Assembly (NCBI RefSeq): GCF_003550015.1
Contig: NZ_QXEV01000002.1
Coordinates: forward strand, 62,001 to 126,000
From: Anaeroplasma bactoclasticum
GTDB lineage: Bacteria > Bacillota_I > Bacilli_A > Acholeplasmatales > Anaeroplasmataceae
Direction: 5' to 3'
DNA length: 64,000 bases
This document shows, one piece after another, positions 1 through 64,000 of this stretch (within the stretch, counting starts at the first letter, position 1; each line of letters opens with the position of its first letter). The position numbers and the translations under genes were made by a program. Under the pieces are notes generated by a model. The model searched no databases. It saw only the letters and a list, made by a program, of their open reading frames with translations, and was not told the DNA's origin.

Positions 1-239
1 TTCATAAGATTAAAAGATATCAGTGTAAAAATCCTACATTAAGAATTTATTCCTTTAGTGGTGAAGATGACAGAACAACTAAAGGTGAAAAGGGATTGAG
101 GGATACAATGAAGACCTTAATCAGAGCTGGTTATGTGGATTTAAAATATAAAACATATCCTCATATGAAGCATGAAATTTTAATGGAAGATGATCATAAG
201 ATGGTTATTGATGATATTTTAAAATTTTTTGCAGAATAA
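1..239 (+). CDS. alpha/beta hydrolase, C-terminal fragment
   Basis: The window opens inside a gene; the reading frame with first full codon at base 3 runs without a stop to TAA at 237-239. The 78 visible residues contain SFSGEDDRTTKGEKG and later YPHMKHEILME, which match the C-terminal part of serine aminopeptidase/monoacylglycerol-lipase-type hydrolases (family S33-like), where the Asp and the His of the catalytic triad lie. The His in MKHEI is the likely catalytic His. The nucleophile Ser lies outside the window, so substrate cannot be judged. A terminator follows directly. Confidence 0.7.
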   Translation, partial: HKIKRYQCKNPTLRIYSFSGEDDRTTKGEKGLRDTMKTLIRAGYVDLKYKTYPHMKHEILMEDDHKMVIDDILKFFAE

Positions 240-247
240 TAAAAAGT

Positions 248-280
248 GAAATTCTAGGGTTCCCTAGAGTTTCTTTTTTT
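248..280 (+). terminator. intrinsic terminator of the hydrolase gene
   Basis: Twelve-base stem (248-259 with 262-273, one G-U pair) closed by a two-base loop and followed by seven T residues at 274-280. It lies nine bases after the hydrolase stop codon. Confidence 0.85.
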
Positions 281-289
281 ACTTCATTG

Positions 290-298
290 TGATACAAT
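290..298 (+). promoter_or_regulatory. putative extended -10 promoter for relQ
   Basis: TGATACAAT (TG-n-TACAAT) lies 18 bases before the GTG start of the alarmone synthetase gene. No good -35 box is visible at 16-18 bases upstream, so the call rests on the extended -10 only. Confidence 0.4.
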
Positions 299-315
299 GA
301 AATGGGTGATGAAAT

Positions 316-1014
316 GTGATCTTACAAAAGAATGCTAGACCCAATCTAGACGACATGGTAAGCGAGCTTCAAAGCATGACAGAGGAAGACCGCGAATTGA
401 TTGGCGAATATTTAAAAATTGAAAAGTGCTATCGATATGCATTAAGAGAAATGTCTGCAAGATTAGAAAATCTAGATGACAATTGCTCCTTGCATTTTGC
501 ACATAACCCTATTCATCATATAGAATCTAGAGTTAAAACTCCAGCTGCTATTATAGAAAAAATCCATAGAAGAGGTTATCCTGTTACTATGGAGGTTTTA
601 AAAGAAAAAATATATGATATTGCTGGTATGCGTGTAATCTGTAATTATATTAATGATATTTATCAGATTGTAACGATGATGAAGCAGCAAAAGGATTTAA
701 AAATCAAAATCAGCAAGGATTACATCCGTAATCCAAAGCCAACGGGGTATCGTTCCTTACATATCGTATTTGAAATGGCGATTTATGTTGACAATATACA
801 GGTTTATGTCCCAATTGAAATTCAATTTAGAACAATTGCGATGGATATGTGGGCATCCTTAGAGCATGAGTTACGTTATAAATCTCCAGGATATGAATTT
901 TCAGACGAGGATAAGGATAACCTTAAATTATATTCCGATCAATTATATCAGATAGATTTAAGTATGCAGAAGATGTATATTACTAAAATTATCGAGGAAG
1001 AAGAAAATGATTGA
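316..1014 (+). CDS. relQ: small alarmone synthetase, GTP pyrophosphokinase (RelQ type)
   Basis: Makes (p)ppGpp by moving pyrophosphate from ATP to GTP or GDP. The 232-residue protein has only the synthetase (RelA_SpoT) domain and no HD hydrolase domain, the size and layout of RelQ/SasB proteins. Visible signature stretches are RVKTPAAIIEKI (about residue 72), YDIAGMRVIC (about 100), NPKPTGYRSLHI (about 140) and EIQFRTIAMDMWASLEHE (about 170), which include the conserved E-x-Q-x-R and Y-R-S-x-H motifs. It starts with GTG, preceded by GGGTGAT. Its last codons overlap the start of map by 8 bases, so the two are probably co-transcribed and translationally coupled. RelP is an alternative name for a sister family; RelQ is preferred by length and by the C-terminal helix. 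Confidence 0.85.
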   Translation: MILQKNARPNLDDMVSELQSMTEEDRELIGEYLKIEKCYRYALREMSARLENLDDNCSLHFAHNPIHHIESRVKTPAAIIEKIHRRGYPVTMEVLKEKIYDIAGMRVICNYINDIYQIVTMMKQQKDLKIKISKDYIRNPKPTGYRSLHIVFEMAIYVDNIQVYVPIEIQFRTIAMDMWASLEHELRYKSPGYEFSDEDKDNLKLYSDQLYQIDLSMQKMYITKIIEEEEND

Positions 1015-1828
1015 TTATAAGAAGAATTATGAAGAAAATGTAGAAAAATATAAAAAGATGGGTTATGAGGTACCAAAGCCTGATATGATTAAAACTGAGG
1101 CAGATATTGAAGGTATTAGAAGAGCTGGTGTCATCAATAATTTGGTTTTAGATGAGGTGGCAAAGCATATCCATGCTGGTATGTCTACAGAAGAAATTAA
1201 TACGATTGTACACGAAAAAACATTAGAGCTTGGTGGAATTCCTGCACCACTTAATTATGAAGGATTCCCAAAGAGTGTATGTACATCGATTAATGATGCA
1301 GTATGTCATGGTATTCCTGACCCTACTGTAATATTAAAAGAAGGCGACATTATTAATGTTGACTGTACTACAATTTATGAAGGATATTATGCAGATGCAT
1401 CTCGTATGTTTATTATTGGTGAGGCATCCGCTACAGCTAAGGATTTGGTTAAAGTAGCTAAGGAATCCTTAGATTTAGCATTTAAGGGTATAAAGCCTTA
1501 TTCTCATTTAAGAGATATTGGCGCAATTATTGAAAAATATGTTAAGTCTCATGGCTATAGCGTAGTACATGAAATTGGTGGTCATGGTGTTGGTATTGAT
1601 TTCCATGAGGATCCATTTATTTATCATTATGGTAAAAAGGGTACTGGTATGGTTTTATTCCCAGGTATGGTATTCACTATTGAACCAATGGTAAATGAAG
1701 GCTCTAGAGGTGTATTTATTGATTCTAGCAATGATTGGACAATTTATACAGATGATGGCGGATTATCTGCACAGTGGGAATATACCATTGTAGTAACAAT
1801 GGATGGACTTGAGATTTTAGCAAGCTAG
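1007..1828 (+). CDS. map: methionine aminopeptidase, type I
   Basis: Removes the initiator methionine from nascent proteins in the cytosol. All five metal ligands of the family are visible: Asp119, Asp130, His193, Glu226 and Glu258, plus His101 in CHGIP. At 273 residues it is longer than the usual 250 because of an N-terminal extension of about 25 residues (EENVEKYKKMGYEVPKP), which lacks the Cys motif of the zinc-finger-extended type Ic enzymes. It overlaps relQ by 8 bases and is followed 10 bases later by cca. Its ribosome site, GAGGAAGAAGAAA, lies within the end of relQ. Confidence 0.95.
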   Translation: MIDYKKNYEENVEKYKKMGYEVPKPDMIKTEADIEGIRRAGVINNLVLDEVAKHIHAGMSTEEINTIVHEKTLELGGIPAPLNYEGFPKSVCTSINDAVCHGIPDPTVILKEGDIINVDCTTIYEGYYADASRMFIIGEASATAKDLVKVAKESLDLAFKGIKPYSHLRDIGAIIEKYVKSHGYSVVHEIGGHGVGIDFHEDPFIYHYGKKGTGMVLFPGMVFTIEPMVNEGSRGVFIDSSNDWTIYTDDGGLSAQWEYTIVVTMDGLEILAS

Positions 1829-1838
1829 GAGTGATATT

Positions 1839-3143
1839 TTGGATTCTTTTGAAATTAACCCAAATATCCTATATGCGATTTCATTACTAGAAAGTCATGG
1901 TTATCAGGCTTATTTAGTTGGTGGTGCTGTAAGAGATTTCTTATTAGATTTAGAGGTATCAGATTATGATATTGCAACCAATGCCACATTAGATCAAGCT
2001 ATAGAGGTATTTAAGGAATTCAAATGTAAAAAGTATATATCCAAAAATATAACAATAGGTGTGAAATTAAATCACACCTATTTTGAGCTTTCAAGCTTCA
2101 AGGGTTCTACTATAGAAGAGGATTTATCCAATAGAGATTTTACAGTAAATTCTATGGCATATCATCCAAAGTATGGGCTAATAGATCCATATCATGGATT
2201 AAGTGATTTAGTTTCTAAAAGACTAAAAACAGTTAAGGATATAGAAGAAGTATTTACCTATGATCCAAATAGAATTTTAAGAGCAATAAGATTTCATGCA
2301 ACAAGAGGGCTAATACCTACTTTAGAATTAAAGATGGGTATAAATAAATATTCTTATTTATTAAATGAAATAAAGAGTGAAAGAGTAGGAAAGGAAATAG
2401 ATCCTATTTTACTTACGGAGACTCCATCATTCTATATAAGAGAATATATTAGCGTATTTTCTACTCTTTTCCCTGAACTTGGAAAATGTATAGATTTTGA
2501 CCAAAAATGCCCAAAATGGCATAATTTAGATGTCTTATCTCATATCCTAAAGGTATTAGATTCAACAAAATGTGATTTAACTTTACGCTATGCTGCATTC
2601 TTCCATGATATCGCTAAGCCTATGAGCTATTTTTTAGATGATAAGGGTGTTGGGCATTTTTATGGTCATGCTATAAAATCCGAAGAATACGCTAGAGTAA
2701 TGCTAGAAAAATATACATATAATCATCATTTTATTGATAGGGTATGTCATTTAATTTATTATCATGATTATCCTATAGAGGATACAGATAAGAGTGTATT
2801 AGATTTTTTATATAAATTTGGTATAAAGGATTTAGATTTATATTTAGGCTTAAAAAGAGCGGATATCTTAGGACAAAACCCTGATCTTTATTATAGGTTA
2901 GATAAAATAGATTCTATTCAAGAAAGAATTAAAAGATTACTAGAAGAAGAAAGAATTATAACCTATAAGAATTTAAAAATTAATGGGGATATATTGCAAG
3001 GGCTTGGATATGAAGCAGAAGAAATAGGTAAAGCTTTAAGAATTATTTTAAATAAAGTAATCAAACGAGAATTAAAAAATGATGAAAAGAAGCTTTATAA
3101 TTATGCTTGTGAGCTTAAATATCACCTAAATGAGATAGAGTAA
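1839..3143 (+). CDS. cca: CCA tRNA nucleotidyltransferase with HD domain
   Basis: Adds or repairs the CCA end of tRNA. The class II nucleotidyltransferase core is clear: YLVGGAVRDFLL (about residue 25), the metal-binding SDYDIAT (about 40) and the NRDFTVNSMAY motif (about 98). A C-terminal HD-type domain is marked by YAAFFHDIAKP (about 250), with further His residues downstream (YYHD). The 434-residue length fits this HD-containing subgroup. The chosen start is a TTG codon, the only one well placed behind TAGGAGTGATATT; an ATG is not available nearby. It follows map by 10 bases and likely belongs to the same transcript. Confidence 0.9.
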   Translation: MDSFEINPNILYAISLLESHGYQAYLVGGAVRDFLLDLEVSDYDIATNATLDQAIEVFKEFKCKKYISKNITIGVKLNHTYFELSSFKGSTIEEDLSNRDFTVNSMAYHPKYGLIDPYHGLSDLVSKRLKTVKDIEEVFTYDPNRILRAIRFHATRGLIPTLELKMGINKYSYLLNEIKSERVGKEIDPILLTETPSFYIREYISVFSTLFPELGKCIDFDQKCPKWHNLDVLSHILKVLDSTKCDLTLRYAAFFHDIAKPMSYFLDDKGVGHFYGHAIKSEEYARVMLEKYTYNHHFIDRVCHLIYYHDYPIEDTDKSVLDFLYKFGIKDLDLYLGLKRADILGQNPDLYYRLDKIDSIQERIKRLLEEERIITYKNLKINGDILQGLGYEAEEIGKALRIILNKVIKRELKNDEKKLYNYACELKYHLNEIE

Positions 3144-3195
3144 TTACACACTTTGGCCTATTTTGTGTTATTGGATTATTTTGGTACGATTTTTC

Positions 3196-3223
3196 TTGAC
3201 AGGGGGGTCCCCTGTGATAAAAT
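3196..3223 (+). promoter_or_regulatory. sigma-A-type promoter with palindromic spacer
   Basis: TTGACA (3196-3201) and TAAAAT (3218-3223) are separated by 16 bases. The bases 3199-3215 form a near-perfect palindrome (ACAGGGG, three bases, CCCCTGT) that covers the -35 box end and the spacer, so a regulator could bind on the promoter itself. It drives the riboswitch leader and the zinc-ribbon membrane protein gene. Confidence 0.8.
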
Positions 3224-3248
3224 ATAGATGAATTAAATAATACTCTTT

Positions 3249-3334
3249 AAAAGGGAGTAGGTGCCCAAGTAGTTTGGGTATATATATCGTCAAGACGGGA
3301 AACCCGGTATATATTTAAAAATCGAGACTTTTAC
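3249..3334 (+). ncRNA. yybP-ykoY-type (manganese) riboswitch aptamer
   Basis: The leader starts with AAAAGGGAGTAGG (3249-3261), the conserved L1 signature of yybP-ykoY RNAs, and ends with CGAGACTTTT, which closes P1 by pairing CTTTT (3328-3332) with AAAAG (3249-3253). In between are a CCCAA/TTGGG arm, a long arm with ATATAT/TATATA pairing, and the CGTCAAGACGGGAAACCCGG stretch expected for the second conserved loop. The family senses Mn2+ and usually turns genes on. The 3' strand of P1 overlaps the 5' strand of the terminator just downstream, so folding of one excludes the other. The assignment is from recalled consensus, not from a covariance search. Confidence 0.72.
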
Positions 3335-3365
3335 AAAATACCTTTTGTAAGAGTCTTATTTTTTT
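3326..3365 (+). terminator. riboswitch-controlled intrinsic terminator
   Basis: A 13-base stem (3326-3338 with 3343-3355, one G-U pair) with loop TACC and the T-rich tail 3356-3365. Its left arm contains the bases that close P1 of the upstream aptamer, which is the arrangement of an ON switch: ligand-bound P1 prevents the terminator. Confidence 0.85.
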
Positions 3366-3416
3366 CAAATATATATTTGGGAGGTATAAGCGACAATTAT
3401 ATTTCGGAGGTTTAAT

Positions 3417-3962
3417 ATGGAAAGAAAGTATGTAAACGAAGAAAAATATCAAAAAGCAATTAAGATATTAAAGATTGTAAGAATTATCTTATTAGTCTTA
3501 GGTGTATCTTTACTTGCTGGAGGAATTGTTTTGATGGTTTTAGGCTTTAATCAAGAGCCAAAGAATACTCAAACCCCAGATGAATTTATGATGGGCATGA
3601 ACTCAAGTAATAGAACATCTACTCCTAGTTTTAATCTTGGAATGATTATGGGAGGAGCATTCATGATTGGAATTGGAATGATGTTAACATTTGCTGGAGG
3701 AGTAGCTCTATCCGTAATCATCCATAGAAGAGAAATTACGGGCTTTATGGTTTCTCAAAGTGAACCAATTGTTCGTGAGGGGTATCAGGCTTACAAAGAA
3801 ACAATTCAAGAAGTAATTCATGATACTGCAGTAACTATAAACTCTGCTAAAGGAGAGAGGGTAGAGGATCCAGATAAGGATCATAAATTTTGTAAGTACT
3901 GTGGTAATGTGCTAGAAAATGATGCAGTATTCTGCGAATTTTGTGGCAAAAAATTAAATTAA
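3417..3962 (+). CDS. two-helix membrane protein with C-terminal zinc ribbon
   Basis: Unrecognised 181-residue protein. It has two hydrophobic segments, at about residues 22-44 (IVRIILLVLGVSLLAGGIVL) and about 74-104 (a Met- and Gly-rich stretch), joined by a short loop with many Met residues (FMMGMN). The C-terminal 30 residues form a CxxC...CxxC zinc ribbon (CKYCGN, CEFCGKKL). The start is the ATG behind TTCGGAGGTTTAAT. The gene stands alone behind a manganese-type riboswitch, which usually controls Mn2+ exporters or TerC/UPF0016 proteins; this protein belongs to none of these. A role in metal or membrane stress is inference from the leader only. Confidence 0.75.
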   Translation: MERKYVNEEKYQKAIKILKIVRIILLVLGVSLLAGGIVLMVLGFNQEPKNTQTPDEFMMGMNSSNRTSTPSFNLGMIMGGAFMIGIGMMLTFAGGVALSVIIHRREITGFMVSQSEPIVREGYQAYKETIQEVIHDTAVTINSAKGERVEDPDKDHKFCKYCGNVLENDAVFCEFCGKKLN

Positions 3963-4048
3963 GTTATCTATAGTATTAAAAGATCCTTTTATTTATCTTT
4001 TATGGGATTAGATGACAAGAGTTATAGTTTGTGAAATTAAGATAGAAA

Positions 4049-4083
4049 AAAGGTTGGCAAAATTTCTTGCCAACCTTTGTTTT
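4049..4083 (+). terminator. bidirectional intrinsic terminator
   Basis: Twelve-base stem AAAGGTTGGCAA (4049-4060) with TTGCCAACCTTT (4067-4078), followed by TTTGTTTTC; six A residues precede the left arm, so it can also stop minus-strand transcripts. It ends the zinc-ribbon gene and faces tRNA-Lys. Confidence 0.85.
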
Positions 4084-4150
4084 CTATATCTAAAAGGAGA
4101 GTTATAAAAATAAAAAAAATGGTTTTGTTGAACCATTCTTTTAAAAGAAC

Positions 4151-4226
4151 TGGTGGACTGTTAGGGACTCGAACCCTAGACCCACTGATTAAGAGTCAGT
4201 TGCTCTACCAACTGAGCTAACAGTCC
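4151..4226 (-). tRNA. tRNA-Lys (anticodon CTT)
   Basis: Minus-strand cloverleaf of 76 bases. The acceptor stem GGACTGT pairs with ACAGTCC, the discriminator is A and CCA is encoded (4151-4153). The D arm has GCTCAGTTGGTAGAGC, the anticodon loop is CTCTTAA with CTT at the anticodon position, and the T arm is GGGTTCGAGTCCC. Confidence 0.97.
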
Positions 4227-4259
4227 ATATTTTGTCGCTTACATGCGACTGCAGTAACA

Positions 4260-4287
4260 ATTATACCAAAATATTTTTCCTTGTCAA
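4260..4287 (-). promoter_or_regulatory. promoter of tRNA-Lys
   Basis: On the minus strand TTGACA (4287-4282) and TATAAT (4265-4260) are 16 bases apart, with TGG directly before the -10 box. This consensus promoter lies 34 bases before the tRNA. A short hairpin, GTCGC/GCGAC, lies in the leader between them. Confidence 0.9.
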
Positions 4288-4479
4288 CAACTATTTTATG
4301 TTTTTTAAAATTTTTTTTGGTACCCGCTTGTGGAGTTGCACCACACTAGTCTAAATAGCGGATATGCGTCAGTATAAGTAAAAGTTTTTAAGGTCATTTA
4401 GATACTGAAAAGAATTGGACCCGGCAGATAAATAAGAGTTTATAGTCTTCTAGATCTAGCAAAGATTGGACTTTCGCTT
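4288..4479. other. unassigned region between tRNA-Lys and the small peptide gene
   Basis: No open frame of note on either strand. It contains a few possible stems (CCGCT with AGCGG around a TGTGG/CCACA hairpin near 4324-4361, and a TCAGTAT/ATACTGA pair near 4370-4410) and a palindromic CTAGATCTAG. On the minus strand it would be the 3' untranslated part of the peptide transcript. I compared it with tmRNA, RNase P RNA, SRP RNA and 6S RNA signatures and could not match any. Confidence 0.4.
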
Positions 4480-4557
4480 TTATAACTGCTGATCATTTGG
4501 GCAAACAAACCATTCAGCGAAGCATTTAGCGACTGCCTTCAAAAGTTTTAATAACAT
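4480..4557 (-). CDS. 25-residue cationic amphipathic peptide (small ORF)
   Basis: A minus-strand ORF of 25 codons begins with ATG at 4557, ten bases after a very strong ribosome site (GGAGGTG, 4574-4568), and ends TAA at 4480. The peptide begins MLLKLLKAVAKCFAEW, which would form a positively charged amphipathic helix; it has two Cys (residues 12 and 19) and a polar, Pro-containing tail (CPNDQQL). It has no export signal. A promoter and a structured leader precede it. Function unknown. By character it could be a membrane-active peptide, a type I toxin, or a pheromone precursor; no processing or partner gene is nearby. The call rests on the ribosome site, promoter and composition only. Confidence 0.5.
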   Translation of the reverse strand: MLLKLLKAVAKCFAEWFVCPNDQQL

Positions 4558-4592
4558 ATTATATGTTCACCTCCAATAATTTGTATATAAAA

Positions 4593-4627
4593 TCAGAAGT
4601 GATACTTCAGGGGTATCACCTCTGAAG
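4593..4627 (-). promoter_or_regulatory. switchable hairpins in the leader of the small peptide gene
   Basis: Bases 4593-4605 can pair with 4613-4625 (13 pairs including one G-U in the minus-strand RNA). Alternatively CTTCAG (4605-4610, plus strand) can pair with CTGAAG (4622-4627). The two stems share bases and exclude each other. The minus-strand sequence inside contains AGAGGTGAT, resembling the real ribosome site downstream. It is also present in inverted form upstream of mnmA but ahead of that gene's promoter. Confidence 0.5.
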
Positions 4628-4634
4628 GAATATT

Positions 4635-4663
4635 ATTGTAAACTATTTTCATGAAAAAGTAAA
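4635..4663 (-). promoter_or_regulatory. promoter of the small peptide gene
   Basis: On the minus strand TTTACT (4663-4658) and TACAAT (4640-4635) are 17 bases apart. The transcript would start near 4628, giving a leader of about 70 bases before the peptide ATG. Confidence 0.55.
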
Positions 4664-4715
4664 GTGTTTTTTCAAAATTTTTCAAAAAGTTTTCATAGAT
4701 AATGTAAATCGCTTA

Positions 4716-4724
4716 TGCTATAAT
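4716..4724 (+). promoter_or_regulatory. extended -10 promoter of mnmA
   Basis: TGCTATAAT (TG-n-TATAAT) lies 27 bases before the mnmA start. No convincing -35 box is present, which is usual for extended -10 promoters. It points away from the small peptide promoter about 60 bases upstream. Confidence 0.6.
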
Positions 4725-4750
4725 GTATCCGAAAAGAGTGGTGTTGAATC

Positions 4751-5878
4751 ATGAAGGTAATTTTAGGCCTTTCTGGAGGAGTAGATTCCTCTGTTGCTTT
4801 AAAGCTTTTAAAAGATCAAGGATATGATGTTGAAGCCATGTTTATGAGAAACTGGGATTCAGCAACAAATAATGATATATTAGGTAATCCAGATATCAAT
4901 GATGATGTATGTCCACAGGAGAAGGATTTTCAAGATGCCAAGAAGGTTGCAGATCAAATTGGAGTTAAGCTTAACCGAATTGATTTCATTGAAGAGTATT
5001 GGGATACAGTATTTACTTACTTTTTAAATGAATATAAATCTGGTAGAACTCCAAACCCAGATATCATGTGTAATAAATATATTAAGTTTAATGCATTCCT
5101 TAAACATGCTTCCACCTTAGGTGCAGATTATATTGCGATGGGACATTATGCAAGAGTAAGACATGAAAAGGATAAGAGCTATTTATTAAGAGGAGTGGAT
5201 TCGAATAAGGATCAAAGCTATTTCTTATGTCAAATATCTCAAAGCCAGCTAAGGCATGCCTTATTCCCTGTTGGAGATTTAACAAAACAAGAGGTTAGAA
5301 AAATTGCTAAGGATGCGAACCTTTGGACTGCGGATAAAAAGGATTCTACAGGAATCTGTTTTATTGGAGAAAGAAATTTCCATCAATTCTTAAAGAATTA
5401 TTTACCAAGTAAGCCAGGAGAAATGGTTACTCTTGATGGTAAGGTAGTTGGCCATCATGATGGATTAATGTATTATACTATAGGTCAAAGAAAGGGCCTT
5501 GGTATTGGTGGAAGCCATGACTTTGATAATGCTGCATGGTTTGTTTGTGGTAAGGATTTAGAAAAGAATCAGCTAATTGTTGGCCAAGGCCATGATTCTG
5601 AATATTTAATTTCTAACCGCTGTATCGCAACAGATTGTAATTGGATTTGTGATATTCCTGAAGATGGTAAGGCATATACTGCAAAATTTAGATACCGCTC
5701 TTTGGATAATCCAATCACATTAAAGAAGCTTGATGGTAATAGAATTGAGGTATTCTATCCAGAGGGAGTACGTGCAGTTACTCCAGGACAGGCTGTTGTT
5801 GTTTATGATGGTGAGGTTTGCTTAGGCGGAGCTATCATAGACAGTGTATATATGAATCAAGAAAGAAGAAAGTATTAA
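4751..5878 (+). CDS. mnmA: tRNA-specific 2-thiouridylase
   Basis: Adds sulfur to uridine 34 of Lys, Glu and Gln tRNAs, using ATP and a sulfur relay from a cysteine desulfurase. The PP-loop SGGVDSS is at residues 8-14. The two catalytic cysteines are visible: Cys107 in PDIMCNKYIKF and Cys203 in DSTGICFIGERNF. The length, 375 residues, is typical. Start ATG lies behind GAGTGGTG. The stop codon overlaps the start of recD2 (TAATG), so the two are translationally coupled. No desulfurase gene is adjacent. Confidence 0.97.
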   Translation: MKVILGLSGGVDSSVALKLLKDQGYDVEAMFMRNWDSATNNDILGNPDINDDVCPQEKDFQDAKKVADQIGVKLNRIDFIEEYWDTVFTYFLNEYKSGRTPNPDIMCNKYIKFNAFLKHASTLGADYIAMGHYARVRHEKDKSYLLRGVDSNKDQSYFLCQISQSQLRHALFPVGDLTKQEVRKIAKDANLWTADKKDSTGICFIGERNFHQFLKNYLPSKPGEMVTLDGKVVGHHDGLMYYTIGQRKGLGIGGSHDFDNAAWFVCGKDLEKNQLIVGQGHDSEYLISNRCIATDCNWICDIPEDGKAYTAKFRYRSLDNPITLKKLDGNRIEVFYPEGVRAVTPGQAVVVYDGEVCLGGAIIDSVYMNQERRKY

Positions 5879-8157
5879 TGGAAGAACGTAAGGTTGTATC
5901 AGGCTACATTTCTAATTACATATATGAAAGCCAAGATTCCTTATATAAGGTTTGTGAGCTTACACAAGAGGATGATACTACCTTAATTATCGTTGGTTCA
6001 TTTCCTCATTTAGAAGATGGCTTATGCTATGAATTTGTTGGCAATATGAAAAAGCATCCAAAATATGGAGAGCAATTTTTCGTTTTGTCCTATCAAAAGA
6101 GTAATTCATTTTCTAAAGAGGGATTAATTCATTATTTATCTTCAGATAAATTTTATGGAATAGGTCCTAAGCTTGCTTCAAATATTATTGAAGAATTAGG
6201 ACTGGATTGTATTGATAAGATACTTAAGGATAAGGATGTCTTAAAAAAGGTTTATGGAATGACTAAGCCTAAAATGGATACCCTATATCAAACATTAAAG
6301 GATAACTATGCAAGCGAACAGGTTTTTATTCGCTTATTTGGCTTTGGCTTAACTGCCAAAATGGTAGAAAGATTATATAATACATATAATGTATCTGCAG
6401 CAAATAAGGTAGAAGAAAACCCTTATTGCTTAATTACAGAGGTAGAAGGCTTTGGCTTTAAAAAATGTGATGCTTTAGCATTAAATTTAGGTATTAAAAA
6501 GGATGATCCATTAAGACTTGAGGCAGCTATTTTTTATACCTTAAATCAAGTATGCTACCAGCAAGGCTTTACATTTTTAACGGAAGAACAATTACTAAAT
6601 TCTATTCTTCGGCTTTTAGATAATGAAATAGCACCTAGTATAATAAAGCCTATTTTAGATAATCTAGTAGAAAATAAAAAGATTATTCTAGAAGAAGGCA
6701 AATATTTTGATTCTTACCTTTATAGTTGTGAGATTAAAACAAAGGATGCATTATTAAAATTAGCCTCTGCTAAGATGAATAAATATCCAGAAGAAAAGGT
6801 AAAAAATGCCATTTCCTATGTGGAGAAGTATTTAAATATTGAATATACTCCTATGCAAAAGGAAGCTATTTTTACATCTATTACCAATAAATTATCCATT
6901 ATAACAGGTGGACCTGGTACAGGTAAATCCACCATTTTAAATGGTATATTAAATGTATATTCCAAATTGAATGATATGCCTATTGGTAGTGATGATTTTT
7001 CATACAAGGTATGCTTAGTTGCCCCAACCGGTAGAGCAGCCAAAAGAATGAGTGAAACCACAAGCTTTAAGGCATCTACTATCCATAAGGCATTAGGCTA
7101 TAATTTTGATGGTGGCTTTAATTATAATGAGGATTCTAAAATGGGATATTCCTTACTTATTGTAGATGAAACATCAATGATGGATATCTCCTTAGCGATG
7201 AGTCTATTTACTGCCCTAAGGGATAAATGCCAGGTCATTTTAGTTGGAGATTCCAACCAGCTACCTTCGGTAGGGCCTGGTAATGTATTACATGATTTAA
7301 TTCAATCCGATATATTTAAAACGACTAAATTAAATCAAATTATGAGACAGGCAAAGGATTCCGATATCATTAGCCTATCTCATATGGTATTATCTGAAAA
7401 TATAGATTATAAAATCTTCAATAAAAGAAAAGAAGTATTCTTTTATAATTCTGATGTAAACTCAACAATTCCTATGCTTGAAAAGCTATTAGATGGCTTT
7501 ATTGCAAGTGGTGGAGATTTATATTCTGGTATTCAAATACTTGCTCCAATGTATGCAGGTGTTGCAGGTATTGATGCAATTAATTCCTTTATCCAAGAAA
7601 AATATAATCCAGAAAAGGAAAAGATATTAAAAAGAGAAAATAAGCTATTTAAGAAAAATGATAAGGTCTTACAGCTTAAAAATGATTCTATTCATGAAAT
7701 TATGAATGGAGATATTGGTAAAATATTAGATGTCATTAAGGTAGAAGAAAAGGATGCAATGCTAATTGATTTTGATGGAAGAATCATTACATATATGGCA
7801 TCCGATATAGAAAATTTAACCCTAGCCTATTGTATGTCTATTCATAAATCTCAAGGCTCTGAATTTGAAAATGTTATTATGCCAATACTTCCTTCTTATC
7901 AAATAATGCTTAAAAAGAAAATAATTTATACAGGTATTACTAGAGCGAAAAAAAAGCTGATTTTACTAGGTAAAACCAGCTCATTAGATATGGCAATCCA
8001 TTCTATGGATTATGAAAGACAAACCTATTTAACTCAAAGACTTGGTAAAAAAGAAATTGAGGTTATCGATAACAAAATATACGATAAGGATATTCCTTTT
8101 GATACATTTGGTGAATATGATATGGAAGGAATAACTCCTTATTCATTCATGGATTAA
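5878..8157 (+). CDS. recD2: RecD2-family ATP-dependent DNA helicase
   Basis: Superfamily 1B 5'-3' DNA helicase that works in DNA repair independent of RecBCD. The N-terminal third carries the OB and helix-hairpin-helix regions of RecD2 (FYGIGPKLASNIIEELG). Helicase motifs follow: Walker A ITGGPGTGKST at about residue 342, LLIVDETSMMD at about 427, GDSNQLPSVGPGNVL, and near the C terminus SIHKSQGSEFENVI and YTGITRAKKKLILLG. I place the start at the ATG that overlaps the mnmA stop (759 residues), since an upstream in-frame ATG lies inside mnmA. A strong terminator follows immediately. Confidence 0.93.
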   Translation: MEERKVVSGYISNYIYESQDSLYKVCELTQEDDTTLIIVGSFPHLEDGLCYEFVGNMKKHPKYGEQFFVLSYQKSNSFSKEGLIHYLSSDKFYGIGPKLASNIIEELGLDCIDKILKDKDVLKKVYGMTKPKMDTLYQTLKDNYASEQVFIRLFGFGLTAKMVERLYNTYNVSAANKVEENPYCLITEVEGFGFKKCDALALNLGIKKDDPLRLEAAIFYTLNQVCYQQGFTFLTEEQLLNSILRLLDNEIAPSIIKPILDNLVENKKIILEEGKYFDSYLYSCEIKTKDALLKLASAKMNKYPEEKVKNAISYVEKYLNIEYTPMQKEAIFTSITNKLSIITGGPGTGKSTILNGILNVYSKLNDMPIGSDDFSYKVCLVAPTGRAAKRMSETTSFKASTIHKALGYNFDGGFNYNEDSKMGYSLLIVDETSMMDISLAMSLFTALRDKCQVILVGDSNQLPSVGPGNVLHDLIQSDIFKTTKLNQIMRQAKDSDIISLSHMVLSENIDYKIFNKRKEVFFYNSDVNSTIPMLEKLLDGFIASGGDLYSGIQILAPMYAGVAGIDAINSFIQEKYNPEKEKILKRENKLFKKNDKVLQLKNDSIHEIMNGDIGKILDVIKVEEKDAMLIDFDGRIITYMASDIENLTLAYCMSIHKSQGSEFENVIMPILPSYQIMLKKKIIYTGITRAKKKLILLGKTSSLDMAIHSMDYERQTYLTQRLGKKEIEVIDNKIYDKDIPFDTFGEYDMEGITPYSFMD

Positions 8158-8198
8158 AAGCCTAATCGAAGAAGATATCTTCTCGGATAGGCTTTTTT
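8156..8198. terminator. bidirectional terminator overlapping the 3' end of the HTH gene
   Basis: AAAAGCCTA (8156-8164) pairs with TAGGCTTTT (8188-8196), with further pairing inside (CGA/TCG and GAAGATATCTTC). Poly-T and poly-A flanks let it work both ways. It ends recD2 and at the same time encodes the last ten residues of the convergent HTH gene, whose stop codon lies in the stem. Confidence 0.85.
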
Positions 8199-8398
8199 AA
8201 TTCTAATACCTCAGTCAAATCAATTTCTAATATTCTACATATTGCTTGAAGCTCTATAAAGGTAGGCTCAAGTAGCCCATTTTCTATTCTATTGTATCTT
8301 GCTTTTTGAATTGGCACTTTTAGTGCCATTTCTTTTTGTAATAGGCCCTTTGCAATTCTTTTTTGTTTTATGATTTCTGAAAAATTAGTGAAATTCAT
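8162..8398 (-). CDS. XRE-family helix-turn-helix regulator
   Basis: A 78-residue single-domain protein. The HTH_3 fold is clear: IIKQKRIAKGLLQKEMA (residues 9-25), the recognition helix KVPIQKARYNRIENG, and LEPTFIELQAICRILEI. It ends in a short charged tail encoded by the shared terminator hairpin. ATG start behind a weak AAAGGAGTT. It stands alone on the minus strand between recD2 and alaS. The target is not known; autoregulation is usual in such small regulators. Confidence 0.85.
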   Translation of the reverse strand: MNFTNFSEIIKQKRIAKGLLQKEMALKVPIQKARYNRIENGLLEPTFIELQAICRILEIDLTEVLELKKPIREDIFFD

Positions 8399-8525
8399 TT
8401 TAACTCCTTTAAATAATTTCTCTCATTAATTGCATTTTAGCATAACAATTTATGAAAGAAAATGATGTCTTTTTGAGAAATAAATCGGTTACATTTAAAA
8501 CTATGTTTTACTTTTGGTTTTTTTG

Positions 8526-8554
8526 TTGCTATTGAAACTCTTTTTTGATATAAT
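8526..8554 (+). promoter_or_regulatory. promoter of the alaS operon
   Basis: TTGCTA (8526-8531) and TATAAT (8549-8554) are 17 bases apart. A short hairpin (AAGCGCC with GGTGCTT, 8566-8584) lies in the leader just before the ribosome site TGGAGGTAAGAG. No T-box elements are present in this short leader. Confidence 0.75.
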
Positions 8555-8602
8555 CAAAATATTGTAAAGCGCCTATATGGTGCTTAGTGGAGGTAAGAGT
8601 CT

Positions 8603-11227
8603 ATGAAATATATGACTTCAAGTGAAATCCGTCAAATGTGGTTGGATTTCTTTAAATCAAAAGGACACAGTGTAGAGCCATCTGCATCCCTAGTCCCACA
8701 CAATGATCCAACATTATTATGGACCAATGCGGGTGTAACACCATTAAAGAAATATTTTGATGGTACAATGGTTCCTGAAAATCCAAGAATTACTAATGCA
8801 CAGAAGTGTATTCGTACCAATGATATTGAAAATGTAGGTAAGACTGCGAGACACCATACCTTCTTTGAAATGCTTGGAAACTTCTCCATTGGTGATTATT
8901 TCAAGAAAGAAGCGATTGCTTTCGCATGTGAATTATTATTTGACCCTAAGTGGTTTGGCTTTGATCAGGATAAATTATATATTACATACTATACAAAGGA
9001 CATTGATGCTAAAAATTGCTGGATGAGTCATGGCATTAAAGAAGACCATTTAATTCCATTAGATGGTAACTTCTGGGAAATTGGTGAAGGACCTTGTGGA
9101 CCTGATACAGAGATGTTTTATGACCGTGGCGAAAAGTATGATAAGAGAGGTCCTGAATTAATTCGTGACGATATTGAAAATGATCGTTTCATTGAAATTT
9201 GGAATATCGTATTCTCTCAGTTCAATTCTAAGGAAGGTGTAGCAAGAGAAAACTACAAGGAATTACCTTCTAAGAATATTGATACTGGATGTGGTTTGGA
9301 AAGGTTATGCTGTGTAATGCAGGGTGCAAACACAAATTATGACACAGATTTATTCCAACCAATCATCAAGAAGACTGAAGAGATTTCTGGTGTTAAATAT
9401 GAAGGACAGATGGCATTTAAGGTTATTGCTGACCATGTAAGAACTGTAACATTCGCAGTAGCTGATGGTGCAACATTATCCAATGAAGGTAGAGGCTATG
9501 TATTAAGAAGAGTATTAAGAAGAGCTTCTAAATATGCTAAATCAATTGGTATTAATAAGCCATTTATGTCTGAGCTTGTTGATGTAGTTATTCAGATTAT
9601 GGATCCATTCTACCCATATTTACATGAGAAGAAGGAAATTGTTAAGCAAGTAATTACTGCAGAAGAAAAGCAGTTCTTAAAGACATTAGCTGATGGTGAA
9701 AAGAGATTTGCATTAATTGCAGAAGCATCTAAGGATAAGAAGGTTATTTCTGGTTCTGATGCGTTCACATTATATGATACATATGGCTTCCCTATTGAGC
9801 TTACAATTGAGTATGCTGAAGAAAAGGGCTTAACTGTAGATCAGGCTGGCTTTAAGGCTTACTTAAATGAACAAAAGGAACGTGCAAGAAATGCACGTAA
9901 GGATGATCAGTCTATGGGAGGACAGAATGAGGAATTCTTAAACTTCAAGGCTGAATCTAGATTCTCAGGCTATAATACTACAAATCAAAAATCTAAGGTT
10001 ATTGCAATCTTTGGTAATGCAGTAGTATTAGATGAGACACCATTCTATGCATTTAGTGGTGGACAGCTATGTGATAAGGGTAAGCTCGATGACACAGAGG
10101 TTATTGATGTAATTAAGATGCCTAATGGACAGCATTTACATGTATTAGCTGGAGATACTAATCCATTTAAGGTTGGCGAAATCGTTTGGGCTGTTGTAGA
10201 TAAGGAAAATAGAGATTTAACTAGAAAGAACCATTCAAGTGCTCACTTACTTCAGGCTGCACTTCAAAATGTATTAGGTAGCCATGTTCATCAGATGGGT
10301 TCTCAGGTATGCAGTGAGTATTGTCGTTTTGACTTTAATAATTATCAGGCATTAACTGATGAAGAAATTATTAAGGTTGAGGATATCGTAAATGATTTCA
10401 TCAAGGAAGCTCATCCTGTTAAGACTTTAGTATTACCTATTGAAGAGGCAAAGAAGCTTGGCGCTATGGCATTATTCGGTGAAAAGTATGGTGCTCAGGT
10501 AAGAGTTGTTGATATGGGCGTATCTAAGGAATTCTGTGCAGGTACACATGTATATAATACAGAAGAAATTATGGATTTTGAGATTGCATCTGTTGAATCC
10601 ATCGGTTCTGGTGTATTCCGTGCAACTGCAGTTACAGGACCAAAGGCTCATGAGCTTTTAGTTGAATCTACTCAAAATATTCAGGCTACTTTAAAAACTA
10701 TCATAGAGAAGGCTTCTGAATTAGTTAAGAAGGCTAAGGCTGAAGGTATTGAATTAGAAGTATCTTATGTTCCAGCTAATTTAGAAGAAAAGGGTTATCG
10801 TTATATTTTAGCTTTACGTAAGGAAGTAGCTAAGGCTCAAAATGCAGTTAAGGAATTAGAGAAAGAATATAACCAAAAGAAGAGCCAAAGTGCATTAAAG
10901 AGCTTAGACCAGTATGATAGCTTAATTGAAGGAGATAAGCTATTTACTACTGTTGAAGTAAAGGATACAAATCTAATTAAGGATATGGCATCTGCACTTC
11001 GTAATAATAAGAATTTAAATGTAGTATTACTAGCATCTTGTGATGGCGCTAAGGTTACATTTGTATGTGCAGCTAACGCTCCATACGATGCATGTGCTAT
11101 CGTTAAAGAAGCAACTAAGATCACCGGAGGCGGTGGTGGAGGAAAGAAGGATCTAGCTCAGGCTGGTGGAAAAGATTCCTCTAAGGTTAATGAAGCATTA
11201 TTACATGTTAAGGAATTCTTAAAGTAA
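8603..11227 (+). CDS. alaS: alanyl-tRNA synthetase
   Basis: Charges tRNA-Ala and proofreads mischarged Ser or Gly. The 874-residue length is that of the full enzyme. The class II catalytic domain is marked by NAGVTPLKKYF and HTFFEMLGNFSIGDYF; the editing domain by KNHSSAHLLQAAL with the zinc-binding CAGTHV further on; the C-terminal C-Ala domain ends in a glycine-rich GGGGGGKKDLAQAGGKD. Start ATG behind TGGAGGTAAGAG. Its stop overlaps the ruvX start (TAATG). Order alaS-ruvX-DUF1292-trmR matches the conserved arrangement in Bacillus. Confidence 0.98.
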   Translation: MKYMTSSEIRQMWLDFFKSKGHSVEPSASLVPHNDPTLLWTNAGVTPLKKYFDGTMVPENPRITNAQKCIRTNDIENVGKTARHHTFFEMLGNFSIGDYFKKEAIAFACELLFDPKWFGFDQDKLYITYYTKDIDAKNCWMSHGIKEDHLIPLDGNFWEIGEGPCGPDTEMFYDRGEKYDKRGPELIRDDIENDRFIEIWNIVFSQFNSKEGVARENYKELPSKNIDTGCGLERLCCVMQGANTNYDTDLFQPIIKKTEEISGVKYEGQMAFKVIADHVRTVTFAVADGATLSNEGRGYVLRRVLRRASKYAKSIGINKPFMSELVDVVIQIMDPFYPYLHEKKEIVKQVITAEEKQFLKTLADGEKRFALIAEASKDKKVISGSDAFTLYDTYGFPIELTIEYAEEKGLTVDQAGFKAYLNEQKERARNARKDDQSMGGQNEEFLNFKAESRFSGYNTTNQKSKVIAIFGNAVVLDETPFYAFSGGQLCDKGKLDDTEVIDVIKMPNGQHLHVLAGDTNPFKVGEIVWAVVDKENRDLTRKNHSSAHLLQAALQNVLGSHVHQMGSQVCSEYCRFDFNNYQALTDEEIIKVEDIVNDFIKEAHPVKTLVLPIEEAKKLGAMALFGEKYGAQVRVVDMGVSKEFCAGTHVYNTEEIMDFEIASVESIGSGVFRATAVTGPKAHELLVESTQNIQATLKTIIEKASELVKKAKAEGIELEVSYVPANLEEKGYRYILALRKEVAKAQNAVKELEKEYNQKKSQSALKSLDQYDSLIEGDKLFTTVEVKDTNLIKDMASALRNNKNLNVVLLASCDGAKVTFVCAANAPYDACAIVKEATKITGGGGGGKKDLAQAGGKDSSKVNEALLHVKEFLK

Positions 11228-11646
11228 TGAAATATATTGGACTAGATTTAGGAAGTAGAACATTAGGTGTTGCAATTTCTGATGAAATGGGTATTTTAGC
11301 TAGAGCTTATGATACATTTAGATTTCGTGATGATGATTATGATAAAGCAATAAGCTATACTATTGATGTTTGTAAAAAAGAAAATGTAAATACTATTGTA
11401 CTTGGACTTCCAAAGCATATGAATGGAGATGAGGGTATAAGAGCCCAAATCTCCTTCGATTTTAAAGCGAAAATTGAAGAATTATCCAATATTAAGGTCA
11501 TCCTAATGGATGAAAGATTAACTACAGTTATTGTCGATAAGGCAATGATTGAAGCAAACGTTAGAAGAAAAGATAGACACCAAAAGAAGGATGAAATGGC
11601 TGCCGTAGTCATTTTACAAAACTATCTAGATAAAAAATCTTTTTAA
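11227..11646 (+). CDS. ruvX: putative pre-16S rRNA nuclease / Holliday junction resolvase (YqgF)
   Basis: RNase H-fold protein, 139 residues, the normal family length. The first acidic motif is YIGLDLGSRTLGVAISD at the N terminus; VLGLPKHMNGDEG and LMDERLTT follow, and the last acidic residue is in KKDEMAAVVILQ. In E. coli YqgF matures 16S rRNA; in other bacteria RuvX cuts Holliday junctions; the sequence does not decide between these. Translationally coupled to alaS. Confidence 0.93.
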   Translation: MKYIGLDLGSRTLGVAISDEMGILARAYDTFRFRDDDYDKAISYTIDVCKKENVNTIVLGLPKHMNGDEGIRAQISFDFKAKIEELSNIKVILMDERLTTVIVDKAMIEANVRRKDRHQKKDEMAAVVILQNYLDKKSF

Positions 11647-11657
11647 GGAGAATGGTT

Positions 11658-11990
11658 ATGCAGGACCGTACATTAACATTAATACAGGATGATGGAAGAG
11701 AAATCCTATGTGATATTTTATTCACATATCATTCTGAAGAATTTAATAAAGATTATGTAGTATTCCAGGTTCGTGGAGAGGGTAGTGCTTCTGCAGCAAT
11801 TTACCATCCTACAGATAATGGTAAGGGAAGCCTTGATAGAATCGAAACCGATGAAGAATGGGAAATGCTTGAAGATTTATTAAATGATTATGCATCAAGT
11901 GTGGAAGATTCATGCCACTCTGGATGCCAAGGCTGCAGTGGCTGCCATTCTAGTGAGGAATGTGGTGGTTGCGGTGAGTGCCAAAATTAA
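11658..11990 (+). CDS. DUF1292 (YrzB-like) protein with Cys-rich tail
   Basis: DUF1292 protein of unknown function, 110 residues. The conserved part runs from TLIQDDGREILCDILFTY to DEEWEMLEDLL. I choose the second ATG, seven bases behind AAGGAG, because the first ATG at 11652 lies only one base from that site. The last 25 residues are odd: eight Cys mostly in CxxC or CxxCxxC spacing (SGCQGCSGC, GGCGECQN), separated by Gly, Ser and His, as in metal-binding tails. The trmR start lies within this Cys-coding stretch. Sits in the conserved alaS-ruvX-yrzB-trmR order. Confidence 0.85.
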   Translation: MQDRTLTLIQDDGREILCDILFTYHSEEFNKDYVVFQVRGEGSASAAIYHPTDNGKGSLDRIETDEEWEMLEDLLNDYASSVEDSCHSGCQGCSGCHSSEECGGCGECQN

Positions 11991-12621
11991 TGATCATGAG
12001 CCAACCAATAAGCTTGTATTTTCTAGCTTAGAAGAAGAGCTTAGAGATTATGCAATGAAAAATGATGTTCCAATTATCCAAGATGACGGGCTTGCAATGC
12101 TTGAATCGATAATTAGAATTAAAAGACCTAAAAAAATATTAGAAATAGGATGTGCTATTGGATATTCAGCCATTCGCATGGCTAAGGTTATAGGTTCAGA
12201 AATTTATACAATTGAAAGAAATCAAGATATGTATAATGAAGCTATAAAGAATATTAAAAAAGCCAGCCTAGAAGATAAAATACATGTCTTTTATAAGGAT
12301 GCATTAGAAGCCTTTGATTTAGTTTCTAATGAAACCTTTGATATGATATTTATTGATGCTGCAAAAGCACAATATATGAAATTCTTTAATTTATATACTC
12401 CACTTTTATCCGAGCATGGAGTTGTAGTATGTGATAATATGGAATTTCATGGTTTGGTGGAAGCATTAGATAATAATGAAGAATATATGTCTTATTCTAG
12501 ATCTGTTAGAGGAATCATTCGTAAAATGGCAAGATTCCATGATGAACTTTTAGCTAAAGAAGACTTTGACACTACATTATTTGAAGTAGGAGATGGCATA
12601 GCCATTTCAGTAAAGAAGTAA
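11974..12621 (+). CDS. trmR: tRNA 5-hydroxyuridine O-methyltransferase (TrmR/YrrM)
   Basis: SAM-dependent O-methyltransferase of the COG4122 family. In Bacillus the gene at this place in the alaS region (yrrM) methylates 5-hydroxyuridine at the tRNA wobble position. Motif I is ILEIGCAIGYSAIRMA, followed by IYTIERN and FDMIFIDAAKAQYMKFF. The start is uncertain: GTG at 11974 gives about 215 residues, the family length, and overlaps the DUF1292 gene by 17 bases; frames open further upstream but lie in the Cys-rich tail of that gene. Followed by the exonuclease gene 12 bases later. Confidence 0.8.
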   Translation: MSAKINDHEPTNKLVFSSLEEELRDYAMKNDVPIIQDDGLAMLESIIRIKRPKKILEIGCAIGYSAIRMAKVIGSEIYTIERNQDMYNEAIKNIKKASLEDKIHVFYKDALEAFDLVSNETFDMIFIDAAKAQYMKFFNLYTPLLSEHGVVVCDNMEFHGLVEALDNNEEYMSYSRSVRGIIRKMARFHDELLAKEDFDTTLFEVGDGIAISVKK

Positions 12622-12633
12622 GGAGGTGATTCT

Positions 12634-13524
12634 ATGCGAATTCGTGGATTAATTCATATGATTGAATTAGACAATAAAATCATTGGAATTAAGAATTATA
12701 AGAAAATTGATTTCTTTTATTTTCAAAATTCTCAAATGAGTGTATTTAAAAGATACTTATATATTGGAAATTGGATAGATATTGAGTATGATGATTCTAA
12801 AATGATAAGAAGAGGTCCATATTCTGCATACGTCATTTCCTATGTAAATCGCCTTGAGGCACATGGATTACATGATCATATTGTTTATTATGATAAAAAA
12901 GAAATAACATCCAGCTTATATGAATTCTTAGGAAGTCTAGAAAATACTATGTTCTTAGATTTAGAAATGACAATGCCACCTTATAATTTTAAAGGCAAAG
13001 GCTTTAGAACAGAAGTTATTCAGGCAGGCTTTATCATTTTTGATAAGTATGGTGAAGAAATTATGAGATATCGTAATTTCATTGAACCTTCGATTACAAA
13101 AACATTATCAAAAAGAGCAGAAAAATTCTTAGGCATTACTAATGAGGAATTTGAAGCCAATAGAATTCCATATATAGATTTCTATAATGATTTTAAAGAA
13201 GTAATTGATAAATATAATCCAGCTATCATTGTATATGGTAGAAATGATATTTTAGTTTTAAATGATTCTTATCTATTACATAATGTTCCATCTCTAAAGG
13301 ATAAAACAAGATATGTAAACTTATGCCAAATCATTAAAACACATTATGAATTAAGAAATGATCCAGGCTTATTTAAACTATTCCAAATCTATTATGATAA
13401 TGAAGATATTCAAGTTCATGATGCATTTAATGATAGTGAGGTTACAGCTAAGGTATTTGAAGCATTTAGAGAAGATATCTTATATAAAACAAAAACAAAA
13501 GAAATTAAAGAATGTTTTGATTAA
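12634..13524 (+). CDS. DEDDh-type 3'-5' exonuclease
   Basis: 296 residues. The N-terminal 100 residues are a small beta-rich domain of unknown role. The exonuclease domain begins with MFLDLEMTM (Asp109 and Glu111, motif I), continues with IVYGRNDILVL (motif II region) and ends with VHDAFNDSEVTAKVF, which holds the His and Asp of a DEDDh (ExoIII) fold. RNA or DNA as substrate cannot be told; KapD- and RNase T-like proteins are near relatives. ATG behind the excellent AAGGAGGTGATTCT. Last gene of the alaS operon, followed by a terminator. Confidence 0.82.
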   Translation: MRIRGLIHMIELDNKIIGIKNYKKIDFFYFQNSQMSVFKRYLYIGNWIDIEYDDSKMIRRGPYSAYVISYVNRLEAHGLHDHIVYYDKKEITSSLYEFLGSLENTMFLDLEMTMPPYNFKGKGFRTEVIQAGFIIFDKYGEEIMRYRNFIEPSITKTLSKRAEKFLGITNEEFEANRIPYIDFYNDFKEVIDKYNPAIIVYGRNDILVLNDSYLLHNVPSLKDKTRYVNLCQIIKTHYELRNDPGLFKLFQIYYDNEDIQVHDAFNDSEVTAKVFEAFREDILYKTKTKEIKECFD

Positions 13525-13548
13525 GAGAGGATGATTCCTCTCTTTTTT
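13525..13548 (+). terminator. terminator of the alaS operon
   Basis: GAGAGGA (13525-13531) pairs with TCCTCTC (13536-13542) and is followed by six T residues. It begins at the exonuclease stop codon. Confidence 0.85.
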
Positions 13549-13615
13549 ATTGCTAAAAAATTGGCAAATTTTAAGCTTTTATATATTAAATATATAAATA
13601 TTCATTTTCAAAAGA

Positions 13616-13648
13616 AAAAGGCTGTAACTTTGAAAGTTACGGCCTTTT
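13616..13648 (-). terminator. terminator of the starch locus (minus strand)
   Basis: AAAAGGC, a mismatch, GTAACTT pairs with AAGTTAC, mismatch, GCCTTTT. On the minus strand the right end runs into CTTTTTCTTTT. It lies 20 bases past the pullulanase stop codon. Confidence 0.85.
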
Positions 13649-13668
13649 ATAAGCTATATTAGATAGAA

Positions 13669-16600
13669 TTAGCTATTCTTTTTAAGAATTACAGTTTGAT
13701 ATGGGTTTAAATCAAATGCAGTAGTAATTGTACCACTCATATAGCCTAATGTATCTAAGTATACAGTATATCCTGTATAGCCAGACATATTAATCTTTGT
13801 GCCATTACCATTATGATGCATAATGATGTAATCTCCAATTTCATATTTGAAATATGAGAAATTAGATTGATCATATGCGATAGTATTTCTCTTTGCAGAG
13901 ATTTCGGATAATGGAACAGTAATTGCACCACTAGTCTTAAGGGATACTAGCTTCTTGAAGTTTTGGAACATACTATTATAAGTAACCTTATAAGAATAAT
14001 CTAAATCATTTACTTGATAAGAAGCATTATAAGAATTTTCATTTAAATCCTTAGTTCTTAAGAATTCTTCACCTTCTTGCATGAAGGAAATTCCTTGGCT
14101 TGTAAGCACAATAGCATGACCTAATGTAGATGCCTTTACTGCAGCAGAACCAGTAATACCACAAGTTTCTAGATGGTCTGCAACATTATAATTATCGTGG
14201 CAGGAAATATACGCAACAGTATATTGTACTGGATTTAATCTATCATCATACATATAACCCATAGAACCATTCATAATTCTATATAGATTATCTGAATCAA
14301 TACCAGTAGTAGATGCCCATCCATAAGAGCCACCTGTTCCTACCTGACCAAACATTGCATCACGAATTGTACTATTGAAAGAACCGAAATTACCCCATGT
14401 ACTATAATTAGATAGATTACATAATACAGCTGTAACATAATCTTCGCTAGAAGCTGCCCAAGGCTCACCATATACTACGATATTAGAATTAATCTTAGTA
14501 TGTAAGTTATCTGCAAGAGCTTGCATTGTAGCTACATCATGAATACCCATTAAGTCGAAGCGGAATCCACCAAGCTTGTATTCAGTAGCCCAGAATTCAG
14601 TAGAATCTACCATAAACTTACGGTACATTAAACGATCAGATGCAGTTTCATTACCACAGCCAGAACCATTATATAAATATCCATCAGCTGTATATCTATA
14701 GTAATAGCCAGGTACTAAATGAGTGAAATTAGAACCAGCAGCATCGCTTACATGGTTGAATACAACATCCATGATGATTGTTATTCCAGCTTTATTATAT
14801 TTATATACTAATTCTTTAAATTCACGAATCTTTTCATATCCATCATATGGATTAGTAGAATAAGAACCATCTAAGGAATTGTAATTTAATGGATTATAAC
14901 CCCAGTTAAATGATGGATTAATTTCATCATTTGCTGAATCAAAGATAGGAAGAAGCTGTACAGCATTAACGCCTAATTCTTTGATATGGTCAAAACCAGT
15001 AGTAACTGTCATACCATTTTTTGTATAAGTTGTACCTTCATAGGCAAAGCCCTTGAATGTCTTTTGGTATGCGCTTGGTCCACCCCAAGTAGATGATGAT
15101 GTTAAATCGGCAATATGTGCCTCATATACAACTAAATTCTGTGGGTTGATATCAAGAGTTGAAATATCATCCCATCCATCAGGATTAACAGAATCAAAAT
15201 CAACTACCATACCTCTTAAGCCATTGACACCAGTAGATTTAGCATAAGGGTCAACAACCTCAGCATTCTTGTATAAATAATTTGTTACAACATAAGTATA
15301 ATACTTACCACTTAAATCACCATTAATTGTGTAGCTCCATACACCCTTAGAAGCCTTAGAGCCACCAGTCATTGTGTATTCTGTATAGGAATCAGAACCA
15401 CCTAAATAAGCTGGAGTACCAGAATCATAAATTCTAAGCTTCATTTCTGTTGCTACAGGGCTCCATACTTTGAATGTTGTTTCACTCTTAGAATAAATTG
15501 CACCTAATTGGCCATTATAGCCATATACAGAATTAAAGGATGATAAATCATATAAATCCCACATAGAAGCTTTTCTTGAGCCTTTACCATCACTGAATGT
15601 AACATTTAATTCATAAATGTCATTCATAGTTGGGAATGTAGTGCCTAAATTATAGTATAGGTATGTATTACCATAATCTGTTGCCTTAGGGTCAGATGCA
15701 ATTGTACCACTAGATACTAGCTCTTCACCATTTCTAGTTACTGTGAAGGAAATAGATGCTTCTGCAAGTCCATATTTTAAGAAATATGAACCAGAATCTT
15801 GATAGATGCAGAAATATGAAATATTTGCACCCTTAGATTCAGCAATAGAGCTATATACTCCTTCAGAACCACCAACAAAGTATACATGATAATAATTATC
15901 ACTATCTTGTTTTAAATCAGATAAAGAGAAATATTTATTTGTACCATCTTGGGCAGACCAGTTATCTGCACCTTGACATTTAATAATTAAACCGAAGGAA
16001 TCATTACCAGCAAAGCTAGAATATGGTACTGTATAATATCTACCAAAGGAATCACTTTGGGTCATAGTATATAAATTAGCACCTAAATTATCTCCCCATA
16101 ACCATAAGGAATTAATTAATGTGTAATTATTATCTGCTCTATGATAATGAATCTTTAAGCCTGCAATAGTAACTTCATCAATATATCCACAAATACTACA
16201 TACATTATAGTATTTATCATTCTCATAAACTAATTCGAAATCATGCTCGTCCTTATCAGATATAGCACTACAACCAGAAACTAGACATTCATGGAAGTGA
16301 TATGCTGAACTATAAGAATATTCACTACTATAGTTATGGCTATGACCAGTCATAGGAATAATCTCTGTATAAGTTTCACCACATACTGTACAAGTATATG
16401 TTCTTACGCCTTCTGTAGTAGAAGTTGCAGGAGTAGTAACCTCTGCATTCCATGTATGAGTATCACAAACTGCAGATGGAATTGAATACTTAGACCATGT
16501 GCCACCACCATATGGTGTTGAAGAACCATCACAATAATATGCATTTGTAGTTACTCTATCTACGGTAATATCCTCTGTTTGCTGTCCATTATTACCATTA

Positions 16601-18573
16601 TTAAAGATAATGTATTTATATGCGTTTATATTATAAGCATAGTAATAAATTCCATCTCCATCGCTATTAGTACCAACATAAGTCATAGCTGTACCTGGCC
16701 ATGTAGGTGTTAATTTATCAGCATCAGAATTATAAATATAAACACAAACTGTACTCCAACCCTTATTATTTGTGAAGTAAACACCATTTGTACCTAATGC
16801 TTCAATTGTTTTAACTTTAGTTTCACCACAATTAGAGCATGTATAAGTTGCAGAACCACTAGAAGTTCTAGTTGGTGCAACAACTATAGGGCTAGTATCA
16901 TAATTATGACCAATAGCATCTAATACCATTTCTGTTTGATCGATAACCTCACCACAAACAGAACAGCTTACTGTATGAGTAGATATACCAGAATGTTCAC
17001 ATGTAGGAGTTAAAGTTATAGCATCACTAACTTCTAATGTATGGCTACTCTTTGGTAGTGTAGCAGTATAAGTTTGAGTAGTAAATGATGAGCTTGCGAA
17101 AGCCTTAGTTGTATAAACTGCTGTACCTGTAGCAAGGCAGGTAGGGGCCTTTGTAACTGTATAGCTTGCAGCTACAGATTCATACTCTAATGCTTCACCA
17201 CAAATAGAGCATTTAACTGTTGCTTCACAGGTTAAATGATCACTACTCCAAGTATATGTAGGAGTAGATGGGTTATGTGTATGAGCAAGTACAGGAATTG
17301 CTTCAACCTTTGTTTCGCCACATACTGTACAAGTATAAGTCATTTCACCTGGTGTGGATTCTGTTGGAGCCTTAGTTTCAACTCCACTATTCCATGTATG
17401 TCCTGTTGCAGGGATGATTTCAACCTTAGTTTCACCGCACCCTGAATCTAGACATGTATATGTTCTATAACCGACCTCTGTACAAGTAGGAGATTTTGTT
17501 ACAATACCACTATTCCAGTGATGATTATCTAAATTAGATGCTGGAATATCATAATATGCCCATGTGCCTACAGTATATTTACCTTCGGAATTAGTTTCTC
17601 CAAGATAATATGCATTATTAGTTGTCTTATCTACAGGAATATCTACGGTTTGAGAGCTATTATTGTTGAAAATAATATATGAATACTTTGATAAATCATA
17701 ATCAATATAATAGATTCCTTGTCCATAGGAATTATTGCCAACATAAGTCATAGCTGTACCTGGCCATGAATTATATGTATTTGAAGCGGACTCGTAGATA
17801 TAAGCATATACAGTATCCCAATATTGTCCATTTGTAAAATAAACTCTTGTTGTTCCAAGCTTATCTATAGTTAATGTTTTTTCATTACCACATACTGTAC
17901 AAGTATATGTTACAGAACCATCGGTTAATCTTGTTGGAGCAACGACAGAAGAATCATCATAGGAGTGATTATTTGTCTTTGGAATTGTTAATGCCTCAAG
18001 TGTAGTTGCATTACCATGAGCATCATAATATGTACTATTTTCTGGATTATAATAATACTCATAATTACCACTATCTCCACAAGTAGGAGATGTTGCCTCT
18101 ACATGATTATATGTATTTGGCATTGGTATTAAATATTGAATTGTGTTTGTTTTTTCTGTTGTTCCATCGACATAGTTATATTCGAATGTAGCACTTAATG
18201 TCCAAAGTGGGAATGATTTTGAAAGCTCTGTAATAGTCATTACAGCATAATAAGTGTCATCCACTTTATCATATGCGCCAATGACTTCATCATAAACAGT
18301 AGTTAAAGATACTTCAGTTTCTTTTGTATCATTTCCAGCTTTACTTAATTGTAATTCGACATCAATTTTAGTAATATCGTCTAGGGTTGCACCATCCGAT
18401 AAAACAAATTTACTTACATAACGAATTTTATCGTTTGTTACACTTTCCTGTTGCTCTAATAGAATATCCACCTTATCTATTAATGTAGCAGAAGCAAATG
18501 CTTTAGATATACCAAATATGGCTATAAGAACAAATGAAAGTGATAGTATTATTGGTTTAAAAAATTTCTTCAT
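13669..18573 (-). CDS. pulA: secreted multidomain pullulanase (type I, GH13_14-like)
   Basis: Hydrolyses alpha-1,6 branches of starch and pullulan outside the cell. 1634 residues. Order: signal peptide 1-28 (cut near AFA-SA); the locus-specific N-terminal domain about 30-150; CxxC repeat modules (YTCTVCG) about 215-235, 360-460, 520-590 and 715-745; CBM26-like modules at 242-335 and 597-690; a CBM41-like domain about 803-905; CBM48-like about 1020-1105; catalytic barrel from about 1145. The pullulanase signature FNWGYNP is at 1222-1228. Predicted nucleophile Asp1340 (GGFRFD), acid-base Glu1370 (VVYGEPW), stabiliser Asp1460 (SCHDNYN). No sortase motif or membrane anchor at the C terminus, which ends in a beta domain. 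Start behind AGAGGTGAACT. Last gene of the locus, probably transcribed with the two amylases upstream. Confidence 0.93.
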   Translation of the reverse strand: MKKFFKPIILSLSFVLIAIFGISKAFASATLIDKVDILLEQQESVTNDKIRYVSKFVLSDGATLDDITKIDVELQLSKAGNDTKETEVSLTTVYDEVIGAYDKVDDTYYAVMTITELSKSFPLWTLSATFEYNYVDGTTEKTNTIQYLIPMPNTYNHVEATSPTCGDSGNYEYYYNPENSTYYDAHGNATTLEALTIPKTNNHSYDDSSVVAPTRLTDGSVTYTCTVCGNEKTLTIDKLGTTRVYFTNGQYWDTVYAYIYESASNTYNSWPGTAMTYVGNNSYGQGIYYIDYDLSKYSYIIFNNNSSQTVDIPVDKTTNNAYYLGETNSEGKYTVGTWAYYDIPASNLDNHHWNSGIVTKSPTCTEVGYRTYTCLDSGCGETKVEIIPATGHTWNSGVETKAPTESTPGEMTYTCTVCGETKVEAIPVLAHTHNPSTPTYTWSSDHLTCEATVKCSICGEALEYESVAASYTVTKAPTCLATGTAVYTTKAFASSSFTTQTYTATLPKSSHTLEVSDAITLTPTCEHSGISTHTVSCSVCGEVIDQTEMVLDAIGHNYDTSPIVVAPTRTSSGSATYTCSNCGETKVKTIEALGTNGVYFTNNKGWSTVCVYIYNSDADKLTPTWPGTAMTYVGTNSDGDGIYYYAYNINAYKYIIFNNGNNGQQTEDITVDRVTTNAYYCDGSSTPYGGGTWSKYSIPSAVCDTHTWNAEVTTPATSTTEGVRTYTCTVCGETYTEIIPMTGHSHNYSSEYSYSSAYHFHECLVSGCSAISDKDEHDFELVYENDKYYNVCSICGYIDEVTIAGLKIHYHRADNNYTLINSLWLWGDNLGANLYTMTQSDSFGRYYTVPYSSFAGNDSFGLIIKCQGADNWSAQDGTNKYFSLSDLKQDSDNYYHVYFVGGSEGVYSSIAESKGANISYFCIYQDSGSYFLKYGLAEASISFTVTRNGEELVSSGTIASDPKATDYGNTYLYYNLGTTFPTMNDIYELNVTFSDGKGSRKASMWDLYDLSSFNSVYGYNGQLGAIYSKSETTFKVWSPVATEMKLRIYDSGTPAYLGGSDSYTEYTMTGGSKASKGVWSYTINGDLSGKYYTYVVTNYLYKNAEVVDPYAKSTGVNGLRGMVVDFDSVNPDGWDDISTLDINPQNLVVYEAHIADLTSSSTWGGPSAYQKTFKGFAYEGTTYTKNGMTVTTGFDHIKELGVNAVQLLPIFDSANDEINPSFNWGYNPLNYNSLDGSYSTNPYDGYEKIREFKELVYKYNKAGITIIMDVVFNHVSDAAGSNFTHLVPGYYYRYTADGYLYNGSGCGNETASDRLMYRKFMVDSTEFWATEYKLGGFRFDLMGIHDVATMQALADNLHTKINSNIVVYGEPWAASSEDYVTAVLCNLSNYSTWGNFGSFNSTIRDAMFGQVGTGGSYGWASTTGIDSDNLYRIMNGSMGYMYDDRLNPVQYTVAYISCHDNYNVADHLETCGITGSAAVKASTLGHAIVLTSQGISFMQEGEEFLRTKDLNENSYNASYQVNDLDYSYKVTYNSMFQNFKKLVSLKTSGAITVPLSEISAKRNTIAYDQSNFSYFKYEIGDYIIMHHNGNGTKINMSGYTGYTVYLDTLGYMSGTITTAFDLNPYQTVILKKNS

Positions 18574-18649
18574 AGTTCACCTCTTCTAAGTCTTAATATA
18601 ATATTTAATTTGTTATCGATAATAATAAGACCTCCTTTATGAAAATAGT

Positions 18650-18712
18650 ACATTGGAATATATACACGATGATTCATGTACATATTCCAATGTAGGGACC
18701 ATTGGCCCCTAC
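18650..18712 (-). repeat. double inverted repeat between amylase and pullulanase genes
   Basis: Bases 18650-18661 (ACATTGGAATAT) pair perfectly with 18682-18693, and GTAGGG (18692-18697) pairs with CCCTAC (18707-18712) around a small CCATTGGC loop. On the minus strand the short hairpin comes first, 15 bases after the upstream amylase stop, then the long one. No T-run follows, so it is more likely an mRNA-stability or processing structure than a terminator. Confidence 0.55.
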
Positions 18713-18726
18713 ATCTTCATATTGTC

Positions 18727-21700
18727 TTATTCTCCAACAAAAACGTAATCGAAGGAATCGTTATAAATATAACAATTTGCATCTGTTGGAATGGTCAAAT
18801 CAGCTGTTTGAGAAGAACCACTATTGCTGAAGATAATCTTTGTATATCCCTCAGTATTCTTGTAAGAATAAATCTTATGGCCATTGTAAGTTAATCCAGT
18901 ATCTGTCATAGCAATGCCTGGCCAAGCATGATTTTGATTTCCCTCTCCACCTTCACCTTTCCATGCATATGCTGTTACATTTGCCCAATCCGAAGTATTA
19001 ACGAAATAGATAGTAGTAGAATCAACCTCTATTGTATATGTTTCGCCACAAGTTGAGCAAGTAGCAGAAAGGTTAGATTTTGATACAATTACATTACCTT
19101 CATGAGTATGACCTGTTGCAGGAATTACTGTATCAGATAATGAAATCTCAACAGTACAATATGAATCAGAATAATACTTACCATTCTTGATGTAATATAG
19201 AATATTTCCATTAGCTGTACAGCTTGGTTCAACTCTTGGAACAGTTGTAATAGAATTATCTACCATTGGTAATGTTTCATTCTTTGTATTTGTATACGTA
19301 TTACCATTAAATGTAACAGTAGCTGTGTATACTCTTGTACCTGTTGTAGTAGTAGTTGGTTCTACAGTGATTTCACTTGTGATTGTTGCATCCTTTGTAA
19401 TTGTCTTACCACAATTAGCACAAGTTAGCTTTAATGTTGCAGCAGAATATCCATTCCAAGTCCATACTGGGTTTGTATATTTGTGATCGCATGCATCAGC
19501 TTCTTCAACACGGATTCCAGCATAGGATGATGCATTATATACATAAGAATAATCTGTGTAGATAGTTAAATCATCTGTTTTACCAGAACCATTATTGAAG
19601 ATAATAGAAGTATATCCATTAGGATTTACCTTGAATAAGCCTGTTGTAGAATCTTCAGTAATAGTTACTCCTGGCCATTTAGCATTATGTGTTGCTTCAT
19701 CTATCCACATATATGCATTAACTGTAGACCAAGATCCTGTATTATCAAAATATACATATCCATCATATGGAATTACCTGATATGTTGTATCAGCTTCAGT
19801 TAATGGAATTAATACAGTTTGATTTACTCCATTACCAAAGGCAACATAATGATATGTTTCTAGGTATTCTACAAAATAGCTAGATGATGAAGAATCATAT
19901 TCCATGGAAGCTAATGTAGGAGTACCATTTGTTGTTTGATATAGATATGCATTTAAGCTAGACCAGCTCTCTGGCTTTACAAAATGAACGGTATAAGTCT
20001 TTGGAGCAGCTACCTTAGTATAAGTAAAGCTTTGAGTTACTGGATTACCATTCTTATCGATTGCAGTAATCGTAACAGTCTTAGTTTGGCCTACTTCCAT
20101 ATCGTAACCGAAGGATAATGTAGCACCAGAAGTTACAGAATAGTTATGTCCATCAATGGTTAAAGTTGCAGAAGTAGCATTTCTAATAATGTAAGTTGCA
20201 TCCATTGTTGCAGTATAGAATGTTGTAGGTGCATTAGAAGAGATGGAGCATGCGCCCTGAGTTGAACCTGTATTGTTGTATACAACTGCAATTTCAGAAT
20301 CTCCAACTGTACCACTTAATGTACCATTAGATACTGTGAATGTATTGCCAGTTACATAATCCTTATATGTACCATTTGCCATATGTGGAACAGAAACAGA
20401 ACAATTACCTGCACCACCTACGATTACAACACCATTTTGAGTTGGATTTGTATTTACAAATCTTTCACATACATCATAGCCGTTAGAGCTATAGCAAGAT
20501 TCATCTGCATCTAATTTAGCATAGAAGTTATGGAATTTGTTAACAGCTCCAACGCAGTCATAGGACCAACCATTTAAGCATGCAACACTTCCAAGCTTAG
20601 ATTTTTCATAATCCTCAAATCTTGCACAATATAAAGTACAGAAATCCTTTCTAGCACCTAAAAGTGCATAGGATCTATTAATAATTTGTACGCTCTTATT
20701 ATGAGTATCCTGTGTACCCATGTAGTTATCATGAGATTCAGCCCATGTAACCATATTTTCTTTATAATCGATGTAATTATTTCCATCAGCACCATTGAAA
20801 GAACCAAAACCAGTTCCTCCGCTTTCAACGATACCATGACCTAAGCCTGAATCTGTAATAGCTACACCATGTTTTGTATACCAGCCTAAGCTTCTATCGG
20901 TACCAGGTCTATTTAAGATTTCGCCATATGCATAGATATCTTTACCTAGTGCATTACCTGCAGCAAAGGCTCTTCCCATTACATTTGGCCAGAAATCAGA
21001 TGCAAAGGATGGATCATCATCTGGAGTTTCAATGTGCTTAGCAGCATCAAATCTAAATCCATCAACACCATAGCTAATTAATTCTTCTAGATAATCAGCA
21101 ACAGCATCCTGTACAACTGGATCTGATGTATCCAAATCCATCATACCAATATTACCCTGTGTAACATTGCCTGGTTGGTCATTATCTTGAACTGCATATG
21201 GATGGAATTTTAATGTATTTTTGTAGTAATATGTGTTAATTGCAGGAGTAGTAGAAGCATTAGCTGTACCTGGATCAACTGGTGTACCAGAGCCATATGC
21301 CCAAACCTGACCTGTGTATGGAACATAACCTGCCTCACCAGGTTTTGCATTTCTATCTGCAGGAGCACTCATACCTGCAATTTCCCATTCATAATAATAT
21401 GCGCGCTCGCATAATGAATCTGCAACCCACTGGTTACCTAAGTGGTTTGCAACAACGTCAACTAAAACCTTAACGCCGTAAGAATGTGCCATTTGACACA
21501 TTGCCTGGAATTCCTCAGGTGTACCTAGTGCATTATCACCAGTATCATCGATTGTGAATGCAGCTGGCTGATAATATGCCCACCAAGAGCCCTTAGCTGT
21601 TTGACCAACTGTAGCTTCCTTACATACCTGTACAGGTGATGTTTGGATAGCTGTAAAGCCTTGGTTTGCAATATCAGGTAAGAAATTCATAATTTCATTA

Positions 21701-22263
21701 TAGCTCCAGCAGAAGCACTGCAATATTTGTCCATCCTGTACGCTATCTGCGAAGCATTCTGAAGTAGTAACAAATTCACCAGAACCAGAAGATTTTAAAG
21801 CATATGCTTCTGGAATCTTGTAATTCACTGTATTGGTTTCCTCGTGTGTTCCATTAGAATAATGATATTCAAATGAAGCACTAAGATTCCATCCTGGATA
21901 GGATTGTGCAACTTCTGTGATTGTAAATACAGAATAATATGTATTGTCAATCTTTGCCTTTCCATTTGTACCAGTTACAGTATCGTAAACTGAAAATAAT
22001 TCTTTTTCAGTTGTTAATGTAGTCTCGCCCGCTTTACTAAGAGATAATTGCATATCGATCTTAGTAATATCATTTAAAGTAACGCCATTAGATAATTCTA
22101 ATGTACTAATATATCTTATTTTATCGTTTGTTGTATTTTCCTGTTGTTCTAGTAATACATCTACATTATTTGCAGTAGTAGTTGCTGCATTTACAGAAGT
22201 AGTACTAAAGCTAACTAAAATAAGACCTGCCGAAATAATAAATAACTTTTTCTTCCTATTCAT
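18727..22263 (-). CDS. secreted alpha-amylase (GH13_28-like) with three CBM26-type modules
   Basis: Endo-acting alpha-1,4 glucanase outside the cell, 1178 residues. Signal peptide 1-26 (VNA-AT); shared N-terminal domain about 30-150; catalytic domain about 165-600, close to Bacillus AmyE in its motifs (FTAIQTSPVQ, DVVANH at 269-274, GFRFDAAKHIETPDD). Predicted nucleophile Asp406, acid-base Glu448 (AYGEIL), stabiliser Asp512 (WAESHD). An AmyE-type all-beta domain ends near 662. Then an Ig-like linker domain about 675-750 and starch-binding modules about 757-835, 838-905 and 1082-1178, with a CxxC-containing stretch (CANCGKT, CSTCGET) between them. Start ATG behind AAGGGGAATTCAGG. Gap to the preceding amylase gene is only 37 bases. 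Confidence 0.93.
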   Translation of the reverse strand: MNRKKKLFIISAGLILVSFSTTSVNAATTTANNVDVLLEQQENTTNDKIRYISTLELSNGVTLNDITKIDMQLSLSKAGETTLTTEKELFSVYDTVTGTNGKAKIDNTYYSVFTITEVAQSYPGWNLSASFEYHYSNGTHEETNTVNYKIPEAYALKSSGSGEFVTTSECFADSVQDGQILQCFCWSYNEIMNFLPDIANQGFTAIQTSPVQVCKEATVGQTAKGSWWAYYQPAAFTIDDTGDNALGTPEEFQAMCQMAHSYGVKVLVDVVANHLGNQWVADSLCERAYYYEWEIAGMSAPADRNAKPGEAGYVPYTGQVWAYGSGTPVDPGTANASTTPAINTYYYKNTLKFHPYAVQDNDQPGNVTQGNIGMMDLDTSDPVVQDAVADYLEELISYGVDGFRFDAAKHIETPDDDPSFASDFWPNVMGRAFAAGNALGKDIYAYGEILNRPGTDRSLGWYTKHGVAITDSGLGHGIVESGGTGFGSFNGADGNNYIDYKENMVTWAESHDNYMGTQDTHNKSVQIINRSYALLGARKDFCTLYCARFEDYEKSKLGSVACLNGWSYDCVGAVNKFHNFYAKLDADESCYSSNGYDVCERFVNTNPTQNGVVIVGGAGNCSVSVPHMANGTYKDYVTGNTFTVSNGTLSGTVGDSEIAVVYNNTGSTQGACSISSNAPTTFYTATMDATYIIRNATSATLTIDGHNYSVTSGATLSFGYDMEVGQTKTVTITAIDKNGNPVTQSFTYTKVAAPKTYTVHFVKPESWSSLNAYLYQTTNGTPTLASMEYDSSSSSYFVEYLETYHYVAFGNGVNQTVLIPLTEADTTYQVIPYDGYVYFDNTGSWSTVNAYMWIDEATHNAKWPGVTITEDSTTGLFKVNPNGYTSIIFNNGSGKTDDLTIYTDYSYVYNASSYAGIRVEEADACDHKYTNPVWTWNGYSAATLKLTCANCGKTITKDATITSEITVEPTTTTTGTRVYTATVTFNGNTYTNTKNETLPMVDNSITTVPRVEPSCTANGNILYYIKNGKYYSDSYCTVEISLSDTVIPATGHTHEGNVIVSKSNLSATCSTCGETYTIEVDSTTIYFVNTSDWANVTAYAWKGEGGEGNQNHAWPGIAMTDTGLTYNGHKIYSYKNTEGYTKIIFSNSGSSQTADLTIPTDANCYIYNDSFDYVFVGE

Positions 22264-22300
22264 TCCTGAATTCCCCTTGTTTTATTTCTCTCTTTTTCTC

Positions 22301-25300
22301 TTATGGAATATAAATGAATTGGGTAGCTAAGTAATTTGTGTCATATGCATTGAAGTAGCAATTAACTCCTGCTAGAACAGTTATATCATCAGTTTTTTGA
22401 GTTGCGTTTGTACCTGAGTCAAATATTACACCTGTATAATCGGTTAAAGAACCACTAGCAAATGTATATGAATATACTGTATATGTTACTCCATTATATG
22501 TTACTGTACCACCCTTAGTCATTTGGTTTCCTGGCCATGTAGTATTACTAGTTCCACCCCAATAATGGATGTTTACTATAGTATTCCAGTCATCACCCCA
22601 AGTTGAATTTACTAAATAGTAAACAGTAGAAGTATTTACTGTATATTCAATTTCTTCATGACAAACAGAGCATGTAACTCCATCAGCTGCACTATATACA
22701 CCTGATGCAACTGTATGATCAGTCTTAGCTAGAGTTAATGCCTCTAGTGTTGTTTCATGGTAGCTTGCATCAAAATATGTGTCACAACCAGCACAATAGT
22801 AGTATTCTAAATTACCTGTAGCCTGGCAAGTTGCTGCCTTTGCATCTGTATGAGCATAGGTATGAGTATGAGAACCATCATCTACCTTAGTGTCAGTATA
22901 TGTATGACCGCCCTTAGTAACTGTAGCAGTATAAGTAGTTACGTTACCTACTGTTTCACTTGTAATAGTAGCAGTAACTTGATCCTTATGAGATGCATCA
23001 TTTTTGCAAGTAAATGAAGCTGTTGCCTGGCTGAAGCCAACCCAGCTCCATTCTGGTGCACTTGCATAATCGTAATTATGACCTAATGCAGGAATTGTTT
23101 CTGTATATGTATTTCCACAATTAGAACATGTATAAGTCTTTACTCCTGCATTCTCACATGTAGGAGCAGTAGTAACAACACCTGCATCATAGGAATGAGA
23201 TGCACAAGAATTCTTTACGATATTATAGTAAATTGTTGCAGCTGTTCCATTGTAATCATATTTAGAAATATATGCATTGAATGGTAAATCAGCTGTTTGG
23301 GCAGAACCATTATTGAAAATGATATGGTCATAAGCTGAGCTATATGTTACAGCATATAATCCAGTAGAATCTTTTGAAATAGCAGTTCCAGGCCATGCAG
23401 CAGCTTCTGTTGATGCACTATCATTCCAAATGTATGCTTTAACTGTAGACCAACCAACAGAATTAATGAAATGGCTAGTTGAAACTGTATCAGCATAATA
23501 AGAAGCATTTGTATGGTCTAATTCTAAATCCTCACTCTGGTATGTACCATCACTAAAGATTATATATTCATAATCATCAAATGAAGTGAATGTAGCAGAA
23601 TAAGTATCGCCTTCAGAACTCATTAGAACTCCAGGCCATGCAGCATTCTTATCAACATCACCATACATATATGCATAAATAGTATTGGCCCAGCCTTCAG
23701 GCTTAGTTAATGTTACTGTATAAATTGTAGGTGCAGGAATTCTTCTATAAACAAACTGCTTTGTTGTTTCTACATTGTTACTATCCTTTGCCTTAATAGT
23801 TACAGTAAGTTTATCCGAAACATCCATGTAGTTACCGAATGTTAATGTAGCACCAGAAGTGATGTTATAAGTTTCACCATCAACAGTTAATGTTGCAGAA
23901 ACTGCATTTTTAATTGTATATGTAGCAGTTTCAGTTGCAGTATAGAATAAGTCTTCAATATCATCTTCAATAGATACTGTACCTGTTCCGGATTCTGAAT
24001 ATAATACAGCAATGCAAGAAGAATCCATAGTACCAGATACCTTACCATTTGCAACAGTAAATGTATTTCCAGATACTAAGTCTGTATATGTACCATTTTT
24101 CATCTTATCAGGTACTTCTACATTAGATACGGAAGTTCCAGTACCAGCATTAACTAATACCATACCAGATTCTGCACTATTGTATCTAACTACCATAGCA
24201 AAATTAGAACTATTAGAAAGGTATTCAGCTTCAGTACCCCAGTAATTTCTAAACTTATTTACAGCAGCTACTTCCTTAAGCTTATAAGCATCAGAACCCT
24301 TTGCGCCTAACTTTGTTTGGCAGCTTGTCCAAGCAGAAGTGCCGGTTGTATCTGTAGGTCTTGCTAAATATAATGCTTTAGCTCCATTTCTAGAGCCCAT
24401 AATTGCATATGTCTTGTTGATATTATAAATAGATGTATCAGGTGATTCATGCTCATCGTTTGCATATGTATCATGAGATTCAGCCCAAACGATACAATGC
24501 TCACCGCTTGAATAGCCAGTTGGGTTATAAGAAGAAGATGCAGCAGCAGTACCTGAATTGAAGTTTTTTCTTAATTCATTACCACACTTATTAGCGATAA
24601 CATCCATGTATGGTAAATACCAATCATAGCTTCTACCACTACCACAGCCATTTAAGATTTCGCCATAGCAGTATAATTCTTGACCCTTATTTTTTGCATA
24701 AGTTTTTGCTTGACCAACTACATTTGGCATAAAGCTAGATGAACCGCATGGCTCACTAGGATTATCTGTTTCAATGTGCTTGATTGCATCAAATCTAAAG
24801 CCATCAACACCAAGGTCAATGTATTCTTTTAATAAAGATAATACTCTACCTTGAACAACCTCGCTATGAGTATTTAAATCAGGTAAACCGATATTACCAT
24901 TAGTTGTATGTGAACTATCTGTAGCAGAACTTCCTGTTTCTGAATGTAATAATGCTCCACCGGATAGTGTACCATTAGTACCATAAATTGCTGGTTCATA
25001 TCCTGCAACACCACTTGATAGGGAAGTTGCATCACCTGCTAAATGGTTTGCTACAACATCGACAATTACTTTAATTCCTTTGTTGTGAGCAGCAGTAACT
25101 AATTTTGCTAAATTAGTCTTAGTACCGATTGCATTTTGACAAGTATCAGGAGCAATACAGAAGCCTAGTGGTTGATATAATTTCCACCAACCTGCCTTAG
25201 CTGTATCTCCACCACTCCAATAATCCTTTTGAGGCTGCATTGGAGATGTTTGAACGGTAGTATATCCAGCATTCTTAATGTTATCAAGATTTTCCTTGAT

Positions 25301-25870
25301 TACATCCATATGCCAGTTCCATGCATGGAAAATATTACCATTTGTAATTGAATCAGCTGTGAAACAATCAGCAATAGAGGAGGATTCCTCAAATGATCCA
25401 CTACCTGATGTATAAGTGTATTTTGCTGGAATATCATAGTAAACAGTATTTGTTGTTTCTACTGTTGAATCTGCGTAGACATACTCAAATGTTGTTCCTA
25501 ATGTCCAACCCTTAAAATCTTGTAAATCTGTTAATGTATGAACAGCATAATAAGTATTTGATGACTTATTCTTGCCGTTTGTTCCTAAAACTTCATCATA
25601 TACAGAAGTAGTAGTTAAACTAGCATTCTTTGTGGCCTCCCCAGCCTTAGATAATGTGAAGTTTAAATTAATCTTCGTAATGGAATTTAAATCCGTTACT
25701 GGAGTCATTGTACTGATAAAACGAATTTTGTCTCCCCCAGTATTCTCTTGTTGCTCAAGAGATACATCAATTTGATCTGCATATGTAGCAGCTGCGTTTA
25801 CAGCAACACAGCTTATCCCAGCTACAGCAAATGCAGTTGAGAATAAGATAAGAGATTTTACGTTTTTCAT
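22301..25870 (-). CDS. secreted alpha-amylase (GH13_28-like) with CBM26-type modules
   Basis: Extracellular alpha-amylase, 1189 residues from the ATG at 25870, which has AGAGGTTTATT before it; longer frames run back into the peptide gene and lack a ribosome site. Signal peptide 1-26 (VNA-AA); shared N-terminal domain about 30-148; catalytic domain about 168-545 with Asp361 (GFRFDAIKHIE), Glu404 (CYGEIL) and Asp467 (WAESHDTYAND); AmyE-like C domain to about 625; Ig-like domain about 640-708; starch-binding modules about 714-795, 798-880 and 1080-1189; CxxC modules (YTCSNCG, TCSVCHE) in between. It is 10 bases downstream of the 43-residue peptide gene. Catalytic part is closest within the window to the lipoprotein amylase at 28075. 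Confidence 0.93.
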   Translation of the reverse strand: MKNVKSLILFSTAFAVAGISCVAVNAAATYADQIDVSLEQQENTGGDKIRFISTMTPVTDLNSITKINLNFTLSKAGEATKNASLTTTSVYDEVLGTNGKNKSSNTYYAVHTLTDLQDFKGWTLGTTFEYVYADSTVETTNTVYYDIPAKYTYTSGSGSFEESSSIADCFTADSITNGNIFHAWNWHMDVIKENLDNIKNAGYTTVQTSPMQPQKDYWSGGDTAKAGWWKLYQPLGFCIAPDTCQNAIGTKTNLAKLVTAAHNKGIKVIVDVVANHLAGDATSLSSGVAGYEPAIYGTNGTLSGGALLHSETGSSATDSSHTTNGNIGLPDLNTHSEVVQGRVLSLLKEYIDLGVDGFRFDAIKHIETDNPSEPCGSSSFMPNVVGQAKTYAKNKGQELYCYGEILNGCGSGRSYDWYLPYMDVIANKCGNELRKNFNSGTAAASSSYNPTGYSSGEHCIVWAESHDTYANDEHESPDTSIYNINKTYAIMGSRNGAKALYLARPTDTTGTSAWTSCQTKLGAKGSDAYKLKEVAAVNKFRNYWGTEAEYLSNSSNFAMVVRYNSAESGMVLVNAGTGTSVSNVEVPDKMKNGTYTDLVSGNTFTVANGKVSGTMDSSCIAVLYSESGTGTVSIEDDIEDLFYTATETATYTIKNAVSATLTVDGETYNITSGATLTFGNYMDVSDKLTVTIKAKDSNNVETTKQFVYRRIPAPTIYTVTLTKPEGWANTIYAYMYGDVDKNAAWPGVLMSSEGDTYSATFTSFDDYEYIIFSDGTYQSEDLELDHTNASYYADTVSTSHFINSVGWSTVKAYIWNDSASTEAAAWPGTAISKDSTGLYAVTYSSAYDHIIFNNGSAQTADLPFNAYISKYDYNGTAATIYYNIVKNSCASHSYDAGVVTTAPTCENAGVKTYTCSNCGNTYTETIPALGHNYDYASAPEWSWVGFSQATASFTCKNDASHKDQVTATITSETVGNVTTYTATVTKGGHTYTDTKVDDGSHTHTYAHTDAKAATCQATGNLEYYYCAGCDTYFDASYHETTLEALTLAKTDHTVASGVYSAADGVTCSVCHEEIEYTVNTSTVYYLVNSTWGDDWNTIVNIHYWGGTSNTTWPGNQMTKGGTVTYNGVTYTVYSYTFASGSLTDYTGVIFDSGTNATQKTDDITVLAGVNCYFNAYDTNYLATQFIYIP

Positions 25871-25880
25871 AATAAACCTC

Positions 25881-26012
25881 TTACTTACCACCGAATAAAT
25901 CTGATAGTGAACTAGATCCTCCACCATTTGTAGAGCCGTTGTTGGATACTGCAATAATATCCTCTAAATTTACCTTAATGTCTTTAATTTCTGGTCTTTC
26001 GTAATTTTTCAT
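25881..26012 (-). CDS. 43-residue Y-x-x-P peptide upstream of amylase
   Basis: A 43-codon minus-strand gene, ATG at 26012 and TAA at 25881, with AAAGGAGAACAAAAC before the start. It begins MKNYERPEIKDI, continues with LEDIIAVSNNG, and ends in a Gly- and Ser-rich tail (NGGGSSSLSDLFGGK). It has no signal peptide. It is clearly related to the 41-residue product at 27783-27908: both have M-K-x-Y-E-(R/K)-P-x-I-K near the start and D-(I/V)-I-A-V-S-N before the variable Gly-rich end. Ten bases separate its stop from the amylase start, so the two are co-translated. Conserved head plus variable tail resembles a precursor peptide; the Y-x-x-P spacing recalls lasso-peptide leaders, but no modifying enzyme is in the window. 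Confidence 0.8.
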   Translation of the reverse strand: MKNYERPEIKDIKVNLEDIIAVSNNGSTNGGGSSSLSDLFGGK

Positions 26013-26051
26013 GTTTTGTTCTCCTTTTTGTCTTTTCTTCCCAAAAAAATT

Positions 26052-26378
26052 TTAGGTATGTAATTCTCCCCAGTCATCTCCATCATCCCATGAGCCATCA
26101 TTAGCAACACCTGATGTAGATGTTTCTACTCCCGTAGTAGTCTCTGTTGTTGTTTCCAAGGTACTAGTTGTAGTCTCAATTGGACCTGTTGTGGTTTCCA
26201 AAGTGCTAGTTTTAGTTTCATCGGAAGTAGTGGTTGGTACTTCTGTAGTAGTTTCTATAGAAGTGGTGGTCGATCCGTCTCCCTTAGTCGTTTTGGTTTT
26301 GTCTGATGTATTGCTGTTACAAGAGACTAAAGCTAATAAACCAATCAGACATGGAAATAAAATAAATTTTATTTTCAT
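26052..26378 (-). CDS. Thr-rich lipoprotein with acidic tail
   Basis: 108 residues. The N terminus is a lipoprotein signal (FLIGLLALVSC-type; lipobox LVSC, lipidated Cys at about 20). Residues about 25-90 are a low-complexity stretch dominated by TTT, with repeated units such as STLETTTGPIETTT, suited to an extended, perhaps glycosylated, stalk. The last 15 residues are acidic and aromatic (SWDDGDDWGELHT). No enzyme domain. It is the first gene behind a promoter and precedes the 43-residue peptide and the amylase by 39 bases. A role as a surface tether or docking site for the starch enzymes is inference. Confidence 0.75.
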   Translation of the reverse strand: MKIKFILFPCLIGLLALVSCNSNTSDKTKTTKGDGSTTTSIETTTEVPTTTSDETKTSTLETTTGPIETTTSTLETTTETTTGVETSTSGVANDGSWDDGDDWGELHT

Positions 26379-26399
26379 ACAAAAAAACTCCTTTGGTTA

Positions 26400-26432
26400 A
26401 TTGTACCATATAACAACAGTGAAATGAATATG
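26400..26432 (-). promoter_or_regulatory. promoter with locus-specific upstream element (lipoprotein-amylase operon)
   Basis: On the minus strand the -10 box is TACAAT (26405-26400). Fourteen bases upstream lies CATATTCATTTCA (26432-26420). The same element with one change, at exactly the same spacing, precedes the peptide gene at 27908. The -35 position falls inside it and is poor, suggesting an activator-dependent promoter. Confidence 0.6.
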
Positions 26433-26485
26433 AAAGGAGCGTGTAAAAAAATGAAAATATCTTGCAATTTTGTGAAAAAATAATG

Positions 26486-26513
26486 AAAAAGACTTACCTA
26501 AAGGTAAGCCTTT
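26486..26513 (-). terminator. terminator of the starch-binding protein gene
   Basis: On the minus strand GGCTTACCT pairs with AGGTAAGTC (one G-U), loop TT, and is followed by TTTTTCATTATTTTTT. It lies about 15 bases past the stop codon. Confidence 0.85.
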
Positions 26514-26526
26514 GTAAAATTATATT

Positions 26527-27768
26527 TTATTCTGGAATGTATAGATATCCGCCAACTTGATTTTTATCATCTCTCCATTCGAAATAGAATGCATTATAGT
26601 TTTCGTAATCGGATAATTTGATATTTACTGTTTGTTTTTTCTTCCAATCGTCGGATTCACCATTATTAATGATAATCCATTCTGCGTTTTCAGGAATAGT
26701 CACTTTATAAACCTCTTCTCCTTGGTCGTTTGTGTGGTCATATGTCATTTCTTGTCCTGGCCAATTACCTGTTAAGTTAATATCCTCTGTGCCATTATTA
26801 TACCAAATATGAGCATGAAGATTTGTCCAATCAGTCCAGTTCCTTGTCACATATAGTACAGTCGTATCAAAGCTTACACTGTAGCCACAGTCAGAACAGG
26901 AAATTGTTCTCGTTGTTCCTGATGTAGAACCAGATAGATTATGTGGTGTTTCATCAAAATCATCACCACAAATTGTACAATGACTCCAATGTCTATTATC
27001 GTTATGTTGAGTTACAATATTATGCTCTGTAGTTGGATGTGCATATGCATTTCCATCCTGCTGAATATAATAATTGTCGCTTGAGGAAACTGGCATATCG
27101 CCTGATTTATGGGTGTCAGAACCATCACTGAATACTACTGTAGTGAAGCCTGCATCTGGCATATAGTCGAAATAATAAATACTATTGTCAGCATCATATA
27201 GATGCATTTGTTCACCAGGGAAGTTTGCATTTTGAACATTTGTGCCAAACATATAGTAGTACAAGTTTGTTCCCCAATCATCGTATTTTTGAACAAAATA
27301 CTGTCTCTTTCCACCAATTAACCAAGCAGAAGCAGTTGCATCCTCGCTAGAACCATCTGCATAGTTATAAGTGAAAGTAGGAGTGATTCTCCAACCAGCT
27401 TTAGAATCGATATTTGTAATAGTTGCTACTGCATAATATGTACCATCAACTTTTGCTTTTCCATTTTCACCAGAAATGGATTCATAAACAGTGGTAGTTG
27501 TTTGAGGAATTGAATCTTTATCTTGTTCCCCATTTTTAGTTAGTTTAAAGTTCATTTCAATACTTGTGATATCATCTAGAGATTTACCATTAAGTTCCAT
27601 TGTACTTATGAAACGCATAGAAGTACCAGCTGCATTCATCTGATATTCAAGTTTTGTGTTAATAGTATCTGCGTCGCTTGGACCAGCTGCATTTACTGTA
27701 GCTGCGAAAGTAAATGGTAATGCAAGCGCACTTACGCCTAAAATAGCTGTTTTAATCATTTTATTCAT
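26527..27768 (-). CDS. secreted non-catalytic starch-binding protein
   Basis: 413 residues. Signal peptide 1-27 (VNA-AG), then the N-terminal domain shared with the three large enzymes (about 35-150; MRFISTMELNGKSLDDIT, TYYAVATIT, GWRITPTFTY). Two CBM26-type modules follow: about 155-240 (NFPGEQM, TTVVFSDGSDTHKSGD) and about 302-413 (NWPGQEM, WIIINNGESDDW), separated by a CxxC module (CTICGDDF, CSDCGYS). No glycoside hydrolase domain is present. The start at 27768 is chosen because AGGGAGGA lies eight bases before it; the frame is open a little further. It follows the 41-residue peptide gene by 14 bases. Probably helps hold starch near the cell. Confidence 0.85.
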   Translation of the reverse strand: MNKMIKTAILGVSALALPFTFAATVNAAGPSDADTINTKLEYQMNAAGTSMRFISTMELNGKSLDDITSIEMNFKLTKNGEQDKDSIPQTTTTVYESISGENGKAKVDGTYYAVATITNIDSKAGWRITPTFTYNYADGSSEDATASAWLIGGKRQYFVQKYDDWGTNLYYYMFGTNVQNANFPGEQMHLYDADNSIYYFDYMPDAGFTTVVFSDGSDTHKSGDMPVSSSDNYYIQQDGNAYAHPTTEHNIVTQHNDNRHWSHCTICGDDFDETPHNLSGSTSGTTRTISCSDCGYSVSFDTTVLYVTRNWTDWTNLHAHIWYNNGTEDINLTGNWPGQEMTYDHTNDQGEEVYKVTIPENAEWIIINNGESDDWKKKQTVNIKLSDYENYNAFYFEWRDDKNQVGGYLYIPE

Positions 27769-27782
27769 GTCAATAATCCTCC

Positions 27783-27908
27783 CTAGCTCCATAGATCGTC
27801 AGCACTGATTACAAGTCCATCAGTACCTGCTCCACCATTAGATACAGCGATAACATCGACAAGCTCTAATTCGTCTTCTTTAATCATCGGTTTTTCGTAT
27901 TTTTTCAT
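27783..27908 (-). CDS. 41-residue Y-x-x-P peptide upstream of starch-binding protein
   Basis: 41 codons, ATG at 27908 and TAG at 27783, behind AAAGGGTGGAGAGT. It begins MKKYEKPMIKEDE, continues ELVDVIAVSNGG and ends in an acidic tail (SADDLWS). It is a paralogue of the peptide at 25881-26012 and holds the same place, just upstream of a secreted protein with the shared N-terminal domain. The frame is open upstream, but that part overlaps the promoter. No signal peptide, no Cys. Function unknown. Confidence 0.8.
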   Translation of the reverse strand: MKKYEKPMIKEDELELVDVIAVSNGGAGTDGLVISADDLWS

Positions 27909-27958
27909 ACTCTCCACCCTTTCTGTTATGTAGTTTAAAAAATACTCTATGATATTTA

Positions 27959-27991
27959 ATTGTAACATAGTTATATTTTGAAAGGAATATG
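27959..27991 (-). promoter_or_regulatory. promoter with locus-specific upstream element (peptide/starch-binding protein)
   Basis: On the minus strand the -10 box is TACAAT (27964-27959), followed by TAA. Fourteen bases upstream lies CATATTCCTTTCA (27991-27979), 12 of 13 bases identical to the element at 26420-26432. Transcription would start about 40-45 bases before the peptide ATG. Confidence 0.6.
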
Positions 27992-28031
27992 TAAATGACT
28001 GAAAAGTAACAGAAAACAATGTTTTTGTATG

Positions 28032-28062
28032 AAAAAAAGAGATTGGAATGACTCCAATCCCT
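28032..28062 (-). terminator. terminator of the lipoprotein amylase gene
   Basis: On the minus strand GATTGGAG pairs with TTCCAATC around a short loop and is followed by TCTTTTTTT. It starts 13 bases past the stop codon. Confidence 0.85.
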
Positions 28063-28074
28063 TATTTTTAGTTT

Positions 28075-30594
28075 TTAAGCTGTATAGTTAGAAGTTGCTC
28101 CTGAGTAGTTATAACAATTTGTTGTAATTGTAATATCAGATGTCTGAGAAGAACCACCATTAGAGAAAATTACCTTTTCCCAGTTAGTAAGAATGCCTGT
28201 TGATTCAAGCTTCCATACATAATAACCATTAACCTTTTGGCTAGTCTTTGTCATCTTAACACCTGGCCAGCTAGATAACTGATTACCAGAACCGCCATTG
28301 CCCTTCCAAGCATATACATAAACCTTTGACCAACCCTTATTGTTAATGAAGTAAATTACATTATTATTTACTGTATTATTTGTAGTTGTTGGAGTGTATG
28401 TAGAAGCTGTACCAGAACCATTGTAGCAGTTTGTTGTGATTGTAATATCTGAAGTCTTAGAAGAACCACCATTAGTGAAGATTACCTTTTCCCAATTAGT
28501 TAAGAAGTTAGTAGATGTATACTTCCATACATAATAACCATTAACTTTTTCGCTAGTCTTAGTCATCTTAACACCTGGCCAGTTAGAATTTTGGTTACCA
28601 GAACCACCATTGCCCTTCCAAGCGTATACATAAACTGTAGACCAACCTTTATTATTAATGAAGTAAATTGTGTTCTTATCTGTAGTCTGTGTACCAGTAC
28701 CAGTGCCTGTGCCTGTACCAGAACCAGAAGTGGATGGAGTATAAATAGAAGCTGTACCAGCTGCATTGAAGCAGTTACCAGTGATTGCTAAATCACTAGT
28801 CTGAGAATAACCACCATTAGAGAAAATTACCTTTTCCCAATTTGTTAAGAAATTAGTAGATTCAAGCTTCCATACATAATAACCATTAACTTTTTCACTA
28901 GTCTTAGTCATCTTAACACCAGGCCAGTTAGAGTTTTGGTTACCAGAACCGCCATTGCCCTTCCAAGCGTATACATATACATTAGACCAGTTACCTGTAT
29001 TAACGAAATAGATTACATTCTTATTAACATTAGATGGTAATGTAGAACCTGTACCAGTGCCAGTACCAGTACCTGTACCAGAGCCAGAAGTAGAGCCTTC
29101 CTTATAAAGAACTGCGATACCACTTTGGTTATCCATTGTACCAGAAACCTTACCATTAGATACTGTGAAGGAATTACCAGTTACATAATCCTTATATGTA
29201 CCATTCTTCATAACGGAAGGTACTGTTACATTGCTTACAGAATAGTTAGAACCAGAGCTTACTAATACCATACCAGATTCATTACTATTGTATCTAACAA
29301 CCTGAGAATAACCACCATTGTTAGCTACATATTCAGAGGCTGTGCCCCAGTAATTTCTGAACTTATTAACGCCTTCAACCTGTCTCCAAGTGTAAGCAGT
29401 AGAACCCTTTGCACCAAGCTTAGTTGTACAAGAATTCCAATTTCCATCTGTAGGTCTTGCGAAATATAAGCACTCTGCGCCATTTCTAGAACCCATAATT
29501 GCATAAGTCTTATTGATATTATAAATAGATGTACCAGTTGATTCCTGATCATCATTTGCATATGTATCATGAGATTCAGCCCATACAACTACCTTATCAC
29601 CAGATAGGTTAGTTGTGTAATATGCAGATTGTGCAGCTGCATAATTAGCGTTAAAGCTATTTCTTAAATCGTTACCTGTCTTGTTATCGATAACGTCCAT
29701 ATACTTTGTATACCAAGAATAAGATCTATTATTACCACAAGAATATAAGATTTCACCATAGTAATAAGGCTTTGCCTTACCCTTAGACTGTGCATAAGAA
29801 GTAGTACCATTGATTACTGTTGGCCAGAATGCAGATGCACCATAAGGCTCACTTGAATTATCTGTTTCAATGTGCTTAGCAGCATCAAATCTAAATCCAT
29901 CAACACCACAGTCGATATATTTTTTACATAGAGATAATACTCTCTTTTGTACATAAGAATCATGTGTATTCAAATCTGGTAAACCGATATTACCATTTGT
30001 TGTACACCAAGAATCACTTGCGCCATTATATGTTTCGGAATGAAGCTTAGCTCCACCAGAAATATAACCATTAGAACCATAAATTGTAGGTTCATATTCT
30101 TTAACGCCCTGATCGAAATGATCATAAGAACCAGCTAAGTGGTTAGCAACAACGTCCACAATTACCTTTAAGCCCTTATTATGAGCTGCATTAACCATAG
30201 ATTGTAATTCAGATTTTGTACCAAGTGCATTATTCTTTGTTGCAATACTAAATCCAAGTGGCTGATATAATTTCCACCATGCTTCCTTAGAAGTGTTTCC
30301 TGCCCAATAATCCTTTTGTGGCTGCATTGGGGAAGTCTGAATAGTTGTAAATCCAGCTGCCTTAATAGAATCTAGGTTAGCCTTAATAGTTGACATTGAC
30401 CAGTCCCATGCATGGAAAATATTACCATTGTCAATAGAATTTGCTAAAGTAGCATTTGGTAATGTTGTAGTTGCATTTAATTGAGTATCGATGTTTTCAA
30501 CATCCTCACTTTTTGCAGTGGAGCAAGAAGTGGCGGAAATTGCAGTTAAAGCTAAAACGGCTGCAATTGAAATTCCTTTAAAAAGCTTTTTCAT
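28075..30594 (-). CDS. lipoprotein alpha-amylase (GH13_28-like) with three tandem CBM26 modules
   Basis: Membrane-anchored extracellular alpha-amylase, 839 residues. Lipoprotein signal with lipobox ending at Cys24 (ISATSC). The catalytic domain starts almost at once (about 50) and lacks the N-terminal domain of the other enzymes. Asp237 (GFRFDAAKHIE), Glu281 (YYGEIL) and Asp343 (WAESHDTYAND) are the predicted catalytic residues; an AmyE-like beta domain ends near 498. Three nearly identical CBM26 modules lie at about 527-613, 641-735 and 745-839; the first two are followed or preceded by Gly-Thr repeat linkers (502-516, 622-635). Start ATG follows AGAGGAG by 12 bases. It is monocistronic, between its own promoter and terminator. 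Confidence 0.94.
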   Translation of the reverse strand: MKKLFKGISIAAVLALTAISATSCSTAKSEDVENIDTQLNATTTLPNATLANSIDNGNIFHAWDWSMSTIKANLDSIKAAGFTTIQTSPMQPQKDYWAGNTSKEAWWKLYQPLGFSIATKNNALGTKSELQSMVNAAHNKGLKVIVDVVANHLAGSYDHFDQGVKEYEPTIYGSNGYISGGAKLHSETYNGASDSWCTTNGNIGLPDLNTHDSYVQKRVLSLCKKYIDCGVDGFRFDAAKHIETDNSSEPYGASAFWPTVINGTTSYAQSKGKAKPYYYGEILYSCGNNRSYSWYTKYMDVIDNKTGNDLRNSFNANYAAAQSAYYTTNLSGDKVVVWAESHDTYANDDQESTGTSIYNINKTYAIMGSRNGAECLYFARPTDGNWNSCTTKLGAKGSTAYTWRQVEGVNKFRNYWGTASEYVANNGGYSQVVRYNSNESGMVLVSSGSNYSVSNVTVPSVMKNGTYKDYVTGNSFTVSNGKVSGTMDNQSGIAVLYKEGSTSGSGTGTGTGTGTGSTLPSNVNKNVIYFVNTGNWSNVYVYAWKGNGGSGNQNSNWPGVKMTKTSEKVNGYYVWKLESTNFLTNWEKVIFSNGGYSQTSDLAITGNCFNAAGTASIYTPSTSGSGTGTGTGTGTQTTDKNTIYFINNKGWSTVYVYAWKGNGGSGNQNSNWPGVKMTKTSEKVNGYYVWKYTSTNFLTNWEKVIFTNGGSSKTSDITITTNCYNGSGTASTYTPTTTNNTVNNNVIYFINNKGWSKVYVYAWKGNGGSGNQLSSWPGVKMTKTSQKVNGYYVWKLESTGILTNWEKVIFSNGGSSQTSDITITTNCYNYSGATSNYTA
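28099..29016 (-). repeat. three tandem DNA repeats encoding CBM26 modules
   Basis: Copies at about 29016-28756, 28674-28414 and 28359-28099 are highly alike at the base level; long shared words encode AWKGNGGSGNQ, WPGVKMTKTS and TNWEKVIF. They arose by recent duplication inside the gene and could recombine. Linkers between copies 1 and 2 are Gly-Thr repeats; between 2 and 3 a Thr-Asn linker. Confidence 0.85.
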
Positions 30595-30823
30595 AATTTG
30601 TTTTGTCTCCTCTTTATTCTTTTCTAAAACTTATTAATACTTTTTTTACTACTCAATATTTAGTTGTCTCCTTGTTTTTGCTAAAAAATAACCTTCAAAA
30701 GCGCTTACTTGTTAATTTTCACCTCTAGTCATTATTATTTTTATTTAATAGGATAAGAATATCCTTTAAGAACAATGTTCGCTTCTGTTATACAAATGTA
30801 CGTATAATGTTTTACTTACTTGC
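30595..30823 (-). other. long leader of the lipoprotein amylase gene
   Basis: If transcription starts behind the -10 box at 30824-30829, the leader is about 220 bases. It holds the cre-like site at 30697-30708 and a second ribosome-site-like AAGGAGA about 75 bases before the real start, with only a ten-codon frame behind it. I see no riboswitch or terminator in it. Confidence 0.4.
30697..30708. promoter_or_regulatory. cre-like (catabolite repression) site
   Basis: AAAAGCGCTTAC contains the palindrome AAGCGCTT and matches the CcpA operator core AAAGCGCTT. It lies in the leader of the lipoprotein amylase, about 100 bases before the start codon, where bound CcpA could block transcription. CcpA itself is not in the window; other LacI-family regulators bind similar sites. 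Confidence 0.45.
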
Positions 30824-30832
30824 ATTATAGCA
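30824..30832 (-). promoter_or_regulatory. extended -10 promoter of the lipoprotein amylase
   Basis: TGCTATAAT on the minus strand (TG-n-TATAAT). The -35 position is T-rich without a clear hexamer. It lies just past the hslO terminator. Confidence 0.4.
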
Positions 30833-30839
30833 TCGTTAT

Positions 30840-30882
30840 ATTTATAAAAAAAGAAAAAGTTTGCCCTTTACAGCAAACTTTA
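30840..30882 (-). terminator. terminator of hslO
   Basis: On the minus strand AAAGTTTGC pairs with GCAAACTTT, then TTTCTTTTTTTATAAA. It lies about 35 bases past the hslO stop codon. Confidence 0.85.
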
Positions 30883-30913
30883 AAATCTCGAAACAGTTTC
30901 AAAAATTGACTAC

Positions 30914-31783
30914 CTATTTAGTAGCTTTTAATATTAAACTTTTTAAATCATTTTCCGAAAAAATATACTTCTTGTTACAAAAATTACAATTAATCTCTGC
31001 TTTATGATCCTCATTTAGGATAGAAATAAGCTCTTCCTTACCTAAAGATAAAAGGCCACGCTCAAATCTTTCTTTAGAACAAGTGCACTCATATTTTAAC
31101 TCTTTTGTTTCTAGTAATTGATAATCACCATCAGTGATTTCTTTGATGATATCCTCTGCAGAATATCCCTCATCAATCATAGTAGAACAACTCTTTAGAG
31201 TTGAAAGCTTAGCTTCAAGCTTCTCTAAATACTCTTCCTTACAGCCAGGCATAACCTGAATTAAAAAGCCACCAGCAGCTTTTACCTTAGATTCTTTATC
31301 AAATAAAACACCAAGTCCAACAGAGGATGGAATTTGCTCACTTTTAGCAAAATAATAAGTGAAGTCTTCTGCAATCTCTCCAGAAATGATTTCAGATGAA
31401 GAACTAAATGGAGCTCTCATGTGTAAATCCTTGATAACCTCAATCTGACCAGCACCTACTGCTTTAGCTACAGCCTGTTTGCCATCGTTATATCTTAAAT
31501 CTACACCAGGGTTTTCACAAAAACCTCTAACCTTACCATCATTTGCACCAACGATAATTTTACCGATTGGTCCATCTCCTAAAATTTTGATAGTTAAATA
31601 ATCATCATTTTTATATGTACATGACATAATTGCAGCCATAGTTAATGTTCTTCCAAGTGCGCTACAGCTTGTTGGCCATAGATTGAAAATCTCTTCCGCA
31701 TGCTTGACAATATCTGTAGTGATAGCTGCATAGATTCTTACTGTTTGATTCATACAGTAAGCTTTCTGTAAATAATTATCCAT
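30914..31783 (-). CDS. hslO: Hsp33 redox-regulated chaperone
   Basis: Holdase chaperone switched on by oxidation in the cytosol, 289 residues. The substrate domain carries AAGGFLIQVMPG; the C-terminal redox switch has its four zinc-binding Cys in CTCSKERFERG and CNFCNKKY. The start is the ATG at 31783, behind GCGGTGATAAAA; an in-frame GTG nine bases upstream lies inside that ribosome site and is rejected. It stands alone, between its terminator and the divergent arg leader. Confidence 0.95.
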   Translation of the reverse strand: MDNYLQKAYCMNQTVRIYAAITTDIVKHAEEIFNLWPTSCSALGRTLTMAAIMSCTYKNDDYLTIKILGDGPIGKIIVGANDGKVRGFCENPGVDLRYNDGKQAVAKAVGAGQIEVIKDLHMRAPFSSSSEIISGEIAEDFTYYFAKSEQIPSSVGLGVLFDKESKVKAAGGFLIQVMPGCKEEYLEKLEAKLSTLKSCSTMIDEGYSAEDIIKEITDGDYQLLETKELKYECTCSKERFERGLLSLGKEELISILNEDHKAEINCNFCNKKYIFSENDLKSLILKATK

Positions 31784-31899
31784 TTTTATCACCGCAAGTA
31801 TTGTATCACAAAGGGGATATGAAATCTATAAAAAAATAAAATCAGTTTAAAATTTGATTATTTATCATTATTTATACATATAATTCGAAAATGTTGTAG

Positions 31900-31937
31900 A
31901 AAAAACGTTAAACAAACAACCCTTGAAAACGTTTTTT
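31900..31937. repeat. inverted repeat upstream of the arg promoter
   Basis: AAAAAACGTT (31900-31909) and AACGTTTTTT (31928-31937) are perfect reverse complements, each centred on the palindrome AACGTT. They lie 25 to 62 bases before the -35 box of the arg promoter and could be a regulator site. They do not match the ARG-box consensus; the right half resembles a cre site with one mismatch. Confidence 0.4.
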
Positions 31938-31961
31938 AATCCATTTTTATAAGAATAGTTA

Positions 31962-31989
31962 TTGACAAGTATGATTATGGTTTTATAAT
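31962..31989 (+). promoter_or_regulatory. promoter of the arg operon
   Basis: TTGACA (31962-31967) and TATAAT (31984-31989) are 16 bases apart, both perfect consensus hexamers. Transcription would begin near 31996, giving a leader of about 400 bases before argG. Confidence 0.92.
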
Positions 31990-31993
31990 TAAA

Positions 31994-32139
31994 GTATCTA
32001 TTTTGGGCCGGTTCCTTAATAGATACCCCTAGCAAAGATAGTTTAATAAAATAAACTTGAGTATAATTATGGGACTAAGTCTTAGATTCATAATTATTAG
32101 TCCCGAAATAAAAAGTGGGACTAATATAGTCCTTTTTTT
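31994..32139 (+). ncRNA. unidentified attenuator/riboswitch-like leader element
   Basis: It opens with a nine-base stem (GTATCTATT 31994-32002 with AATAGATAC 32018-32026). Then come four segments with switching potential: GGGACTAA (32071-32078), TTAGTCCC (32097-32104), GGGACTAA (32117-32124) and TAGTCC plus T7 (32127-32139). Segments 1:2 with 3:4 form a terminator; 2:3 pair over nine bases and would prevent it. The element precedes and is separate from the T-box. It resembles no riboswitch class I can recall. The terminator part is included here and listed separately. Confidence 0.6.
32117..32139 (+). terminator. first (upstream) attenuator terminator of the arg leader
   Basis: GGACTA pairs with TAGTCC around three bases and is followed by seven T residues (32133-32139). 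Its left arm can instead pair with TTAGTCCC at 32097-32104. Confidence 0.75.
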
Positions 32140-32165
32140 ATTACTCAAGGTAATCTTTGATTGAT

Positions 32166-32360
32166 AAAAAGAGGAGTAAGCTTTGATAGCATTATAGAGA
32201 GTCTTGGAGGGTGGAAGCAAGACATGCGAATATTGCTGAACGCGTTTTTTAGAGAAGATAGTTTCCCGCTTTAAGGGATTTGAGGTGGCTAATTATTATT
32301 AGCAATTAGAGTGGTACCGCGCTTATATGCGTCTCTTTCATTTGAAAGAGACTTTTTTTT
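32166..32360 (+). ncRNA. T-box leader, likely Arg-specific
   Basis: The T-box sequence AGAGTGGTACCGCG is at 32308-32321. Upstream are stem I elements: GAGGAGTAAGC with the AGTA bulge, the GAGGGTGGAAGC apical region and the specifier strand, where GAA (32238-32240) is followed by CGC, an Arg codon. Uncharged tRNA would pair its CCA end with TGGT in the T-box and stabilise the antiterminator. The downstream arg genes agree with an Arg specifier, but the exact codon register is my reading. Confidence 0.92.
32331..32360 (+). terminator. T-box terminator
   Basis: GTCTCTTTC (32331-32339) pairs with GAAAGAGAC (32344-32352), followed by eight T residues. It is the terminator competing with the T-box antiterminator. 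Confidence 0.92.
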
Positions 32361-32393
32361 ATGCTAAAATATTTTTTAAGGAGGAATTTGAAA

Positions 32394-33620
32394 ATGAAAA
32401 ATGGTATTAAGAAGGTAGTTTTAGCGTATTCTGGAGGTTTGGATACTTCCATTATTATTCCTTGGTTAAAGGAAAATTATGATAACTGCGAGGTTATTTG
32501 TGTTTCTGGTAATGTAGGACAAAAATCAGAGCTTGATGGCTTAGAGGAAAAGGCACTTAAAACAGGTGCATCTAAGCTATATATTGAGGATTTAAATAAG
32601 GAATTCGTAGAAGACTTTATTTATCCTACAATGAAGGCAGGAGCTAAATATGAAAAATATTTATTAGGTACATCATTTGCTCGTCCTATTATCGCAAAAA
32701 GAATTGCAGAAATCGCACTTGCTGAAGGTGCAGATGCAATTTGTCATGGCTGTACAGGTAAGGGTAATGACCAGGTAAGATTTGAGCTTACAATTAAGGC
32801 ATTCGCTCCAAACATGAAGATTATTGCTCCATGGAGAGAGTGGAATATAAAGTCAAGAGATGAGGAAATTGATTATGCAGAGGCTCATAATATTCCTCTT
32901 AAGATTTCAAGAGAGACAAATTATTCTAAGGATAAGAATTTATGGCATTTATCTCATGAGGGATTAGATTTAGAGGACCCTGCAAATGAACCACAATATA
33001 ATAAACCAGGCTTCCTAGAGCTTGGTGTATCACCTGAACAGGCACCAGATAAGCCCGAATATGTAACTATTCATTTTGAAAAGGGTATTCCAACAATGGT
33101 GAATGGTGAAAAGCTTGATTCTGTAGATCTTATTTGGAAATTAAATGAGATTGGTGGAAGAAATGGTGTTGGTATTATTGATATCGTTGAAAATAGATTA
33201 GTTGGTATGAAGAGCCGTGGTGTATATGAAACTCCAGGTGGAACTATTTTATATGAAGCACATGAATTACTTGAATCTATTACATTAGATAAGGAAACTT
33301 CTCATTTCAAAAAGACTGTTGCAGATAAGTTTGCAGACTTAGTTTATAACGGATTATGGTATACACCACTTAGAGAAGCTATTAGTGCTTTTGTAGATAA
33401 GACACAAGAGGTTGTAACTGGTGATGTAAAGGTTAAGCTATATAAGGGTAATATTATTCCTGCATCTATTACATCTCCATATTCATTACATAATATGGAT
33501 ATTGCATCCTTCGATGATGATGGAGGAGCATATAACCAAGCAGATTCTGCTGGATTCATTAACCTATTTGGCTTACCTGTTCGTGTACAGGCTATGGTTA
33601 ATGAAAAGAATAAGAAATAA
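32394..33620 (+). CDS. argG: argininosuccinate synthase
   Basis: Joins citrulline and aspartate with ATP. 408 residues. The ATP-binding AYSGGLDTS lies near the N terminus, followed by [13 protein letters not shown] and [12 protein letters not shown]. The start ATG at 32394 is placed by AAGGAGGAATTTGAAA; the frame is open 11 codons further but overlaps the T-box terminator end. First gene of the arg operon; argH follows after 17 bases. Confidence 0.97.
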
Positions 33621-33637
33621 TTAGTGAGGTGATTCCT

Positions 33638-35002
33638 ATGGCCAAAATGTGGGCTGGTAGATTCCAAAAGGAAGAAAGTAAAGATGTAAATGATTTTAAT
33701 TCCTCTATATCCTTTGATGGAGTAATGTTTAAGGATGATATTGTAGGGTCTATGGCTCACGCAAGAATGCTTGGGCATAAAGGAATTATTTCTAAAGAGG
33801 ATTCTAGTCTTATTATTAAAACATTAGGAGAAATCTTAGCGGATATTGAAGAAGGCAATTTATTACTTGATCCTGAGGCTGAAGATATCCATATGTTTGT
33901 TGAGGCAGAATTAACTAAAAGAATTGGTGAAGTAGGTAAAAGATTACATACTGCAAGAAGTAGAAATGATCAGGTTGCATTAGATGTAAGATTATATTTA
34001 AGAGGATTGGTAGATTCTATTTTAGAAAAGCTTAATGCCTTATTAAATACAATCATTGATTTAGCAGAAAAGAATAAAGAAACAGTAATGCCAGGCTATA
34101 CACACTTACAAAGGGCACAGCCAATTACATTTGCCAATCACTTACTTGCTTATGCATTTATGATTAAAAGAGATATATCTAGATTTATAGATGCGAAAGA
34201 TAGAATGAATTATTCTCCACTTGGCTCTTGTGCCCTAGCCGGTACAACTTATCCAATTGATAGAGAAATGGTAAGTGAGGAATTAGGATTCAAAGGAATT
34301 GTAATGAATTCCTTAGATGGTGTATCGGATAGAGATTTTACTGTTGAGCTTGCAAGCGCATCATCTATAGCTATGATGCATTTATCAAGATTTTCTGAAG
34401 AAATTATTCTTTGGTGTAGCTGGGAATTTAAATTCATTGATTTAGATGATGCTTATTCTACAGGCTCATCCATTATGCCACAAAAGAAGAATCCTGATAT
34501 TGCAGAGCTTGTAAGAGGTAAAACTGGTAGAGTTTATGGTGATTTAATTACCCTACTTACTATGCTAAAGGGTATTCCTCTTGCATATAATAAGGATATG
34601 CAAGAAGATAAAGAAGCAATATTTGATGCATTAAATACCCTAGATCAGTGCTTAAAAATCTTTAAGCCAATGCTTGAAACTATTAAAGTAAATAAAGAAA
34701 ATATGAGAAATGCTGCAGCTAAGGGCTTTATTAATGCTACCGATTTAGCAGATTATTTAGTTAAAAAGGGTATGGCATTTAGAAGTGCTTATAAGATTTC
34801 TGGATCCTTAGTTGCTTATTGTATTGATAATGGTATTATTTTAGAGGAAGTACCTTTAGAGGTATTTAAGACATATTCATCTTTATTTGATAATGATGTA
34901 TATGAAGACATTAATATTGAAAAATGTACGTTCAAAAGAACAAGCCAGGGTGCATCTGCAGTAGAATCTGTAGATGCCCAAATAAAGGCTTTAAGGAGCT
35001 AA
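33638..35002 (+). CDS. argH: argininosuccinate lyase
   Basis: Splits argininosuccinate to arginine and fumarate. 454 residues. The family signature GSSIMPQKKNPD is present (about residue 275), together with HTARSRNDQVALD and TPGYTHLQRAQP-like PGYTHLQRAQPITF. The start is the ATG behind GAGGTGATTCCT; an in-frame GTG inside that site is rejected. Stop and the argC start are separated by a single base. Confidence 0.97.
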   Translation: MAKMWAGRFQKEESKDVNDFNSSISFDGVMFKDDIVGSMAHARMLGHKGIISKEDSSLIIKTLGEILADIEEGNLLLDPEAEDIHMFVEAELTKRIGEVGKRLHTARSRNDQVALDVRLYLRGLVDSILEKLNALLNTIIDLAEKNKETVMPGYTHLQRAQPITFANHLLAYAFMIKRDISRFIDAKDRMNYSPLGSCALAGTTYPIDREMVSEELGFKGIVMNSLDGVSDRDFTVELASASSIAMMHLSRFSEEIILWCSWEFKFIDLDDAYSTGSSIMPQKKNPDIAELVRGKTGRVYGDLITLLTMLKGIPLAYNKDMQEDKEAIFDALNTLDQCLKIFKPMLETIKVNKENMRNAAAKGFINATDLADYLVKKGMAFRSAYKISGSLVAYCIDNGIILEEVPLEVFKTYSSLFDNDVYEDINIEKCTFKRTSQGASAVESVDAQIKALRS

Positions 35003-35003
35003 T

Positions 35004-35951
35004 ATGAAGTATAAGGTTTTTATTGATGGTAAGGAAGGAACAACAGGCTTAAGAATTTATGATAGGCTTGCAAATAGAAGTGATATTGAGCTTATGCTTA
35101 TTCCTGAGGAATTAAGGAAGGATCCTAAAGAAAGAGCAAAATATATTAATAGCTCAGATATTACATTCCTATGCTTACCAGATCAAGCAGCAATAGAGGC
35201 AGTATCCTTAGTTACTAATGATAATGTTAGAATTATTGATGCATCTACTGCTCATAGAACTGATCCCAATTGGGCTTATGGATTTCCTGAATTAGGTCAA
35301 GATTTTTTAGAGAAAATTAAAAAATCAAATAGAGTAGCTGTACCTGGCTGTTATGCATCTGGGTTTATGTCTATTGTATATCCTTTAGTAAAGCTTGGTA
35401 TTGCAGGAGTTGATTATCCATTTAGTGCAAATGCTATTTCAGGTTATTCTGGAGCTGGTAAAAAGGCTATAGCTATATATGAGGATGAAAATAGAGATAA
35501 GAAGTATGATGCTCCAAGATTATATGCTATGAGTCAATCTCATAAACATTTAAAGGAAATGCAGGCTATTCCTGGACTTTCCCAAAAGCCTTTATTTAAT
35601 CCATATGTTTGTCCATTTTTAGAGGGTATGCTTGTAACAGTACCTTTATATCTAGATGGACTTGAAGGTGAATATAGCCCTAAGGCTATTCATGATTTAT
35701 TAGAAAATTATTATTCTAATCAAGATTTTGTTAGAGTCATGCCTTTTGATGAAAAGGGTACAGAGGATGGATTTTTATCTGCAAATCATTTAGAGGGCAA
35801 GGACTATTTAGAAATATATGTATCTGGTAATGAAGAAAGAATTAGTATTACTGCATGCTTAGATAACCTTGGAAAGGGTGCATCTGGAGCTGCACTAGAA
35901 TGTATGAATATTATGTTAGGACTTGATTCAAAGACAAGCCTTAATATGTAG
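35004..35951 (+). CDS. argC: N-acetyl-gamma-glutamyl-phosphate reductase (type 2)
   Basis: NADPH-dependent third step of arginine synthesis. 315 residues with VFIDGKEGTTGLRIYDRL at the N terminus and the active-site Cys in VAVPGCYASGF. The short length and the N-terminal IDGKEGTTG (rather than GASGYTG) identify the type 2 subfamily. Start lies one base after argH, behind AAGGAGCTAAT. Confidence 0.95.
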   Translation: MKYKVFIDGKEGTTGLRIYDRLANRSDIELMLIPEELRKDPKERAKYINSSDITFLCLPDQAAIEAVSLVTNDNVRIIDASTAHRTDPNWAYGFPELGQDFLEKIKKSNRVAVPGCYASGFMSIVYPLVKLGIAGVDYPFSANAISGYSGAGKKAIAIYEDENRDKKYDAPRLYAMSQSHKHLKEMQAIPGLSQKPLFNPYVCPFLEGMLVTVPLYLDGLEGEYSPKAIHDLLENYYSNQDFVRVMPFDEKGTEDGFLSANHLEGKDYLEIYVSGNEERISITACLDNLGKGASGAALECMNIMLGLDSKTSLNM

Positions 35952-35960
35952 GAGGTTCTT

Positions 35961-37181
35961 ATGAAAGAGATTATTGGTGGTGTTTGTGCACCGAAGGGTT
36001 TTTATGCAAATGGTATCCATGCTGGAATTCGTCAGAATAAATCGAAAATTGATTTATCCTTAATTGTATCTACTGTAAAGGCTACTGCCGCAGCAGTATA
36101 TACTACGAATCTAGTAAAGGGAGCACCTATTTATGTTACACGGGCAAATTTAAATAATGGTATTGCTCAGGCAATGCTATGTAATAGTGGTAATGCAAAT
36201 ACTTGTAATGCAGATGGTATTGAAATTGCAACAGAGACCTGTGAGATTTTAGCAAAAGAATTAAAAATTCAACCAGAGGATGTCATTGTTGCATCTACAG
36301 GTGTTATAGGACTTCCACTTTCTATTGAACCTTTTAAAACAGGTATTCCTGAAATAGTAAAGGGTTTAGGAAATGATTTAAATCATGCAGATCTAGCATG
36401 TCAAGGAATTATGACTACCGATACAAAGAAAAAGGAAATTGCTATTGAGTTTATGCTTGGTAATAAGGTATGTCATATGGGAGCTATAACAAAGGGATCT
36501 GGTATGATTCATCCACAAATGGCTACTATGCTATGCTTTATTACAACCGATGTTGCAATTTCTGCAAATCTATTACAGGATGCCCTAAAAGAATCTGTTT
36601 CTGATTCATTTAATATGCTATCTGTAGATGGAGATACCTCAACAAATGATATGGTATCTATTATGGCAAATGGACTTGCTGAAAATGAAAAGATTACAGA
36701 AAAGAATTATTATTATGCAGAATTTGTAGATGCATTAAAATATGTAACTATTTATTTAGCTAAGGCGATGGCTAAGGATGGTGAAGGAGCATCGAAATTA
36801 ATTGTTGCGCATGTAGCACATGCTAAAACAATTGAAGATGCAAAAATTGTAGCAAAGAGTGTTATTTGCTCAAGTCTACTTAAGGCTGCTATGTTTGGTA
36901 GTGATGCAAACTGGGGAAGAGTTTTATGTGCAATTGGCTATTCTAAAGCAAATGTTGACGTATTAAAGGTTGATGTTGCATTTAAGAGTAATGCTGGTTT
37001 AGTTCCTGTATGCAAGGATGGTGCAGGAATTCCATTTAGTGAAGAAATTGCAAAGAAAGTATTAAGTGAAGATGAAATCACTATTGAAATTGATTTAAAT
37101 GATGGGGAAGGAGAGTCATCTGCCTTTGGCTGTGATCTAACATATGATTATGTTAAGATTAATGGTGACTATAGAAGCTAA
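35961..37181 (+). CDS. argJ: bifunctional ornithine acetyltransferase / N-acetylglutamate synthase
   Basis: Recycles the acetyl group from acetylornithine to glutamate and may also make acetylglutamate from acetyl-CoA. 406 residues. It is made as one chain that cuts itself before the Thr of MATML, in KGSGMIHPQMATML; GEGASKLI and ANWGRVLCAIGYS are further family motifs. With argJ no separate argE or argA is needed. Start ATG behind TAGGAGGTTCTT. It ends at the first base of argB. Confidence 0.96.
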   Translation: MKEIIGGVCAPKGFYANGIHAGIRQNKSKIDLSLIVSTVKATAAAVYTTNLVKGAPIYVTRANLNNGIAQAMLCNSGNANTCNADGIEIATETCEILAKELKIQPEDVIVASTGVIGLPLSIEPFKTGIPEIVKGLGNDLNHADLACQGIMTTDTKKKEIAIEFMLGNKVCHMGAITKGSGMIHPQMATMLCFITTDVAISANLLQDALKESVSDSFNMLSVDGDTSTNDMVSIMANGLAENEKITEKNYYYAEFVDALKYVTIYLAKAMAKDGEGASKLIVAHVAHAKTIEDAKIVAKSVICSSLLKAAMFGSDANWGRVLCAIGYSKANVDVLKVDVAFKSNAGLVPVCKDGAGIPFSEEIAKKVLSEDEITIEIDLNDGEGESSAFGCDLTYDYVKINGDYRS

Positions 37182-38029
37182 TGGTTAATCTAGAAGAAAG
37201 AGCTAAAATATTAAGTGAAGCATTACCTTATATTTTGAAATATAAGGATAAGATTATGGTAATTAAGTATGGTGGAAATGCCATGGTCGATGAGAACTTA
37301 AAAAGATTAGTTATGGAGGATGTTGTAATGCTATCCTCCTTAGGAATGAAGGTTGTACTTGTTCATGGTGGTGGACCTGAAATTTCTGCAATGCTTAAGA
37401 AGATTAATAAGCAAAGTGAATTTGTAAATGGATTAAGAGTAACGGATGGAGAAACTATGGATGTTGTTACTCAGGTACTTGCAGGTAAGCTTAATAAATC
37501 CTTAGTAAATCAGCTTAATTTAGCTGGTGGTAAGGCAATTGGTTTATCTGGTGTAGATGCAGGAATGATTGAAGCATTACCCAAGGACCCTAAGCTTGGG
37601 TATGTAGGTACAATTACAGAAATTAATACAGAGGTTATTTTAGATGCATTAACATTAGGCTATATCCCTGTAATTTCTACCATTGGCTTTGACCAAAATG
37701 GTAATTTATATAATATTAATGCAGACACTGCAGCAGCAAGAATTGCTGGTGCATTAGATGCAGAAAAATTTATCGCTATGACAGATATTAAGGGTGTATT
37801 AAAGGATAAGGATGATCCTACAACTTTAATGCAAACTATTAACGTTTCTGAAATCAAGCAGCTTGCAAAGCAAGGAATTATTGATGGTGGTATGCTACCT
37901 AAGGTTGCTTGCTGTGAAGAGGCTATTCGTCGTGGTGTAAACAATGTTGTAATTATTGATGGACGTGTTCCACATTCTATTCTAATTGAAGTATTGACAG
38001 ATGAGGGTGTAGGTACACAGTTTAAATAG
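37181..38029 (+). CDS. argB: acetylglutamate kinase
   Basis: Phosphorylates N-acetylglutamate. 282 residues, amino-acid kinase fold. MVIKYGGNAMV near residue 27, LVHGGGPEIS near 64 and NINADTAAARIAGAL near 180 are characteristic. Start overlaps the argJ stop (TAATG). The N-terminal helix is short, so hexamer formation and arginine feedback inhibition cannot be judged from sequence alone. Confidence 0.96.
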   Translation: MVNLEERAKILSEALPYILKYKDKIMVIKYGGNAMVDENLKRLVMEDVVMLSSLGMKVVLVHGGGPEISAMLKKINKQSEFVNGLRVTDGETMDVVTQVLAGKLNKSLVNQLNLAGGKAIGLSGVDAGMIEALPKDPKLGYVGTITEINTEVILDALTLGYIPVISTIGFDQNGNLYNINADTAAARIAGALDAEKFIAMTDIKGVLKDKDDPTTLMQTINVSEIKQLAKQGIIDGGMLPKVACCEEAIRRGVNNVVIIDGRVPHSILIEVLTDEGVGTQFK

Positions 38030-38040
38030 GAGGATCATCT

Positions 38041-39234
38041 ATGGAAGAGATGAAGGAATTTGAAAAGAATTTAATAGCATTAGATAATGAAAATATCTTA
38101 AATACATATAAGAGATTTAATGTTGTTCTAAAGGAAGGTCATGGTGCTACTTTAAAGGATTATACGGGTAAAGAATATATTGATTTTTCATCCGGTATTG
38201 GCACAAACTCCTTTGGAGCATGTGATAAGGAATGGGTAGATGCAGTAACAAAGCAGGCATCTACGCTACAGCATTCTTCGAATTTATACTATACAGCTCC
38301 ACAGGTTTTAGTTGCTAAAATGCTATGTGATAAAACAAATATGAAAAAGGTATTCTTTGGTAATAGTGGTGCTGAGGCAAATGAATGTGCTATTAAAGCT
38401 GCAAGAAAATATTCATATGATAAATATGGTGCAGGAAGAAGTGAAATTATCACTTTACAAAATTCCTTCCATGGAAGAACAATTGCCACCTTATCCGCAA
38501 CAGGTCAGGATGTATTCCACCAATGGTTTTTCCCATTTGTTGGAGACTTTAAATATTGTCCTGCTTCAGATATTGATGCATTAAAGGGTTTAATCAGTGA
38601 GAAAACATGCGCCATTATGATTGAAACTGTTCAAGGGGAAGGTGGAGTTGTTGCTCTTGATCCTGCTTTTATTAAATATATAGACGAAGTATGTAAAGAA
38701 AAGGATATCTTATTTATCGTTGATGAGGTTCAAACAGGTAATGGTAGAACCGGTTACCTATATTCATATATGGAATATGGAGTTACACCAAATATTGTAA
38801 CTACAGCTAAGGGACTTGCTGGTGGATTACCATTTGCTGCAATCCTATTTGATGAAAAGACAGAAAATGTGCTTACCTATGGACAGCATGGTACTACCTT
38901 TGGCGGTAACCCAGTATGTGCTGCTGCTGCATTATCTATCTTATCAAGAATTAATGATAAGTTATTGAAACATGTTAAGGAATGCCGTAAAATAATTGAA
39001 GATAGACTATCCGATATTAAAGAGGTAAAATCCATATCTGGTAAGGGCTTAATGGTTGGTATTGAACTTGAAGATGGCTTAAAGGCAGTAGATATTGCTG
39101 CTAAGTGTATGGAAAATGGATTAATTCCATTAACAGCGAAAACAAAGATTCGTCTATTACCACCACTAAATATTACATTTGAAGAATTGAATAAGGGCTT
39201 AGATATACTTATTCAAGTTTTGAAGGAGGCATAA
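38041..39234 (+). CDS. argD: acetylornithine aminotransferase
   Basis: PLP-dependent transamination of acetylglutamate semialdehyde. 397 residues. Pyridoxal phosphate sites are visible: FFGNSGAEANECAIKAAR, the Asp of FIVDEVQTGNGRTG and the Schiff-base Lys in VTTAKGLAGGLP. Start ATG behind AGGAGGATCATCT. The next gene begins directly after its stop. Confidence 0.96.
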   Translation: MEEMKEFEKNLIALDNENILNTYKRFNVVLKEGHGATLKDYTGKEYIDFSSGIGTNSFGACDKEWVDAVTKQASTLQHSSNLYYTAPQVLVAKMLCDKTNMKKVFFGNSGAEANECAIKAARKYSYDKYGAGRSEIITLQNSFHGRTIATLSATGQDVFHQWFFPFVGDFKYCPASDIDALKGLISEKTCAIMIETVQGEGGVVALDPAFIKYIDEVCKEKDILFIVDEVQTGNGRTGYLYSYMEYGVTPNIVTTAKGLAGGLPFAAILFDEKTENVLTYGQHGTTFGGNPVCAAAALSILSRINDKLLKHVKECRKIIEDRLSDIKEVKSISGKGLMVGIELEDGLKAVDIAAKCMENGLIPLTAKTKIRLLPPLNITFEELNKGLDILIQVLKEA

Positions 39235-40143
39235 ATGAAACATTTATTAACACTAGAACAATTATCTAAAGAAGAATTGTTAGATATTTTAAACTTAGCT
39301 GATCAGCTAAAATTCCAAAAGAAAAATGGTATCCCTCATGAATTATTAAAGGGAAAAACATTAGGTATGATTTTCCAAAAATCCTCAACTCGTACAAGAG
39401 TATCCTTTGAGGTTGGTATGCATGAACTTGGTGGTCAAGCATTATTCCTATCCTCAAGAGATTTACAAATTGGTCGTGGTGAGCCTATTCAGGATACTGC
39501 AAGAGTATTATCTAGATATCTAGATGGTATAATGATTCGTACATTTGAACAAAAGGAAGTAGAGGATTTAGCAAAATATGGTTCTATTCCTGTTGTAAAT
39601 GCTCTAACAGATTATTGCCATCCTTGCCAGGTTTTAGCGGATTTAATGACTATTCGTGAATTTAAGGGTGCATTTGAAGGATTAAAATGCTGCTATATTG
39701 GAGATGGTAACAATATGGCAAATTCCATTATTGTTGGTGTATTACGTTTAGGTATGAAGATGAGCATTGCTTGTCCAAAAAGATATGAACCAGATGCACA
39801 TATTCTAGAATTTGCTAAAGAATTCCCGGGTATGTTTGAAATGACAGAAGACCCACTAGTTGCTGCAAAGGATGCCGATGTATTATTTACTGATGTTTGG
39901 GCATCTATGGGACAAGAATCAGAAAAAGCAGAGCGTGAAAAGATTTTTAAGGGTATTTACCAAATTAATGATTCTGTAATGGCAGTTGCCAAGCCAGACG
40001 CAATGGTACAGCATTGTCTTCCAGCACATAGAGAAGAAGAAATTACAAATAAGGTATTTGAAGAGCATGCGGATGAAATATTTGAAGAAGCAGAAAATAG
40101 ATTACATGCTCAAAAGGCCGTATTAGTTAAATTAATGGCATAA
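39235..40143 (+). CDS. argF: ornithine carbamoyltransferase
   Basis: Makes citrulline from ornithine and carbamoyl phosphate. 302 residues. Carbamoyl phosphate binding: SSTRTRVSFEV and HPCQVLADLMT; ornithine binding: HCLPAHREEEIT. Last gene of the arg operon. Carbamoyl phosphate synthase genes (carAB) are not in the window. Confidence 0.97.
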   Translation: MKHLLTLEQLSKEELLDILNLADQLKFQKKNGIPHELLKGKTLGMIFQKSSTRTRVSFEVGMHELGGQALFLSSRDLQIGRGEPIQDTARVLSRYLDGIMIRTFEQKEVEDLAKYGSIPVVNALTDYCHPCQVLADLMTIREFKGAFEGLKCCYIGDGNNMANSIIVGVLRLGMKMSIACPKRYEPDAHILEFAKEFPGMFEMTEDPLVAAKDADVLFTDVWASMGQESEKAEREKIFKGIYQINDSVMAVAKPDAMVQHCLPAHREEEITNKVFEEHADEIFEEAENRLHAQKAVLVKLMA

Positions 40144-40148
40144 TATAT

Positions 40149-40182
40149 AACCTTCATCTTACGATGGAGGTTTTCTTTTTTA
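40149..40182 (+). terminator. terminator of the arg operon
   Basis: AACCTTCATC (40149-40158) pairs with GATGGAGGTT (40163-40172, one G-U) and is followed by TTCTTTTTTA. Confidence 0.88.
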
Positions 40183-40191
40183 TCTTCTTTG

Positions 40192-40200
40192 TGGTATAAT
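40192..40200 (+). promoter_or_regulatory. extended -10 promoter of the thioesterase gene
   Basis: TGGTATAAT (TG-n-TATAAT), 28 bases before the start codon; no good -35 box. Confidence 0.6.
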
Positions 40201-40227
40201 GTGCTCGTTATGAAATAAGAAAGATAA

Positions 40228-40962
40228 ATGGTTAGTATTATGGCAGTAATGTTATACGAAACAAATTTTTATGTTCATGGAGTAGATACAGATTTAAAGG
40301 ATAAATTAAGACCTGCATCTGTATTAAGCTATTTTCAAGATGCTGCATCAGTTCATGCAGTAAACTTGGGAGTTGGTTACCATGAGCTTTTAGATTTAAA
40401 TCTTTATTGGGTAATTCTATATGAGGAATTTGAAATATTTAAAGATGCAGAGTGGGGAGATATCGTTAAGACTAGAACTTGGCCAAAATCTAGAACCCGC
40501 CTTGAATTTGAAAGAGAATATGAGCTTAGAAATAAAAGTGATGAATTACTTGTTAAGGGTATATCTACTTGGTGTGTAATAAGTACAGAAACAAGAAAGC
40601 TTGAAAGAGGAGATTCTGTAGTATTTAAGGGGGAATATTACGATTATACAAATTATCCAGAAAAGATTAATCGTAAGATGAAATTTACTATTACAGAGCC
40701 TGATATGACTTATGATTACAAGGTTTTATATACCGATTTAGACCATAATCTTCATTTAAACAATGCGAAATACCTAGATGTTTTATATAATATGCACGCA
40801 AGCCAAAAGCGTGTTAAAAAGGTTAGAATATCTTTTGTAAATGAAGCTCATGTAGGTGAGATTATCCATATTCTTTATAAGCATACAGAAGAAGGAGATT
40901 GCTATATAGGTCTTGTAGGAGCGAATACCTGCTTTATGGCAATTTTAGAGACGGAGGAGTAA
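40228..40962 (+). CDS. acyl-ACP thioesterase (FatA/B-like)
   Basis: Hydrolyses acyl-ACP to release fatty acids. 244 residues, two hot-dog folds. The first half has the FYVHGVDTDLKDKLRPASVL...FQDAASVHA pattern; the second has DLDHNLHLNNAKYLDVLYN, with the Asn-His residues used in catalysis. Two starts are possible: ATG at 40228 behind AAGAAAGATAA, or ATG at 40240 without a clear ribosome site; I keep the first. The M18 peptidase gene follows one base after its stop. A second, more distant member of the family is at 60180-60881. Confidence 0.88.
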   Translation: MVSIMAVMLYETNFYVHGVDTDLKDKLRPASVLSYFQDAASVHAVNLGVGYHELLDLNLYWVILYEEFEIFKDAEWGDIVKTRTWPKSRTRLEFEREYELRNKSDELLVKGISTWCVISTETRKLERGDSVVFKGEYYDYTNYPEKINRKMKFTITEPDMTYDYKVLYTDLDHNLHLNNAKYLDVLYNMHASQKRVKKVRISFVNEAHVGEIIHILYKHTEEGDCYIGLVGANTCFMAILETEE

Positions 40963-40963
40963 A

Positions 40964-42262
40964 ATGAACGGATTTTTAGATTTTATTAAGGATACACCTA
41001 CTGCATTTCATGCAGCAAATAAATGTGCAAATGTTTTAAAGGAAAATGGCTATAAGGAATTAGCTGAATCAAGTGAATGGAAGCTAGAGGCGGGTGGAAA
41101 ATATTTCTTTACAAGAAATAATTCTAGTGTATATGCATTTGTCATTCCTAGCGATTTAAAGGAATTATCCTTTAATATTACTGCAGCACACCTAGATTCA
41201 CCTACATTTAAGCTAAAGCCTAATTTTACATTAGATTTAGGTAACTATATTAAATTAAATACAGAGGTATATGGTGGACCTATCTTCATGAGCTGGCTAG
41301 ACCGCCCATTAAATATTGCAGGTAGAGTATTAATAAGAGAGGATAATAGAACAATTACAACAAAGCTATTATCTTTTAATAGAGCTATTTGTATGATTCC
41401 AAATTGCTCTATTCATTATAATAGAGAATTAAATAAGGGCTATGCATTTAATCCTCAAAATGAAATGCTACCTATTTTAACAGATGATAGAAATAATAGT
41501 GATTTATTAGCTTTAATTGCGAAAGAATTAAATGTAGAAAAAGGAGCTATTATATCTTATGATTTATATTTAGCATTACTAGATAGAGGAATGCTTGTAG
41601 GACCTAAAAAAGAATTTGTTATGGCACCTCAGATTGATAATTTAGAGTGCTCCTATGGACTTTTAAAATCCTTACTACAAGCTACACCAGCAGCTGGAAC
41701 TATTAATGTAATGTGCTTATTCGACAATGAAGAAATTGGTTCTGGTACACGTCAGGGTGCAGCATCTATGGTACTTGCAGACCTATTAGAAAGAATTACA
41801 TTATCCTTAGGCTTATCCAAAGAAGAATATAAAAGAAGCCTTGCTTCAAGCTTTATTATTTCTGCAGATAATGCTCAAGGATATCATCCATCCTACGCAG
41901 GTAAATATGATCCAACAAATGCTTGCTATATGAATGAAGGTATTGTAATTAAAAATGCAGCAAGAGGCTCTTATACAACAGATGCATTATCTGCTGCAGT
42001 ATTTATAAGGCTTTGTGGTAGAAGTGGTGCAAGATATCAGCTAAATACAAATAGAAGTGATGTACCTGGTGGATCTACACTTGGTGCAATTAGCCAATCT
42101 AAGGTTTCTATTCCATCTGTTGATATTGGACTTGCTCAAATTGCAATGCATTCTGCATATGAAACAGCAGGAGCAAAGGATTTAGAGGATTTAGTAAAAG
42201 CAATTACTGAATTCTATCAAACACATATTCATATTCCTAGTGATGGAACTATAGAATTTTAA
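40964..42262 (+). CDS. M18 family aminopeptidase
   Basis: Zinc aminopeptidase of the aspartyl aminopeptidase family (ApeB/LAP4-like), 432 residues. Metal ligands and catalytic motifs are visible: ITAAHLDSPTFKLKP near residue 82, the Glu-Glu of CLFDNEEIGSGTRQGA near 250, and the C-terminal His in QIAMHSAYETAG. Cytosolic, no signal peptide. Start behind GACGGAGGAGTAAA, within the end of the thioesterase gene; likely one transcript. Confidence 0.93.
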   Translation: MNGFLDFIKDTPTAFHAANKCANVLKENGYKELAESSEWKLEAGGKYFFTRNNSSVYAFVIPSDLKELSFNITAAHLDSPTFKLKPNFTLDLGNYIKLNTEVYGGPIFMSWLDRPLNIAGRVLIREDNRTITTKLLSFNRAICMIPNCSIHYNRELNKGYAFNPQNEMLPILTDDRNNSDLLALIAKELNVEKGAIISYDLYLALLDRGMLVGPKKEFVMAPQIDNLECSYGLLKSLLQATPAAGTINVMCLFDNEEIGSGTRQGAASMVLADLLERITLSLGLSKEEYKRSLASSFIISADNAQGYHPSYAGKYDPTNACYMNEGIVIKNAARGSYTTDALSAAVFIRLCGRSGARYQLNTNRSDVPGGSTLGAISQSKVSIPSVDIGLAQIAMHSAYETAGAKDLEDLVKAITEFYQTHIHIPSDGTIEF

Positions 42263-42264
42263 TT

Positions 42265-42308
42265 GAATCAAAAAAGGCCCAACTTTGAGTTGGGTCATTT
42301 TTTGATTC
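42265..42308. terminator. bidirectional terminator between convergent operons
   Basis: A long near-perfect hairpin from GAATCAAAAAA to TTTTTTGATTC with a core CCCAACT/AGTTGGG. Both arms carry A/T runs, so it ends the M18 gene on the plus strand and the methyltransferase on the minus strand. Confidence 0.9.
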
Positions 42309-42309
42309 T

Positions 42310-43014
42310 TTAAATTTTTTGAAATACTAATAAGATTCTTTCATCTTCATCCTGTAAATCTTCATTAAAATCTCCACAAACCTTAATTAGTTTAAGATTT
42401 TTATGAGATATATCTTTTATATCATAATAGTATTCATCGTAGGTTTCTGTAAAAGGTTGATTCCCCTTTTCTGTAATGATGACATCATGATGAAGCTGGT
42501 TATCTTTAACCTTTTTTGTATACCAATCAATTTTAAATGTTTCATAATCCTCATGCATTTCATTATTGGAATATTCCTTTAACATTTCTTTAGAAAAAAT
42601 ATCACAAATGAAGTATCCATTATCCTTTAATCCTTTAGAAACACAAGAAAGCATATTTTGAATATCCTTTTTCTTTGGTAAGAAATTCATAGAATCAAAT
42701 AGACATGTCATACAATCATATTTTTTATCTGTTTTGAATTTAGACATATCACATACTCTATAATTGATATCTAATCTATTTAGTTTTTTCTTTTCGTTCG
42801 CTATTTCTATACTTGATTCTGATAAATCAAGTCCATCGGCATGATATCCCTTTAGAGCTAGTAAATTACAAAATGTACCTGTACCGCAGGCTAAATCTAA
42901 AATAGAATCGCCAACTTTTAAGTATTCTTCTACAAACTCTAGCCATAAATCATAGTTTACACATGCCATGATTTCATCATAGAAGTAGCCAAATTTTTTA
43001 TACGCATTGTTCAT
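42310..43014 (-). CDS. class I SAM-dependent methyltransferase
   Basis: 234 residues, substrate unknown. Motif I is ILDLACGTGTFCNLLA (about residue 38), then GLDLSESSIEIA (motif II) and YDCMTCLFDSMNFL (post I/motif IV region). The start overlaps the stop of rqcH by 4 bases, so they are translationally coupled. A small-molecule or tRNA substrate is equally possible. Confidence 0.85.
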   Translation of the reverse strand: MNNAYKKFGYFYDEIMACVNYDLWLEFVEEYLKVGDSILDLACGTGTFCNLLALKGYHADGLDLSESSIEIANEKKKLNRLDINYRVCDMSKFKTDKKYDCMTCLFDSMNFLPKKKDIQNMLSCVSKGLKDNGYFICDIFSKEMLKEYSNNEMHEDYETFKIDWYTKKVKDNQLHHDVIITEKGNQPFTETYDEYYYDIKDISHKNLKLIKVCGDFNEDLQDEDERILLVFQKI

Positions 43015-44669
43015 TGCTTTTTCACCTTCAGCTTATAAATATAGTCTGAATCAGGGTCAATGTAAATTGTAGATTGGTGAGTGTAAGATACGAAGCAGGC
43101 TCTTTTACCTGGAATCTTTTTAATATTTCTTACTCTAGTATAATCTACAGCAACAGAACTTGATTCTTGGTAGGTGGAATAATAAGCTGCAACCATAGCT
43201 CCAGCTCTTATTTCCTCTTCAGTTAACTCTCCCATATTATGTACAACAACATGACTTCCTGGTGCATCCTTAATGTGGAACCACATTTCATTTGGCTTTG
43301 CCATTTTATGTGTTAAATATTCATTTTGGACATTATTCTTACCTACAGTAATCAATGTACCATTTTCTAAAATATAAGTTAAAAGCTTTGGCTTTTCTTT
43401 TTTCTTATTCTTTGGAACATTTTTAAATAAATATTTACCATTAATTAATTCCGCTTGTATTTCTAAAGCATCATTAATAGAAGCATCCTTTAATTGATAT
43501 TCAATCACTTTAAAATATTCAATTTCATTTTTAGCTATTTCCATTTGTTCTTCGATATAAGATACACTAGATTTTAGCTTTTGATATTTTTTAAAATAAC
43601 GATTGGAATTCTCTAAAATTGTAAATTTTGGATCTAGTGGGATATCTATCATTTCATTAGTGTAATAATTTAAGATATTTACCATAGATTTCTTTTCCTT
43701 CATGTTTGGTGATGAAAGAAGAAGCTCTCCATATAATTTAAGCTTATCTGCTTTAGCTGTATCTAAAAGCTCTAAATTAAGCTTTTCGATTTTCTTTTCA
43801 TATTTTTGGATTTGCTTTTTTACAAATGTAGATAAATCATTTGTTTTAAGCTTTACCTTAGCTCTTAAATCCATTTGATAATAATAATCATCTAATAAAT
43901 TAGATAATGTATCATATTCTTTAATGATATTCCCTTCAAGTGGATAATAATAAAAATCCATTTTACCTTTAAAATTAGTAAATGTTATAGGCTTTATATC
44001 CTTATGTAAATAATCATAAAAGCTATCACTATGAAAATCTGTATTAAATACAGGATATGCTAAATTTAGGGATACTCCATTAAATAAATCCATTAATTCC
44101 TTAGGATTTTTAGGATTCTTTTCCATAAATATATTATCGATTTCTTCTTTAGATAAAGCCATTGGATTTATTTTATTATTTAATGGAAATTCATATTTGG
44201 CATTTGGTAGAATAGTTCTATTATATTCTCCAACTCCATCATGCTTTAAGGCATCAATAATAATAAAATTTTCATCTGTTAAAACTAAATTAGAATATCT
44301 ACCCATTACCTCACAAATTAAATATTTATGATTTAAATCAGATAATTCATTATAGCCAGATACTTTAAAATATAGAATTCTATCACATTCATAATTGATA
44401 ATATCATCAATAAAATAGCCTTCAATATGTTTTCTTAAAAGCATGGTAAAGCTTTTAGGATTTAAAACACTATCGTAGAGTCTATTTGTTAAATGAATTC
44501 TTGAATAATCAGAAGAAAATGATAACATCATCTGATAATTTTGTCTTTCATGTCTTATAGTTAAAATAAAATCTGTATCTCCAGATTCATTTATTTTTGA
44601 AATTCTACCAGTTTTTAAGAATGAAATTTCCTTATGAAGTTTTTCTAAAAGTACACCATCAAAACTCAT
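43011..44669 (-). CDS. rqcH: RqcH/NFACT ribosome quality-control factor
   Basis: Binds stalled 50S subunits with peptidyl-tRNA and adds alanine tails that mark the nascent chain for degradation. 552 residues: NFACT-N domain (MSFDGVLLEKLHKEI to about 170), helical coiled-coil middle about 270-400 (QIQKYEKKIEKLNLELLDTAK), and NFACT-R near the C terminus (EMWFHIKDAPGSHVVV). Formerly annotated as fibronectin-binding protein. ATG start. Co-transcribed with the methyltransferase downstream. Confidence 0.92.
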   Translation of the reverse strand: MSFDGVLLEKLHKEISFLKTGRISKINESGDTDFILTIRHERQNYQMMLSFSSDYSRIHLTNRLYDSVLNPKSFTMLLRKHIEGYFIDDIINYECDRILYFKVSGYNELSDLNHKYLICEVMGRYSNLVLTDENFIIIDALKHDGVGEYNRTILPNAKYEFPLNNKINPMALSKEEIDNIFMEKNPKNPKELMDLFNGVSLNLAYPVFNTDFHSDSFYDYLHKDIKPITFTNFKGKMDFYYYPLEGNIIKEYDTLSNLLDDYYYQMDLRAKVKLKTNDLSTFVKKQIQKYEKKIEKLNLELLDTAKADKLKLYGELLLSSPNMKEKKSMVNILNYYTNEMIDIPLDPKFTILENSNRYFKKYQKLKSSVSYIEEQMEIAKNEIEYFKVIEYQLKDASINDALEIQAELINGKYLFKNVPKNKKKEKPKLLTYILENGTLITVGKNNVQNEYLTHKMAKPNEMWFHIKDAPGSHVVVHNMGELTEEEIRAGAMVAAYYSTYQESSSVAVDYTRVRNIKKIPGKRACFVSYTHQSTIYIDPDSDYIYKLKVKKQ

Positions 44670-44722
44670 ATTATCACCTAGTGTATTCAGTATATCATTT
44701 TTTAATTTGGAATTCTATTATC

Positions 44723-44751
44723 TTGTGTTTTAAATTATTAAATAGTAGAAT
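44723..44751 (+). promoter_or_regulatory. promoter of the YbjN-like gene
   Basis: TTGTGT (44723-44728) and TAGAAT (44746-44751) are 17 bases apart, 26 bases before the start codon, in the divergent region with rqcH. Confidence 0.5.
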
Positions 44752-44777
44752 ATATATAAATAAGGGGGATAAGTTTT

Positions 44778-45215
44778 ATGGGCCTTTTTGACAGATTTAA
44801 GAAGACAGATGAAGATAATTCCAAAAATAAAAAGAATACAAAGCTTCAAGATGGCGTTAAAAAGCAATTAGAAGCCAAAAATATTACCGTCACTTTAGAT
44901 GATAATGGCAAAGGCTCGTTTGAACTTATTATGCCTAAAGAAGGATATAGCTTATATCCATATTACGTAACAAATAGTGATAAAAAGGAATTATCCATTA
45001 TTATCAATTTAAGAAAAATAGATAATGATTTAATGATTAGTGATTATGAAAGAATCAATGCTTTTAATTTAAAAAGTAAATACTTTCAAGCAAAGATTAA
45101 GGATAGGATTTTATACTTAGAATATAATACTAAAGTAGATTCTTCTAAGTCTGAAATTATCCATGAAGTTATTGAAAGCGTATTTATTCTTTCAAAAGAA
45201 ATTGATGAGCTTTAA
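44778..45215 (+). CDS. hypothetical protein, possibly YbjN-like
   Basis: 145 residues. The first 30 residues are charged and probably disordered (FKKTDEDNSKNKKNTK). From about residue 33 it alternates strands and helices in the way of the YbjN/T3SS-chaperone-like fold (LSIIINLRKI, INAFNLKSKYFQAKIKDRILYLEY, VIESVFILSKEI). No catalytic motif. ATG start behind AAGGGGGATAAGTTTT. Monocistronic by context. Function unknown. Confidence 0.65.
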   Translation: MGLFDRFKKTDEDNSKNKKNTKLQDGVKKQLEAKNITVTLDDNGKGSFELIMPKEGYSLYPYYVTNSDKKELSIIINLRKIDNDLMISDYERINAFNLKSKYFQAKIKDRILYLEYNTKVDSSKSEIIHEVIESVFILSKEIDEL

Positions 45216-45276
45216 TTGGTTGAATTTTTAAGTTTCTTATAGTAAACTTTACTTACATAAAAGAGAGGTATAAATC

Positions 45277-45903
45277 ATGAAGCTAAATGACAGAGGACTT
45301 CTAGTTGTTGTATCCGGTCCTTCCGGAGTAGGCAAGGGAACCGTTCGTAAAGCATTATTTGAAATGCCAAAGCATAACCTAACCTATAGTGTATCTATGA
45401 CCACAAGAAAGCAAAGACCAGGCGAGAAAGATGGAGTAGATTATTATTTCGTTTCTAAAGAGGAATTCTTAAAGCGTGTTGAGGAAGGTAAATTCTTAGA
45501 GCATGCAGAATTCGTTGGAAATTATTATGGTACTCCACTGGATAAGGTAAATGAAAGATTAGAGGATGGCCAAGAGGTTGTTCTAGAGATTGAAGTTGAG
45601 GGTGCACTTCAGGTAAAGAAGAAGGTTCCAGATTGTGTTATGATTTTTATCGTTCCACCAGGAAAGGAAGCCTTATATCAGCGCTTAAGAAAAAGAGGCA
45701 CTGAGTCTGAGGATGTCATAGAGCAAAGAATTGAAAAAGCCAATAGAGAGTTTAAGCTTGCAAAGTACTATGATTATATCGTAGTAAATGATGAGGTATC
45801 CAATGCGGCAGACCGTATTATGGCAATCATTCGTGCTGAGCATGCGAAAACTGCAAGATCCATCCATAAGTATATGGAATTAATTGGTGAGGATGAAGAA
45901 TAA
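45277..45903 (+). CDS. gmk: guanylate kinase
   Basis: Phosphorylates GMP to GDP. 208 residues. P-loop GPSGVGKGT at residues 14-22; SVSMTTRKQRPGEKDGVDYYFV binds GMP. ATG behind AGAGAGGTATAAATC. It is followed by rpoZ after a short gap, the common gmk-rpoZ order. Confidence 0.97.
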   Translation: MKLNDRGLLVVVSGPSGVGKGTVRKALFEMPKHNLTYSVSMTTRKQRPGEKDGVDYYFVSKEEFLKRVEEGKFLEHAEFVGNYYGTPLDKVNERLEDGQEVVLEIEVEGALQVKKKVPDCVMIFIVPPGKEALYQRLRKRGTESEDVIEQRIEKANREFKLAKYYDYIVVNDEVSNAADRIMAIIRAEHAKTARSIHKYMELIGEDEE

Positions 45904-45967
45904 AATTAAACTAGATTTTTAATTTAGTTTATTGTATAATAATTTTGTTGATTTGGAGGCAAGAGAT

Positions 45968-46186
45968 ATGTCAAAGAAAGATTATGATGGAATGCGTTAT
46001 CCATCTGTAGATGATTTATTAAAGGTTATTGATTCTAAATATAAGCTTGCTTATGCAGCAGCTAGAAGAGCTCATATCATTGAAGAGGAAGAGTGGACAG
46101 CTGCAGAAGATGGTATGTGTGTAAAGCCAGTTGGTCAAGCGTTAGAAGAAATCTTAAATAACCAGACAAAGATGACTTTCAAGTAA
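45968..46186 (+). CDS. rpoZ: RNA polymerase omega subunit
   Basis: 72 residues. MRYPSVDDLLKVIDSKYKL followed by AAARRAHIIEEE is the omega signature. The start at 45968 is set by GGAGG eight bases upstream; an in-frame ATG 12 codons earlier has no ribosome site. Next to gmk, as in most Bacillota. Confidence 0.93.
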   Translation: MSKKDYDGMRYPSVDDLLKVIDSKYKLAYAAARRAHIIEEEEWTAAEDGMCVKPVGQALEEILNNQTKMTFK

Positions 46187-46200
46187 AAGTAAGGTAGATG

Positions 46201-46230
46201 AATGATACTTCGGTATCATTTTTCTTTTTT
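46201..46230 (+). terminator. terminator of gmk-rpoZ
   Basis: AATGATAC, tetraloop TTCG, GTATCATT, then TTTCTTTTTT. Confidence 0.9.
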
Positions 46231-46274
46231 GCTAAAAGAAAATGTTGTATAATTTGAAAAAAGGAGGAAATATC

Positions 46275-47057
46275 ATGTATAACATATGCGAATACTTTTT
46301 ATATTTTATGATATATGCCTTCTTTGGCTATATAGCTGAGGTTATCTATGTTGCTATATGTACAAAAAAGATAACGAACCGAGGCTTTTTATACGGACCA
46401 TTTGTGCCAATTTATGGCTTTGGTGCAGTAGGTATTATTACAGCACTTTCTTGGGCGTATAGGCTAGATGCTTGGTATTCTATATTTATTGTATTTATAT
46501 TAGGATTCTTATTAACATCCCTACTTGAATATTTTGTTTCTTGGGCTATGGAAATGATATTCCATATGAGATGGTGGGATTATAGTGATAAGCTTTTAAA
46601 TATTAATGGTAGAGTTTGTCTTAGAAATTCCTCTATGTTTGCTATATTAGTCGTTTTAGTATTATATGTATTACATCCATATGTGATTATACCCTTTGTA
46701 GGATTAATAGCCTCCTTAGGGGATTTATGGTTTTATATAATATCTGGTATTATTTTTTCACTTATTATGACAGATACAGTATTCTCTACAATTAAGCAGG
46801 TTAATATTTCTAAGATTATTAAGAAGCTAGAATCTATGGCCTTAGAGCTTCAAAGAAGCGTTATGGATGCTAAGGAAGAAGCATCTAAGAAGATGGAATC
46901 TTTAAAGGACTATTTAAAATCTACAAGAGTTGTAAAATCTATTAAAGCATTAGAAAGACAGTATTCTAGTGCTAAAATTAAAACAAGAACAAATCATTTA
47001 AGATTAAGCTTAAAGGATTTTATGAATAAGGTTAAGGATAAATTATCAGGAGAGTGA
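46275..47057 (+). CDS. PF06541-type membrane protein (putative ABC transporter permease, DUF1113)
   Basis: 260 residues with about five hydrophobic segments in the first 160 residues and a charged, helical C-terminal tail rich in Lys (about 190-260, coiled-coil-like: LQRSVMDAKEEASKKME). The family signature ITNRGFLYGPFVPIYGFGAVG is split here as NRGFLYGPF and VPIYGFGAVG. Start at 46275 is chosen by AAGGAGGAAATATC. Family name says transporter, but no ATPase partner is adjacent and the function is unproven. The stop overlaps the uvrC ribosome site. Confidence 0.85.
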   Translation: MYNICEYFLYFMIYAFFGYIAEVIYVAICTKKITNRGFLYGPFVPIYGFGAVGIITALSWAYRLDAWYSIFIVFILGFLLTSLLEYFVSWAMEMIFHMRWWDYSDKLLNINGRVCLRNSSMFAILVVLVLYVLHPYVIIPFVGLIASLGDLWFYIISGIIFSLIMTDTVFSTIKQVNISKIIKKLESMALELQRSVMDAKEEASKKMESLKDYLKSTRVVKSIKALERQYSSAKIKTRTNHLRLSLKDFMNKVKDKLSGE

Positions 47058-47062
47058 TTCTT

Positions 47063-48829
47063 TTGGGCATTATTGAAGAAAAACTGGCTTTATTACCAGA
47101 TTCCCCAGGCTCTTATCAGATGAGGGATAAAAATGGAAAAATTATATATGTTGGTAAAGCTAAGAACCTAAAGAATAGGGTTAGAAGCTATTTTCATGGT
47201 GCTCATAATGCTAAAACAACAAAGCTTGTTTCTGAGATTAAAGACTTTACCTATGTTATAACCTCAAGTGAGCTTGAGGCTTTTGTCTTAGAAATTAATT
47301 TAATAAAGGAATATAATCCTAAATATAATATCGCCCTAACAGATGATAAAACATATCCTTATGTTGCCCTAACAAATGAGAAAAATCCAAGATTAATAGT
47401 TACAAGAAACAAAAGAAAAAAGGGTGAGGCTAGATATTTTGGACCATACCCTAATGTAGGTGCTGCAAGGGATACAGTTACACTTTTAAATAGATTATAT
47501 CCATTAAGAAAATGTAATCATATTCCAGATAAGGAATGCTTATATTATCATATGCATCAATGCTTAGGCCCATGTATAAATAAAGAGGATTTTGATTATT
47601 CTATTTATAAGAATAAAATTTCATCCTTTTTAAATGGAGATGCAGATTCCATATTAAAGGAATTAGAAGAAAAAATGATATCTGCATCTGAGAATATGGA
47701 ATTTGAAAAGGCTATAGAATATAGAGATTTAATTAATTCTATTAAGAATACAATTAAAAGACAAAAGATATCTATTAATGATTTAACCGCAAGAGATTAT
47801 ATCGGAGTATATGAGGATAATGGAGATTTATCTTTAAATATCATTATTACAAGATTAGGCTCTATAGTTCAAAATCATCAAACAATTATTAATTCTTATA
47901 TATCCAAAGAGGATGAGGTATTATCTTATTTAAGACAGTTTTATGAGATAAATGAAAAGCCTAAGGAAATTGGTATATCTGGTATTAATATAGAAAATAT
48001 TGATGAATTACTTGGAATTCCTTATGTAGATATAAAGCTTGGAAAGAAAAAAGAATTATTAGATATGGCAGTTTATAATGCCAAATATAATTTAGAAAAC
48101 AAAAGAAATATATATAAAAATCAAGTATTAAAAAGAGTAGAAACTATTAACTTACTAGGAGAATTACTTGGAATTGATCCACCAGAAAGGATTGAAGCAT
48201 TTGATAATTCCAATCTATTTGGTGAATACCCTGTATCTGGTATGGTATGCTATATTAATGGTAGACCAGCACCAAAAGAGTTTAGAAAATACCATATTAA
48301 AACTGTAGAGGGTGCAAATGATTATGAATCCATGAAGGAAGTCATTTATAGAAGATATTTAAGACTTCTTATGGAAGATTCAACCTTACCAAATCTAATT
48401 GTAATGGATGGTGGAAAAATCCAGGTTCATGCAGCAGAGGAGGTATTAGCCTCTTTAAATGTCGATATTCCAGTTATGGGTATTCAAAAGGATGACCATC
48501 ATAAGGCTACCATTATTTTCTTTAAGGATAAATTAATTCCTTTAGATAAGAATGACCCTGTATTTTTACTTTTAGCAGATATATCCCAAAGGGTTCATGA
48601 TTTTGCGATAAGCTTCTTTAGAAGCCAAAAGGCTAAGGGCTTCTTCCAATCTAGATTAGATGAAATCGAAGGCTTAGGACCAAAAAGAAAAGAAGCCTTG
48701 ATTAAATATTTTACTACAATAGATAATGTAAAAAATGCATCTATTGATGAGCTTAAAAAATCTGGTATGCCAGAGAATTTAGCGAAAAGAATATATGAAT
48801 ATTTTAAGGAGGATGAAGATGAAGATTAA
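47063..48829 (+). CDS. uvrC: excinuclease ABC subunit C
   Basis: Makes both incisions in nucleotide excision repair. 588 residues. GIY-YIG domain at the N terminus (SPGSYQMRDKNGKIIYVGKA), UVR motif about 200-235 (ENMEFEKAIEYRDLI), RNase H-like domain with AFDNSNLFGEYPVSGMV, and C-terminal helix-hairpin-helix (IEGLGPKRKEALIKYF). The start is the TTG at 47063, ten bases behind AGGAG; the GTG nine bases earlier sits within the ribosome site. Confidence 0.96.
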   Translation: MGIIEEKLALLPDSPGSYQMRDKNGKIIYVGKAKNLKNRVRSYFHGAHNAKTTKLVSEIKDFTYVITSSELEAFVLEINLIKEYNPKYNIALTDDKTYPYVALTNEKNPRLIVTRNKRKKGEARYFGPYPNVGAARDTVTLLNRLYPLRKCNHIPDKECLYYHMHQCLGPCINKEDFDYSIYKNKISSFLNGDADSILKELEEKMISASENMEFEKAIEYRDLINSIKNTIKRQKISINDLTARDYIGVYEDNGDLSLNIIITRLGSIVQNHQTIINSYISKEDEVLSYLRQFYEINEKPKEIGISGINIENIDELLGIPYVDIKLGKKKELLDMAVYNAKYNLENKRNIYKNQVLKRVETINLLGELLGIDPPERIEAFDNSNLFGEYPVSGMVCYINGRPAPKEFRKYHIKTVEGANDYESMKEVIYRRYLRLLMEDSTLPNLIVMDGGKIQVHAAEEVLASLNVDIPVMGIQKDDHHKATIIFFKDKLIPLDKNDPVFLLLADISQRVHDFAISFFRSQKAKGFFQSRLDEIEGLGPKRKEALIKYFTTIDNVKNASIDELKKSGMPENLAKRIYEYFKEDEDED

Positions 48830-50351
48830 GCTTATATTACCTTTATTAGGAGTTTTAATATTAGCTTCTTGTGGTGGTACTAGTAATACTACAACAAATG
48901 TAGAAACTACTACTGAGACCACTACCGATATTTCAACTACAACAAAAGAAGAAATCACTTTAGCTTATAGAGAATTACCAGAGGATGTAAATAATTATTA
49001 TTCTAATGTAAATACAAATTTAGAAAAAGATGAATTTGTTGCCTCCATAACAAGTGTAATATCTCAAGATTATATCAAATATTCATATTCTGATGCTTGG
49101 GATATTTTAGAAGAAGCTGATGAAGATCCATATAATAAGGACAATATTGTATGTATATATACAGGCCTATCTATTCCTAAGAATGCCCATGGCACATGGA
49201 ATAGAGAGCATACTTGGCCTAAAAGCCATGGATTTGCAAGCGATACAAATCCTGCCTATACCGATTGTCATCATTTAACTGCAACTCAAGCTCAAGCAAA
49301 TAACGCAAGAGGCGATTTAGATTTTGATGAGGTAGCATTAAATAGTGGTACAGTAGAAGAAGATGCCTATGGAAATAAATGGATTAATAATGTATGTTAT
49401 GAGCCAAGAGATGAGGCAAAAGGAGATTGTGCAAGAGCTATCTTCTATATGATGGCAAGATATAATGATACTAATTTAGATTTAACTATTTCAGAAAAAA
49501 TCCCAACATCTAGTGGAGAAGCAAAAATAGGTAAGCTTTCTACATTAATTAAATGGCATTATCAGGACCCAGTTTCTTTTGAAGAAATCAATAGAAATGA
49601 AATAATTTATAAGCATCAAAAAAATAGAAATCCATTTATTGACCACCCAGAATGGGTAAATAAAGTATTTGATAGCTCTTATCTAAATTTAAGTATCAAT
49701 AAAGAAAAAGTAAAAGCACTTATTGATGATATTAATAATTTACCTTCTAATGTTACTTTAGAGGATGAAGAGGCTGTGAATACCTTAGTAGATAGAGTAA
49801 AAGCCTTAAATGCTCAAGAAAAGCTTTATGTAAATAATTATTCTATTTTAAGTGAAGCAAAGTATTTAATTGATTATTTAAAGGGTAATAGCTTAGATAA
49901 TGACGCATATAAGACCTTTGATTTTTCATCAGTTAGTGGAGAAGCATCCTATAAAAAGGATGTAACATTTAGTATATCTGATTTTGAATTTTATGCGAGC
50001 GCTTGTTATGTAGCTCCATCGGACTTTAGACTTGGTACAAATGGTAAAAAGGTTTCGGATGTAGCTTTATCTACTATTGGTGCTGAAGGTTCTGGAGCAT
50101 ATTTAAAATCAAATTTCTCTACCGAAGGCTTATGTGGTGTTACAGTTAATTTTACTGGTACTCATGGACCAGTAAGTAAAGGCTATATCATTGGAGTTTC
50201 TAATGGAGAATATAAGGTATTATATAGTGGTGCGCTTGGCCAAAGTAGCTTTTCTGCAACATTTGATGAATTTAATGGAGAATTTATATTTGCCATTGCG
50301 GGTGATAATCCAAGAGTAGTAATATCTTCAATCTCTATATATGTATCATAA
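48819..50351 (+). CDS. secreted lipoprotein endonuclease I family nuclease
   Basis: 510 residues. Lipoprotein signal ending in LILASC (Cys about 18), then a Thr-rich linker (TTTNVETTTETTTDISTTT) like that in the lipoprotein at 26052. Endonuclease I domain (PF04231) about 60-280 with NREHTWPKSHGF and TDCHHLTATQAQANNARG carrying the catalytic His and metal ligands. The rest has an unassigned beta-rich domain about 345-510. Start at 48819 is six bases behind AAGGAGG; it overlaps uvrC by 11 bases. Acts outside the cell, perhaps for nutrient recovery from DNA or RNA. Confidence 0.88.
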   Translation: MKIKLILPLLGVLILASCGGTSNTTTNVETTTETTTDISTTTKEEITLAYRELPEDVNNYYSNVNTNLEKDEFVASITSVISQDYIKYSYSDAWDILEEADEDPYNKDNIVCIYTGLSIPKNAHGTWNREHTWPKSHGFASDTNPAYTDCHHLTATQAQANNARGDLDFDEVALNSGTVEEDAYGNKWINNVCYEPRDEAKGDCARAIFYMMARYNDTNLDLTISEKIPTSSGEAKIGKLSTLIKWHYQDPVSFEEINRNEIIYKHQKNRNPFIDHPEWVNKVFDSSYLNLSINKEKVKALIDDINNLPSNVTLEDEEAVNTLVDRVKALNAQEKLYVNNYSILSEAKYLIDYLKGNSLDNDAYKTFDFSSVSGEASYKKDVTFSISDFEFYASACYVAPSDFRLGTNGKKVSDVALSTIGAEGSGAYLKSNFSTEGLCGVTVNFTGTHGPVSKGYIIGVSNGEYKVLYSGALGQSSFSATFDEFNGEFIFAIAGDNPRVVISSISIYVS

Positions 50352-50356
50352 GATTA

Positions 50357-50379
50357 GGGAGTGTATCTCCCTTTTTCTT
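50357..50379 (+). terminator. terminator of uvrC-endonuclease operon
   Basis: GGGAG (50357-50361), loop TGTAT, CTCCC (50367-50371), then TTTTTCTT. Confidence 0.75.
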
Positions 50380-50461
50380 ATGAAAATTTTTTGTTTTCTT
50401 TTTCTTATAAATAATGATATAATAATAAGGTACGACTTCTAAATCGCTTGGGGGTGTTTTT

Positions 50462-51904
50462 GTGAAGTATGATTGTATAATTGTTGGGGCAGGTCCAGCT
50501 GGCGTATTTTGTGCATATGAATTCATGGAAAAAATGCCAAATGCGAAAATTTTATTAATTGATAAGGGTAAAAATATCTATAAAAGAAAATGCCCAGTAA
50601 ATGAGCATTTATTAGAAAAGTGCCCTGTCAATAGAGAAGGTGTATCTGGTTGTCACCCTGCTTGTTCTATCACAAATGGCTTTGGTGGAGCTGGTGCCTT
50701 TTCTGATGGTAAATTTAATATTACTACAGAATTTGGTGGTTGGTTAACCGATTATTTAGATGATAATACAGTACTTGAATTAATTAAGTATGTCGATCAA
50801 ATTAATTTAAAATATGGTGCACCAAAGGAAATCACAAACCCTACAACAGATAAGGTTAGAGAAATTGAAAGAAGAGCATTATCTGTTGGCTTAAAGCTAC
50901 TTAGAAGCCAGGTTAGACATTTAGGTACAGAGAATAACCTAAAGATTCAAGCAGCAATCTATGAGGATTTAAAGGATCATGTAGATATGATGTTTGAAAC
51001 AGAGGTTTCAGATATTTTAGTTACCGATGGTAAGGTTACTGGTATTGCCCTTAAAAAGGGTGAGATCATTGATAGTGATTATGTATTCTTAGGTGTTGGT
51101 AGAGATGGTTCTAAATGGCTTGAGGATATGTGTCATAAATATAATATTCATATGACAAATAACCAAGTAGATGTTGGTGTAAGAGTAGAAACAAATGATA
51201 TTGTAATGGAAGAAATCAATTCCAATTTATATGAAGGTAAATTTATTTACCGTACAAGTGTTGGAACAACAGTTCGTACATTCTGTTCAAACCCATCTGG
51301 TCATGTCGTAATTGAAAACCATAGTGGTACTATGCTTGCGAACGGACATGCTTATGCATCTAAGGAGCTTGGAAGCCACAATACCAATTTTGCACTATTG
51401 GTATCCCATAAATTCTCTGATCCATTCGATTTACCAAATGAATATGCACACCAAGTATCTCGTCTTGCGAATGAATTATCCTGTGGGTCTATTATCGTTC
51501 AAAGATATGGTGATATTGTAAGAGGAAGAAGATCAACACAAAAGAGAATTGATGAAGGCTTTGTAAGGCCTACATTAACAGAGGCTGTACCTGGAGATTT
51601 AGGATTAGTATTACCATATAATACTATGAAATCTATTGTTGAAATGATTGAAGCCTTAGACCATGTAACACCAGGTATTGCAAATGAGCATACATTATTC
51701 TATGGTGTTGAGGCAAAGTTTTATAGTGCTCGACCAGAAATCAAAAACAACTTTGAAACTAAGTCTGTAGAGGGCTTATATGTTGGCGGAGATGGCGCAG
51801 GCTTAACAAGAGGCTTAGCACAGGCTGGTGCGAATGGTGTATTTGTCGCTAGAGACATTATTAAAAAACTAGAAAATAATTCGTTAGATAAAGGAACTGA
51901 ATAG
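50462..51904 (+). CDS. FAD-dependent dehydrogenase (COG2509)
   Basis: 480 residues. FAD-binding Rossmann motif at the N terminus (YDCIIVGAGPAGVFCAYE), a Cys-rich stretch about 55-85 (RKCPVNEHLLEKCPVNREG, GCHPACSI), GFGGAGAFSDGKFN, and the second FAD motif near the C terminus (GLYVGGDGAGLTRGLAQAGANG). Substrate unknown. Start is GTG behind GGGGGTGTTTTT. The Cys-rich stretch is usual for this family. Confidence 0.88.
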   Translation: MKYDCIIVGAGPAGVFCAYEFMEKMPNAKILLIDKGKNIYKRKCPVNEHLLEKCPVNREGVSGCHPACSITNGFGGAGAFSDGKFNITTEFGGWLTDYLDDNTVLELIKYVDQINLKYGAPKEITNPTTDKVREIERRALSVGLKLLRSQVRHLGTENNLKIQAAIYEDLKDHVDMMFETEVSDILVTDGKVTGIALKKGEIIDSDYVFLGVGRDGSKWLEDMCHKYNIHMTNNQVDVGVRVETNDIVMEEINSNLYEGKFIYRTSVGTTVRTFCSNPSGHVVIENHSGTMLANGHAYASKELGSHNTNFALLVSHKFSDPFDLPNEYAHQVSRLANELSCGSIIVQRYGDIVRGRRSTQKRIDEGFVRPTLTEAVPGDLGLVLPYNTMKSIVEMIEALDHVTPGIANEHTLFYGVEAKFYSARPEIKNNFETKSVEGLYVGGDGAGLTRGLAQAGANGVFVARDIIKKLENNSLDKGTE

Positions 51905-51918
51905 TTCCTTATCTTTTT
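51891..51918 (+). terminator. weak terminator after the FAD dehydrogenase
   Basis: AAGGAACT (51891-51898), loop GAAT, AGTTCCTT (51903-51910), then ATCTTTTT. The ribosome site of the next gene follows at once, so it probably attenuates rather than ends transcription. The left arm is inside the coding sequence. Confidence 0.55.
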
Positions 51919-51934
51919 GAGGAGTGAATTTTTT

Positions 51935-52549
51935 ATGGATTTTACATCCATTATGGGGAATCCTTATTTAATAACTGCATATATAATATCCATTATAGGC
52001 TATGGTTTATTTGCTATCGCTTCTGGATTAAAAAAGAAGAAGCATTTACTAATTTGTCAATCTACTGCGAATGCACTTTGTGCAGTTGCTGAAGGAATGA
52101 CAGGGCTTTGGAGTGGACTAGTACAGGATGCAGTGAATTTTATAAGAAATTTATTTGTATTAAAAAAATGGATGAATACAGCTTTGGCTATTATATTTAT
52201 TGTACTAGGTACAGGTATTGGAATATTTGTATTTATTTATGATTTTGAGCATGCCAAATGGTGGGGATTATTACCTGTTGTTGCAACATTAGAGTATTCT
52301 ATCGTTATATTAATTCCTAGGGTTCGAATTGAAATAGTAAAAATAGCTATTATGGTATCCTCATCCTGCTGGACAATTTATGGATATGGTATGAATTTTA
52401 TTCCAACAATGGCATTTAATTTATTATCCTTTATATTAGCTACAATTTCTTTAATAACTATTATAGTAAAAAGAAAGCATAAAGAAGTGAATGTAGATAA
52501 TATGGATAGGAATGAATTACAAGAAGCATTAAAAACTACAGAAGTGTAG
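51935..52549 (+). CDS. YgjV-like inner membrane protein
   Basis: 204 residues with about six hydrophobic segments. The N-terminal pattern (ITAYIISIIGYGLFAIASG) and QSTANALCAVAEGMTGLWSGLVQ match the YgjV family of unknown function. Start is the ATG 9-10 bases behind GAGGAGTG. The stop codon lies in the terminator stem that follows. Confidence 0.8.
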   Translation: MDFTSIMGNPYLITAYIISIIGYGLFAIASGLKKKKHLLICQSTANALCAVAEGMTGLWSGLVQDAVNFIRNLFVLKKWMNTALAIIFIVLGTGIGIFVFIYDFEHAKWWGLLPVVATLEYSIVILIPRVRIEIVKIAIMVSSSCWTIYGYGMNFIPTMAFNLLSFILATISLITIIVKRKHKEVNVDNMDRNELQEALKTTEV

Positions 52550-52560
52550 TTTTTTGTTTT
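52532..52560 (+). terminator. terminator of the YgjV-like gene
   Basis: AAAACTAC (52532-52539), loop of six, GTAGTTTT (52546-52553), followed by TTGTTTTCTTTT. Confidence 0.75.
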
Positions 52561-52609
52561 CTTTTGGGTTTTATTATTATATAATACTTTAAAAGAAAGA
52601 AGGGTTATT

Positions 52610-52981
52610 ATGATAAAAATTGAAACTCAGGATGCTCCTAAGGCATTAGGACCATACTCTCAAGGAATAATAGTAAATGGAATGATTTATACATCTGGTA
52701 TGCTTGGGATTAATCCAAATACAAATGTGCTAGAGGAAACTATTGAATTACAAGCAGAACAAGCATTTAAAAATATAGAAGCTATATTAAAGGAAGGTAA
52801 TTCTAACTTAGATAATGTAGTTAAAACTACAGTTTATCTATCTAACTTAGCTAATTTTGGTATAGTAAATGATATTTATGATAAATATTTTCTATCTAAA
52901 CCAGCAAGAAGCTTGTGTGAAGTAAAAAGCTTACCTAAGGGTGCTTTAATTGAAATAGAAGCAATTGCGCAAGTTAAATAA
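52610..52981 (+). CDS. ridA: RidA-family enamine/imine deaminase
   Basis: Removes reactive 2-aminoacrylate and similar enamines. 123 residues. DAPKALGPYSQGI at the N terminus, GNSNLDNVVKTTVYLSNL in the middle, and the essential Arg in KPARSLCEVKSLPKGALIEIEAIA. ATG behind GAAAGAAGGGTTATT. Monocistronic. Confidence 0.95.
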   Translation: MIKIETQDAPKALGPYSQGIIVNGMIYTSGMLGINPNTNVLEETIELQAEQAFKNIEAILKEGNSNLDNVVKTTVYLSNLANFGIVNDIYDKYFLSKPARSLCEVKSLPKGALIEIEAIAQVK

Positions 52982-53009
52982 GAAATAGTACCTAAAGGTA
53001 CCATTTCTA

Positions 53010-53038
53010 TTGAAAAACTAGACAAATTTTGCTACAAT
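53010..53038 (+). promoter_or_regulatory. promoter of the DAHP synthase gene
   Basis: TTGAAA (53010-53015) and TACAAT (53033-53038) are 17 bases apart. A hairpin (GAAATAGTACCT with AGGTACCATTTC) just upstream lacks a T-run. Confidence 0.75.
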
Positions 53039-53073
53039 GATGTAAATTTCTTATAAAATGGGGTTGATTATTT

Positions 53074-54120
53074 ATGAATATGGATTTTAAAAGAAAGCTC
53101 CCTACTCCAAAGGAAGTAAAGGAAATGTTTCCTTTATCCGATGAGCTTGCTAAAATAAAACAAAAGAATGATGAAGAAATTCAAGCAATTATCCGAGGGG
53201 ATTCCAAAAAATTATTATTAATTATTGGACCATGCTCTGCAGATAGAGAAGATGCTGTATTAGATTATATGAAAAGATTAAAGGTCGTATACGAAAAGGT
53301 AAAGGATGTTATCTTTATTGTCCCAAGAGTATATACCAATAAGCCTAGAACAACAGGAGAAGGCTATAAGGGCTTGTTACATCAGCCAGATCCAACAAAG
53401 CCTAGTGATATGTTACAGGGTATTATTGCAATTCGTAAGCTTCATATGGATGTTTTAGCCGAAACTGGCTTTTCAACTGCAGATGAAATGCTATATCCAG
53501 AAAACCATAGATATCTATCTGATTTATTATCCTATGTTGCCGTTGGCGCAAGAAGTGTAGAAAATCAGCAGCATAGATTAACTGCATCTGGTATTAATAT
53601 TCCAGTAGGTATGAAAAATCCTACTTCTGGTGATTTATCTGTTATGCTAAATTCTATTCGTGCAGCACAATCTCCACATACCTTCATTTATAGAGGCTGG
53701 GAGGTTGAATCTATGGGTAATCCACTTGCTCATGCGATTTTACGAGGATATGTTAATAAGCATGGTGAATCCCAACCAAATTATCATTATGAGGATATGT
53801 TCTTTTTAGCATCTAGGTATGATCCTACTAAATATAAATTCCCTGCAGTTATTGTAGATTGTAATCATAATAATTCAGGTAAAAAATATTTAGAACAGAT
53901 TCGTATTGCAAAAGAAGTATTACATTCTGCAAGTCATAATGAAAATATTGATAAGATCTTTAGAGGCTTAATGATTGAATCCTATATTGAGGATGGAAAT
54001 CAAAAGGTAGAAGATGGAGTATATGGTAAATCTATTACTGATCCATGCTTAGGCTTTGAAAAGACAGAAAAACTTATTTTAGAGCTTGCTGAGATGAGAA
54101 GAGCAGCTTTAAAAAAGTAA
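53074..54120 (+). CDS. 3-deoxy-7-phosphoheptulonate synthase, class I (AroF/G/H type)
   Basis: First step of aromatic amino acid synthesis: condenses phosphoenolpyruvate and erythrose 4-phosphate. 348 residues. IIGPCSADRED, VPRVYTNKPRTTGEGYKGL, GARSVENQQHR and VIVDCNHNNSGK are the AroAI-alpha signatures, with the metal Cys in GPCS. Which inhibitor isozyme (Phe, Tyr or Trp) it is cannot be told, so no symbol is given. It stands alone, away from other aro genes. Confidence 0.95.
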   Translation: MNMDFKRKLPTPKEVKEMFPLSDELAKIKQKNDEEIQAIIRGDSKKLLLIIGPCSADREDAVLDYMKRLKVVYEKVKDVIFIVPRVYTNKPRTTGEGYKGLLHQPDPTKPSDMLQGIIAIRKLHMDVLAETGFSTADEMLYPENHRYLSDLLSYVAVGARSVENQQHRLTASGINIPVGMKNPTSGDLSVMLNSIRAAQSPHTFIYRGWEVESMGNPLAHAILRGYVNKHGESQPNYHYEDMFFLASRYDPTKYKFPAVIVDCNHNNSGKKYLEQIRIAKEVLHSASHNENIDKIFRGLMIESYIEDGNQKVEDGVYGKSITDPCLGFEKTEKLILELAEMRRAALKK

Positions 54121-54128
54121 AATTCTTC

Positions 54129-54157
54129 TTGAATTTAAAACACAAATCCGATATAAT
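54129..54157 (+). promoter_or_regulatory. promoter of tRNA-Ser
   Basis: TTGAAT (54129-54134) and TATAAT (54152-54157), spacer 17, ending 15 bases before the tRNA. Confidence 0.82.
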
Positions 54158-54172
54158 GAATATCGGACATTT

Positions 54173-54261
54173 GCAGAGGTACCCAAGAGGCTGAAGGGAC
54201 ACGCTTGGAAAGCGTGCAGACGGGAGACCGTGCAGGGGTTCAAATCCCCTCCTCTGCGCCA
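54173..54261 (+). tRNA. tRNA-Ser (anticodon GGA)
   Basis: 89 bases with the long variable arm of tRNA-Ser. Acceptor stem GCAGAGG with CCTCTGC, discriminator G, encoded CCA at 54259-54261. Anticodon stem CACGC/GCGTG, loop TTGGAAA, anticodon GGA. T arm GGGGTTCAAATCCCC. Confidence 0.97.
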
Positions 54262-54272
54262 CTTGAAACAAT

Positions 54273-54309
54273 AGCTTTGATACATAGTTATCAAGGCTTT
54301 TATTTTTAT
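54273..54309 (+). terminator. terminator of tRNA-Ser
   Basis: AGCTTTGATA (54273-54282) pairs with TATCAAGGCT (54289-54298) and is followed by TTTATTTTTATAT. It overlaps the stop codon region of the convergent RhuM-like gene. Confidence 0.8.
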
Positions 54310-55181
54310 ATATTCTTTAACAATTCATCCTTGCTTATTGTAATAATTTTTGTCATAACAAATCTTTTCTTTCCAACATCCTTTATAGAAGAACCAATTG
54401 AATAAATATCAGCATCTATTATTAAAAATCTATCATGTATTATATTTGTTCTTATTATATTTAAATTATGATTAATTTGAAATTTAGAAATATCTTGTTT
54501 AGTGATATTAGCTGATGGTAATGTGTAAATTGTAATAGGAATCATTATTTCATTTAACATATCTAAAACAGTTATATCTATATATCCATCAATTATGATT
54601 ATTTCTTTTTTGGCAGATAGAAGAAGCTTTTTAATATATGAATAAGCTTCAAATATATCATTTTCATAAAATAGCATATTTGATAGTATGTTATCTGTTG
54701 ATTCAAGTGATAACATTCTAGTATTTAAATTCGATGTACTTTCTATTAAATTATTAACTTTATTATTTAAGGTAATTATGTTTTCTTGACATTCCATACA
54801 ACGTTTATTATTTATGGCATAACCATTTAATAAATATTGTTTTAATATAGAATTAGCCCACTTTCTAAATAATGTTCCTCGTTTTGAATTAACTCTGTAT
54901 CCAACAGCAATTATCATATCTAAATTGTAATATTTAACTAAATACTTTTTGCCGTCAGAAGCAGTTAGTGCGTTTTCCGCACATACTGAATTAGGTAATT
55001 CTTTTTCTAGAAGAATATTATTTACATGGCGTGTAATTCTTGTTCTATCAACATCAAATAGTGCTGCCATATCATTTTGTGTTAACCATACGGTATCTTC
55101 ATTAGGCGATACATTTACGTCTAAACTAAAATCTCCATCTTCAAATTTTATTAATTCATATTTCTTTTCATTGATATTCAT
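54306..55181 (-). CDS. RhuM-type protein with C-terminal PLD-like domain (copy 2)
   Basis: 291 residues, second gene of a tandem pair. N-terminal RhuM-like region about 1-128: winged-HTH-like segment QNDMAALFDVDRTRITRHV (residues 35-53) and YYNLDMIIAVGYRVNS (84-99) with SILKQYLLNGYAIN. A coiled-coil-like linker about 130-165 follows. The C-terminal part about 175-291 looks like a phospholipase D-like domain with strand KKEIIIIDGYID and a single HxR-x4-D motif (His249, Arg251, Asp256) and SIGSSIKD. The start is one base after the stop of copy 1, behind AGGCAAGG. Nuclease or toxin activity is inference; nothing in the sequence shows the target. Confidence 0.75.
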   Translation of the reverse strand: MNINEKKYELIKFEDGDFSLDVNVSPNEDTVWLTQNDMAALFDVDRTRITRHVNNILLEKELPNSVCAENALTASDGKKYLVKYYNLDMIIAVGYRVNSKRGTLFRKWANSILKQYLLNGYAINNKRCMECQENIITLNNKVNNLIESTSNLNTRMLSLESTDNILSNMLFYENDIFEAYSYIKKLLLSAKKEIIIIDGYIDITVLDMLNEIMIPITIYTLPSANITKQDISKFQINHNLNIIRTNIIHDRFLIIDADIYSIGSSIKDVGKKRFVMTKIITISKDELLKNI

Positions 55182-55182
55182 T

Positions 55183-56037
55183 TTAGTTTTTACCTTGCCT
55201 TTCCCCTAGAATCATTTCTTTAGTTATGTTTTCTAATTTCATCATAAAGAATCTTTTCTCGCCTATATCGTTAAATGATGAACCTATGGCATAGGCTAAA
55301 TTATCAATAATGATAAACCTATCATGAATAATATCATTATGAATAATAGTTATATTTTCAGGTATTATTTCTTTATTTAAATAAGATGAAGTAGAAGTAA
55401 CAATTGTTATTTTAACCTTTATATCCGATAACATAGTAAGTAAGAATTTATCTGCATACTGATCTATAATAGTTATTTCATCTCTAGCTAAAAAGAAGAG
55501 CTTTCTTAAGAAGGTATATGGTTCTAATATTTCACCTTCAAATATAATTTGAGTATTATCCGAATAGATAGTCATTTCTAAATTCTTTAACCTATTTTCT
55601 AAATTTATTACATTAGCTTCAAGTTGTAATATATTGGATTGATATGCCATAATTCTTTCCGTATTTATGGCATAACCATTCAATAAGTATTGTTTTAATA
55701 TAGAATTAGCCCAGCGCCTAAATTGAATTCCACATTTTGAATTAACTCTATAACCAACGGCAAGAATCATATCAAGATTATAGTATAATGTGGGCTTGGT
55801 ATTGATAGTAGATAATTCGGTTTTTCCGAATTTTCTCATAACGACATTTTCTTCTAATTCATCTTTCAAAATGTTCTTTATATGCTCATTAATAGTTGAT
55901 TTTGCTTTCCCCAAAAGAATGGCGATTTGATCTTGGTTTAACCACACTGTATCTTCATTAGGCGATACATTTACATCTAAACTAAAATCTCCATCTTCAA
56001 ATTTAATTAAATTGTATTTCTTTTCATTGATATTCAT
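55183..56037 (-). CDS. RhuM-type protein with C-terminal PLD-like domain (copy 1)
   Basis: 284 residues, first gene of the pair, with start ATG behind the strong ATAGGAGGAAAAT. Same order as its neighbour: N-terminal about 1-30 almost identical, a different HTH segment (QDQIAILLGKAKSTINEHI, 35-53), identical-looking ILAVGYRVNS and NSILKQYLLNGYAIN, then a coiled-coil-like linker and a PLD-like end with His238, Arg240 and Asp245 in IIHDRFIIID. The HTH and C-terminal parts have diverged while the linking parts are conserved. RhuM was first named in Salmonella; most homologues are orphans in mobile regions. Confidence 0.75.
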   Translation of the reverse strand: MNINEKKYNLIKFEDGDFSLDVNVSPNEDTVWLNQDQIAILLGKAKSTINEHIKNILKDELEENVVMRKFGKTELSTINTKPTLYYNLDMILAVGYRVNSKCGIQFRRWANSILKQYLLNGYAINTERIMAYQSNILQLEANVINLENRLKNLEMTIYSDNTQIIFEGEILEPYTFLRKLFFLARDEITIIDQYADKFLLTMLSDIKVKITIVTSTSSYLNKEIIPENITIIHNDIIHDRFIIIDNLAYAIGSSFNDIGEKRFFMMKLENITKEMILGERQGKN

Positions 56038-56061
56038 ATTTTCCTCCTATTTTTCTCAAAT

Positions 56062-56094
56062 AAAAAAGCCTTACTGCATTTCGCAATAAGGCTC
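56062..56094 (-). terminator. attenuator-like terminator upstream of the RhuM pair
   Basis: On the minus strand AGCCTTA, a mismatch, TGC pairs with GCA, mismatch, TAAGGCT, followed by six T residues (56067-56062). It lies between the promoter and the first RhuM gene and overlaps the end of a 23-codon reading frame. Confidence 0.8.
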
Positions 56095-56142
56095 AAAAAT
56101 TTTTTTATTAAGTTGTAATTTCAATTGAATAAGATTTTTCAT
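56071..56142 (-). CDS. 23-residue putative leader peptide
   Basis: ATG at 56142, six bases behind AAAGGAG, 23 codons, TAA at 56071. The product is Lys-, Leu- and Gln-rich (MKNLIQLKLQLNKK at the start). Its last codons and stop lie within the terminator stem at 56067-56093, so a ribosome translating to the end would melt the stem and let transcription reach the RhuM genes. No run of one amino acid codon points to a sensed metabolite. It may instead be a coincidence of a good ribosome site and a short open frame. Confidence 0.45.
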   Translation of the reverse strand: MKNLIQLKLQLNKKIFEPYCEMQ

Positions 56143-56170
56143 TTACAACTCCTTTAGATATTCAGTATTA

Positions 56171-56195
56171 TACCATATTATTAAATATTATGGTA
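56171..56195. promoter_or_regulatory. overlapping divergent promoters with inverted repeat
   Basis: TACCATA (56171-56177) and TATGGTA (56189-56195) are reverse complements. On the minus strand the first half lies within TGGTATAAT, an extended -10 for the leader peptide and RhuM genes; on the plus strand the second half lies within TGGTAAAAT, an extended -10 for the lipoprotein gene. A regulator binding the repeat would touch both promoters. Confidence 0.55.
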
Positions 56196-56228
56196 AAATA
56201 TTTTAAAAGATATGGAAAGGAGCCTATT

Positions 56229-58151
56229 ATGAGATCGATTTTAAAAAGTATTTTTAAGAATAAAACTTTATTGTTTATAATTACAGTTTTAATGTTCTCT
56301 TTTTTACTTGCAGGATGTAAAAATGGTGGTGATACAAATCAAGTAGATAACACACCAAAAGAATATGAAGCTGTAGAAAAGACTATAGGATTAAATGGTG
56401 GAGAAGTAAAAGATGAAAAGTCTGGACTAGGGTTAACTATTCCTTCTGGTGCATTAGAAAAGGATACTAACATATCCGTACAATATGTGGAGAATAAAGA
56501 GCATGTTTCTATAGATCTTTTAACCTCTTTTTTAGGTGCAGCTGAATTTAAGCCTTCTGGAACAGTTTTTAGTGAACCAGTAGAAGTAAGCATGAATTTG
56601 ACAGAAGCTCCATCAAATTCAACTATATGTGTATTTTGTTATGATGAAGTAAATAATGTATGGGATTTTATAACTGATGCGAATTGTAATGGTAAGACAG
56701 CTACATTTAAAATTACTCATTTTTCAAAATACCAATGCTTAAATATTACAGAAGCTATGTATAGTAAATATATTGATTTAGTAAATCAAGCACAAAGAGA
56801 TGGAAAATCTGATTCTTGGATTACGGAATCCTATAGGGATTATTTAGTTAATGAAAAGCATGTTATGGATTATTATGAAGAATCCGGTGGATATTATTAT
56901 GAACCTGTTGGCCTATTTATTGGTGGTGCTTATCAATTAAATGGCAAACAAGGCGATGGAGATGAATTAACTAAAAGATATGGCGAAAGTAATAAGGTTG
57001 GTAATACATATGGTTACTCTAAAGTAGGCGGTAAAACTGTATCTTATGCGGAAGCTAAATCAGAGCTAGGTAAAACTAAAGAAAAGAAAGATGTTATAGA
57101 TGTTACTGTTACCATAGATTATAAAATGATCAAGCCTACTATTGATTTAACTGCATCGAAAACAACCTTAAAAAGAGGCGAAGTTGCAACAGTAAATGTA
57201 TATTGTCATTATGCAAAAGCGGGTAATACTATATATCCGGATTTTGCATTACCAAATTATAAATTACAAATTCAAAAGCCTACTCATTTAAGTGTAGAAA
57301 ATACTGAGGTTACAACAAATGATTCTGGTAAGGCAGTATTTACAGTAAAATCAAAAGATGGTGAAAAAGATACTGTTAAGGTTACATTTGATGTGGCTGG
57401 TGATTTTGGTACCCATGCGGAAGGCTCTATAACCTTTAGAAAGGAAGAAGACAATACATATAATTTAAGTGGTCATATTGTTGAAACATATGAGTTTGAG
57501 CATAGCTATGATCCATCAAGGTATGAAGAAGATGAATACACTAAGTATGATATTATCAAACCTGGAAAAGTAAAAATAACGATTGAATATGATATAGAAG
57601 GTACAATTTCATGGACTAAATTTGGTTCTCTTAGTGGTGAGGTTGGTTATAAGAATATAACAGCCAAATTAGAAAGCACTGCTGCTGAATTAAAAGGAAA
57701 AAAAGCTTATAGTGTTGTTGCAGGTAATAAGTTATGGACTAATTTTCATAGCATATATGAGCCATTTAAGGATGCCACATATACAATTACGGATGTGCCA
57801 AAAACAAGTTATACTGGTTCAACTTCCATTTTAACTATAGCTCTATTTGAAGAGGGACAATCCTATGAATTTGTGAATATATTGACATCTGGTTATATCT
57901 ATTCTGCATCCGATGATTCTGAATCTAGTGATACTTTTGGTTGTGATTTTACATCAATAACAAGTGCTCCATTTATCTTAGATGGATTTGAATTAAAAAC
58001 TGGCACGCAGACAATTACTGTAGATAGCTTTAAAGATTCTAGATATGCACACATAAATCGTTATAGTGATGGTGATAAATTTGAAGTAAATGATCCTTAT
58101 GTATTTAATATGAAGGTATCAACAACTCAAACAATTACTATTTCTGAATAA
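56229..58151 (+). CDS. lipoprotein with ZU5-type domain
   Basis: 640 residues. Signal peptide with a lipobox (FSFLLAGC, Cys about 33). A ZU5-like domain follows at about 50-185 (GLGLTIPSGALEKDTNISVQ, NNVWDFITDA), a family that in bacteria sits in surface proteins. About 300-400 looks like a bacterial Ig-like domain (GEVATVNVYCHY, DSGKAVFTVKSKDG). The rest is beta-rich and unassigned. The start at 56229 follows AAAGGAGCCTATT; the in-frame upstream ATG overlaps the promoter. Surface-exposed; function unknown. Confidence 0.78.
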   Translation: MRSILKSIFKNKTLLFIITVLMFSFLLAGCKNGGDTNQVDNTPKEYEAVEKTIGLNGGEVKDEKSGLGLTIPSGALEKDTNISVQYVENKEHVSIDLLTSFLGAAEFKPSGTVFSEPVEVSMNLTEAPSNSTICVFCYDEVNNVWDFITDANCNGKTATFKITHFSKYQCLNITEAMYSKYIDLVNQAQRDGKSDSWITESYRDYLVNEKHVMDYYEESGGYYYEPVGLFIGGAYQLNGKQGDGDELTKRYGESNKVGNTYGYSKVGGKTVSYAEAKSELGKTKEKKDVIDVTVTIDYKMIKPTIDLTASKTTLKRGEVATVNVYCHYAKAGNTIYPDFALPNYKLQIQKPTHLSVENTEVTTNDSGKAVFTVKSKDGEKDTVKVTFDVAGDFGTHAEGSITFRKEEDNTYNLSGHIVETYEFEHSYDPSRYEEDEYTKYDIIKPGKVKITIEYDIEGTISWTKFGSLSGEVGYKNITAKLESTAAELKGKKAYSVVAGNKLWTNFHSIYEPFKDATYTITDVPKTSYTGSTSILTIALFEEGQSYEFVNILTSGYIYSASDDSESSDTFGCDFTSITSAPFILDGFELKTGTQTITVDSFKDSRYAHINRYSDGDKFEVNDPYVFNMKVSTTQTITISE

Positions 58152-58201
58152 AAAACAAAATGCTAGTAGATACAAAAAGATGTTATTAGGAGAGTATATT
58201 T

Positions 58202-58723
58202 ATGTTAGAGGAAGTAAAGAATTATAAATTAAAGCATAAGAATTTAAAGCTTATCCCTATTACAACAAAAAACTATTGGGAAATAGGTTGGCTTGAACTA
58301 AAAAAAGAACAAGAAGAGTTTGTTGGAGATAATTTTAAATCTATGGCTTATGCATATGCAACAGTAATGGAAGGCAAATATGCTAAGGCTTTTGGCATAT
58401 ATGATGGTGATGAATCTATAGGGTTCTTACTAATTGGACATAATTCTTATAGCTTTGAGGGGTGTCCTAAAACACTTATGCATAGCTATGATTTATGGAG
58501 AATCATGATAGATAAGGATTACCAAAATATAGGATATGGGAAAGATGCAGTAAAGCTAGCAATAGATTATATATTAACTTTTCCTGATGGAGAAGAAGAT
58601 ATTATTACAACAAGCTATGTAGAAGGAAATGAATGTGCTAAACATATATATGAATCCTTTGGCTTTAAACCAAATGGAGATAATTATGAGGATGAAATCA
58701 CTTTAGTTTTAAAAGTGAAATAA
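58202..58723 (+). CDS. GNAT acetyltransferase
   Basis: 173 residues. Acetyl-CoA loop: RIMIDKDYQNIGYGKDAV (Q-x-x-G-x-G/A type), then CAKHIYESFGFK. Similar to spermidine/spermine-type acetyltransferases of Bacillota. The neighbouring gene 15 bases downstream is a paralogue with the same YQNxGYGxxA core. Start behind TAGGAGAGTATATTT. Substrate unknown. Confidence 0.85.
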   Translation: MLEEVKNYKLKHKNLKLIPITTKNYWEIGWLELKKEQEEFVGDNFKSMAYAYATVMEGKYAKAFGIYDGDESIGFLLIGHNSYSFEGCPKTLMHSYDLWRIMIDKDYQNIGYGKDAVKLAIDYILTFPDGEEDIITTSYVEGNECAKHIYESFGFKPNGDNYEDEITLVLKVK

Positions 58724-58738
58724 ATAAGGAAAAATATT

Positions 58739-59257
58739 ATGGAAAATATTACATTAGAAAAAATTACATATAAGAATTATATAGATGTAATTTGGAGATT
58801 AAAAGTATCAAGGAGCCAAAAGAATTTTGTTGCATCAAACAATAATTCACTTGCGGAAGCTTATGTTGCAATTACAAATGGATGTGTTGCCATGCCATTT
58901 GCAATATGTAAAAATAATAAGCCTATTGGCTTTTTAATGATAGGCTATGGAATGGATGAAGAGGATTTAGAAGGAGAAGACCCTTTATTTATTGAAATGG
59001 TTAAAAAAAGCTATTGCCTATGGCGCTTTATGATCGATAAAAGATATCAGAATAAGGGATATGGAAGAAAGGCTATGCAGCTTGCCTTAGATTATATTCG
59101 TACATTTCCTTGCGGGAAGGCAGATTTATGCTGGTTATCCTATGAGCCTGAAAATGTAGTTGCGAAAAAGCTATATGAGTCCTTTGGATTTATAGAACAG
59201 CCACAGTGGTATAATGGTAAAGAAGGGGAAGAAATCCCTGCATTATTAAAGCTATAA
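58739..59257 (+). CDS. GNAT acetyltransferase
   Basis: 172 residues, paralogue of the upstream gene. FMIDKRYQNKGYGRKAMQLALDYIRTFP binds acetyl-CoA (core YQNKGYGRKAMQ) and VAKKLYESFGFIEQP is the C-terminal motif. The two probably arose by tandem duplication and share a transcript. Ribosome site AAGGAAAAATATT. Substrate unknown. Confidence 0.85.
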   Translation: MENITLEKITYKNYIDVIWRLKVSRSQKNFVASNNNSLAEAYVAITNGCVAMPFAICKNNKPIGFLMIGYGMDEEDLEGEDPLFIEMVKKSYCLWRFMIDKRYQNKGYGRKAMQLALDYIRTFPCGKADLCWLSYEPENVVAKKLYESFGFIEQPQWYNGKEGEEIPALLKL

Positions 59258-59264
59258 TAGATGA

Positions 59265-59294
59265 AATGCACTGATTATTGTCAGTGCATTTTTC
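59265..59294 (+). terminator. terminator of the GNAT pair
   Basis: AATGCACTGA (59265-59274), loop of six, TCAGTGCATT (59281-59290), then TTTC. Confidence 0.78.
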
Positions 59295-59327
59295 ATTACT
59301 TTTGTTATAATAATATCTGGAGGGATT

Positions 59328-60110
59328 ATGAGAATGGTTACAAAAAAGGATATTATTAATGAATTAACTAAAATGGGGTTAAAAGAAGGAGATAATGTAT
59401 TATGTCATATCTCCTTAAGCAGTATGGGCTATGTTTTAGGTGGAGCACAAACTGTTTGTGAGGCACTACTTGAGATTGTTAAGGATAGTGGTACAGTAAT
59501 GATGCCAACACAATCTTGGAGAAATTTAGACCCAGAAGAAGGAGTTCATTGGGAGGCATCTAAAGAGGAATGGGATATTATTAGAGCGGAATTCCCAGCT
59601 TATGATAAATTCAAAACTCCTACAAGCACTATGGGAGTTTGTGCAGAATTATTTAGAACTTTTCCTAATGCATATAGAAGTGATCATCCTGCAAGAAGCT
59701 TTGCAGCAATTGGTAAATATGCAAAGTATTTAACAGATAATCATGACTTATCGAATATATTTGGAGAAGGGTCTCCATTATCTAAATTATATGATTTAAA
59801 TGGAAAGGTATTATTAATTGGAGTTTTACATGATAAAAATACCTCTATCCATTTAGCAGATGTAAGAGCAAATTATGAATCTAAGCATAATGTTATATGT
59901 CATAGTGCTATTTTAGAGAATGGTAAAAGAGTATGGAAGGCCTATGAAACATTATATGTGGATGGAGAGGATTTTATTAGTCTTGGTGAATCCTTTGAGA
60001 AGAACAATACTATTTCTTATGGAAAAATAGGAGATGCTTCAATTCGTTTAATGAATCAAAGGGAATTAGTAGATTATGCAGTATCTTGGATAGAAAAGAA
60101 TAGAAAATAG
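59328..60110 (+). CDS. AAC(3)-family N-acetyltransferase
   Basis: 260 residues of the antibiotic N-acetyltransferase family (aminoglycoside 3-N-acetyltransferase fold; YokD-like). GDNVLCHISLSSMGYVLGGAQTV, GTVMMPTQSW, YRSDHPARSFAAIGK and GKVLLIGVLHDKNTSIHLADVR are family motifs. Many chromosomal members have no proven antibiotic activity, so resistance cannot be concluded. ATG behind TGGAGGGATT. Between two terminators. Confidence 0.88.
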   Translation: MRMVTKKDIINELTKMGLKEGDNVLCHISLSSMGYVLGGAQTVCEALLEIVKDSGTVMMPTQSWRNLDPEEGVHWEASKEEWDIIRAEFPAYDKFKTPTSTMGVCAELFRTFPNAYRSDHPARSFAAIGKYAKYLTDNHDLSNIFGEGSPLSKLYDLNGKVLLIGVLHDKNTSIHLADVRANYESKHNVICHSAILENGKRVWKAYETLYVDGEDFISLGESFEKNNTISYGKIGDASIRLMNQRELVDYAVSWIEKNRK

Positions 60111-60122
60111 TATGTAGATTAG

Positions 60123-60147
60123 AGGAGTTTTATAACTCCTTTTTTTA
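60123..60147 (+). terminator. terminator of the AAC(3)-family gene
   Basis: AGGAGTT (60123-60129), short AT loop, AACTCCT (60134-60140), then seven T residues. Confidence 0.82.
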
Positions 60148-60149
60148 AT

Positions 60150-60175
60150 TAAAAAGGTCTCCTAAAAAGGAGACC
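60150..60175 (-). terminator. terminator of the acyl-activating cassette
   Basis: On the minus strand GGTCTCC (60175-60169) pairs with GGAGACC (60162-60156) and is followed by TTTTTAATT. It begins five bases after the thioesterase stop. Confidence 0.85.
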
Positions 60176-60179
60176 ATAT

Positions 60180-60881
60180 CTATATCATTTTTTCAAATCC
60201 AAGCTTTATAGTGAAATATTCATTATAAAACCAGTAATCATTGTTATGTTTACCATAAAATAGTGGCATTTTATTTCCTATTTTTATTTCTTTTTCATAA
60301 TCAATTTCTAATGTTTTAATTGTATTTTTTTTAATGAATGAAATAGGAATTAAGCTTAAAATAAAGTCTATATAGGAAGCATTATTTAAATGTCCATTTA
60401 AATCACAATTGGAGTAATCTGCAGATAATATAGCTTTCTTTTTTACTTTTGGTGGAATAAGCTTATTTGGGAATGGTAATTCATTGCCATATTTTTCTTC
60501 AGGAATAATGATGCCATAGTCGCTTGCGAATACAAAATGTCTAGATTTCTTTTTTATTAAGGACCATATGGAAACTCCTTCAATACAAATGGATGTTCCA
60601 TCCTTTATTTCACAATATCTTGGAAATAAAGCCTTTAAGGTTTTACCAGACCAAGAAGTAAGATAAATAGTACTATCATATAAAGGAAGATGATGGATAA
60701 CATATCTTTGCTTACCAATAACCCATAATAAGCCTTGGCTTAAGGAATTTTCAATTCCGATACCTGTATCCTTTAAATCCTTAATGCTCATTTCCTGGCA
60801 GAAGGCTAAAAGCCTTGCAAGCTTTAATCTTTGATCTGCACCACAATCAATGCTTAATAGCTTTCTTGTTGCTTGAAACAT
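60180..60881 (-). CDS. acyl-ACP thioesterase-like protein
   Basis: 233 residues, double hot-dog fold. The second half carries SADYSNCDLNGHLNNASYIDFIL, whose core is DLNGHLNNASY, the Asn-His motif of FatA/B-type thioesterases; the first half has DQRLKLARLLAFCQEMS. It is distantly related to the product at 40228. Its start overlaps the stop of the carrier protein gene (TAATG). In this cassette it would release acyl groups from the dedicated carrier protein; that is inference from gene order. Confidence 0.82.
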   Translation of the reverse strand: MFQATRKLLSIDCGADQRLKLARLLAFCQEMSIKDLKDTGIGIENSLSQGLLWVIGKQRYVIHHLPLYDSTIYLTSWSGKTLKALFPRYCEIKDGTSICIEGVSIWSLIKKKSRHFVFASDYGIIIPEEKYGNELPFPNKLIPPKVKKKAILSADYSNCDLNGHLNNASYIDFILSLIPISFIKKNTIKTLEIDYEKEIKIGNKMPLFYGKHNNDYWFYNEYFTIKLGFEKMI

Positions 60882-61123
60882 TATATCAACCTTTCAATTT
60901 CATCTATGACATCTCCAAGGGTTTTAAAATTAACCCACTTTTTTTCAGGTATTTCAATATGAAATTCCTCTTCAAGCTTACACATAAGGTAGATGAATGT
61001 CATAGAATCTAATTCCTTTTGGGTATTTATTTTTGTATTCTCATCAAGCTCTATTTCTTTGAATTTTTCAACATTTGTTTTTAATATATCAATTACCTTA
61101 TTTTTTATATCTTGTTTTGACAT
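60881..61123 (-). CDS. stand-alone acyl carrier protein
   Basis: 80 residues. The phosphopantetheine attachment Ser is in ELDSMTFIYLMCKLEEEF (DSM in place of the more usual DSL). Rich in Glu and Lys. Located between an adenylating ligase and a thioesterase, so it is probably a dedicated carrier rather than the fatty acid synthase ACP. Starts behind GGTGGGATAAA, 10 bases after the ligase stop. Confidence 0.88.
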   Translation of the reverse strand: MSKQDIKNKVIDILKTNVEKFKEIELDENTKINTQKELDSMTFIYLMCKLEEEFHIEIPEKKWVNFKTLGDVIDEIERLI

Positions 61124-61133
61124 TTTATCCCAC

Positions 61134-62477
61134 CTATTCGTTAAAGTTTATTTCATATCGTTTAACCTTACCAGTATTATTCTTTGGTAATCCTTCTGGT
61201 ATACAAATAACTTTAGAAATTCTTTTTGATCTTGGCTGATTCGAATTATAATCATCAATATCTGCTTCAAAGTCATCAAGCTCACTCTTATATACCTTGC
61301 CTAAGCATAAGACAACATTTCCATCCTTATCCGTACCTAAGGCAAGTTCTGTAACTCCAAGGCGTCCCATTAAATCCTCTTCAACCTCTGGTAAGAATAC
61401 CTTAGTACCATCAAGTAAAACTAGTGTATCCTTTTTTCTTCCCTTTAGGTGTAATAAATTAGAATCATCAAATGCGCCTAAATCACCAGTTTTAAAATAG
61501 CCATCTTCAGTAAATAAATCTTTATAGCCAGTATTATCTGGATAGTATCCTTCAAATATAGTTTCATCAGATTTAACTAAGATTTCATAATCATCTGCAA
61601 TTTTAACATCATCTAATGGGCATACCGTAAACGCTCTTGGGTTATCCCCTAAGGATAGGGCAACACCAGAAGAGGTTTCTGTTAAGCCATAGCCGAAGGA
61701 TACTCTTATACCCATACAGGAAATTGCAGTTAATACTGGGCTTGGGCAATCTCCAGCACCAATTAATACAAGCTTAAGCTCTGGATTAAATAATTCCTTT
61801 AAGGCTAAAATAGATGCCATTTGTGGAACTAAGCTTACAGCGGTTGGTTTAAAATATTCAAAATCATCAAAAAATTTATAAATACCTCTAGATAAAATAA
61901 TGGATGCACCATTTTGCCATGCCCAAAGCCATGAACAGATAAAGCCAAATACATGGGAAAGTGGTAGACAAGAAAGTAGCTTATCCTGTGGCTTAAGGCT
62001 TAAGCAGCAAGAACCATTATAGGCAGCTGCACAAAGCTTTTCCTCAGTTAATATAACCGCTTTTGCTTTAGATGTTGTACCTGATGTAAAAAATAGGATT
62101 TTACCTTGTGGAGGATTAGAAGAATCTGGAGGCATTCTAAAATTGTTTTTATAATCCTCTGGTCCAATAAGTAAATCAACGCCTACAGTAGATATTTCTT
62201 CTTGAATTAAAGAAATATTATCAATTAAAGAAATAAGCACAACTGTAATTTTTTGATTTATATATGCCATCATTGCAATTAATGTATCTAGCTTTCCATC
62301 ACAAATAATACCTACACATTTTTTATCTTTATTTACTGGATAGGCTAAGACTCTATTTTTTACATGCTTATAGGTTAGATCAAGAATTTCTCCATTATCA
62401 TCATAAGAAAGTGCGACACTTCCCTCATATTGATTCTCAATCATTTGGAGTATTGTTTGATACTTCATTTTACTCAT
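61134..62477 (-). CDS. AMP-dependent acyl-activating ligase
   Basis: 447 residues, ANL superfamily. ILFFTSGTTSKAKAVILTE (P-loop-like A3), SFGYGLTETSSGVALS (A5), YFKTGDLGAFDDSN (A7) and KNNTGKVKRYEINF with the C-terminal catalytic Lys (A10) are all present. It would activate a carboxylic acid with ATP and load it onto the carrier protein encoded next. It is shorter than typical acyl-CoA synthetases (about 500-550), closer to ligases that feed carrier proteins. The acid cannot be predicted. Start ATG at 62477 behind AAGGGGTGTTTCAT. Confidence 0.88.
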   Translation of the reverse strand: MSKMKYQTILQMIENQYEGSVALSYDDNGEILDLTYKHVKNRVLAYPVNKDKKCVGIICDGKLDTLIAMMAYINQKITVVLISLIDNISLIQEEISTVGVDLLIGPEDYKNNFRMPPDSSNPPQGKILFFTSGTTSKAKAVILTEEKLCAAAYNGSCCLSLKPQDKLLSCLPLSHVFGFICSWLWAWQNGASIILSRGIYKFFDDFEYFKPTAVSLVPQMASILALKELFNPELKLVLIGAGDCPSPVLTAISCMGIRVSFGYGLTETSSGVALSLGDNPRAFTVCPLDDVKIADDYEILVKSDETIFEGYYPDNTGYKDLFTEDGYFKTGDLGAFDDSNLLHLKGRKKDTLVLLDGTKVFLPEVEEDLMGRLGVTELALGTDKDGNVVLCLGKVYKSELDDFEADIDDYNSNQPRSKRISKVICIPEGLPKNNTGKVKRYEINFNE

Positions 62478-62654
62478 ATGAAACACCCCTTTATTCATTT
62501 ATGTAATCGAAGAATACTCTATATATTTTAGTATACCATTTTTTGAAGGATTTATTCAATTATTTATGTATTAAAATGGTTACTTAATTGAAAAATAAAT
62601 CAATATACGATATAATTCTAAATTGGATTATTGTTAATTGGTGGGTTTAGTATT

Positions 62655-64000
62655 ATGAAGGATATTTTGAGATATATTCCTAATTTTTATAATGATATTC
62701 CTATTGCTTATGTGGTTTATAAAGTAGAATATAATGCCAAAAAAACAATGGTAAAGGATGCAATCATTTCTTATGTCAATGATGATGTTTGTAAAATTTT
62801 AGGAAAAGAACAAGAGGAAATTGTAGGAAAATCATTTCAAGAGATATTTCCAAACGTAGATGATATTTGGAAGGATGACTTATATAAATGCCTATATAAA
62901 AAGGAAAGAAGGCATAATTTTACTTATGCTCTAGACTTAGGATACTGGATTGCTTACGCAATAGCACCTAATGAAGAAGAAGGATATTGTAGCTGTGTAT
63001 TTTTTAATATTGATGAAGAAAATAAAAAATCAGAAGAATTAAAAAAAGCATTTATGACAGATAATATCATAATTCGTATTGCTAAATTATTAAATTCAGA
63101 TATTCCTTATAATACAGCTATGAATCAAGTAATGAAGGAGCTTGGTAAAGCGATTGATTCTGATCGTATATATGTTTTAGAAACAGATGGTATAAAAGTA
63201 GATAATGCCTTTGAATATACCAAAGATGGAGTATATCCATCCATAAATACTTTAAAAAATATCCCCTTATCCGCGTTTAGAACTTGGTTAGATATTCTAG
63301 AAGATAGACCATTCATTGAAATTAACGATGTAGAATCCTTAATTGGAAAAGATTTATATTTATATGATTTATTAAATAATTTAAATGTATCTCGCTTATT
63401 TGCTTATCCTTTATATAATGAAGGCAAATTAATTGGCTTTTTAGTTGTAGATAATTATATAGAAGATACAGAAATAGATGCAGAAAAGATTATTGAAGAT
63501 GCATCTCACTTCATCTCATCAAGAGTTGGAAATCATGTATTAGTTAAAAGATTAGAAAAAGCATCTAAGTATGATGCTTTAACAGGATTATTAAATCGCT
63601 TTGGATTTAATGAAAAATTAGCTGAATTTTATGAAAAGAATAAGGATTCTAATTTCATATATGCCGTTATGGACATTGATGATTTTAAAACAATTAATGA
63701 TTTATATGGCCATCCTGTTGGAGATATAGCTTTAAAGGCATTTGCAAAATCATTAACAAGAGAATTTGGTGCTAAAGCGATTATAGGTAGAACAGGTGGA
63801 GATGAATTCTGTTTAATTTTAAAGGATAATTCTAAAAAGAATGTTGAAGATATATTAAATTCTTTTGTCGCAAAGGAAAAAACATATAGTAATAATGGTT
63901 TAAAAACCCCATATACTATATCTTTAGGATATACAATATATCCATTTGATGGGAAAAAGCTTGTAGATTTATATTCTAAAGCGGATAGTGCTCTTTATTA
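62655..64000 (+). CDS. PAS-GAF-GGDEF protein (diguanylate cyclase), 3' truncated by window
   Basis: ATG at 62655 with GGTGGG about ten bases upstream; the frame stays open to the window end (448 codons). PAS-like domain about 1-115 (ISYVNDDVCKILGKEQEEIV, IVGKSFQEIFP), GAF-like domain about 130-290 (KAIDSDRIYVLE, LFAYPLYNEGKLIGFLVVDN), GGDEF domain from about 305 (YDALTGLLNRFGFNEKL, MDIDDFKTINDLYGHPVGD, GRTGGDEFCLIL). The intact GGDEF motif predicts c-di-GMP synthesis. Whether an EAL or other domain follows is not visible. Divergent from the ligase gene. Confidence 0.9.
   Translation, partial: MKDILRYIPNFYNDIPIAYVVYKVEYNAKKTMVKDAIISYVNDDVCKILGKEQEEIVGKSFQEIFPNVDDIWKDDLYKCLYKKERRHNFTYALDLGYWIAYAIAPNEEEGYCSCVFFNIDEENKKSEELKKAFMTDNIIIRIAKLLNSDIPYNTAMNQVMKELGKAIDSDRIYVLETDGIKVDNAFEYTKDGVYPSINTLKNIPLSAFRTWLDILEDRPFIEINDVESLIGKDLYLYDLLNNLNVSRLFAYPLYNEGKLIGFLVVDNYIEDTEIDAEKIIEDASHFISSRVGNHVLVKRLEKASKYDALTGLLNRFGFNEKLAEFYEKNKDSNFIYAVMDIDDFKTINDLYGHPVGDIALKAFAKSLTREFGAKAIIGRTGGDEFCLILKDNSKKNVEDILNSFVAKEKTYSNNGLKTPYTISLGYTIYPFDGKKLVDLYSKADSALY

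Follow-up and report, generated by a model that had tools for sequence, protein, structure and literature searches.

With fairly high confidence, we propose that two small genes in the starch locus of Anaeroplasma bactoclasticum, encoding peptides A and B, are precursor genes of an RRE-guided, RiPP-like system whose sole enzyme cassette lies elsewhere in the genome. By analogy with characterized clusters, the product is probably an exported RiPP-like peptide that is phosphorylated and glycosylated. The peptide family and its conserved head, the cassette, the association of the two, and the secreted partners can all be read from the sequences. The individual parts are known RiPP parts; their combination, the dispersed precursors, and the fixed leader spacing are undescribed in the literature searched, in which we found no paper on NTP_transf_5 with PqqD or on the gene combination.

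In the window, that is, the whole stretch of 64,000 nucleotides that was analyzed, the genes concerned run along the minus strand in the order peptide B, CBM26 protein, lipoprotein, peptide A, CBM26 amylase, second amylase, and pullulanase-like protein (Table 1). The preliminary description of this DNA had reported two small genes of 43 and 41 codons, each in front of a secreted protein sharing a common domain. Their sequence, length, ribosome sites, and spacing are all accurate, with 10 bases (peptide A) or 14 bases (peptide B) between the stop codon and the ATG of the next gene, and the common domain is indeed there, in four copies in the window. Aligned over 40 aa, peptides A and B show 48% identity (E = 1e-11). 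The Thr-rich lipoprotein gene situated between the two modules is a member of a recurrent unit. A 37-aa ORF at 18570-18683, 5' of the pullulanase gene, was considered and is not a member of the peptide family. Elsewhere in the window, two tandem paralogues on the minus strand (54306-55181 and 55183-56037) combine, by eye, a RhuM/Bro-like N-terminal part with a C-terminal HDRF-type, phospholipase-D-like part.

Table 1 Features of the starch locus in the window and of the enzyme cassette on contig C14 of the same genome
Feature	Location	Strand	Basis
Predicted precursor peptide A, 43 aa, MKNYERPEIKDIKVNLEDIIAVSNNGSTNGGGSSSLSDLFGGK	25881..26012	minus	ORF reading
Peptide A parts: predicted leader with Y4-x-x-P7 and invariant Ser23; C-terminal tail LSDLFGGK	25881..26012	minus	
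Peptide A Shine-Dalgarno AAGGAG	26021..26026	minus	sequence reading
Predicted precursor peptide B, 41 aa, MKKYEKPMIKEDELELVDVIAVSNGGAGTDGLVISADDLWS	27783..27908	minus	ORF reading
Peptide B parts: Y4-x-x-P7, Ser23, C-terminal tail SADDLWS	27783..27908	minus	
Peptide B Shine-Dalgarno GGGTGGAG	27912..27919	minus	sequence reading
Small Thr-rich lipoprotein, 108 aa, C-terminus DDGDDWGELHT; one of the peptide-adjacent lipoproteins with an acidic-Trp-Gly tail	26052..26378	minus	
Secreted alpha-amylase, three CBM26 starch-binding modules, directly 3' of peptide A	22301..25870	minus	
Ig-like partner domain, amylase end nearest peptide A	25415..25792	minus	
Secreted CBM26 protein, 413 aa, directly 3' of peptide B	26527..27768	minus	
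Ig-like partner domain, CBM26-protein end nearest peptide B	27301..27684	minus	
Second secreted amylase; partner domain 21799-22185; without its own peptide gene	18727..22263	minus	
Pullulanase-like secreted protein (CBM26, PUD, CBM48, amylase); partner domain 18112-18492; without its own peptide gene	13669..18573	minus	
NTP_transf_5 nucleotidyltransferase	C14 (L080) 5991-7067		
HprK-fold kinase	C14 (L080) 7078-7887		
PqqD/RRE	C14 (L080) 7878-8141		
S24/S26 (SipW-like) protease	C14 (L080) 8134-8547		
ABC exporter	C14 (L080) 8544-10127		

Judging by codon selection on peptide A and by the number of family members in the genome, peptides A and B are real genes. Between peptide A and its closest relative, in a genome of the same genus (G019), there are 15 changes in 27.8 synonymous sites and 3 in 101.2 non-synonymous sites; dS is 0.95, dN is 0.03, and dN/dS is about 0.03 (binomial p = 4e-8), far from the ratio near 1 in close relatives that the preliminary description had named as evidence against the peptide frames. 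In this pair the tail is constrained as strongly as the head. In most other peptide pairs, too, dN is lower than dS, and between more distant members the tails are less constrained than the heads. Pfam and NCBIfam searches with peptides A and B returned no family, and a search of 40 relatives with peptide B recovered seven members in the genome of the window itself and dozens in congeners. A survey of small ORFs in relatives, together with RRE and domain co-occurrence, had been suggested at the outset as a check; it yielded a family that tracks a PqqD cassette, and an Ig-like domain, described below, that is almost confined to peptide-bearing genomes.

The family has a constant layout, with a conserved and selected 23-residue head followed by a constrained but family-variable tail of 10-25 residues, as expected of a ribosomal precursor with a conserved leader and a variable core. 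The head motif Y-x2-P-x15-S, with Ser at Y+19, is present in 81 of the 82 collected peptides. That figure overstates how invariant Y, P, and Ser are, as the profile that retrieved the members had itself been made from peptides of this kind. A profile-free scan of small YxxP ORFs near cassettes, mostly from other lineages, also placed Ser at Y+19 highest of 23 spacings (18 occurrences, against at most 13 at any other distance). The residue two positions before the invariant Ser is usually Ala (A-x-S). In twelve of the 82 peptides, neither Ser nor Thr occurs beyond the invariant Ser so that, if the kinase described below targets the tail-proximal part in all members, this residue would be the sole common target. 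The tails are usually acidic with Trp or Phe close to the C-terminus, the last eight positions containing Trp or Phe in 70/82 peptides and an acidic residue in 71/82. YxxP is the recognition motif bound by lasso RREs (PMC12710340). The earlier proposal of a precursor-peptide layout with a Y-x-x-P spacing like that of lasso leaders gains support, as the genome carries a PqqD-type RRE and the family tracks its cassette.

Two further groups of similar peptides were also observed. In Blautia/Lachnospiraceae (L181, L182), YxxP peptides lie at most 20 bases from PqqD, with Ser at Y+20 and tails ending in GGTNTTIE. At the class level, family f24 (L254, L255, L257, L258, L263), which is absent from the Anaeroplasma branch, comprises related peptides with Cys in the core, such as GSDTMCGGEMW, which may indicate a different core chemistry.

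The cassette was first seen in genome G010, in which the gene of one member of the family (L052) immediately precedes those for a kinase, PqqD, an S24/S26 peptidase, and an ABC transporter. The genome of the window has a single PqqD match, located in the cassette on contig C14, and the seventh of its peptide genes is 7 kb from this cassette. The PqqD protein belongs to PF05402 and, among solved structures, is closest to the lasso B1 proteins TbiB1 and TfuB1, so the pairing of a YxxP leader with a B1-type RRE known from lasso systems is found here as well. The kinase has no Pfam match, and its AlphaFold2 model (pLDDT 92) gave HPr kinase/phosphatase and PEPCK as best Foldseek matches; a P-loop is combined with the HprK/PEPCK fold, and in the kinase alignment GTGKST is near-invariant and NDDK invariant. 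The nucleotidyltransferase matches PF14907 (E = 1e-31). The kinase and the PF14907 enzyme both fall below every curated NCBIfam cut-off. The protease (PF00717) has invariant Ser29, His66, and Asp81, the SipW/ER-type pattern; it is near TIGR02228 and resembles archaeal and SipW signal peptidases, with scores for the TIGR02228 and SipW models below cut-off. A profile search of a collection of genome contigs with the kinase alignment found no relatives, and one with the S24/S26 alignment found 80 loci, which gave the taxa named below. The preliminary description had remarked that no RRE, protease, or cyclase accompanies the peptides. This is correct for the window but not for the genome, where an RRE and a protease are encoded on another contig; its cyclase part holds genome-wide too, with neither a lasso cyclase nor a lasso B2 protease present. 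The partner enzymes were invisible in the window because they are encoded on contig C14.

The association between peptides and cassette was surveyed in the order with a profile of 39 peptides and a profile of 11 PqqD proteins, run independently over the same 134 genomes, most of which are incomplete MAGs. Both were found in 33 genomes, peptides only in 4, PqqD only in 13, and neither in 84 (Fisher p = 2e-16); the genus-collapsed table is 11/0/4/11 (p = 2e-4) and that of the host genus alone is 11/2/1/10 (p = 3e-4). In the class beyond the order, PqqD is present in 20/25 peptide genomes, whereas the overall figure is 40 in roughly 310 genomes (p about 3e-16, with an approximate denominator). 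All of these p-values are too small because the genomes are related, but the physical linkage and a case in Paenibacillus are independent of relatedness. Where both were present, the independent searches placed a peptide within 8 kb of PqqD in 25 of the 33 genomes. In Paenibacillus doosanensis (L174), the 33-aa peptide MKKQYEKPQIEIEEYELTNICSLSGGLGDGEDF overlaps the kinase start by one base and is followed by PqqD, S24/S26, and nucleotidyltransferase genes. Among the peptide-only genomes, one (G066) has a contig that ends inside the cassette adjoining its peptide, and two (G003 and G022) have peptides with no PqqD detected. Co-occurrence and linkage together provide the RRE expected to accompany a RiPP precursor, and binding of the leader by this RRE is predicted.

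Cassette loci were found in Anaeroplasma, Anaeroplasmataceae, Acholeplasmatales, Erysipelotrichales, Paenibacillus, and assorted Clostridia; the first five groups, and a few of the Clostridia, also have family peptides on the contig of the cassette. Thirteen genomes of the order have PqqD without a detected peptide, and loci L230-L240, from such genomes, are kinase, PqqD, and protease cassettes without a recognized family peptide, the precursors being either divergent or off-contig. In Ruminococcus, including R. bromii (L175, L176, L177, L179), genes for PqqD, an S24/S26 protease, and a PF14907-like nucleotidyltransferase adjoin with no YxxP precursor detected close by, and scattered precursors are possible at these loci; R. 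bromii is a known starch degrader. As no Y-x2-P-x15-S peptide was found near Clostridial cassettes such as that of Ruminococcus bromii, we do not extend our claim to them.

The neighbors of the peptide genes are consistently secreted. An exported-protein gene, called by a simple hydrophobicity rule, is the immediate same-strand neighbor of 69 of 77 assessable peptides, compared with 20% of other genes. In the host genus this neighbor often carries an Ig-like domain, almost without exception at the end nearer the peptide gene, that is, N-terminal when the protein follows the peptide gene and C-terminal when it precedes it. The domain occurs in 13 genomes of the order, 12 of them peptide-bearing (p = 5e-7), and most copies adjoin a peptide gene; two further copies lie in the gene run of the window, and one stands apart on contig C35 of the same genome. 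A link between the peptides and the common domain, suspected from the start, is thereby strengthened for the host genus, where the domain usually adjoins a peptide gene. The domain has no Pfam family, and a search of solved structures gave nothing convincing; its model is an Ig/FnIII-like beta sandwich with only generic Foldseek matches, so we assign it no binding function. Many peptide genes also have a small lipoprotein nearby that ends in an acidic-Trp-Gly tail, and Trp is present in the last 14 residues of 22/33 lipobox neighbors compared with 55/507 other genes. In families f3 and f5, peptide and cassette are retained without the Ig-like domain, beside other secreted proteins, which makes the domain and the lipoprotein lineage-specific partners and not core parts.

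Other arrangements of neighbors were noted. By eye, some peptide genes abut the stop codon of large secreted EndA/NucM-type nucleases (L022:3366-3485, L022:6944-7063, L028:6315-6434, L046:4515-4637), and two such tandem nuclease-peptide pairs are in the genome of the window itself. One peptide tail, TGWLPWV, is almost identical to the C-termini SWLPWV of one lipoprotein and two large secreted proteins (L051:113-235, L045:4515-4865, L102:6117-8144, L106:5509-7581).

From homology of the parts we infer the following route, covering binding, phosphorylation, further decoration, cleavage, export, and a role at the surface. PqqD would bind the YxxP head and present the peptide to the kinase, which would phosphorylate a Ser; the likeliest target is the invariant one at Y+19, which would mark the end of the ruler. 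The nucleotidyltransferase might then add a sugar or a nucleotide to the phosphate, by analogy with pseudomycoidin. Cleavage close to the A-x-S motif by the soluble SipW-like protease is predicted to free the tail from the leader, and the ABC transporter to export it; the genes for both are present, and their activity is predicted. In the host genus, the probable site of action of the mature peptide is the cell surface, where its partners would be the Ig-like domain of the co-encoded secreted protein and the small lipoprotein. It is conceivable, although we hold this only tentatively, that the exported peptide is a surface-assembly element joining a secreted enzyme, through its Ig-like domain, to a stalked lipoprotein, with one cassette serving several cargo loci. 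The acidic-Trp-Gly tail of this lipoprotein resembles that of the peptide itself. Anaeroplasma is wall-less, and sortase or wall-binding anchors are unusable in its relatives. The literature on starch in Anaeroplasma was not informative.

Could the ORFs instead be spurious, or lie in short duplicated stretches of regulatory DNA that are open by chance? Their small size and the lack of a Pfam or NCBIfam family would fit, but codon-level selection in the closest pair refutes this explanation, dozens of homologues and the cassette linkage also contradict it, and we give it almost no weight. Unmodified translation-coupling leaders, or small chaperones for the common domain with an indirect link to the cassette, would account for the position of A and B 10-14 bases before a start codon and for a partner domain that usually adjoins the peptide gene. 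However, many members lie at the 3' end of a secreted-protein gene, f3 and f5 have no domain yet retain peptide and cassette, and YxxP correlates with the RRE. The coupling leader, one of the roles suggested in the preliminary description, is disfavored by purifying selection on the tail and by the many peptides that follow, and do not precede, the secreted-protein gene; taken together, leaders or chaperones seem quite improbable to us.

The leader motif and the RRE nearest TbiB1/TfuB1, as well as an HprK-like kinase and a nucleotidyltransferase like those of the paeninodin and pseudomycoidin clusters, would also suit lasso precursors of a degenerate or split lasso pathway. Against this, no Transglut_core3 B2 protease scored above cut-off in the 134 genomes, the sole Asn_synthase gene of the genome is a full-length ordinary AsnB that starts with MCSILG, and the cassette genes include no cyclase. 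A lasso system is rejected since the B2 protease is absent, above cut-off, from the order genomes searched and the lasso cyclase from the genome of the window, which leaves a degenerate or split pathway only a very slim chance. Finally, the cassette-matured peptides could be classic bacteriocins, with the lipoprotein as dedicated immunity protein (SpaI/NisI-type) and the secreted hydrolases simply co-regulated. Small lipoproteins adjoining many peptide genes, the ABC exporter, and the multiple variable tails all agree with this idea, whereas this lipoprotein is missing from f3 and f5, selection on the acidic tails is purifying, not diversifying, between close relatives, and the consistent neighbor is an exported protein, with a specific Ig-like domain in the host genus. 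We therefore consider bacteriocins unlikely.

With peptides A and B read as precursors of an RRE-guided, RiPP-like system, the kinase/PqqD/S24-S26/nucleotidyltransferase cassette can be matched with partner genes and with precursors whose leaders contain a fixed ruler (Y-x2-P-x15-S). This suggests that lasso-type tailoring enzymes act on linear peptides too, and that RiPP precursors may be encoded far away from their enzymes and be linked instead to genes for secreted enzymes that degrade polymers. A role of the peptide at the cell surface also becomes directly testable.

Among known systems, SynChlorMet shows a weak likeness, of PqqD to ScmD (TIGR04248) and of the kinase to ScmC (TIGR04249), but the scores are far below the curated cut-offs and there is no radical SAM among the cassette genes, so membership is rejected. 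The G010 kinase is a weak match to HprK-related kinase A (TIGR04352; E = 8e-4) and has the same fold; however, it scores 18.6 bits against a cut-off of 200, and the kinase of the genome studied here has no match. Also among the closest known systems are the paeninodin and pseudomycoidin lasso clusters of Firmicutes, which share the YxxP leader, a discrete B1/PqqD RRE, an HprK-like kinase, a nucleotidyltransferase, and an ABC exporter (PMC8498205; PMC5067487). In lasso precursors, the C-terminal Ser is phosphorylated by HprK homologues, and in pseudomycoidin the nucleotidyltransferase adds hexose to the phosphate (PMC8498205). Unlike those clusters, the system described here has no lasso cyclase and, in place of the B2 transglutaminase-like protease, a SipW-like S24/S26 protease; several precursors are scattered away from the cassette, and an invariant Ser at Y+19 is found where lasso leaders have a conserved penultimate Thr. 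Of the almost 8,000 proteins matching the discrete-lasso model of RRE-Finder, about 4,000 co-occur with a lasso protease and cyclase (PMC7470986). The cassette PqqD would fit among the remaining proteins of that model, which were left uncharacterized, whereas here the cassette PqqD is assigned a family of precursors with a constant leader spacing, as well as a set of accompanying genes.
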